A DNA stretch of 32,534 nt. It comes from Phycisphaerales bacterium. GTDB taxonomy: Bacteria; Planctomycetota; Phycisphaerae; Phycisphaerales; UBA1924. The translations under genes were made by a program, and so were the position numbers. The notes beneath the pieces are model-generated. The model was not told the origin of the DNA and made no database searches. It saw only the letters and a program-made list of their open reading frames with translations. Location: the NCBI GenBank assembly GCA_028285065.1, contig JANQQG010000147.1:1-32534 (forward strand), given 5' to 3'. Below, in pieces: positions 1-32,534 of the stretch (the first letter of the stretch is position 1; each line of letters begins with the position of its first letter).

Positions 1-1
1 C

Positions 2-388
2 AACGGCGCCGGGCTTGCGATGGCGACGATGGACATCATCAAGCTGCACGGCGGCGAGCCCGCGAACTTCCTGGACGTCGGCGGGAGCGCGACCGAGGAG
101 GCCGTCACCGAGGCGTTCAAGATCATCCTCGACGAGGACAAGGTCGAGGGCGTGCTTGTGAACATCTTCGGCGGGATCATGGACTGTGCCGTGATCGCCA
201 AGGGGATCGTCAACGCCGCCAAGCAGGTGGGCTTCACGGTCCCGCTGGTCGTTCGCCTCGAGGGGACGAACGTGCAGGCCGGACGCGCGATCCTCAAGGA
301 GGCGTCGGGTGATCTGAAGACGCTTCAGGCGGCTGAGGACATCGAGGACGCAGCGAAGAAGGTGAGGGGGGCGGTTGGGGGGGGGTGA
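2..388 (+). CDS. sucC: Succinyl-CoA synthetase beta subunit, C-terminal part (5' truncated by window edge)
   Basis: Frame open from the window edge: [35 protein letters not shown]...[17 protein letters not shown]...[19 protein letters not shown], the characteristic SucC C-terminal ligase domain. Confidence 0.95.
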
Positions 389-401
389 ACCGGATCACCC
401 G

Positions 402-749
402 ATGAAGGCTCCATCCGACATCGCGCGCCAGTGGATCGAGTGCTGGGGCAACGCCGACCCTGCCACGCTCCCGCTTGCGGATGACTTCACGCACACCAGC
501 CCGCTCGGGCGCATCGAGGGGCGCCAGGCCTACCTGGACATGGTCCGCCCGCTGGCCGCGGCCAACGTTGCGTCGCTGCACGTCGAGGACATCGTCGGTG
601 ACGACGAGCGTGCCTGCATCCGGTATCGGATGGACACGCCGAACGGGCCGGTTGCGTGTTGCGACTGGGTGAGCGTGCGTGACGGGATCATCACCGAGGT
701 GCAGTCGTACTACGACACGCGGTTGTTGCCGAAGCCCGACACGTACTAG
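402..749 (+). CDS. SnoaL-like / NTF2-like fold protein
   Basis: ORF MKAPSDIARQWIECWGNADPATLPLADDFTHTSPLGRIEGRQAYLDMV... has the SnoaL-like pattern; ATG at 402 preferred over the GTG-type start at 375 inside the sucC G-tract. Confidence 0.75.
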   Translation: MKAPSDIARQWIECWGNADPATLPLADDFTHTSPLGRIEGRQAYLDMVRPLAAANVASLHVEDIVGDDERACIRYRMDTPNGPVACCDWVSVRDGIITEVQSYYDTRLLPKPDTY

Positions 750-752
750 GCG

Positions 753-1541
753 CTACCAGGGGCGGATCGGTGGTTCGTCCGTCGGGAGCGTCAGGACGGG
801 CTCGTAGCGCAGCGGCTTGTGGTGCATGCCGCTCCGGTTCTCCTCGACGTGGATGGGCAGGTCGGTGCGCGGGATGACCCAGATGCCGTAGCTGCGCCCG
901 GGGTGCGGGTCCTCTTCGGCCTTGGGCTCGTCGCCCATGACCAGGCCGGTGGAGGTCTGGTACGACTCGCTGTCGAAACGGAGGATGACCCTGTCTTCGG
1001 CGATCACGATGCGCTCGACGGCCTCGCCGTCGGTGTTGACGCCCGAGGCTCGGAAGAACGCCACGACCTCGTGGGTGTCGAAGTCGATCCTTGGGATCAT
1101 CGACCATCGACCGGTCGGCTCGAGCGCGTCGCCCTTGTGCTCCTTCCAGACGCGGGCGAAGTCCTCCTGCGTGCGGCAGCGGACGAGCCACCCGCGGCTG
1201 TACGCCGAGTCGCCGATCACGTTGAGGAACCGATCGTGACGCGCACTCGTGTGGATGCCGACCCACTGCACGAGCGGCTTGACGTCGCGCGCGTTCTTGA
1301 TGATCCGACCGGTTACGCCCGGGCCCGGCACCGCTGGGTCCATTGGTCCTGGCGCGCTGTCGATCAGGAAGATGTCGCCTGGCTCGAGCGCCTCACTCGC
1401 TTTCTCGGGCTGGACGGACGCCTCGGGCGTCGCGTTGGCGGTCGGTGCGATCAGGTTCGCTGCGCCCATCGTCGCGGCCGCGAGCGCGCAGGCGCCCAAT
1501 CCGACGAGCAGGTCACGCTTGATCCAGTTGAGCTTGAGCAT
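753..1541 (-). CDS. Hypothetical exported/membrane-anchored protein
   Basis: Start MLKLNWIKRDLLVGLGACALAAATMGAANLIAPTANA (N-terminal hydrophobic segment); stop codon 3 bp from the convergent gene ending at 749. Confidence 0.65.
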   Translation of the reverse strand: MLKLNWIKRDLLVGLGACALAAATMGAANLIAPTANATPEASVQPEKASEALEPGDIFLIDSAPGPMDPAVPGPGVTGRIIKNARDVKPLVQWVGIHTSARHDRFLNVIGDSAYSRGWLVRCRTQEDFARVWKEHKGDALEPTGRWSMIPRIDFDTHEVVAFFRASGVNTDGEAVERIVIAEDRVILRFDSESYQTSTGLVMGDEPKAEEDPHPGRSYGIWVIPRTDLPIHVEENRSGMHHKPLRYEPVLTLPTDEPPIRPW

Positions 1542-1642
1542 GGCGTTGATCTCCGTTCGCCCCCGCGCCCACGAGCGGCCTCCGTCCTGAGGCCATGCGA
1601 CAAGTATCGTCGCGGCGCACAGCGCGCGGGGTAACGACTCTG

Positions 1643-2440
1643 TCACACCCGTCGTGGCATCCACGCGATCGCGTCGATCCGGTCCGCGAACAGCAGGCTC
1701 TCCGGCTCACCCTCAAGCTCGATCCCCAAGAGGCGCGTCATGTCGAGGGTCTGGCACGTCCAGGCCGCCGGGCGCAGCGACCAGTGTTCGTGGTGGATCT
1801 CCGAGCACCAAACGCGCTGGGTCGGTCCGGGCGCGGATGCGGCATACATGCAGTACCGCTCGGTGAGCCAGTGTTCGAGCGACCCGGGCTCGGCGCGGAA
1901 GGCGGGGCCGATGGGGCGGTACCCGCAGGAGAGTTCGGCTGTGGGGTTGCGTTTGTCGGTGCGTGTTGTTTCGTAGACGACGCCGCCGTTGGGTCCGGGG
2001 GCACGGTCGCACGTGATCCGCGCGGTGCAGTAGTTGAGGTGGAAGGCGCGCCGTGCGACTTCGACGGCCAGTCTGTGTGCCGCGTCGAGGCTGAAGAACC
2101 AGACGCCGGTGCGTTGTTGGCCGGAGCGTTCGCGCACGTACGTGCGCACGTTGAGTTCGGGGAATCGTCGTGCGCCGGGGATTGCGGGTGCGAGGCGGTG
2201 TCGGATGCCGCTCATGTGGAAGGGGACGACGCCGACCCAGGCGCTGCGATCGAACGTCTCGAGCTCGAGCGCATCGGGGATGAGCGGGCGGATGGCGTCG
2301 TGGTCGACGCGCCAGTGTGCGAACAGCAGGTCATGCCAGCGCATGAAGACGGACCAGCCATTGCGCGGCGCCGGCCACGGGCGGTGGTCGGTCGAAGCGA
2401 GGATGGAGCGTGCGCTGCTCACGGGGGGAAGGTACCGCAT
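1643..2440 (-). CDS. DUF2071 (YqjF-like) family protein
   Basis: MRWHDLLFAHWRVDHDAIRPLIPDALELETFDRSAWVGVVPFHMSGIR...FPELNVRTYVRERSGQQRTGVWFFSLDA is typical of DUF2071. Confidence 0.85.
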   Translation of the reverse strand: MRYLPPVSSARSILASTDHRPWPAPRNGWSVFMRWHDLLFAHWRVDHDAIRPLIPDALELETFDRSAWVGVVPFHMSGIRHRLAPAIPGARRFPELNVRTYVRERSGQQRTGVWFFSLDAAHRLAVEVARRAFHLNYCTARITCDRAPGPNGGVVYETTRTDKRNPTAELSCGYRPIGPAFRAEPGSLEHWLTERYCMYAASAPGPTQRVWCSEIHHEHWSLRPAAWTCQTLDMTRLLGIELEGEPESLLFADRIDAIAWMPRRV

Positions 2441-2537
2441 GCGGCGGTCGCGCGTGCCTGCTACGTCGCGGCTGTGCGTCCTTGAATCGAAAGAGATAAG
2501 CTGGACACTCGATCAGGGATCGCGGATGTAAGGGAGG

Positions 2538-2996
2538 TTGGCCATGGTGCTGCGAGGGGTTCGAGCGGGCTCGCAGAGTGGGGTTGTCACCGATGAGGTG
2601 CGCAAGATCGCGCGCTACCACCGCGGGCTGAACATCGGAATTCTCCTGATGTTGCTGTCGCTCGGTCTCATCGTGTGCGTGGCGGTCATCGGAAACAACG
2701 CGGACCGAGCGGCTGGCGAGCCCCCGTCGCCTGTTGTGCTTCCACTCATCGCGGGTGCTGCGCTTCTCTACATCGCCGGCGTCATCGGCGGGCTGGTGGA
2801 TGCGATCCGTCTTACCCACGTGATGTCAGAGAGTTCGATCGTCTTGGTGGCGATCGCTGTGATTCTGATCATGGTGTTCATGCCGTGCGGGAACATCCTC
2901 GTCCTGCTCGTGTTGAATCACAGGGCGACGACGCGCCTCCGGGATGCGGGGCTTCGCGTAGGTCTACTCGGTGCAAAGGTGCCGAAGGATGCCTGA
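2538..2996 (+). CDS. Hypothetical membrane protein with several hydrophobic segments
   Basis: Hydrophobic segments NIGILLMLLSLGLIVCVAVIG, VVLPLIAGAALLYIAGVIGGL and SIVLVAIAVILIMVFMPCGNILVLLVLN. Confidence 0.65.
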   Translation: MAMVLRGVRAGSQSGVVTDEVRKIARYHRGLNIGILLMLLSLGLIVCVAVIGNNADRAAGEPPSPVVLPLIAGAALLYIAGVIGGLVDAIRLTHVMSESSIVLVAIAVILIMVFMPCGNILVLLVLNHRATTRLRDAGLRVGLLGAKVPKDA

Positions 2997-2998
2997 CG

Positions 2999-3039
2999 AA
3001 AACGAGGCCGAGAGCTCCCTGATCGGGTTGCTCCCGGCC
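2999..3039. terminator. Candidate terminator between convergent genes (T-tract favours minus-strand transcription)
   Basis: GGCCGAGAGC (3006-3015) pairs with GCTCCCGGCC (3030-3039), one mismatch in 10, plus an inner CCC/GGG; AAAA at 2999-3002 gives a U-run on the minus transcript. Confidence 0.55.
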
Positions 3040-3092
3040 CCTTGAGACGAGTGCCGTTGTCATCCGTGTCGTTGTGCTGGCGAGCTCGTCGG

Positions 3093-4241
3093 CTAGACGG
3101 CCGGTCCGCGCCGTCCCGCACCGTGGCTGGCGGGGGTGGCGGGGGGCTGGCCATCGAAGGAGCGGAAGCCGGCTCCGTCCGGCCCGGGCTGGCCCGGACC
3201 GAACGGGCCGGGGCCGAAGCTGTCTGCATCGAAGTTGAAGCCCTGGGGTCCGCGGGGACCGCGCGGGGTCTGGGGACGCTGGTTGCGTTGGAAGCCTTCG
3301 CGCTGGCCGCGCTGTGCGTTCCCGCGCTGCGGCGCCATGCCTCGCTGTCCGCGCTGCATGTTCCCGCGTTGCCCGCGCTGGATGTTGCCGCGCTGGGGCG
3401 CCATGCCGCGCTGGCCGCGTTGCATGCGCTGGGTGCCGCGCTGGGCCTGGCCGCGTGCGCCGGGGCGCTGGGCTTGTCCACGTGCGCCAGGTCGCTGTCC
3501 GCGTGCGCCCTGGTCGGCGCCCTGGCGGAGACGCTGGATGAAGGCGCGCCGGCGCTCGGGGTCCATGTTGCTCAGGCGCTCGCGGAGCGCCTGGCGGGCC
3601 TCGGGGCTCGCGTTGCGGATGCGCTCGCGGAGGTTGTCCGCTTGTGGCGCTCGTGAGGCCTGCGGGCGGCGTGCGCCGTCGCGCTGCTGCCCGCTGGGGG
3701 CGCGCCGCGCCTCGGGCTGGTTGCCGCCGCGGAGGCGCTCGGCGAATGCGCGCCGATCCTCGGGGCCGGCATTACGGAGGCGCTCGATCATGGCGCGGCG
3801 TTGCTCGGGGGTGGCGTTCTCGAGGCGCTCGCGGAGGCCGCTGCGGATGCCCTCACCGGCGCGCTCGCCCTGACCACGCCGAGCGCTCGGCTGCGGACGC
3901 TCTCCTCTGCGCTCGTTCATTGCCTCGGGTCCACCGGGGAAGCCGCCGCGCTCGGCCGGCCGGCGCATGAAGGACTCGCGATCGCGCTGCTGGCGGTCGA
4001 TGTCTGCGCCGGGTTGCGCGCGTCGACCCTCGCGGGCCTCGGCGCCGCGCTGGCGTTCGCCGGCTCGGTTGAGTCGCTCGATGAGCTGTGCACGATCTTC
4101 CTCCGAGAGTTGCGAGAGGAGTTCAGCGATCTGTCGCTGAGGTGTTGCGTCGCGTTCGGCGCCGCGCTGGGCGAGGGCCGTGGTGCTGCCCGCGCCGAGC
4201 ACGAGCGCACCGATGCCGATCGTCATGAGACGGGTGTTCAT
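3093..4241 (-). CDS. Exported Arg/Gln/Gly-rich repeat protein of unknown function
   Basis: Signal peptide MNTRLMTIGIGALVLGAGSTTALAQ; approx. 15-aa helical repeats (LENATPEQRRAMIER/LRNAGPEDRRAFAER; IRNASPEARQALRER/LSNMDPERRRAFIQR) then RG-rich repeats (MQRGQRGMAPQRGNIQRGQRGN...). Confidence 0.7.
   Translation of the reverse strand: MNTRLMTIGIGALVLGAGSTTALAQRGAERDATPQRQIAELLSQLSEEDRAQLIERLNRAGERQRGAEAREGRRAQPGADIDRQQRDRESFMRRPAERGGFPGGPEAMNERRGERPQPSARRGQGERAGEGIRSGLRERLENATPEQRRAMIERLRNAGPEDRRAFAERLRGGNQPEARRAPSGQQRDGARRPQASRAPQADNLRERIRNASPEARQALRERLSNMDPERRRAFIQRLRQGADQGARGQRPGARGQAQRPGARGQAQRGTQRMQRGQRGMAPQRGNIQRGQRGNMQRGQRGMAPQRGNAQRGQREGFQRNQRPQTPRGPRGPQGFNFDADSFGPGPFGPGQPGPDGAGFRSFDGQPPATPASHGAGRRGPAV
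3280..3500. repeat. Imperfect tandem repeats encoding the RG/RGQRG-rich region
   Basis: Recurring cgctg(c/g)ggcgccatgcc(t/g)cgctg-type units on the plus strand correspond to (M/N)QRGQRGMAPQRGN repeats on the minus strand. Confidence 0.65.
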
Positions 4242-4374
4242 TTCACACTCCTGCGTTGGTGTCGTCTGCCCCTTCGGTCTTCCGCTCGCGGCGACAACGC
4301 AGCCGTGCGCATCCAAGACCGTTTCCATTCCATTCGGTGAGCCGAACGCGGGGGCGTGGGGCTGATTGCAGGCG

Positions 4375-4572
4375 TTACTCGCTCTTCCTCATGACGAGTT
4401 CGAGATCGAGGATCTCCATGAGCTTCTCGAGCTCCGTGGAGGTCAGCGTGCGCTGCCCGTAGACGAACTTTTTCAGGACGTCCTCGCGCATGCCGGATTC
4501 GGCGGCGAGTTCTTCCAAGGACATGCGTCGGTGGATCGTCGCTTGTTGGATGGCCTTGCCGAGACTTGCCAC
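4375..4572 (-). CDS. Small XRE-like helix-turn-helix protein (65 aa, GTG start)
   Basis: VASLGKAIQQATIHRRMSLEELAAESGMREDVLKKFVYGQRTLTSTELEKLMEILDLELVMRKSE resembles a single HTH_XRE domain; the longer ORF up to 4920 overlaps another gene. Confidence 0.65.
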   Translation of the reverse strand: MASLGKAIQQATIHRRMSLEELAAESGMREDVLKKFVYGQRTLTSTELEKLMEILDLELVMRKSE

Positions 4573-4693
4573 TGCCGTCCCTCGAAACGCCCGGAGGAGG
4601 TGCCGGGACGCTCTCCCGGCTGGTGAAGAGTAATCGGGCGTTGGACGCACCGCCTGTGACAAAGTGGGGACCCAAGCGAGGGAGGGGTCCGAC

Positions 4694-5188
4694 TTATCCC
4701 TTCTTCCGGGTAGTTTTCCGGGTCGTGGATGCCCTCGTCCTGGGTTTCGGCTTGGGCTTGGGGGTGGTGGTGGCGGGCGTCGGCTGAGGTTGGGCGACGG
4801 CGTCTCGGATCGCCTCGCGGATCGCGTCGGCGATCGGGCCGGGCTCATTCTGCGATGGCGGGGTCTCGGCGCTGATGGTCTCCAGCCGGCGCGCCACCCG
4901 CTCGAGCCGATGCACGGCATCGGACGCGTCCCGGAGGACCAACTCGTGGCGGGCCGCCAGGTGCTCGAGGCGAGCGATCACGGCCGCCAAGGCGCCTGGG
5001 CCGGCGCTCGTGCTGGGGGCGGGCGCCGGCGCGGGTGCGGGCGAGGGGTCGACGCGCACCGGCGTACGCCCGCCGAGCAGCGCCTTGACCCCAACGGCCC
5101 GTCGGTGCAGGTCCTCCAAACCCGGCCCGGCCTCGGGGGTGGGGGGCTCTGAGGAGGTGGGCGAGATGTTGGTGGCTGGATCGCTCAT
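4694..5188 (-). CDS. Hypothetical protein, helical centre with Pro/Ala linkers and Lys/Arg-rich tail
   Basis: Helical segment ALAAVIARLEHLAARHELVLRDASDAVHRLERVARRLETIS and tail PKPKPKPRTRASTTRKTTRKKG. Confidence 0.55.
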   Translation of the reverse strand: MSDPATNISPTSSEPPTPEAGPGLEDLHRRAVGVKALLGGRTPVRVDPSPAPAPAPAPSTSAGPGALAAVIARLEHLAARHELVLRDASDAVHRLERVARRLETISAETPPSQNEPGPIADAIREAIRDAVAQPQPTPATTTPKPKPKPRTRASTTRKTTRKKG

Positions 5189-5303
5189 CCGTGCGTGCGC
5201 CTAGGTTACCCTCCTGCCCGGACCTGGGCAGAACCCTGCTCGTGGGCAGGGGTATGGATCGACGGGCGGACGAGGCGGGGGCCACGTTTTCGAGGCGACG
5301 ACC

Positions 5304-6773
5304 ATGCGCGATCGGTGGATCTCCCTGGCGGCTCTGGCGGCTTTGATGCTTGTGCCTACGGCCGGCGCACAGAGCGAGACGCAGCACTGGATCGGGTTCA
5401 TCCAGATCCCCGATCCGGCACGTCCCGAGTTGCTCTTCATCGTTGAACTCACGCGCGACGACGCGGGCGAGTGGTCCGGGCAACTGGACATTCCTTTGCA
5501 GGGCCAGCTCGCGGACCAGGGCATCGAGGTGCGCGACATCGAGATCAAGCCCAATGTCATCCGGTTCCTCGACCCCGCGCCGCCGATGGACAACCTCTAC
5601 GAGTTCCTGCTGGACGGGACCGGACAGCATGGCGGCGGGCGGATGATGCTCGGTGGTCAGCAGCAGCTCTCGGCGAGGATTCATCGTGTGAGTGAGGCGG
5701 AGGCCGCGACCGCGCGCACGCCGCGTCCGATGGCGGAGAGCGCCGGCCCCGCGCCGGTGTCGCGCGAGGGGTCGTTCGCCAACAGCACGGACGGGACGCG
5801 GATCGGCGGGACGTTGACACTCCCGCTGAATGCCACGGGCCCGGCGCCCGCGGTGCTCCTGCTTTCGGGCAGCGGGCGTCACGACCGGGATCAGCTCATC
5901 GGTTTCCACCGGACGTTCGGCGTGTTGGCTGACAGGCTCGCCCGCGCCGGCTTCGCCACGCTGCGCGTCGACGATCGCGGCGTCGGCGCGTCGAACGGGA
6001 CGTACGAGCAGTGTTCGATCACCGAGCTCGCCGGCGACGCACGCGCGGGACTGGCGTTCCTCCGCAGCCAGGGCGAGGTCGACCCCGCGAAGGTCGGCGT
6101 CCTCGGTGTCAGCGAGGGCGCGACGGTCGGCGCGCGATTGAGCGCCACCGGCGGCGCCGAGACCGGGCCTGCTTTTTGCGTGATGATCTCGCCGGTCGCG
6201 ATGACGGGGAACGAGATGCTCGCGCTGCAGGAGCGACAGCGACTCGAGGCCGAAGGAGAGGAGCCCGCGTACATCGACGCACGCCTGGCGGCCCGTGCCG
6301 CCGCGTTCGAACTGATCCTCGCCGGCGCGGAGACGGCCGAGATCGAGGAGGCGCTGCTCGAGGGGATCCGCGTGATGCACAAGGCGAAGCGCGGCGACGG
6401 GTTCCCCATGGACGAGGACCAGATGCGCACGCGGGTCGGTGGCCAGATTGCTGCGTTCGAGGAGCCGCGCTACCGCTGGTGGCTGGCGCACGATCCGATC
6501 CCGGACTTTGAGCGCATGGCGTGCCCGACGCTCGCGCTCTGGGGCGGCCTCGACCAGGTCGTCTCGCCCGAGCCGAACAAGGCGGCGCTCGCGCAGGCCG
6601 TTGCTTCGGCGCCCGCTTCTGCTGACGCGGTGCTGCGCATCTTCGACAACTGCAACCATCTGCTTCAGCCCAGCTTGAGCGGCGCCGACCGCGAGTACGC
6701 CATGATCGCGGAGTCGATCGATCCCGAAGCGCTGGAAGAGATCATCTCCTGGCTTCAGAAGGAGACCGAGTGA
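5304..6773 (+). CDS. Secreted alpha/beta hydrolase (dienelactone hydrolase-like)
   Basis: Signal peptide MRDRWISLAALAALMLVPTAGAQS; LLLSGSGRHDRD, nucleophile elbow GVSEG, LALWGGLDQVV, FDNCNHLLQ. Confidence 0.85.
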   Translation: MRDRWISLAALAALMLVPTAGAQSETQHWIGFIQIPDPARPELLFIVELTRDDAGEWSGQLDIPLQGQLADQGIEVRDIEIKPNVIRFLDPAPPMDNLYEFLLDGTGQHGGGRMMLGGQQQLSARIHRVSEAEAATARTPRPMAESAGPAPVSREGSFANSTDGTRIGGTLTLPLNATGPAPAVLLLSGSGRHDRDQLIGFHRTFGVLADRLARAGFATLRVDDRGVGASNGTYEQCSITELAGDARAGLAFLRSQGEVDPAKVGVLGVSEGATVGARLSATGGAETGPAFCVMISPVAMTGNEMLALQERQRLEAEGEEPAYIDARLAARAAAFELILAGAETAEIEEALLEGIRVMHKAKRGDGFPMDEDQMRTRVGGQIAAFEEPRYRWWLAHDPIPDFERMACPTLALWGGLDQVVSPEPNKAALAQAVASAPASADAVLRIFDNCNHLLQPSLSGADREYAMIAESIDPEALEEIISWLQKETE

Positions 6774-8032
6774 TGCCCCTTGCCCACCTGTTCATCGCGG
6801 GCGCATTGCTCGCTCAGCCCCAGCCTGGCGACCCCGCGGCCGATCTGCTGGCGCCGCCCGTGGAGACGCCCGACGCCCGTGCGCCCGAGTTGCTGAACTT
6901 CGAGGTGCGCCGAGGCTACCAGGTCACGCTCGGCGTCGCGTTCATCCCGGGCGCACGCTTCATGTGCTTCGACGACGACGGCGCGTTGTACGTCTCGCGC
7001 CCGTCGTACTCGGATGTGCTGCGGTTGACCGACGAGGATGACGACGGGGAGTACGAGTCGCGCACGGTGTTCGCCACGGGACTTCCGACGGTTCAGGCGA
7101 TCCAGTTCGAGGGAGGGGCCCTGTGGATGGCCGCGACCGGGTCGATCCACCGCGCGACCGACGCGGACGGTGATGGGGTTGCGGACGAAGTCGCCGACGT
7201 GCTCGAGGTCGGCACGCTCCCGCGCGAGGGCGTCAACCACGAGCGAGCGCTGCTGGTCAAGGGCGAGCAGTTCTACACGGTGATCGGTGATGGCTCGAAC
7301 ATCTCCGATCAGTCGTCGACGGAGCGTCAGGCGATCTGGCGGTACAACGCCGACGCCTCTCGCAAGGCGCGCTACGCCGGCGGCATCCGCAACTGCGTCG
7401 AGCTCAGGTTCCGGCCAGGTTCGAGCGAGATCTGGGGTTTCGACGAGGCGCCCACCGGCATCGGCTGGTCCTACGGAGAGCAGCCCGGGTCCGGTGCGCA
7501 GTCGCAGCCGATCGGGAGCGTCCAGGCGCCGGATGAGTTGAACTGGTACCGGCCACAGCGGACCTATGGGCATCCGCACGTGATCGGCGCGAGGGTGCCG
7601 CACCCCGAGTACGCGGACGACGAGAACATCGGCCAGAAGCTCGCAACGAGCGAGCCGCCGGAGTTCCTCCTGCCGGCGCACTCGTGCCCCGGCGGGTTCG
7701 ACTTCCTTCCGGCGGAGCTCGCCGGCGAGGGCAAGGGGATGCCGGCGGATCATGCCGGTGACGCGTTCGTCGCGCTGCGCGGGCGCAGTCCGCTCCCCGG
7801 CTTCCCGATGGAGACGTTCGAGGCCGGCTACAGCGTCGCACGCGTGCTCTTCGACGGCGATGAGCCCTACGGCATGCTGGAACTCGTGCGCACGCGCGAC
7901 GCGCAGTCCGATGGTGGACGCATGTGGGCACGCCCCGTAGACGTCGTCACGGCTCCCGATGGCTCGCTTCTGTTCTCGAGCGAACTGCCCACCGGGCGGA
8001 TCTACCGGATCCGTTGGGTGGGCAACGAGTAG
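6773..8032 (+). CDS. PQQ-dependent sugar dehydrogenase-like beta-propeller protein, secreted
   Basis: VAFIPGARFMCFDDDGALYVSRPSYSDVLRLTDEDDDG...HSCPGGFDFLPAEL...GDAFVALRGRSPLPGF...VVTAPDGSLLFSSELPTGRIYRIRW; overlaps the upstream stop (TGATG). Confidence 0.75.
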   Translation: MPLAHLFIAGALLAQPQPGDPAADLLAPPVETPDARAPELLNFEVRRGYQVTLGVAFIPGARFMCFDDDGALYVSRPSYSDVLRLTDEDDDGEYESRTVFATGLPTVQAIQFEGGALWMAATGSIHRATDADGDGVADEVADVLEVGTLPREGVNHERALLVKGEQFYTVIGDGSNISDQSSTERQAIWRYNADASRKARYAGGIRNCVELRFRPGSSEIWGFDEAPTGIGWSYGEQPGSGAQSQPIGSVQAPDELNWYRPQRTYGHPHVIGARVPHPEYADDENIGQKLATSEPPEFLLPAHSCPGGFDFLPAELAGEGKGMPADHAGDAFVALRGRSPLPGFPMETFEAGYSVARVLFDGDEPYGMLELVRTRDAQSDGGRMWARPVDVVTAPDGSLLFSSELPTGRIYRIRWVGNE

Positions 8033-8288
8033 CCCGGGCGATGCTGTCGGGCGGGTCTCGGAGCACGTAGCTGAGGCGTTTGCTGAGCTCGGTCCGGTTG
8101 CGTTCGTTCGTTGCGGCGGATCGTCCCACTGTTTTTGGGGAGGCGTCTGAGCCGGCAGAGACGCTGGGCGGAATCCCCGGATCGGCTGAAGGGGAGGATC
8201 GTGCGGGTCGATACCGGACGCGAGCCCCCGTCGTCCCGATTGGTCGGGCGTGCGGGCCCCGTGTGCTCAGGCAGGGGCGTCCGACGCG

Positions 8289-8747
8289 ATGAGCGAAAAA
8301 CCACGCGAACTGGTGGTGCGCCAGCATGAGCGGTACCGGTGTGATCTGCCGGCCAAGCTCGAGCTGTGCTCCGACGACGCCGAGCGCGTCATGCTCTCCG
8401 GCCAGGCGACCGGCGCGGACGGGCGGATCGAGGCGCGACTCGAGGATGCCTCGGTCGGCGGCTTCGGCGTCCGTACCAAGGTCTTCCTCCCCAAGGGCGC
8501 CCGCGTGCTCGTCTCAATCCAGGTCGGCGAGCAGGGCGACGGCGACGACGCGTCCCCGGTCGAGCTGCGCGTCAGAGGGCGCGTCCAGCGCGCCAAGATG
8601 GTCGAACGCGGGCCGCTGTACTACCTCGGCATGGCGGCCGACGCGAGCGAGGACGCACACCAGCTGTCTCTCGAGGTGCTGCTGGCGCACGTGCGCGATC
8701 TGTGGGTGGAGGAGCAGCGTCAGGCGGAGGGGGGCGCGAGTGCTTGA
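8289..8747 (+). CDS. PilZ domain protein (putative c-di-GMP receptor)
   Basis: RxxxR motif RQHER and [DN]xSxxG motif DASVGGFG, the two halves of the PilZ c-di-GMP signature. Confidence 0.85.
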   Translation: MSEKPRELVVRQHERYRCDLPAKLELCSDDAERVMLSGQATGADGRIEARLEDASVGGFGVRTKVFLPKGARVLVSIQVGEQGDGDDASPVELRVRGRVQRAKMVERGPLYYLGMAADASEDAHQLSLEVLLAHVRDLWVEEQRQAEGGASA

Positions 8748-10446
8748 CTACGACGACTTCGTGACCGCCGCGATGCTCGAAGAGGGCGTCATCGACGCCG
8801 AGACGCACGAGCGTGCCACGCGCATGGCGACCGAGCGCGGCAAGCCGGTGCTCGAGGTGATCGTCAGCGAGGGGCTTGCGTCCGTCCGCGACGTCGCGCT
8901 CGTTCGCGCGGGGATCAGCGAGTGCCCATTCGTCGATCTCTCGCACTACGAGATCGACCTGAAGAACGCTCACCTCGTGCAGCGCAGTGTGGCCGAGCGC
9001 CACCGCGCGTTCCCGTTGTTCGTCTTCGACGAGCACGCCACGCTGGGCATGGCCGATCCGCTCGACCTCCGGGCGGTGGACCAGCTCCGATCGATCCTGC
9101 GCCGTGACATCGAGCCCGTGCTCTGTGAAGAGGAAGCACTGGCCGGCCTGATCTCGAGGGCCTACTCGATGGTCGGCGGCGAGGGCGACCAGGGCGCGAC
9201 CCCGACGGGGTTCGAGGCGATCGACCTGACGACCGGCGAGGAGCCGATCGTCGCGGCCGTGAACCAGATCCTGGCGCAGGCCGCGGAAGAGGGCGCTTCG
9301 GACATTCACATCGGGCCCGACGAGCGCGACCTGCATCTGCGCCTGCGCGTGGACGGCACGCTGCGCCGGCGTCAGGGACCGCCCCTGAGTGCGCACGCCG
9401 GCATCGTGCAGCGCCTCAAGGTCATGGCGAACCTCGATCTGACGCAGACCCGGCGCCCGCAGGACGGCAAGTTCCGCTACACGCATGCCGGGCGCAAGGT
9501 GGACTGCCGCCTCAGTGTCATCCCGACGGTGTACGGCGAGAACGTCGTGATCCGCCTGCTCTCGTCGGCCGCGACGATCGGCTCGTTCGACAACCTGGGT
9601 TTCCCGGCTTCCGAGTTGGCGACGTTCCAGAAGATGCTCGAGCAGCCCCACGGGATGATCCTGGTGACCGGCCCGACGGGGAGCGGCAAGACGACGACGC
9701 TGTACACGGGCCTGAAGCGCCTGAACTCGCCGGACGTGAACATCATGACCATCGAGGACCCGGTCGAGATCCGGCTCCCGATGATCCGCCAGGTGCAGGC
9801 CAACCCGGAAGTCGGGCTGACCTTCGCGGGCGCTCTGCGCTCGATCCTCCGGCAGGACCCTGACGTGGTGCTCGTCGGCGAGATCCGCGACGAGGAGACC
9901 GCTCGCATCGCGCTGCAGGCCGCGCTGACGGGGCACCTGGTGCTCTCGACGCTGCATACGAACGATGCGCCCGGTGCCGTGGCGCGACTGCGCGACTTTG
10001 GTTGCCCCCCGTTCGCGATCAACGGCGCGCTGCTCGGCGTGCTGGCCCAGCGTTTGGTTCGTCGCTCGTGCGAGTCGTGCGCTCGTCCTTACCGCCCCGA
10101 GGCGTCGATGCTGGAGCGCTTCGGTCTCGAGCAGGCGGACGCCAAGTGGACGCGCGGCGCGGGGTGTGCACGCTGCCTGACGACCGGCTATCGCGGACGC
10201 GTCGGGATCTACGAGTTGCTCGAGATGACGCGTGGCGTGCAGCGCTGCGTCGAAGCGGGCGCTTCCACGGAGACCGTGCGTGATCAGGCCGTCGCCGACG
10301 GGATGAAGCTCATGCACGCCGATGGCGTCGAGAAGGCCCGCATGGGCCTGACCACCCTCGAGGAGGTCGCGCGTGTCGCGGCCGTGCAGGCTGTCGAGCC
10401 CGATGAGGGCGCTGATGGTCAGGTGGAGGCATCGCGGGCTGCATGA
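8740..10446 (+). CDS. gspE: Type II secretion/type IV pilus assembly ATPase (GspE/PilB family)
   Basis: GTG start overlapping PilZ by 8 bp; Walker A GPTGSGKTTTLYTGL, Walker B DPDVVLVGEIRDEETA, tetracysteine CESC...CARC. Confidence 0.95.
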   Translation: MLDYDDFVTAAMLEEGVIDAETHERATRMATERGKPVLEVIVSEGLASVRDVALVRAGISECPFVDLSHYEIDLKNAHLVQRSVAERHRAFPLFVFDEHATLGMADPLDLRAVDQLRSILRRDIEPVLCEEEALAGLISRAYSMVGGEGDQGATPTGFEAIDLTTGEEPIVAAVNQILAQAAEEGASDIHIGPDERDLHLRLRVDGTLRRRQGPPLSAHAGIVQRLKVMANLDLTQTRRPQDGKFRYTHAGRKVDCRLSVIPTVYGENVVIRLLSSAATIGSFDNLGFPASELATFQKMLEQPHGMILVTGPTGSGKTTTLYTGLKRLNSPDVNIMTIEDPVEIRLPMIRQVQANPEVGLTFAGALRSILRQDPDVVLVGEIRDEETARIALQAALTGHLVLSTLHTNDAPGAVARLRDFGCPPFAINGALLGVLAQRLVRRSCESCARPYRPEASMLERFGLEQADAKWTRGAGCARCLTTGYRGRVGIYELLEMTRGVQRCVEAGASTETVRDQAVADGMKLMHADGVEKARMGLTTLEEVARVAAVQAVEPDEGADGQVEASRAA

Positions 10447-11654
10447 GCACGCTGGACTTCCAGTACGTTGCGGTTGACCGCAGCGGTGCCAAGCACCGCG
10501 GGACGGAGCGTGGCGCGACGCGCGAGGACGTGTGCCGCAAGCTTGCTCGTATCGGCTTGACGCCGCTGGACGTGCGAGAGCGCAAGGGCGGCGCCGGCGG
10601 GAAGAAGCGTCGTCGCAAGCGTGTACGCGGTCGCGACGTGGCGCACTTCACGTATCAGTTCAGCGTGCTGGTCGATGCGCGGATCCCGCTCTCCGAGGGT
10701 CTGATGAGCATCGCGGAGCAGGAGACCAACGAGACGCTCAAGGGCGTTCTCGAAGACGTCGCCCTGCGGATCGAATCGGGCGAGTCGGTCGCCCAGGCGC
10801 TCGGGGCGCACGAACGGGTCTTCGGGAGTGTGTACGTCGAGACGGTCCGCGCGGCCGAGACGTCGGGCACGATGTCCAAGGTCCTCGAGCACCTCTCTGA
10901 GATGCTCGAGCGGACGGAGGAGACGAGCTCGCAGATCCGCTCGGCCCTGATGTACCCGGCCTGTGTGGTCGGCGTGCTCTCGCTGGGCGTGACGTTCCTG
11001 ATCGGCTTCGTGATCCCGCGCTTCGCGACGATGTTCGAGGAGCGGGGGGTCGACTTGCCGGCGTTGACCAGGGTCATGATGGGGCTCGGTGAGTCCGTCC
11101 AGGGTTTCTGGTGGGCGTACCTCGCCGGGCTTGTCGGGCTCGTGTTCGGCGCTCGCGCGATGTGGAACAACCCACGCGGGCGGCTGATCGTCGACGGGTG
11201 GCTGCACCGCGTTCCGGTCGTGCGCTCGATCCTGATCGGGCTTGCGATCAGCCGGTTCAGCCGCGTCTTCGGGATCACCGTGGGCTCGGGTCTGAGCCTG
11301 ATCGACGCGATCGGCTTGAGCGGTCGTGCGTCGGGTCGACCCACGCTGATGGCGGACTCGGAGCGGATGGCCGCCCAGGTCCGGTCCGGCGGTCGTCTCG
11401 CGGGGGTGCTCGGCTCGTGCACGTACCTGACGCCCTTCGCCAGGCGGATGCTCTCCGCTGGCGAGGAGTCTGCGGAGCTTGGTCGGATGTGCTCGATCGT
11501 GGCTCGCCACTACGAGCGTGAGACGACACGTCAGGCGAAGAACATCGCGACGGTTATCGAACCCGTGATGGTGGTGTTGATCGCGCTGGTCGTACTGGTT
11601 GTTGCACTGAGCATCTTCCTGCCAATGTGGAACATGGTGACGCTGATGCAGTGA
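10443..11654 (+). CDS. gspF: Type II secretion inner-membrane platform protein (GspF/PilC)
   Basis: FQYVAVDRSGAKHRGTERG...VAHFTYQFSVLVDARIPLSEGL...SALMYPACVV...IEPVMVVLIALVVLVVALSIFLPMWNMVTLMQ; ATGA overlap with gspE. Confidence 0.95.
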   Translation: MSTLDFQYVAVDRSGAKHRGTERGATREDVCRKLARIGLTPLDVRERKGGAGGKKRRRKRVRGRDVAHFTYQFSVLVDARIPLSEGLMSIAEQETNETLKGVLEDVALRIESGESVAQALGAHERVFGSVYVETVRAAETSGTMSKVLEHLSEMLERTEETSSQIRSALMYPACVVGVLSLGVTFLIGFVIPRFATMFEERGVDLPALTRVMMGLGESVQGFWWAYLAGLVGLVFGARAMWNNPRGRLIVDGWLHRVPVVRSILIGLAISRFSRVFGITVGSGLSLIDAIGLSGRASGRPTLMADSERMAAQVRSGGRLAGVLGSCTYLTPFARRMLSAGEESAELGRMCSIVARHYERETTRQAKNIATVIEPVMVVLIALVVLVVALSIFLPMWNMVTLMQ

Positions 11655-11670
11655 CCGACCGAGTAACTAC

Positions 11671-11711
11671 CCAGGCCCCCGTGTGGGGGTGGACGGCCTA
11701 GGTGAACTAGG
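11671..11711 (+). other. Two candidate RNA hairpins in the gspF-gspG gap
   Basis: CCCCC(11676-11680)-GTGT-GGGGG(11685-11689) and GCCTAG(11696-11701)-GTGAA-CTAGGC(11707-11712); AGGCC(11673-11677)/GGCCT(11695-11699) is a competing pairing. Confidence 0.5.
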
Positions 11712-11755
11712 CAGAACAGTGGACCGAGACCGAAACGCAAAGAGGGCAGACAGCC

Positions 11756-12232
11756 ATGACTGGTAAGAAGACCATGAAGCGGGCGTTCACGCTGATCGAG
11801 CTGATCGCCGTGATCGTTGTGCTCGCGATTCTCTCCGGCGTGGCGCTCCCGCGCTACTTCGACTACGCCGATCGCGCCAAGACCTCCGCCGTCCAGGGCG
11901 CTCTTGGCAACGTCCGCGCAGGCATCGCGAACTTCTACGCCAACTCGGCGATCGAGGGCAGCGCGGCCTACCCGACCGCCGCCGAGCTCGCCGCCGTCGG
12001 CAGCGTGATGCAGGAGGGCATGCCCGCCAACCCGTACAACGATCTGAAGACGATCCGCGCGATCGCGTCGCTTGCCGACGCGCAGAACCGCGTGACCGAC
12101 GGGACCACCGGCTGGTGCTACTACGTGGACAACACCGCCACGCCTCCGGTCGCCATCCTCTACGCCAACGACACCACCGAGACCAAGGTCTCCGATGGTT
12201 CGGGCGGCTTCGAGCAGGCCAACGAGCTCTGA
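11756..12232 (+). CDS. gspG: Type II secretion major pseudopilin-like protein (GspG-like)
   Basis: Class III signal [57 protein letters not shown]. Confidence 0.9.
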
Positions 12233-12270
12233 TCCGGAGCCCGCGCACGCCTCAACGGCGAGCCATCACC

Positions 12271-12816
12271 ATGCAACCACGCACACCGCCACGCCGGGCG
12301 CTCGCAAACGCCCGGCGTGGTTTCTCTTTGGCCGAGCTGGTCGCGATCATGGTCATCATCGGCATCACCGCCGGCGTGATGGTCAGCGTCACGATGCGAC
12401 TCGACGGCGCCCGCGCGGGCGCCGCCGCCGGGAGGATCGAGTCGGACGTGGCCTTCGCGCGCCACTGGGCGCTGGCGACCGGGACACGAACGTGGGTCGA
12501 GTTCGACCTGCCGGCCCAGAGCTGGCGCGTGCTCACCGAGGACCCGGCCGCCCCTGGCAGGGCCGGTGCGACCCCGCTCGATGATCCGGGCACCGGCAAG
12601 GCGCTCGGCGGCCAGGTCGGACGCGGTGCCTTCGTCGGGGTCACGCTCGACTCGGCCCTCTTCGGTGCCGATCCCGTCGTTGGCTTCGATTGGCTCGGGC
12701 GTCCCCTTGACGCCTCGGCCAGCCCGCTCGGTGCGGACGGGAGCGTCGTGCTCGGTTCGGGCACGACGATCAGCGTGCAGGTCTCCACTGGCCACGTCAG
12801 CCGCAGCACGCCATAG
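12271..12816 (+). CDS. Minor pseudopilin (GspH-like)
   Basis: MQPRTPPRRALANARRG|FSLAELVAIMVIIGITAGVMVSVTMRLDGARAGAAAGRIESDVAFARHWALATG...; operon position 2 of pseudopilins. Confidence 0.85.
   Translation: MQPRTPPRRALANARRGFSLAELVAIMVIIGITAGVMVSVTMRLDGARAGAAAGRIESDVAFARHWALATGTRTWVEFDLPAQSWRVLTEDPAAPGRAGATPLDDPGTGKALGGQVGRGAFVGVTLDSALFGADPVVGFDWLGRPLDASASPLGADGSVVLGSGTTISVQVSTGHVSRSTP
12289..12329 (+). terminator. Intrinsic-terminator-like hairpin inside the 5' end of the GspH-like gene
   Basis: CCACGCCGGGCG(12289-12300)-CTCGCAAA-CGCCCGGCGTGG(12309-12320), perfect 12-bp stem, followed immediately by TTTCTCTTT. Confidence 0.7.
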
Positions 12817-12839
12817 CCAAGGAAGGACCGCGCCCGATC

Positions 12840-13286
12840 ATGGCTCGTCCGCGACGCATCCCGACTGACCGATCCGTGCGCAGCGCGTTCAGCCTGGCCG
12901 AGCTGGTCATCGCGCTCGTGGTGTTGACCATCGCGACGCCGGCGATGCTGACCGCCCTACGCGACTCGCAGGTGCGCCAGATCGATCCGGTCCTCGCGTC
13001 GCGCGCTCGCTGGCTCGCGGTCAGCAAGCTTGAGGACGTGATCGCGGACCGCCACTCGGCGACGCGCGGGTGGGACCACCTCGTCGGCGCGAACTACCGC
13101 GACGAGGCGCCCGTCGCGGGCTACGACGACTTCGAGCGCCGCGTCACACTGAACGAGACCGGTCCTGACCTGGCCACCGCCGGTGACGGGTACATGAGTG
13201 TGACCGTCGAGGTGAGTTGGTTCGACGTCGGCGGGACCGCCCGTTCGCTCTCGGTCTCCACCGTGGTGACGGAGTATGGACCATGA
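12840..13286 (+). CDS. Minor pseudopilin (GspI-like)
   Basis: MARPRRIPTDRSVRSA|FSLAELVIALVVLTIATPAMLTALRDSQVRQ. Confidence 0.8.
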   Translation: MARPRRIPTDRSVRSAFSLAELVIALVVLTIATPAMLTALRDSQVRQIDPVLASRARWLAVSKLEDVIADRHSATRGWDHLVGANYRDEAPVAGYDDFERRVTLNETGPDLATAGDGYMSVTVEVSWFDVGGTARSLSVSTVVTEYGP

Positions 13287-13852
13287 AGCGCGCGGCACGG
13301 AGCGCCCAGCGCAGGGGCTTCACGCTCGTCGAGGCCATCGCCTCGATCGTGGTTGTGTCGATCCTCGGCTCGGTCGTGTCGGGTCTGATTCTCCAGGCCG
13401 CCGACGCGCACGCAGGATCCAGCGTCCAGGCCGATCTGCACGCGGAGGCCTCGGCCGCCCTGGACAGGCTGGTGCGCGAGATTCGCCGGATCGACCCGGA
13501 CCCGGACGCGCCGGCGGGCGAGCCTGCGGCCGACGTTGACCGCCTGACCGCGACGTCGATCGAGTGGGCCGGCGACAGCGTTGCGCGCCTCGACGGGACG
13601 GAGCTGATCCTCTCGATCGCGGGCGAGGGTGACGGGGTGCTCGCGACGGACGTGAGCGCCCTCGAGATCATCGCCTACGACGATTCGAATGCGCAGCTTG
13701 GCACAAGCATCTCCGGGGACGGGACGCGCCAGATCCGGCGCGTCGAGATCCGGCTCACGCTCGAGCGTGCCGGCGCCTCAGAGACCATCGAGGCCAAGGT
13801 CTACCTACGTGGTGCGATGGCGGGGACGACTGCCGCGGGGGCGGGACCATGA
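13283..13852 (+). CDS. Minor pseudopilin (GspJ-like)
   Basis: MKRAARSAQRRG|FTLVEAIASIVVVSILGSVVSGLILQAADAHAGSSVQADLHAEASAALDRLVREIRRID; ATGA overlap with upstream gene. Confidence 0.85.
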   Translation: MKRAARSAQRRGFTLVEAIASIVVVSILGSVVSGLILQAADAHAGSSVQADLHAEASAALDRLVREIRRIDPDPDAPAGEPAADVDRLTATSIEWAGDSVARLDGTELILSIAGEGDGVLATDVSALEIIAYDDSNAQLGTSISGDGTRQIRRVEIRLTLERAGASETIEAKVYLRGAMAGTTAAGAGP

Positions 13853-14721
13853 GGCGCGCAGACACCAATCCGAACGCGGAGCGCGGCGGCGCAGCGGTTG
13901 CCGTGCTTGTTGCGCTCGTGCTGTTGCAGCTCGCAGTCGTCGGCGTCGTCGTGTCCGGCGGGCGCGAGACCACGCTGACGGCGCGCCGACTCGAGACTGT
14001 CCGCTCGTTCTACGCGGCCGAGGCGGGCGTGAACATGGCAATCCGCGAGTTGAGCGTGGGCGCGGACGAGGACGCCGACGGGGGGATCGGATCGATCTCC
14101 GATGACTCCGACGACTCCACCGACCCCTTGCTGGCCGGCGCGCGCGTGCGCGTCGAGATGACAGACGAGTCCGACGGCTCGACGTTGCTTGCCAGCATCG
14201 GCAGGCAGGGCGACGCGACGCGGCGCATCGAGGCGTCACTCGCCGGTGGGGGAGGCGGCGCAGGCGGGATGGGGAGCGGGCCGGCCGTCGTCGCGGGCCT
14301 CGCGGCCTCCTGGTTCTACGAGAGCTCCACTATCCAGCAGCTCAACGATATCGACTGGTCGAGCACCCCCGACGTCATGACCGTCGAGGCCGATATCGAC
14401 TGGAACAACTCGGGGTGGCCGCGCGACAGCTACCTCGGGCTCGAGCTCAACGGATGGGTCGACGTACCGGCAGGTGGGACGTGGACGTTCTCCCTCGCCT
14501 CGGACGATGGCTCGGCGCTCTGGATCAACGGGGTCGAGGTCGTCAACAACGATGGGCTGCATTCGGTGCGGACCAGGAGCGGCACGGCTGATCTCGCGGC
14601 CGGACGCCACGCGATCCGTGTTCGGTTCTTTGAGAACACGGGGGCGGCCGTGCTCATCCTGGGTTGGAGCGGGCCCGGACAGAGTTACCAAACGGTCCCG
14701 GAGGGTGTCCTGTGGCACTGA
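13849..14721 (+). CDS. PilX/GspK-like minor pseudopilin fused to a C-terminal PA14 domain
   Basis: N-terminus ERGGAAVAVLVALVLLQLAVVGVVVSGGRETTLTARRLETVRSFYAAEAGVNMAIREL; linker GGGGGAGGMGSG; then PA14-like GLAASWFYE...YLGLELNGWVDVPAGGTWTFSLASDDGSALWINGVEVVNNDGLHS...AGRHAIRVRFFENTGAAVLILGWSGPG. Confidence 0.85.
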   Translation: MRRADTNPNAERGGAAVAVLVALVLLQLAVVGVVVSGGRETTLTARRLETVRSFYAAEAGVNMAIRELSVGADEDADGGIGSISDDSDDSTDPLLAGARVRVEMTDESDGSTLLASIGRQGDATRRIEASLAGGGGGAGGMGSGPAVVAGLAASWFYESSTIQQLNDIDWSSTPDVMTVEADIDWNNSGWPRDSYLGLELNGWVDVPAGGTWTFSLASDDGSALWINGVEVVNNDGLHSVRTRSGTADLAAGRHAIRVRFFENTGAAVLILGWSGPGQSYQTVPEGVLWH

Positions 14722-17700
14722 CACGAGCGATGTGGATCCTGGCATGCGTCCTCACTCTCGCGCCCCTGAGCGCGTGGGGCCAGACCACCTACTACGTGCG
14801 CACCAGCGGGGACGACGACGATGACGGCCTGACGCCCGCAACGGCGTTCGAGACCATCGAGGAGGCCGCGGATCACGCGGGCCCCGGCGACACGATCTAC
14901 GTCGGTGGCGGCACGTACAGCGACGAGATCAAGCTCAAGGAACTAAAGGGGACGTCCGCCAGTCCGATCCGCTTCGTCGCGGACACGACCGGAGCCCAGA
15001 CGGGCGACTCGGGCACGGTGCGCTTCCGCGACGACGACGGCCTCCTGCTGCTCGAGGACTGCGACCACCTCATCTTCACCGGCTTCGTCTTTGATGGTGA
15101 CGACGGCGATTCGGTCATCGAGCTCAAGAACGACAGCACCGGGGTCGTCTTCTCGGGGTGCAGCATCGAAGACAGCGACAAGGCGCTGCTCGAGCTCGAC
15201 GACAACAGCGAGGTCGAGCTCCGCGAGTGCACGCTCGACGACTCCGACGCCGACGCGATCGAGGTCAAGAAGTCGACGCTCACGATCATCGGCGGCGTGA
15301 TCACCCGGGTGGACGACCGCGCCATCGATGTCGACGACGAAGAGTCCGTCCTCGTCCTCCGGGGCGTCACGTTCGAGGACGTCGGCGCCGGCGTGCGCCT
15401 CAAGAAGGGGACGGCCGAGGCGACCAACTGCTTGATGCGCAACGTCGGCGGCGATGCGTTCGACTGCGACGACGACAAGGTGAGGCTCACCGTCTGGCAT
15501 TGCACGCTCGTCGACGTCGACGGGGACGGGATCGATGCCGAGAAGGGCGTCGTGGCGCTCCACAACACGATCATGTCCGACGTCAATCGTTACGGCGTCC
15601 GGATCGATGACGCGACCCTGACGCACTCCCACAACATCTTCCACGATGTCAGCTCCGGGGCCTTCCGGGGCGGGCCCTCGCTGCACTCAAGCGAGTCGAC
15701 GGCCGACCCGCTCTTCGCGGCCTCGGACAACGCGCGTCTGACGTCCACCTCGCCCGCGATCGACGCCGGCGCGGACGCTTCGCTGGTCACGAGCGTCGAT
15801 CTCGACGGGGCGGCGCGCCCGGACGGCTCCGGTTACGACATCGGCTGCTACGAGTCGTCGGACGGGCTGGTCGCTGCCCCAACGCCCTACCACAACGACT
15901 TCGAGGGGACGATCGGGGCCGAATGGTCCAGCCCACCCGTCAGCAGCGACGGCGATCTCTCGACGTTCCTCGGCAGGCTCTGGGACGAGACGGACTACAC
16001 CCTGCGGGTCACGGTGGAGCCCGGCGAGACCTATTCGTTGCTGCTGAGCATGTACATCTTCGAGGGCTGGGAGGGGGACGGGAGCAACGTCGACTGGGTC
16101 ACGATCACCGTCGACGGCGCACAGGTCTTCCGCGAGAGTTTCGATCAGCAGGCGTCACCGCAGACCTACCCGAAGCAGCCGGACCGTATGGGCAACTTCG
16201 CGTTCTCGAGCGGGTCCGACTCGGTCTACGACTGGGTGCGCATCGACTTCGTTGCGCCCGACTCGGTCGTCGACATCGTCTTCAACGCCGACGTGAGCTA
16301 CGCGTCCGGTGAGTGGTGGGGGATCGACAACGTTCACGTGCTCAAGGAAGCCGACGCCGACCTGATCCTGCCGATCTACTCGGACATCTCCGGTGCCGTG
16401 TCGTTCAACGTTCAGGCAACCGGCGGGCTCGACGATTGTGGCAGCCCGCTCTGGTCGGACATCGACGCGGACGGCGACCTCGACGTGTTCATCACGGGGC
16501 GGACCGCGCGGAATGGACTCCAGAGCCTCGGCGGCTCGTTCACGTGGCAGTCCATGGGATCGGTGCGGGGCCAGGGCGCGGTCGGCGACGTAACCGGCGA
16601 CGGCGCGCCCGACATCTGGACCGCGCGCACCGGATCGAGCGACGGAGAGAGCCTCTTCATCAACGACGGGACCGGTGTCTTCTCGGGCGCCGGCGACCTC
16701 GGGATGATCGCGGCGACCGGCAACGGAGCGACGGCGTTGATCGACGCGGACGCCGACGGGCGTCTCGATGTCTTCATGGCCAGTGGCAACGGCAACTGGG
16801 TCGGGTACGCCCGGTCCGGAAGCCCGATCACGCTCGAGCCCAGCAACGATCCGTCACTGATCCCCAACGCCGGCACGGATCTCGGGCGCGGTGGCGGCAT
16901 GTCCGTCGCGCACCTCAACGACGATCGCACCCCCGACATGCTCATCCACGCGCCCGTCAGCGGTGTGCTCGCCTCCACGGAGGTCGAGGTCGATGGCGAG
17001 GACGTGCCCGCCTTCGAGCGCGACCTGCGGAGCCTCAGCGCAGGCGTCTCCTCCACGCCCACGGGCTCGGCGTGGGGCGACTACGACAACGACGGCGACG
17101 CGGATGTGTTCATCGCCGGGGCGAGCTCCTCCGACCCGGGGCGCTTGCTGCGCAACGACGATGGGACGTTCGTGGACGTGACCGATGCCGCCGGCATCGA
17201 CGTCGATGGCGTGCAGCGCAGCTGCGCGTGGGGGGATATGGACAACGACGGGGACCTGGACCTGTACGTCGTGACGGGGTCGGGTTCGGACAACGTCCTC
17301 TACCGCAACAACGGGGACACGACGTTCTCGGCGGGCGACCTCGGTGCCGGTCTGAGCGGCGATTATGTCGACGCGGTCTTCGTCGACTACGACGCCGACG
17401 GGGATGCGGACCTGTCGGTCGTGCCGGCGTCGGGGACGGCCGTCCTGCTCGAGAACCGCACCGACGATGGGCGGGGGATGATGGTGCGTCTTGTGGGCGC
17501 GGGGCACGGCGGGACCAACCCGTCGGGCGTGGGCGTGCGCGTGGAGCTGTACAACGCGGACGCCAGCCAGCTGCTGCAGTTCCGGGACCTCGGGGCCGCC
17601 CGCGGGTTCGGCTGCGAGCCGCTGTGGGCGCATTTCGGCGGGGTCGAGCCTGGGACGAGCTATGTGGTCCGTGCCCACTTCTTGTCTGGGACGGTCTCGT

Positions 17701-17822
17701 CGCAGGTGGATCCGGCGAGCGTGTCGAGCACGATCGGCTCGCGGATCGTCTCGGGCCTGCTCACGATCGAGGAGCCGGACGCGGCCCTCCGGGTGGTGCG
17801 CTGGCGTGAAGCCGCGCCCTGA
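14712..17822 (+). CDS. Large secreted protein: DUF1565/right-handed beta-helix + jelly-roll-like region + FG-GAP/VCBS repeats + ASPIC/UnbV-like C-terminus
   Basis: Signal peptide MWILACVLTLAPLSAWGQ; TTYYVRTSGDDDDDGLTPATAFETIEEAADHAGPGDTIYVGGGTY; FG-GAP motifs (WGDYDNDGDADVFIAG, WGDMDNDGDLDLYVVTG, VDYDADGDADLSVV); ASPIC-like NPSGVGVRVELYNADASQLLQFRDLGAARGFGCEPLWAHFGGVEPGTSYVVRAHFLSG. GTG at 14712 overlaps the upstream stop; ATG at 14730 is an alternative start. Confidence 0.85.
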   Translation: MALTRAMWILACVLTLAPLSAWGQTTYYVRTSGDDDDDGLTPATAFETIEEAADHAGPGDTIYVGGGTYSDEIKLKELKGTSASPIRFVADTTGAQTGDSGTVRFRDDDGLLLLEDCDHLIFTGFVFDGDDGDSVIELKNDSTGVVFSGCSIEDSDKALLELDDNSEVELRECTLDDSDADAIEVKKSTLTIIGGVITRVDDRAIDVDDEESVLVLRGVTFEDVGAGVRLKKGTAEATNCLMRNVGGDAFDCDDDKVRLTVWHCTLVDVDGDGIDAEKGVVALHNTIMSDVNRYGVRIDDATLTHSHNIFHDVSSGAFRGGPSLHSSESTADPLFAASDNARLTSTSPAIDAGADASLVTSVDLDGAARPDGSGYDIGCYESSDGLVAAPTPYHNDFEGTIGAEWSSPPVSSDGDLSTFLGRLWDETDYTLRVTVEPGETYSLLLSMYIFEGWEGDGSNVDWVTITVDGAQVFRESFDQQASPQTYPKQPDRMGNFAFSSGSDSVYDWVRIDFVAPDSVVDIVFNADVSYASGEWWGIDNVHVLKEADADLILPIYSDISGAVSFNVQATGGLDDCGSPLWSDIDADGDLDVFITGRTARNGLQSLGGSFTWQSMGSVRGQGAVGDVTGDGAPDIWTARTGSSDGESLFINDGTGVFSGAGDLGMIAATGNGATALIDADADGRLDVFMASGNGNWVGYARSGSPITLEPSNDPSLIPNAGTDLGRGGGMSVAHLNDDRTPDMLIHAPVSGVLASTEVEVDGEDVPAFERDLRSLSAGVSSTPTGSAWGDYDNDGDADVFIAGASSSDPGRLLRNDDGTFVDVTDAAGIDVDGVQRSCAWGDMDNDGDLDLYVVTGSGSDNVLYRNNGDTTFSAGDLGAGLSGDYVDAVFVDYDADGDADLSVVPASGTAVLLENRTDDGRGMMVRLVGAGHGGTNPSGVGVRVELYNADASQLLQFRDLGAARGFGCEPLWAHFGGVEPGTSYVVRAHFLSGTVSSQVDPASVSSTIGSRIVSGLLTIEEPDAALRVVRWREAAP

Positions 17823-17950
17823 CGGGTTCTTTGTTCTCGGACGTTGCCTCCCCGGGCAGGGGATCGGACCAAAGCGACCCCTCGATCTGGTCGATTGCAG
17901 CATGAGGGAACGACCGATCCGCGCCGCCATCGCGTAGACAGGACCACCGA

Positions 17951-19615
17951 GTGCGCAAGCTCGTGATCATCGAGATCAGCCCGACCCGCCTGGAACTTGG
18001 CGTGGTGATCGGTTCGCGTATCGAGACCTCGCGTATCGCGCGCTTCGCGCGCGATGACGCTGAGGACCTGACGGCACAGCTCGCTCGTGCTGAGTCCATG
18101 CTCGGTGGCTGGGTCGAGGAGCTCTCGCTCGCTGGACGCGCCGCCGGGTGCGTCTACCGCAGCGATGAGTGCCACGCCTCCGTGACCTCCTGTCCCGTCA
18201 GCGCTGGACGCGCGGGGGCGATGGGGGCGGCCAGGCTCAGCGTCGGCGAGGGCGTGAGCTTCGCGGTCGACCAGAGCCCGCTGGCGTTGGACATCCTGAT
18301 GACCGACGCGCCCTCCAAGGAGGAGGGGGACGCCGGGGCGCGCCAGATGCACACGCTCGGCGTCGCCGACAGCGAGGGCGTCGTCGGCGAGGTGCTCTCG
18401 ATGCTCGAGCGTGTGGGGCTCAAGGCCATGTGGTGCGCGCCCGCTCTGGGCGTGCAGATGATCGAGGCCGTCCGCGCCGCCAACCAGGGCGGTGCTGGAC
18501 GCCAGGTCGCGATGTGCATCTGGGAGGAGGAGACGGTCCTCGCCGGCTCCGTCGACGGCGCGCTCAAGTTCGTCCGAACGATCGGCATCGGGACCGAGTC
18601 GCTGGTCGCCGCCTGTGCGCAGATCGCGCCCCAGGGCGAGCCGGAGGATGCCCAGCAGTGGGCCCGCCAGTTGCTCTTCGGGCAGGGGATCCCGGATCGC
18701 GACGTCACCGTCGACGAGGAGTTCGCCATTCGCGGTGGGCAGGTGCTCGCCCGCGTCTCGCCCCTGCTCCAGCGCCTCGGCGTTGAGATGAAGCAGTCCG
18801 TGCGGTTTGGGCTGGGCGACGGCCCCACGCCGACCGTCAACATCACCGGCTTCGGGCGCGCAATCCCACACCTCGACGAGGTCGTCGGCGAGGCGTGCGA
18901 CTGCACACTCGAGAGCGCCGAGACGGATCAGCCGGGCGGCGCCGAGCCGACCAGCGCCGAGGTCGGAGCGATCAACGCGTTCGCCGAGGGGCGCGGGCTC
19001 AAGAGCACGTTCGTGACCAAGGTCAAGGACCGCGCCCGCGGCATCAAGCGCGTGCGCCAGGCCACCTGGTTCGGCGTTGGGCTCGCGCTGCTGGTGATGG
19101 GCTACGAGTACGCGGATGCCGGCATGCAGCTCAAGGAGGTGCATGCCAAACTCGCCACGCTCGGCGAGGTGCACGCCGAGGGCACCGGCGCGGGTGACCT
19201 GCGCGACCAGGTGGTCTCCGGTTCGGCCGGCGTCAATGCCGCCCGCAAGGAGATGACCGATGCGATGGGCGAGTGCATCGATACCGGGGCGGTGCTGTTC
19301 GCGCTCTCGGAAGCGACGCCTCAGGAGATCCGCTTGCAGTCGATCAACATCAGCGACGCGAGCCAGAGCGCGACGTGCATCGTGCGCGGGCTGGTCGCTG
19401 GTGACGCGAACGAGGCGAGCGAGATGATCACGTCGTACTTCGACGCACTCCAGGGCTTGCCCCTGGTCGAGCGCGTCCGTCTTGGGACGACCGGACGCCA
19501 GATGGTCGACGGGCGCGAGGGGCGACGGTTTGAGATGACGGTCGACCTTGTGCGCATGCCGCCGCGTGTCCTGGCCGGTCTGATCGACGGCGCCGAGGGG
19601 GAGGAGCAGCCATGA
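17951..19615 (+). CDS. GspL-like PilM-PilN fusion (actin-like cytoplasmic part + TM + periplasmic domain)
   Basis: MRKLVIIEISPTRLELGVVIGSRIETSRIARFAR (PilM-like N-terminus, GTG start); TM ATWFGVGLALLVMGYEYADAGMQLKEVHAKL; C-terminal PilN-like LFALSEATPQEIRLQSINISDASQSATCIVRGLV...FDALQGLPLVERVRLG. Confidence 0.75.
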   Translation: MRKLVIIEISPTRLELGVVIGSRIETSRIARFARDDAEDLTAQLARAESMLGGWVEELSLAGRAAGCVYRSDECHASVTSCPVSAGRAGAMGAARLSVGEGVSFAVDQSPLALDILMTDAPSKEEGDAGARQMHTLGVADSEGVVGEVLSMLERVGLKAMWCAPALGVQMIEAVRAANQGGAGRQVAMCIWEEETVLAGSVDGALKFVRTIGIGTESLVAACAQIAPQGEPEDAQQWARQLLFGQGIPDRDVTVDEEFAIRGGQVLARVSPLLQRLGVEMKQSVRFGLGDGPTPTVNITGFGRAIPHLDEVVGEACDCTLESAETDQPGGAEPTSAEVGAINAFAEGRGLKSTFVTKVKDRARGIKRVRQATWFGVGLALLVMGYEYADAGMQLKEVHAKLATLGEVHAEGTGAGDLRDQVVSGSAGVNAARKEMTDAMGECIDTGAVLFALSEATPQEIRLQSINISDASQSATCIVRGLVAGDANEASEMITSYFDALQGLPLVERVRLGTTGRQMVDGREGRRFEMTVDLVRMPPRVLAGLIDGAEGEEQP

Positions 19616-20232
19616 GCCAGCCGGACGCCCCACGCTCGATGCTCGCCGAGGGCGTGATCGCCCTTGCGGTCTGCGTCGGTGCGTACATGCTCGGCCTCGA
19701 GCCCGCTCAGCGCGAGCTCGCGGAGGCCCGGGCGGCCATCGAGCAGCGCGAGAGCACGGCCGCCGAGCAGGAGCGCTTCAGGGAGATCCTCCCGCGCCTG
19801 AGCTCGCGCCTCGAGAGCGTGCGTCAGACCGGCGAGCGCATCGACAGCGCGAGCGAGCCCGCGCGTGACCAGGGACGTCTCTACGCCGACCTCTCCCGTC
19901 TCGCCTTCGAGCACGACGTCCGCCTCGACAGGCTCAACCCGGTCGGCGCGAGCGGCATCAACGACGGCGGGCGCACGATGAGCGTCGGCTACGACCTGGC
20001 CGTCGTCGGTATGTACGCCGACCTGATCGGCTTCCTGCAGGCGCTCGAGTCCGATGCGGGCTTTACGCGCGTTCGCTCCGTGACCGCGACGCCCGTGATG
20101 GATCCCTCCCAGGAGGCGGTCCTGGCGCTGATCCGCACCGAGCACTTCGCCTTCGACCCATCGCCGGTGCCCATCGAGGCGCTCCTGGCGGCCGAGGGCG
20201 ACCCGAACGCCCCGGCGGAGGGCATCCATTGA
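19612..20232 (+). CDS. PilO/GspM-like pilus assembly protein
   Basis: Single N-terminal TM, coiled coil LEPAQRELAEARAAIEQRESTAAEQERFREILPRLSSRLESV and ferredoxin-like C-terminus YDLAVVGMYADLIGFLQALESDAGFTRVRSV; ATGA overlap with the upstream gene. Confidence 0.75.
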   Translation: MSQPDAPRSMLAEGVIALAVCVGAYMLGLEPAQRELAEARAAIEQRESTAAEQERFREILPRLSSRLESVRQTGERIDSASEPARDQGRLYADLSRLAFEHDVRLDRLNPVGASGINDGGRTMSVGYDLAVVGMYADLIGFLQALESDAGFTRVRSVTATPVMDPSQEAVLALIRTEHFAFDPSPVPIEALLAAEGDPNAPAEGIH

Positions 20233-20768
20233 TCAACGATCCCTCGACACGCCGTCGCATGATCCAGATCGGCGCGCTCGTCACGCCGGTGGTGGTCGTG
20301 CAGGTCGCTCGCGTCATGCTCGGCGCCGGGCCGGCCGTCGCGCCGGCTGCGACCGACGCGGGCGCACAGGGGATGAACTCGCCGGAGATGATCGCGGCCC
20401 TGGACGACCCGTCGATCCAGACGACCGACGCGCAGCAGGCCGCCCGGCAGTGGTGCGCCTCGCTCGACTTCGATGCGATGATCCTCTCGCCGTTGGACCA
20501 CCCGGACCCCGTCGGCGATGAGGGCCCGGTGGAACCCGGTGTCGATCCGATCGACCTTGGGCCCGAATCGGCGCCCCGGTTGGTGCTGACGGCAGTCGTC
20601 GCGGGCTCGAACGGCGCGGTGGCGTTCATCGAGGGGCGTGTGTTCCGCGTCGGAGACGAGGTCGCGCCGGGCTGGAGCGTCGAGTCGATCGACGCTCGGA
20701 GCCGGCGTGTCGTGATCGTGGGTGAGGGGGACGCAGAGATCGTCCTGACGCCCGATCTCGAGCGCTAA
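20229..20768 (+). CDS. PilP/GspC-like protein (TTG start)
   Basis: N-terminal hydrophobic segment and C-terminal beta domain PRLVLTAVVAGSNGAVAFIEGRVFRVGDEVAPGWSVESIDARSRRVVIVGEGDAEIVL resembling the GspC HR/PilP domain; TTGA overlap with upstream stop. Confidence 0.7.
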   Translation: MINDPSTRRRMIQIGALVTPVVVVQVARVMLGAGPAVAPAATDAGAQGMNSPEMIAALDDPSIQTTDAQQAARQWCASLDFDAMILSPLDHPDPVGDEGPVEPGVDPIDLGPESAPRLVLTAVVAGSNGAVAFIEGRVFRVGDEVAPGWSVESIDARSRRVVIVGEGDAEIVLTPDLER

Positions 20769-20908
20769 CACCTCGTTCCCGCTCGGTCCGTAAAGGGTCT
20801 GTTGCGAGCGGGTTAGAGAATCCAGAAGACTGCTGCTGGTGCGGGAAACGGGTGCTGAGCGCGCCACAGTTGGGCCGACCAAACGGGTGTTTGGTGGAGG
20901 CCCCGCCC

Positions 20909-21823
20909 ATGGCTCGTCGCAGGCTGCAGATCGAGACCGTACCGGCCGATGGCCCCTGGCGCACGCCGGCACGAGCGCAGCGCCCGGCTCTACCGGCGGC
21001 CTCGGAGCGCGATGAGCTCTCGGCGCGCTGGCTCGGGCACGCGAGTGTTCTGATCCGAGTCGGCGGAGTGACCATCCTCACCGATCCCGTCCTCTCGGAT
21101 CGGGTCGGCGTACGCCTCGGCAAGTGGACGATCGGCGTTGAGCGCGTCGCGGCCCCGGCGCTGACGCCCGCAGACCTGCCGCCGATCGATCTCGTCCTCC
21201 TCTCGCACGCACACTTCGACCATCTCGACCGACCGACCCTTCGCGCGATCGCGAGCGACCGGACGACGGTCGTCACGCCTCGCAATGTCGGACGCGTCGT
21301 GCCGCGCGGCTTCCGACGCGTGATCGAGTTGCCCTGGGGTCGGCAGATGCGCTTCCGCGGGCTGTGCATCCGCTCGATCGAGCCCGCGCACTGGGGCGCG
21401 CGCATCGCGTGGGACAGACACCGCGAGTACGCCGCGTTCAGCATCCTCGCACCCGACCACTCGGTGCTGTTCGGCGGGGATACCGCGATGACCAACGCAT
21501 TCAGCGAGTTCGGCCCGATCGATCTAGGCATCCTTGGCATCGGCGCGTACGAGCCGGAGATCCACAACCACGCCACGCCCGAGCAGGCGTGGGAGATGTT
21601 CGTCGGTGCCGGCGGTCGGTACCTGCTCCCGATGCATCACTCGACGTTCGCATTGGGCAATGAGCCGCTGGACGAGCCGATGCAGCGCCTGCTGGCGTGC
21701 GCCGGGCGTCACGCGGATCGCGTGGTCTGCCGCGTGATCGGCGAAGCCTGGGTCGGGACTGACGCGCCGCTTGCGTCGACGATCGATGAGCCTGTTGGCA
21801 ATGCTCAGTCCGCGCTCGTCTAG
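20909..21823 (+). CDS. Metallo-beta-lactamase fold hydrolase (UlaG/NAPE-PLD-like)
   Basis: WLGHASVLIRVGGVTILTDPVLSDRVG, metal motif SHAHFDHLD, AHWGAR, LFGGDTAMT, LPMHHSTFALG. Confidence 0.9.
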   Translation: MARRRLQIETVPADGPWRTPARAQRPALPAASERDELSARWLGHASVLIRVGGVTILTDPVLSDRVGVRLGKWTIGVERVAAPALTPADLPPIDLVLLSHAHFDHLDRPTLRAIASDRTTVVTPRNVGRVVPRGFRRVIELPWGRQMRFRGLCIRSIEPAHWGARIAWDRHREYAAFSILAPDHSVLFGGDTAMTNAFSEFGPIDLGILGIGAYEPEIHNHATPEQAWEMFVGAGGRYLLPMHHSTFALGNEPLDEPMQRLLACAGRHADRVVCRVIGEAWVGTDAPLASTIDEPVGNAQSALV

Positions 21824-21828
21824 GAGAC

Positions 21829-23253
21829 TCAGAGTCCCTTGAACGCCCCGATCGCGCGTTCGCGTGCGGCGCTGTGGTCGACGATCGGCTCTGGATAGTC
21901 GATCGCGTTGAACAGGCCGCGATCGATCCGCTCCGGATCATGCAGCGCACCGGTCGGCAGGTCCGCGAGGTGGGGGCAGTAGCGCCTGATGTACGTCCCC
22001 TCGGGGTCGCAGCGCTTGGCCTGGCTCGTGGGGTTGAAGATCCGGAAGTACGGTGCGGCATCGGTGCCGGTCGATGCCGACCACTGCCAGCCCCCGTTGT
22101 TCGACGCGAGGTCGCCATCGACGAGGTGCTGCATGAAGAACCGCTCGCCGCGGCGCCAGTCGATGAACAGGTCCTTGGTCAAGAACATGGCCACGATCAT
22201 GCGCACGCGGTTGTGCATCCAGCCGGTTTGGAGCAGTTGGTTGATGCCCGCGTCGATGATCGGGAAGCCGGTTCGCGCTTCACACCAGGCGTTGAAGGCC
22301 TCGTCGTCGTCGTTCCACTGGATCGAGTCGGTCGTGGTCTTGAAGGCGCGTCCGGTGCAGACGCGTGGGAACCCGACGAGGATGTGCTTGTAGAACTCGC
22401 GCCAGACGACCTCGCTGATCCAGTGGGCGGCGCCCGGCGAGCCCCCGTCAAGCTTGCCTTCGTTGGCGTCGCGTGCCGCGACGACGCACTGGCGGGCCGA
22501 GATCGCGCCGATGGTCAGGTATGGGCTGATGGCGCTGGTCGCGTCGATCGAGGGGATGTCGCGTTGCGACTTGTACGCGTCCAGACGTTCGCCGATGAAG
22601 GCGCCCAGGCGCTCCAGGGCGTGCTTCTCGCCGGAGGGCCAGAACGTCGCGCCGTCGGCGATGTGCGACCCGAACCCATCGACCGTGCGCGGGACGGGGT
22701 CGAAGCTGATGCCGGTCGTCTCCTGCCGCTTGGGCTCGGGTGCGAGGGCCAGCCCACGCTCGCCGATGACGCTCATCCACTTCCGTTTGAATGGGCTGAA
22801 GACCGTGTACCACCCGCCCTCGTTGGTGAGGACGTCTCCGGGCGCGAGGACGACTTGGTCGTCGCACGCGACGGTGGTCCGGCCGGACTCATCGAAGGTC
22901 CGCGCGACCTCGTCGTCGCGGCGGCGCTCGTTGATCTCGTATTCACGGTTGAAGTACAGCGCGTCGCAGGTATGGCGCTCGCTGATCGCGAGCAGCGCGT
23001 TGGGGACGTCGGCGAAGCGTGGGACGGTGAGGATCTTCAGCGGGATGTTCAGGCGCGCCAGCGAGACGCTCAGATCGGAGAGCGTGCGGAGCATCAGGTC
23101 GACCTTCACGCCCGCCCAGTCGTGCTCGGACCACTGCTCGGGGCAGATCGTGAAGACCCCGATGACCCCGCGGGTCGCCTCGTGCGTCGCGCGGCTGAGT
23201 GCCGTGTTGTCGGCGGTCCGCAAGTCGGCGCGGAACCACATCAGCGCTCGCAT
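21829..23253 (-). CDS. phr: Deoxyribodipyrimidine photolyase (cryptochrome/photolyase family)
   Basis: MRALMWFRADLRTADNTALSRA...WREFYKHILVGFPRV...GFPIIDAGINQLLQTGWMHNRVRMIVAMFLTKDLFIDWRRGERFFMQHLVDGDLASNNGGWQWSASTGTDAAPYFRIFNP. Confidence 0.97.
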   Translation of the reverse strand: MRALMWFRADLRTADNTALSRATHEATRGVIGVFTICPEQWSEHDWAGVKVDLMLRTLSDLSVSLARLNIPLKILTVPRFADVPNALLAISERHTCDALYFNREYEINERRRDDEVARTFDESGRTTVACDDQVVLAPGDVLTNEGGWYTVFSPFKRKWMSVIGERGLALAPEPKRQETTGISFDPVPRTVDGFGSHIADGATFWPSGEKHALERLGAFIGERLDAYKSQRDIPSIDATSAISPYLTIGAISARQCVVAARDANEGKLDGGSPGAAHWISEVVWREFYKHILVGFPRVCTGRAFKTTTDSIQWNDDDEAFNAWCEARTGFPIIDAGINQLLQTGWMHNRVRMIVAMFLTKDLFIDWRRGERFFMQHLVDGDLASNNGGWQWSASTGTDAAPYFRIFNPTSQAKRCDPEGTYIRRYCPHLADLPTGALHDPERIDRGLFNAIDYPEPIVDHSAARERAIGAFKGL

Positions 23254-23302
23254 GGGCGGGCTCCTTCAAGGGCGTGCTTGAGGGGTTGCGAGGCCGGGTG
23301 CG

Positions 23303-24052
23303 TTAGCTCGCGTCGGCGTCCTTGGGCGCGGGCTGGGTCTCGGACGGTCGCGCGACGGGGCGTACCGGGATCTGCATCTCCGACCACTTCACGCGGATGT
23401 AGGGGCCGTTGTACGAGAGGGAACGCGGCGGCCCGGCGGCCTCCCACTCGGGGTTGTCCGCGAGCCACGCCTTGAGCCTGGCCATGCCCTGCTTCGTGCG
23501 CGAGAAGCCGTACTGACCGCTCTGTCCGATGGCGACGACGGTGACGGGCTCGGAGTCGTTGACACTCACCTGCTCGTCGGACTCGATCTTGCCGACGTCG
23601 GTGGACTGGTAGAGGAAGCTCATCTCCCATTGCATCTTGGCCGTGTCGTCTTTGGCCTCGTCGTAGTTGAGGTATGCGACCTCAACGGGCGACGTCATGG
23701 GGATGTCACGGTCCTTGATGTGGTTGAACAGCGGCCAGAACCCGCGGCTCGATCCGCGGTCGGGGTTCATGGTGCTCGTGTAGGTCGCGCGCCGTGCGCC
23801 CGGGTACGCCTTGATCTCGATCACACCAGGGAGCGTCGGTGCGGGGTAGCCGACGGGAAGGGCCGCTTCAATCACGAGCGGGCCGGCGCGCCAGGTCTCG
23901 CCGTCCTTGCGAAGGTCCAGATCGCTCTCGCCCTGCACCACCACGCTCTGCGGGACGGGGGTCTCTGGATCTGTGTCCACGACGGGCTCAGGCGTTGGGG
24001 CGGCGGGGGCGGCGCACAGAAGCGAAGCCCCTGCGATCAGGGAGGTGAACAT
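23303..24052 (-). CDS. SOUL heme-binding-like exported protein
   Basis: Signal peptide MFTSLIAGASLLCAAPAA; IEIKAYPGARRATYTS...FWPLFNHIKDRDIPMTSPVEVAYLN...MQWEMSFLYQ resembles the SOUL family core (FxxLxxYI...IxMTxPV). Confidence 0.65.
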   Translation of the reverse strand: MFTSLIAGASLLCAAPAAPTPEPVVDTDPETPVPQSVVVQGESDLDLRKDGETWRAGPLVIEAALPVGYPAPTLPGVIEIKAYPGARRATYTSTMNPDRGSSRGFWPLFNHIKDRDIPMTSPVEVAYLNYDEAKDDTAKMQWEMSFLYQSTDVGKIESDEQVSVNDSEPVTVVAIGQSGQYGFSRTKQGMARLKAWLADNPEWEAAGPPRSLSYNGPYIRVKWSEMQIPVRPVARPSETQPAPKDADAS

Positions 24053-24135
24053 GGAGGCCCTTTCCGTTGGAAGGAAGGAGTGCTTTGCGGACACTCGCGT
24101 CTTCGGGAGCCCCGCGGGGCTGGATTCAGGACCTC

Positions 24136-24528
24136 TCAGATCCCGCGGTACTCACCCGGAACGTCCCCGTAGTCGGCCCGGACCACGGAGCGGATCCCGC
24201 CCCGTCCGCGCCAGTCCGTGATGATCTGGAGCCACGTCGGACGCATCAGCCCGACCAGGTCATGGCGGATCCGGTGGGTCACGGCCTCGTAGTAGATCCC
24301 CTCGTCGCGGAACGACTGCAGATAGAGCTTGAGGCTCTTGAGCTCGACGCACCCGGTCTTGCCGGCCTCAGAGTCCGGTGGCGCCGGCTGGAAGCGCAGC
24401 GTCACCTCGCCGAAGTCTGGGTGACCCGTCACGGGACAGACGGAGGTGAACTCCTCGGCCACGTGCTCGATCACGAGCGGCTGGTCGGTCGGGGTCTGGA
24501 ACGCTTCGAGCAGGGAGGGGTCGGGCAT
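24136..24528 (-). CDS. queF: NADPH-dependent 7-cyano-7-deazaguanine reductase (QueF)
   Basis: FTSVCPVTGHPDFGEVTLRF and CVELKSLKLYLQSFRDEGIYYEAVTHRI are QueF active-site motifs. Confidence 0.95.
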   Translation of the reverse strand: MPDPSLLEAFQTPTDQPLVIEHVAEEFTSVCPVTGHPDFGEVTLRFQPAPPDSEAGKTGCVELKSLKLYLQSFRDEGIYYEAVTHRIRHDLVGLMRPTWLQIITDWRGRGGIRSVVRADYGDVPGEYRGI

Positions 24529-24609
24529 GGCGGAATATATGCAGCGATCGCGCGACGGATCAGGCCGCAGGCCTCGTGTGCAGAGTTGATGGGGGGGAGG
24601 GTGGGCGGG

Positions 24610-25647
24610 TCAGCGGGAGTAGGTCGAGAGCAGTTCGAGCACTCGCGGCTGGTCGCGGTTGATCTTGATCGATCGGCGGAGCATCGCGATCGCCCGGGTG
24701 TGCGCCTCGACGTCCTTCTGGCCGGACTGGATGTACCGGTTGAGGAGGCTGATGCCGATCCCGTTGAGGGCGGGGTAGTAGTCCTCGTCGATGTCGAGCG
24801 CGTCCTCGAACGCGCCCAGCGCGTCCTCGAAGCGCCCGAGCCGGAAGAGCGCGAACCCGCGACGCTCGTGCGCGGCCGCCGACGGCTCCGTGCGCACGAC
24901 CTGGTCGACCGCGTTGAGCATCTCCTCGTACCGATTGAGCGACTTGAGGCTCTCGGCCAGGTTGAGGAGGAGCCCGCTGGTCAGCGGCATCAACTCGGCC
25001 GCCTGCTGGTACTCGTTGACCGCGTCCTGGTGCCGGCGCATCGAGGCGTAGACCGCGCCGAGGTTGAAGCGGGCCTCGCCGTCCTCCGGGTCGAGCTGGA
25101 CGGCCCGGCGTCCGTACTCGAGCGCCTGGTTGTTCTCTTCGAGTTGGTAGTAGGCAGCGGAGAGGTTGAGGTTCGTGCGGAAGTCGTTGGGATCGATCTG
25201 CAGCGCGCGGAGGTACGCCTGGATGGCGTCGGTGATGCGATCGAGCAGGTGGAGCATGAGCCCGTGGTAGAACTGCGAGTCGAAGTCTCGCGGCTCGATC
25301 TCGGCAGCCGTCCCGTAGCTCTCGGCCGCGCTCTCGTAGTCACCCTCGACGCGGTAGATGTCCGCCATGCCGAGGTGGGCGCGGGTCAGGCGCGGGTTGA
25401 GCTCGATAGCAGCGGCGAACTGCTGGAGCGCCCGCTCGGTGTCGCCGGAGCGGACGGACTCTTGCGCGATGACCGCGAGCGCCTCGGCCTGCTGGACCTT
25501 GCCGGGTCTGGTCTCGTTCGAGCTCGACGAGCCGTTCCCGCCCCAGCCAGCGCAGCCCGTCAGGGCCAGCACGCACGCGAGCAAGACGGGTGCGGCCAGT
25601 CGGATCCCAGCGGGGGCGTGGGGGGGTGCGAGGCGGGCTGGGGTCAT
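24610..25647 (-). CDS. TPR repeat lipoprotein
   Basis: Lipobox LALTGC at the N-terminus and multiple TPR units (e.g. EDGEARFNLGAVYASMRRHQDAVNEYQQAAELMP). Confidence 0.9.
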   Translation of the reverse strand: MTPARLAPPHAPAGIRLAAPVLLACVLALTGCAGWGGNGSSSSNETRPGKVQQAEALAVIAQESVRSGDTERALQQFAAAIELNPRLTRAHLGMADIYRVEGDYESAAESYGTAAEIEPRDFDSQFYHGLMLHLLDRITDAIQAYLRALQIDPNDFRTNLNLSAAYYQLEENNQALEYGRRAVQLDPEDGEARFNLGAVYASMRRHQDAVNEYQQAAELMPLTSGLLLNLAESLKSLNRYEEMLNAVDQVVRTEPSAAAHERRGFALFRLGRFEDALGAFEDALDIDEDYYPALNGIGISLLNRYIQSGQKDVEAHTRAIAMLRRSIKINRDQPRVLELLSTYSR

Positions 25648-25771
25648 CGTGCGGATCTCTCCGAGCCCCGGGGGGGGAGGGGGCGTGGGCCGAGCGGAAG
25701 GGGGAATCCCCGGTTGAGACTACTTCGGCCAGACAAACTCTGTTCGTTGAGCCGGGCGGGCCGGTTCGGCC

Positions 25772-26680
25772 TTAGCTGGCGGCTCCGGCGGGCTGGCGCG
25801 CCACCAGGCGCCTCAGACGCCTGGCGTTGAGGGTGTCGAAGGCGGTGCCGTCGTCGTCCTCGCCCTTTGGGGTTTCCATGATCATCGGGGCGTCGGCGAG
25901 TTCGGGTCGGTTGACGACCTCGCGGAAGCCGGGCGATCCGATGGTGCCCTTGCCGATGTGCTCGTGCCGGTCGGCGCGGGAGCCGCAGGCCTTCTTGGAG
26001 TCGTTCAGGTGTACGACTCTGAGGTTCTTGAGCCCGCAGCGCCGGTCGAACTCGTCCATGGTCGCCTTGGCCGTGTCATTGGCGGCCACGTCGTAGCCGA
26101 AGGCGTGCGCATGGCAGGTGTCGAAGCAGTAGCCGACGCGCGAGGGCTTGCGGTTGCGCTTGAGGATCCGCTTGCGCAGGTCGGCCAGTTGCTCGAAGGG
26201 GCCACCGAGGTTCGAGCCGGATCCGACGGTGTTCTCGAGGCAGAGGACGACCTTCATCCCGTCGGTCTCGACGAGCAGTCGTTCGTAGGCCATGGCGATG
26301 CGATCGAGTCCTTCGTCCTCGGTCGAGGTCGTGTACGCGCCGGGGTGGTGGACGAGGAAGGGGATCCCGAGCGTGTCGCAGCGTGTGACCTCTTCGATCA
26401 TGAGCCCGATGGACTTCTCCCAGAGTTCGTCGTTGGGTGAGCCGAGGTTGATCAGGTACGACGCGTGGGAGACCAGGCGTCCTTTGGTGCCGTTGGTCCG
26501 CCAGCCCAGGCGGTCGACCTCGCTGCGCCACTCTGTGATGACCTCGTCCTTGAGCGGCGGGACCTTCCACTGCTGCTGGTTCTTGGTGAAGACCTGCACG
26601 CAGTCCAGGCCGAGGTCCTCGGCTGTTCGGAGGGCGTTGGACATGTTTCCGGCGATGGAGAGGTGGCTTCCCAAGAGCAT
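25772..26680 (-). CDS. nfo: Endonuclease IV
   Basis: MLLGSHLSIAGNMSNALRTAEDLGLDCVQVFTKNQQQW...LVHHPGAY...CLENTVGSGSNLGG...YCFDTCHAHAFGYD...VVHLNDSKKACGSRADRHEHIGKGTIG. Confidence 0.97.
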   Translation of the reverse strand: MLLGSHLSIAGNMSNALRTAEDLGLDCVQVFTKNQQQWKVPPLKDEVITEWRSEVDRLGWRTNGTKGRLVSHASYLINLGSPNDELWEKSIGLMIEEVTRCDTLGIPFLVHHPGAYTTSTEDEGLDRIAMAYERLLVETDGMKVVLCLENTVGSGSNLGGPFEQLADLRKRILKRNRKPSRVGYCFDTCHAHAFGYDVAANDTAKATMDEFDRRCGLKNLRVVHLNDSKKACGSRADRHEHIGKGTIGSPGFREVVNRPELADAPMIMETPKGEDDDGTAFDTLNARRLRRLVARQPAGAAS

Positions 26681-26727
26681 GGGGCGACTCTACGCCGCGC
26701 CGGGGGCTTGGGTAGGATGGCCGCATC

Positions 26728-27450
26728 ATGAACGGAGTCATGCGATCGTTGCTGGTTGTCCTTCTCGCGCTCTCTTTGGGGCTGTGCACCGGGTGCGCCT
26801 GGTTCAGTTCGTCCGGGCCGATCGAGGTCGAGTACGTCTTCAGCGGGGTCTCCGGCGAGGAGGACCGCAACCAGTGGATCGCCGTGCGCGCCATCCTGGC
26901 GGAGTACGCGATGGATGGTGACGTGCGCGAGGTGGGGGGGCCTGGATTCGACGAGATTGGTGGGGTGCCGGGCGGAGTCGGGGCTGGTGGCGACTCGCGG
27001 CGGACGCTCCGTGTGCGCCTCAAGCGCGTCCGCGACATCGCCTGCATCGACCACGAGCTGAGCGAACTCGCATCCGAGGGACCGGCCGGCTCGCGCGTGC
27101 GTCTGGCGCGCGGCGTCGCGCGCATGCGCTACGACGGCACCTTCGTGGCCGGACGCGTCCGCTTCGAGGCCTCGGGCCAGACCGCTCCAAACGCCACCGT
27201 CTACCTCTTTGTCGACGACACGGGCATCCCGACGCGCATCCCCGCGGGCTCCGACGGGTACTGGAACCGCACCGTCTCGTCGCAGGTCGGCAAGCGGTAC
27301 GTCTACGGCTTCAGCGAGTCGCGCCTCAGCGGTGCCCGCGAGTACTTCCGCATCGACACCAGCCGCCCGACCAACCCCTTCGACATCATCACCGAGCGCG
27401 AGTTCGCCAGGTGGCACGAGGTGCCGCCGCGCGACGGGTTCGACGATTAG
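26728..27450 (+). CDS. Hypothetical lipoprotein
   Basis: Signal peptide and lipobox RSLLVVLLALSLGLCTGCAW. Confidence 0.7.
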   Translation: MNGVMRSLLVVLLALSLGLCTGCAWFSSSGPIEVEYVFSGVSGEEDRNQWIAVRAILAEYAMDGDVREVGGPGFDEIGGVPGGVGAGGDSRRTLRVRLKRVRDIACIDHELSELASEGPAGSRVRLARGVARMRYDGTFVAGRVRFEASGQTAPNATVYLFVDDTGIPTRIPAGSDGYWNRTVSSQVGKRYVYGFSESRLSGAREYFRIDTSRPTNPFDIITEREFARWHEVPPRDGFDD

Positions 27451-27491
27451 CGCGTACCCCACCCCCCCGCGTGCGCACCCAGGAGTGAGTC

Positions 27492-28280
27492 GTGAACGAA
27501 CTGACGGATCGGATCGGGGTGGTGACCGGCGCATCGGCGGGGATCGGGCTGGCGATGGCCGAGGCGATGGTCGAGGCCGGGGCGCGTGTGGTGATCAACG
27601 CGCGTCGTGCCGAGCGGTTGCAGCAGACGGTCCGGCGCCTCAACGAGGGCAAGCCTCAGCACCGGGCGGTGTTCGTCGCCGGCGATGCCGCGGACGAGGG
27701 CGTGATCGAGGCGATGCTCGACGCGGCCCGCGAGTCGTTCGGGAGCGAGGCGGACCTGGTCGTGGTCAACGCGGGGCGCGGGCTCGCGGGCAGCGTGATG
27801 ACCAGCGACACGAAGCAGTGGGAGGAGATGGTCCGCGTGAACCTGTTGGGGGCGGCCAGGCTCATGCGCGCAGCGGGCGGGCGGATGGCGGACCTGTACT
27901 CGGATTCGCTTTGGGGTACCTCCGAGGCACGTGCGCGGGACATCATCGTGATCGGTTCGAACGTCGGGCGTCACATCAGCCCGTTCAGCTCGATGTACGG
28001 GTCGACGAAGTTCGGTGTGAACTCCCTGGCCGAGGCGCAGCGGCGCGAGCTTGCGCCCAAGGGCATCCGCGTGAGCCTGCTCGAGCCGGGGATCGTGCGC
28101 AGCGAGTTCCAGCAGGTGGCCGGCTACGACCCCGAGTCGTTCGGCGCGCTGATGGAGAAGTTCGGCCCGGTGCTCGAGCCGGAAGACGTTGCGCGCACGG
28201 GCGTCTATGTAGCCAGCCAACCGGCGCACGTGCACGTCAACGACGTGGTGATCCGGCCGACGCGGCAGGACTACCCGTGA
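27492..28280 (+). CDS. Short-chain dehydrogenase/reductase
   Basis: TGASAGIG cofactor motif, VVNAG, active-site YGSTK. Confidence 0.92.
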   Translation: MNELTDRIGVVTGASAGIGLAMAEAMVEAGARVVINARRAERLQQTVRRLNEGKPQHRAVFVAGDAADEGVIEAMLDAARESFGSEADLVVVNAGRGLAGSVMTSDTKQWEEMVRVNLLGAARLMRAAGGRMADLYSDSLWGTSEARARDIIVIGSNVGRHISPFSSMYGSTKFGVNSLAEAQRRELAPKGIRVSLLEPGIVRSEFQQVAGYDPESFGALMEKFGPVLEPEDVARTGVYVASQPAHVHVNDVVIRPTRQDYP

Positions 28281-29014
28281 GCGAAGGCGAGCATCCGTGG
28301 ATCGTCTGGTCGACGCGGCCCTCGAAGCTTGAAGAGCGGGAGCTGTTCGAGAAGTGGGGGGATGACCTGCATGGGGGCGGGTTCGCGTGGTGGGAGCCGA
28401 TCGGGTGCATTGCAGCGGTCTTCGCGGTGTTCAGCGTAGTCCTGGCTCTCGTCATCGTGCCGGTTCTCTGGTTTTCCGGCGTGCCACTCCTGACCGGGAT
28501 CAAGTGGGGCTGCATCGGCGGGATGATCGGAGCGGCTGGGTATCTGTTGATCAACTGGTGCCTCAACGTCCGGGAGTCGCGGAGGAGGCCCGCACCCGAC
28601 ACTTCAACGGCCACCGAGGTCCTCCTGCGCCCGTCTGGCTGGCTTGGGATCACGGATCCGGAGAGTCCGGAGCGCAAGCCGAGCCGCTGGGCAAACCCCT
28701 GGGAGTTCTACGAGGCACGCTCATTCGAGCATGTGGCGATCTTCGAGACCGGGCGTGACACGAAAGGGCTGCTCCTGCCCCATAGTGCGGGGATCACCAC
28801 AGCGTCGGTTGTTGGCACGGCGCCCTCGAGGGTCGTGCGGGTCACGTGGCTGGATCATGTGGTCGTTCGCGTGGCCTACGAAGGCCCGTGGGATGGGGCG
28901 GTCGATGAGGTGGCGTGGCGCGATATGCCGCCGAGCACGATCTTGTTCGAGCTCCGGCCGAAGCGCACCAGTCTCGGGCGGCCGGTGTTGGGCGGTGCTG
29001 AGGCCTCGAACTGA
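28277..29014 (+). CDS. Hypothetical two-TM membrane protein (paralog of next gene)
   Basis: GTG start in a GTGA overlap with the SDR stop; hydrophobic segments IGCIAAVFAVFSVVLALVIVPVLWF and GCIGGMIGAAGYLLINWCL. Confidence 0.65.
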   Translation: MSEGEHPWIVWSTRPSKLEERELFEKWGDDLHGGGFAWWEPIGCIAAVFAVFSVVLALVIVPVLWFSGVPLLTGIKWGCIGGMIGAAGYLLINWCLNVRESRRRPAPDTSTATEVLLRPSGWLGITDPESPERKPSRWANPWEFYEARSFEHVAIFETGRDTKGLLLPHSAGITTASVVGTAPSRVVRVTWLDHVVVRVAYEGPWDGAVDEVAWRDMPPSTILFELRPKRTSLGRPVLGGAEASN

Positions 29015-29068
29015 TCGCGAGCGAGACGTGCACTCCGGGGTGGCACCAGGGAAGTAAGCTGGCGACCT

Positions 29069-29731
29069 ATGAGCGAGTTTTGTTCCACGCGCATTAGCCT
29101 AAGGACGCGTCCGCCGACGCCGGCGGAGGTCCTCGAGGCTCGCGAGAGCGTGCGCGATCTCGGGTGCAGCTCGTTCGGGTGTCTTCTGTTCGCCGTGCTC
29201 CCGCCGCTGCTCGTCGGGCTACTGGCCGCGATCCCGTTTGCGAGCCTGACGCCGGTCTGGGTGGCGTTGATCGTGGGTGGGCTGGTCTGGCTGTTCGGCC
29301 TGAACATGCTGGTGCGTGACTGGATCCGCGACCGTGGCGAGTTGCGCAACGGGGCGGTCAGCGAGTGGACGCTCCATCCTTCCGCGTGGTGGCGCGTCGC
29401 GCGCCCCTTGGGGACACGGGATGACGGGTCGGGGAGCATGTTCCTCTTCGAGCTCGAGCCGAACATCATCGTCCGCATCGAGCTTGGGTCGATGGCGCCT
29501 GAGGGTGTCGTTGGGCGTGCTCCGTGTGCGGAGATCCACGTGTCGGAGTTCAGCACCACGACGCTGCGTGTTGAATACAGGGGCGCGTGGGCGGGCTCGG
29601 TTGGCAAACTGGCTTCCGATGAACTGCCGTCGGGGTGCGCGCTGCTGTCGGGCTACGCCTCGCTTGACTCGCTCGGCGAGCTGATGCGTTCGCCAACGCT
29701 GCGGACCTTCGACGAGCTTCGCGAACAATAA
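29069..29731 (+). CDS. Hypothetical two-TM membrane protein (paralog of previous gene)
   Basis: Hydrophobic segments CLLFAVLPPLLVGLLAAIPF and VWVALIVGGLVWLFGLNMLV; C-terminal pattern TTLRVEYRGAWAGSVGKLASDELPSGCALL parallels VVVRVAYEGPWDGAVDEVAWRDMPPSTILF in the upstream gene. Confidence 0.65.
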   Translation: MSEFCSTRISLRTRPPTPAEVLEARESVRDLGCSSFGCLLFAVLPPLLVGLLAAIPFASLTPVWVALIVGGLVWLFGLNMLVRDWIRDRGELRNGAVSEWTLHPSAWWRVARPLGTRDDGSGSMFLFELEPNIIVRIELGSMAPEGVVGRAPCAEIHVSEFSTTTLRVEYRGAWAGSVGKLASDELPSGCALLSGYASLDSLGELMRSPTLRTFDELREQ

Positions 29732-29762
29732 GAAAAACCGCCGCCTTGGGGGAGGCGGCGGT
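29732..29762 (-). terminator. Rho-independent terminator for the glutamate dehydrogenase gene
   Basis: ACCGCCGCCT(29737-29746)-TGGGGG-AGGCGGCGGT(29753-29762), perfect 10-bp stem; A-run 29733-29737 gives TTTTTCT on the minus strand. Confidence 0.85.
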
Positions 29763-29796
29763 CGGTGCGTTCGTTGCTGCTCAGCGGCGTCTCGGG

Positions 29797-31164
29797 TTAC
29801 GGGAAGATCCCGCGGACCTCGTAGACGTTGGCGATGTGCTCGAGTGCGGCGATGTACGACGCCAGACGCATGTTCGTTTGGTAGCGCGAACGGGCCAGCA
29901 TGGTGCGCCGCGCTGCCATGACCATGTGCCGGTTCAGCTCGCGGTCCACGCGCTCTTCGTCCCAGTACATGCACTGCTTGTTCTGGACCCACTCGAAGTA
30001 CGAGACGGTCACGCCGCCCGCGTTGCAGAGGATCGCGGGGAGCACCTCGATGCCGCGCTCGGAGAGGAGGCGGTCGCCGGCAGGTGTGGTCGGTGCGTTG
30101 GCGGCCTCGGCGACGACCTTGCAGTCGAGCATGGCGGCCTGCTCTTCCTTGATCATCTGCTCGAGCGCGCCCGGGATGAAGACGTCCACCGGCGTGCGGT
30201 AGAAGTCCTCGGTGCTGATCGCCTCGGCGCCCTTGGCGGTCGAGCCGCCCGAGCCCGTCGAGGCGCCGAATCCCTTGACGCCCCCGGTCTTGACGCAGTG
30301 CTCGGCGAGTGCGTGGCAGTCCAGGCCCTCGTCGTTGCGGATCGCGCCCGTGTGGTCCATTGTGGCCACGACCTTGGCGCCAAGGTCCTGGAGGATCCGT
30401 GCTGCCCACGAGCCCACGTTGCCGAAGCCGAGCACGCTGACCCGCATGCCCTCGACGGGGATGCCCTCCTCGGGGAGCATCTCGACGAGCACGTCGACGA
30501 CGCCCTGGCCGGTCGCCTTCTCGCGACCGAGCGAGCCGCCCATCTGCACGGGCTTGCCGGTGACGACGCGGAGCCCGTCGTTGGAGTTGCCGGACTCCTG
30601 GCTCATCATGTACGTGTCGGCGAACCAGGCCATGACCTGGGCGTTGGTGCCGACGTCGGGCGCGGGGATGTCGTAGTCGGGGCCGATCATGGTGCTGATC
30701 GCGCTCATGAATCGACGGCTGACGCGCTCGAGCTCACCGGGGGAGAGCTCGCGCGGGTTGCACTTGATGCCGCCCTTGCCGCCGCCGTACGGGACGCGGA
30801 CGAGGGAGCACTTCATGGTCATGAGGAACGCGAGCGCCTTGACGTCGTCGAGGTGAACGTCCTCGTGGAAGCGGATGCCGCCCTTGTAGGGGCCGCAGGC
30901 GTTGTTGTGCTGAACGCGGTAGCCCTTGAAGAGCCTGTGGTGCCCGTCGTCCATGCGGACGGGGAAATGCACCATGATCTCGTTCTTGGGCTGCGCGAGG
31001 ATGATCTTGACGCGGTGACGGATGTCGATGTGGTCCGCCGCCTCGAGCATGGTGGCGACCGTCTGCGTGTAGAGGTTGTTGGGATCGGAGGGGAAGTCGA
31101 GCTCGTCGAAGACGGGGTCGCGCTTCGTGGTCGTAGAGGCCTGATTCGTGGCGGCGGTGCTCAT
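29797..31164 (-). CDS. gdhA: Glu/Leu/Phe/Val dehydrogenase (glutamate dehydrogenase)
   Basis: FPVRMDDGHHRLFKGYRVQHNNACGPYKGGIRFHEDV...MTMKCSLVRVPYGGGKGGIKCNP...DIPAPDVGTNAQVMAWFADTY...TGKPVQMGGSLGREKATGQGV. Confidence 0.95.
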   Translation of the reverse strand: MSTAATNQASTTTKRDPVFDELDFPSDPNNLYTQTVATMLEAADHIDIRHRVKIILAQPKNEIMVHFPVRMDDGHHRLFKGYRVQHNNACGPYKGGIRFHEDVHLDDVKALAFLMTMKCSLVRVPYGGGKGGIKCNPRELSPGELERVSRRFMSAISTMIGPDYDIPAPDVGTNAQVMAWFADTYMMSQESGNSNDGLRVVTGKPVQMGGSLGREKATGQGVVDVLVEMLPEEGIPVEGMRVSVLGFGNVGSWAARILQDLGAKVVATMDHTGAIRNDEGLDCHALAEHCVKTGGVKGFGASTGSGGSTAKGAEAISTEDFYRTPVDVFIPGALEQMIKEEQAAMLDCKVVAEAANAPTTPAGDRLLSERGIEVLPAILCNAGGVTVSYFEWVQNKQCMYWDEERVDRELNRHMVMAARRTMLARSRYQTNMRLASYIAALEHIANVYEVRGIFP

Positions 31165-31400
31165 TGGTGGCTTTCCTGGTCCAACGCCATTTGGATGTGC
31201 CAACGCCCTGGGGCGCTCGGATCGCGGATGGTACCCGCTCCGGGTGTCAACTTCGCACCGGAAACCGATGAACGCAAGGCGCTTGGAGCGGTTTGCTTGG
31301 ACAAGTCCTCGCCCGCAGCGCCGACCGGCTCAACGATCACCAGTCTCAACTGCCGGATCGCCCCAGCTTCCCCAATCCTCGCCCGCCCGGAGTCAGACCC

Positions 31401-31772
31401 ATGATCCTCTACGCCGCCTCCGATCTGATCTGGGCGACCCGTATACGGACGACGGCCGATGAGATGGGGATCCCGGCCCGCCCAACGCGGACGCCGGAGA
31501 TGCTCCGCGACCGGATCGAGGACGCGGCCCCCGTCGGGCTGGTCGTGGACATGGCCAAGGAGTCGGACGCCCTGGAGATGGTCCGCCAGGGAGTGGAGGC
31601 GGGGCTGCGGGTCGCCGCTTTCGGGCCCCACGTGGACGTCGAGGGCCTGGCGATGGCCGAGCAGGCCGGCGCGATGGTCATGCCGCGCGGCGCCTTCGCG
31701 GCCCGGATCGGGCACGTCCTGACGTGGCTGAGCCGGGGCGACGAGGCAGGTGAGGGTGGCGAGACGCCCTGA
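31401..31772 (+). CDS. Hypothetical protein with response-regulator-receiver-like fold pattern
   Basis: MILYAASDLIWATRIRTTADEMGIPARPTRTPEML...VGLVVDMAKESDALEMVRQGVEAGLRVAAFGPHVDVEGLAMAEQAGAMVMPRGAFAARIGHVL; alternating beta/alpha pattern, acidic pocket incomplete. Confidence 0.6.
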   Translation: MILYAASDLIWATRIRTTADEMGIPARPTRTPEMLRDRIEDAAPVGLVVDMAKESDALEMVRQGVEAGLRVAAFGPHVDVEGLAMAEQAGAMVMPRGAFAARIGHVLTWLSRGDEAGEGGETP

Positions 31773-31847
31773 GGCCCTGGCCGGAGGCCCGGGCTAGGTT
31801 GGAGTGGGGGGCTTTCCATCGCCGGATCGCGGGCTATTGTTCGCTTC

Positions 31848-31895
31848 GGGACACGGGTGTCCCAGCAGTTGATCCGCCCGCGCTGTTGCGGGCGG
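31848..31895 (+). other. Tandem RNA hairpins in the rpsA leader
   Basis: GGGACA-CGGG-TGTCCC (31848-31863) and CCGCCCGC(31874-31881)-GCTGTT-GCGGGCGG(31888-31895). Confidence 0.5.
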
Positions 31896-32024
31896 CTGCG
31901 TTCAGATGGACTTTCACTGTTTGCGTTGGACGGACCTGTCTGCCCAATGTCGGGCGTGAGCGGGTCTTGTCCATGGCGGGAGGCTCCGGAGCGTTCGTGA
32001 GCTGCCGCCGGAAGAAGGAAACAC

Positions 32025-32534
32025 ATGATCGATGAGACCCTGATCGCCTCGCTGGGCGTCAGCGATGACGACGCGACCGCGCTGCTCCGTGACGCCTACG
32101 GCGACGCCTTCGCCACGGGAGACATGGAGTCGGTGCTCGAAGAGAGCGTGGCGGACCTGACCCCGGGGAGCATCCTCGAGGGCAAGATCATCGGCTTCGC
32201 CGGCGACGACGCGGTCGTCGAGGTGGGCCTGAAGTCCGAAGGCCTGGTCGCCAAGGAAGAGTTCGGCGACGAGCCCCCCGTCGTCGGCGCCAAGATCAAG
32301 GTGCTGCTCGAGAAGATCGACGGCGAGGGCGGGCAGATCCAGATCTCCAAGCGCAAGGCCGACCGCCTGCTCAACTGGCAGCGGATCATCGACACGACCG
32401 CCGAGGGCGACGAGGTCGAGGGGCGCGTGATGCGCAAGATCAAGGGCGGCCTGCTCGTCGACATCGGCGTGCCGGTCTTCCTGCCCGCGTCGCAGGTCGA
32501 CATCCGTCGCCCGCACGACATCGGCGACTACATC
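32025..32534 (+). CDS. rpsA: 30S ribosomal protein S1, N-terminal part (truncated by window edge; absent from the ORF track)
   Basis: Translated from ATG at 32025: MIDETLIASLGVSDDDATALLRDAYGDAF...LTPGSILEGKIIGFAGDDAVVEVGLKSEGLVAKEEF...GGQIQISKRKADRLLNWQRI...EGRVMRKIKGGLLVDIGVPVFLPASQVDIRRPHDIGDYI. Confidence 0.93.
   Translation, partial: MIDETLIASLGVSDDDATALLRDAYGDAFATGDMESVLEESVADLTPGSILEGKIIGFAGDDAVVEVGLKSEGLVAKEEFGDEPPVVGAKIKVLLEKIDGEGGQIQISKRKADRLLNWQRIIDTTAEGDEVEGRVMRKIKGGLLVDIGVPVFLPASQVDIRRPHDIGDYI

Follow-up and report, generated by a model that had tools for sequence, protein, structure and literature searches.

Modular type IV pilins such as PilB and PilC of S. sanguinis carry a functional module, probably exposed at the filament tip, on a pilin stem (PMC8179133). 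PA14 domains on IPR012902 stems are among the 15 commonest architectures of this class, and GspK is mentioned as modular by the same authors (Raynaud et al, 2021; PMC8179133). A related arrangement is found in PilY1–minor pilin tip complexes and in CofB/CofJ, where a separate secreted adhesin is placed on the tip minor pilins (discussed in PMC8179133).

Here we analysed a stretch of 32,534 nucleotides from a Phycisphaerales bacterium (the window; contig JANQQG010000147.1 of assembly GCA_028285065.1), in which a pseudopilin stem is joined to a PA14 domain. The preliminary description of this locus knew of no system with such an architecture. That statement is not supported: PA14 modular pilins are reported by Raynaud et al (2021; PMC8179133), albeit with N_methyl-type stems, and thus the stem–PA14 fusion itself is of an already known kind. 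In a literature search of partial coverage, no publication was found that describes PA14 or payload exchange for a planctomycete subunit in the GspK position, nor any account of the slot reported below, whose exchangeable payloads are supplied in cis or in trans and share a tail.

The window contains the T2SS gene order H-I-J-K-L within a longer conserved operon, PilZ-E-F-G-H-I-J-K-[slot]-L-M-C, with the PA14-bearing subunit in the K position (Table 1). This order recurs in relatives and the J-K-L synteny is conserved, supporting the earlier placement of the subunit beside GspI/J-like genes. A J homologue was found at 54 of 62 K loci examined, directly upstream of K in most of those shown. At the other eight loci none was seen beside K; two of these lie on short contigs and six outside a recognizable E-J operon (G365, G018, G520, G482, G438 and L006). 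The operon opens with a PilZ protein, hinting that the filament is under c-di-GMP control; RxxxR and DxSxxG motifs are present in this protein.

Table 1. Positions of the operon genes and of the parts of K and its neighbour within the window.
Feature	Position	Strand	Basis
PilZ-domain protein, first conserved operon gene	8292–8747	+	Pfam PilZ E 1.1e-7; kept in relatives
GspE/PilB-type ATPase (E)	8740–10446	+	Pfam T2SSE E 2.4e-127, MshEN E 3.8e-19
GspF-type platform protein (F)	10443–11654	+	Pfam T2SSF E 1.9e-47
Major pseudopilin (G)	11756–12232	+	N_methyl E 4.8e-6
Minor pseudopilin (H)	12271–12816	+	GspH-like TIGR01708 E 2.6e-7, below its cut-off
Minor pseudopilin (I)	12840–13286	+	XpsI-like E 8e-4; position
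Minor pseudopilin (J), 4-nt overlap with K	13283–13852	+	N_methyl E 1.5e-5; position
K subunit: pseudopilin stem, Gly hinge and PA14	13849–14721	+	Frame, Pfam, stem alignment, synteny
Hydrophobic N-terminal helix of K after putative prepilin-peptidase site (ERG^GAAV), without Glu5	13888–13962	+	Sequence, alignment
Conserved EF-hand-like Asp loop of the stem, DEDADGGIGSISDD, residues 73–86	14065–14106	+	Invariant Asp/Gly, 15 sequences
Gly-rich hinge between stem and PA14, GGGGGAGGMGSG, residues 133–144	14245–14280	+	Sequence
PA14 domain, residues 150–285	14296–14703	+	Pfam
Secreted right-handed β-helix/choice-of-anchor-Q/FG-GAP protein, K-L slot	14712–17822	+	Profile matches; slot homologues
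C-terminal tail LRVVRWREAAP, common to payloads of relatives	17787–17819	+	Tail comparison
GspL/PilM+PilN-like (L)	17951–19615	+	Weak PilN E 0.008; synteny
GspM/PilO-like (M)	19612–20232	+	T2SSM E 7e-5, GspM_XpsM E 2e-6, both under cut-offs
GspC/PilP-like	20229–20768	+	Weak T2SSC E 0.005; synteny

The open frame of K was checked and, as first described, is uninterrupted and encodes 290 residues. Its stem reads MRRADTNPNAERG^GAAVAVLVALVLLQLAVVGVVV...FYAAEAGVNMAIREL. An AlphaFold model computed from an alignment with one relative reached a pLDDT of 44 and showed a helix at residues 8–69, three strands at 99–131 and an otherwise β-rich remainder. The acidic stretch taken at first for a linker turned out to be a conserved loop of the stem itself (the Asp loop of Table 1), and the Gly-rich hinge alone connects stem and PA14.

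The stem was characterized by aligning approximately 130 residues from 15 sequences (the window and 14 other planctomycete proteins). Eleven positions are invariant (Y55, R66, E67, D73, D75, D77, G78, G81, P93, A98 and R125), and the loop has the consensus DEDGDGxIGSIS. An EF-hand profile weakly matches three of the 15 stems; with Ser at its twelfth position, the loop departs from the canonical EF-hand, and its Asp residues would form a putative calcium site. GspK/PilX-type subunits are expected to show neither an N_methyl match nor Glu5. A Pfam search of the window K returned no match to N_methyl (PF07963), to the T2SSK alpha-domain (PF21687/PF03934) or, anywhere in the stem, to PilX_N (PF14341) or any other family, and a search of the stem profile against the PDB gave nothing significant (best E 0.18). 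PilX_N did match five of the 15 aligned stems (best E 9.5e-5), and the stem profile matched the N-termini of canonical T2SS GspK proteins of the same class, with per-genome E-values of 2.7e-10 (G294) and 2.7e-8 (G416). Each of these gspK genes shares an operon with E, F and G, and the G416 protein is confirmed by Pfam as T2SSK_1st/T2SSK. Judged by sequence, the stem is GspK/PilX-like, lacks the GspK alpha-domain and has PA14 added at its C-terminus. The PilX/GspK-type stem of the preliminary description is upheld by the profile matches to canonical GspK and by the five relatives that match PilX_N; of the HMM hits sought in 13849–14721, PA14 was found, but PilX_N and T2SSK were not matched in the window protein itself. 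Likewise, PA14 had been thought to take the place of the GspK globular domain: the alpha-domain is indeed absent, but PA14 follows a short stem that is itself complete and does not replace any part of it.

The PA14 domain is complete, as had been claimed. PF07691 matches the window K with an E-value of 2.3e-15 and 57.1 bits against a cut-off of 24, covering profile positions 4–145 of 147, and in a search of the whole genome this protein gave the best PA14 match (58.8 bits). The closest solved structures are the RsgI3 PA14 dyads (6qe7, 6qdi), with lectin PA14s more distant. Calcium in MpPA14 is bound by a DcisD pair, Asp110–Asp111, and ligand by the loop-11 residues Gln156, Gly157 and Asp159 (PMC8092209). 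Asp219–Asp220 of the window domain (14503–14508) align with this pair, which is kept in 10 of 13 K-PA14 domains, the window included, and lost in three. The sugar contacts are only partly kept, the residues at the three loop-11 columns being Asn263, Thr and Ala266; Asn at the Gln156 column may still coordinate calcium. Binding of a sugar (glycan) by the K PA14 is plausible from the match of Asp219–Asp220 to the lectin calcium site. A free tree of PA14 domains groups that of the window with non-K PA14s (support 98/93), but an AU test did not reject a single clade of all K-PA14 domains (p 0.20), so that a recapture of PA14 by the window K is a possible but not a required reading. The nearest PA14 in the tree (47% identity) belongs to a G077 protein (L014/L165, − strand, 7863–11249) that appears by eye to have a pilin-like stem, followed by PA14 and LamG, and is encoded outside recognized E/F operons.

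Intact stem–PA14 proteins number 13, of which 12, the window K included, belong to the window's family and one to another family of the order. Among the 12 other genomes, 11 also have DUF7305 (PF23981; for G046 verified with Pfam) in this protein, while G017 is PA14-only like the window. A second stem–PA14–DUF7305 gene in G470 (L112, − strand, 1206–3295) is distributed over two frames; its contig also encodes a stem-only K system. K proteins of relatives carry PA14 with DUF7305, a repeat domain or no payload. The repeat domain consists of WxG repeats, is called propeller-like on our own reading, has no Pfam match (tested for G062) and occurs on four K proteins. It is fused to K in G062; in G028 and G438 the same domain is a separate signal-peptide gene beside a stem-only K. 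The repeat-domain gene of G006 (L077, + strand, 9347–10849), which ends in the tail RRVVEWNEVDPR, lies in the K-L gap in the opposite orientation, which makes the slot look like a cassette. Beta-helix genes occupy the K-L slot in the window, G017, G014 (two genes), G028, G071, G075, G067, G063 and G458, and follow K in G472 and L006, where L was not seen; both PA14-only K genes (window and G017) adjoin a separate β-helix gene. Mapped on an E+F tree of 49 loci, slot content changed at least 11 times, and payload presence alone at least five times. Within one subclade of the family (L137–L149, e.g. G005, G023 and G379), the 13 sampled K proteins have neither the Asp loop nor a payload. A separate protein near the stem-only K of L006 (10514–11410) resembles, by eye, a fibro-slime (PA14-like) domain. 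Payloads of the same kind occur as K fusions in some genomes and as neighbouring genes in others, and payloads have been exchanged between relatives.

The slot gene of the window encodes a 1036-residue protein with a signal peptide; its GTG start codon lies within the 3′ end of K and is preceded closely by GGAGG. The protein very likely belongs to the same device as K. Separate payloads end in a tail of the type hydrophobic-xx-W-x-E (LRVVRWREAAP in the window, KLVSWTEIEP in G014, RRIVSWTEVEPN in G028 and TIERWSEIEPR in G017), which is missing from the K proteins of the window and G017 and present on their β-helix neighbours. A regular expression written after the tails had been seen matched 14 of 15 ORFs for separate payloads, 10 of 18 K proteins with a fused payload and one of 29 stem-only K proteins, along with 1/455 core proteins and 26/2032 other long frames. 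The sole stem-only match, in G031 (L120, − strand, 4029–4607), is a stem with a short extension that ends in QIQVSGWEEIP and carries no payload. Searched strictly as W-x-E-x-x-P-stop, the motif ends a long frame of this genome only at 17802–17822, and no further protein with this form of the tail was found. PilX_N-DUF7305 pilins and canonical GspK proteins of related genomes have somewhat similar end strands (VVRWEEI, ILEYREE), from which we propose that the tail could act in trans as the final strand of a pilin-like fold. An anchoring role would also fit choice-of-anchor-Q, which is by name linked to varied anchors.

Taken together, we consider it fairly probable that K is a tip pseudopilin presenting exchangeable payloads, which probably bind a target. 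An assembly or annotation artefact that joined two genes is negligible as an alternative: the draft genome is fragmented (262 contigs), but K is one uninterrupted frame, and stem–PA14 homologues occur in 12 other genomes. Full-length relatives are 39–48% identical to the window K, so that the fusion cannot stem from an assembly join. The preliminary description had named absence from all relatives as a sign of assembly error; the fusion does recur, and assembly error was rejected as its source. The locus might also encode an ordinary modular pilin in which PA14 binds no ligand and serves only as a spacer or structural domain, the genes next to K being passengers with no relation to it. The partial conservation of sugar contacts, the loss of the Asp pair in some K-PA14 domains and the K proteins without payload would fit such a pilin, whereas the recurrence of the same domain class fused or adjacent to K across genomes and the tail common to payloads argue against it, and we regard it as quite improbable.

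The operon could instead encode a secretion machine, whose periplasmic K-PA14 tip would recognize cargo, with the β-helix/FG-GAP protein as cargo and the tail as secretion signal. Consistent with this, the gene content is T2SS-like, signal-peptide, cargo-like proteins adjoin K, the tail is restricted to payload ends, and a secretin is found within outgroup operons (in family f8, a secretin and additional operon genes lie downstream of a stem-only K). However, in many relatives the payload is a covalent part of K and could not be released. Moreover, contig C54 of this genome encodes a separate canonical-type GspK (438 aa) together with a secretin. The genome also has 14 matches to the T2SSE family, of which about ten are long, indicating that the window operon is one of several type IV filament systems and not the sole T2SS. 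A secretion machine is unlikely, if less so than a pilin with a non-binding spacer. Neither the window operon nor those of its family contain a secretin, and the secretins of this genome are unlinked to the window; exit of the filament to the surface would consequently depend on an unlinked secretin. This weighs against the tip-pseudopilin reading, as do the changed loop-11 residues, the three K-PA14 domains that lost the Asp pair, the eight K loci without a J homologue and the low pLDDT of the model.

According to the tip-pseudopilin model, a Phycisphaerae-type planctomycete would have a second type IV filament machine, T2SS-like in kind, with K as the minor pseudopilin in its K position. As its family and gene position suggest, the minimal pilin stem would be processed, join I and J and cap the filament. 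PA14 would hang from this cap through the flexible Gly hinge and bind an extracellular ligand, most likely a glycan, while the β-helix/FG-GAP protein would form a second part of the cap, its tail probably docking on K in trans. A more specific version is only tentative: the K-L interval may be the payload slot of a surface-displayed T2SS-like pilus, with a constant tip pilin and exchangeable binding modules, fused or in trans, the latter attaching by a conserved C-terminal β-strand tail that completes the K pilin fold (a split pilin). The relatives in marine planctomycetes suggest a pilus with exchangeable tips, and payloads that are fused or separate and share a common tail offer a directly testable way by which bacteria might exchange them. 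Dextran-gold has been localized to pili-like fibres at crateriform structures of Planctomycetia, and in the passages of that study drawn on here neither a fibre protein nor a binding part is named (Boedeker et al, 2017; PMC5394234). With its PA14-bearing putative tip subunit, the conserved operon could be a specific candidate for the dextran-binding part; since that study used Planctomycetia, the connection to a Phycisphaerae-type operon such as this one is no more than a speculative lead.

Compared with the known systems, the window K resembles modular type IV pilins in combining a pilin stem with a non-pilin functional domain, but those have IPR012902 (N_methyl) stems, whereas K has a GspK/PilX-type stem, lies in a T2SS-like operon and belongs to a system whose payloads also come from neighbouring genes. 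K shares with T2SS GspK (PF21687/PF03934) the position after I and J, stem homology and the lack of a Glu5/methylation motif; unlike it, K has no alpha-domain (HHH/T2SSK) and carries a C-terminal PA14, and a canonical-type GspK is found elsewhere in the genome. The link to PilX_N-DUF7305 pilins runs through the relatives of K, which are stem–PA14–DUF7305 proteins, and through a similar C-terminal end (VVRWEEI in the PilX_N-DUF7305 pilin of G354), whereas the window K lacks DUF7305 and its PA14 is terminal. The PA14 domain is alike in sequence to those of MpPA14 (PMC8092209) and the RsgI3 dyads (6qe7, 6qdi), with the Asp–Asp pair as in MpPA14, but its loop-11 residues differ and its carrier is a pilin. 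Finally, the separate payloads, β-helix or repeat proteins with a shared tail, are comparable in arrangement to the adhesins of PilY1 complexes and CofB/CofJ.
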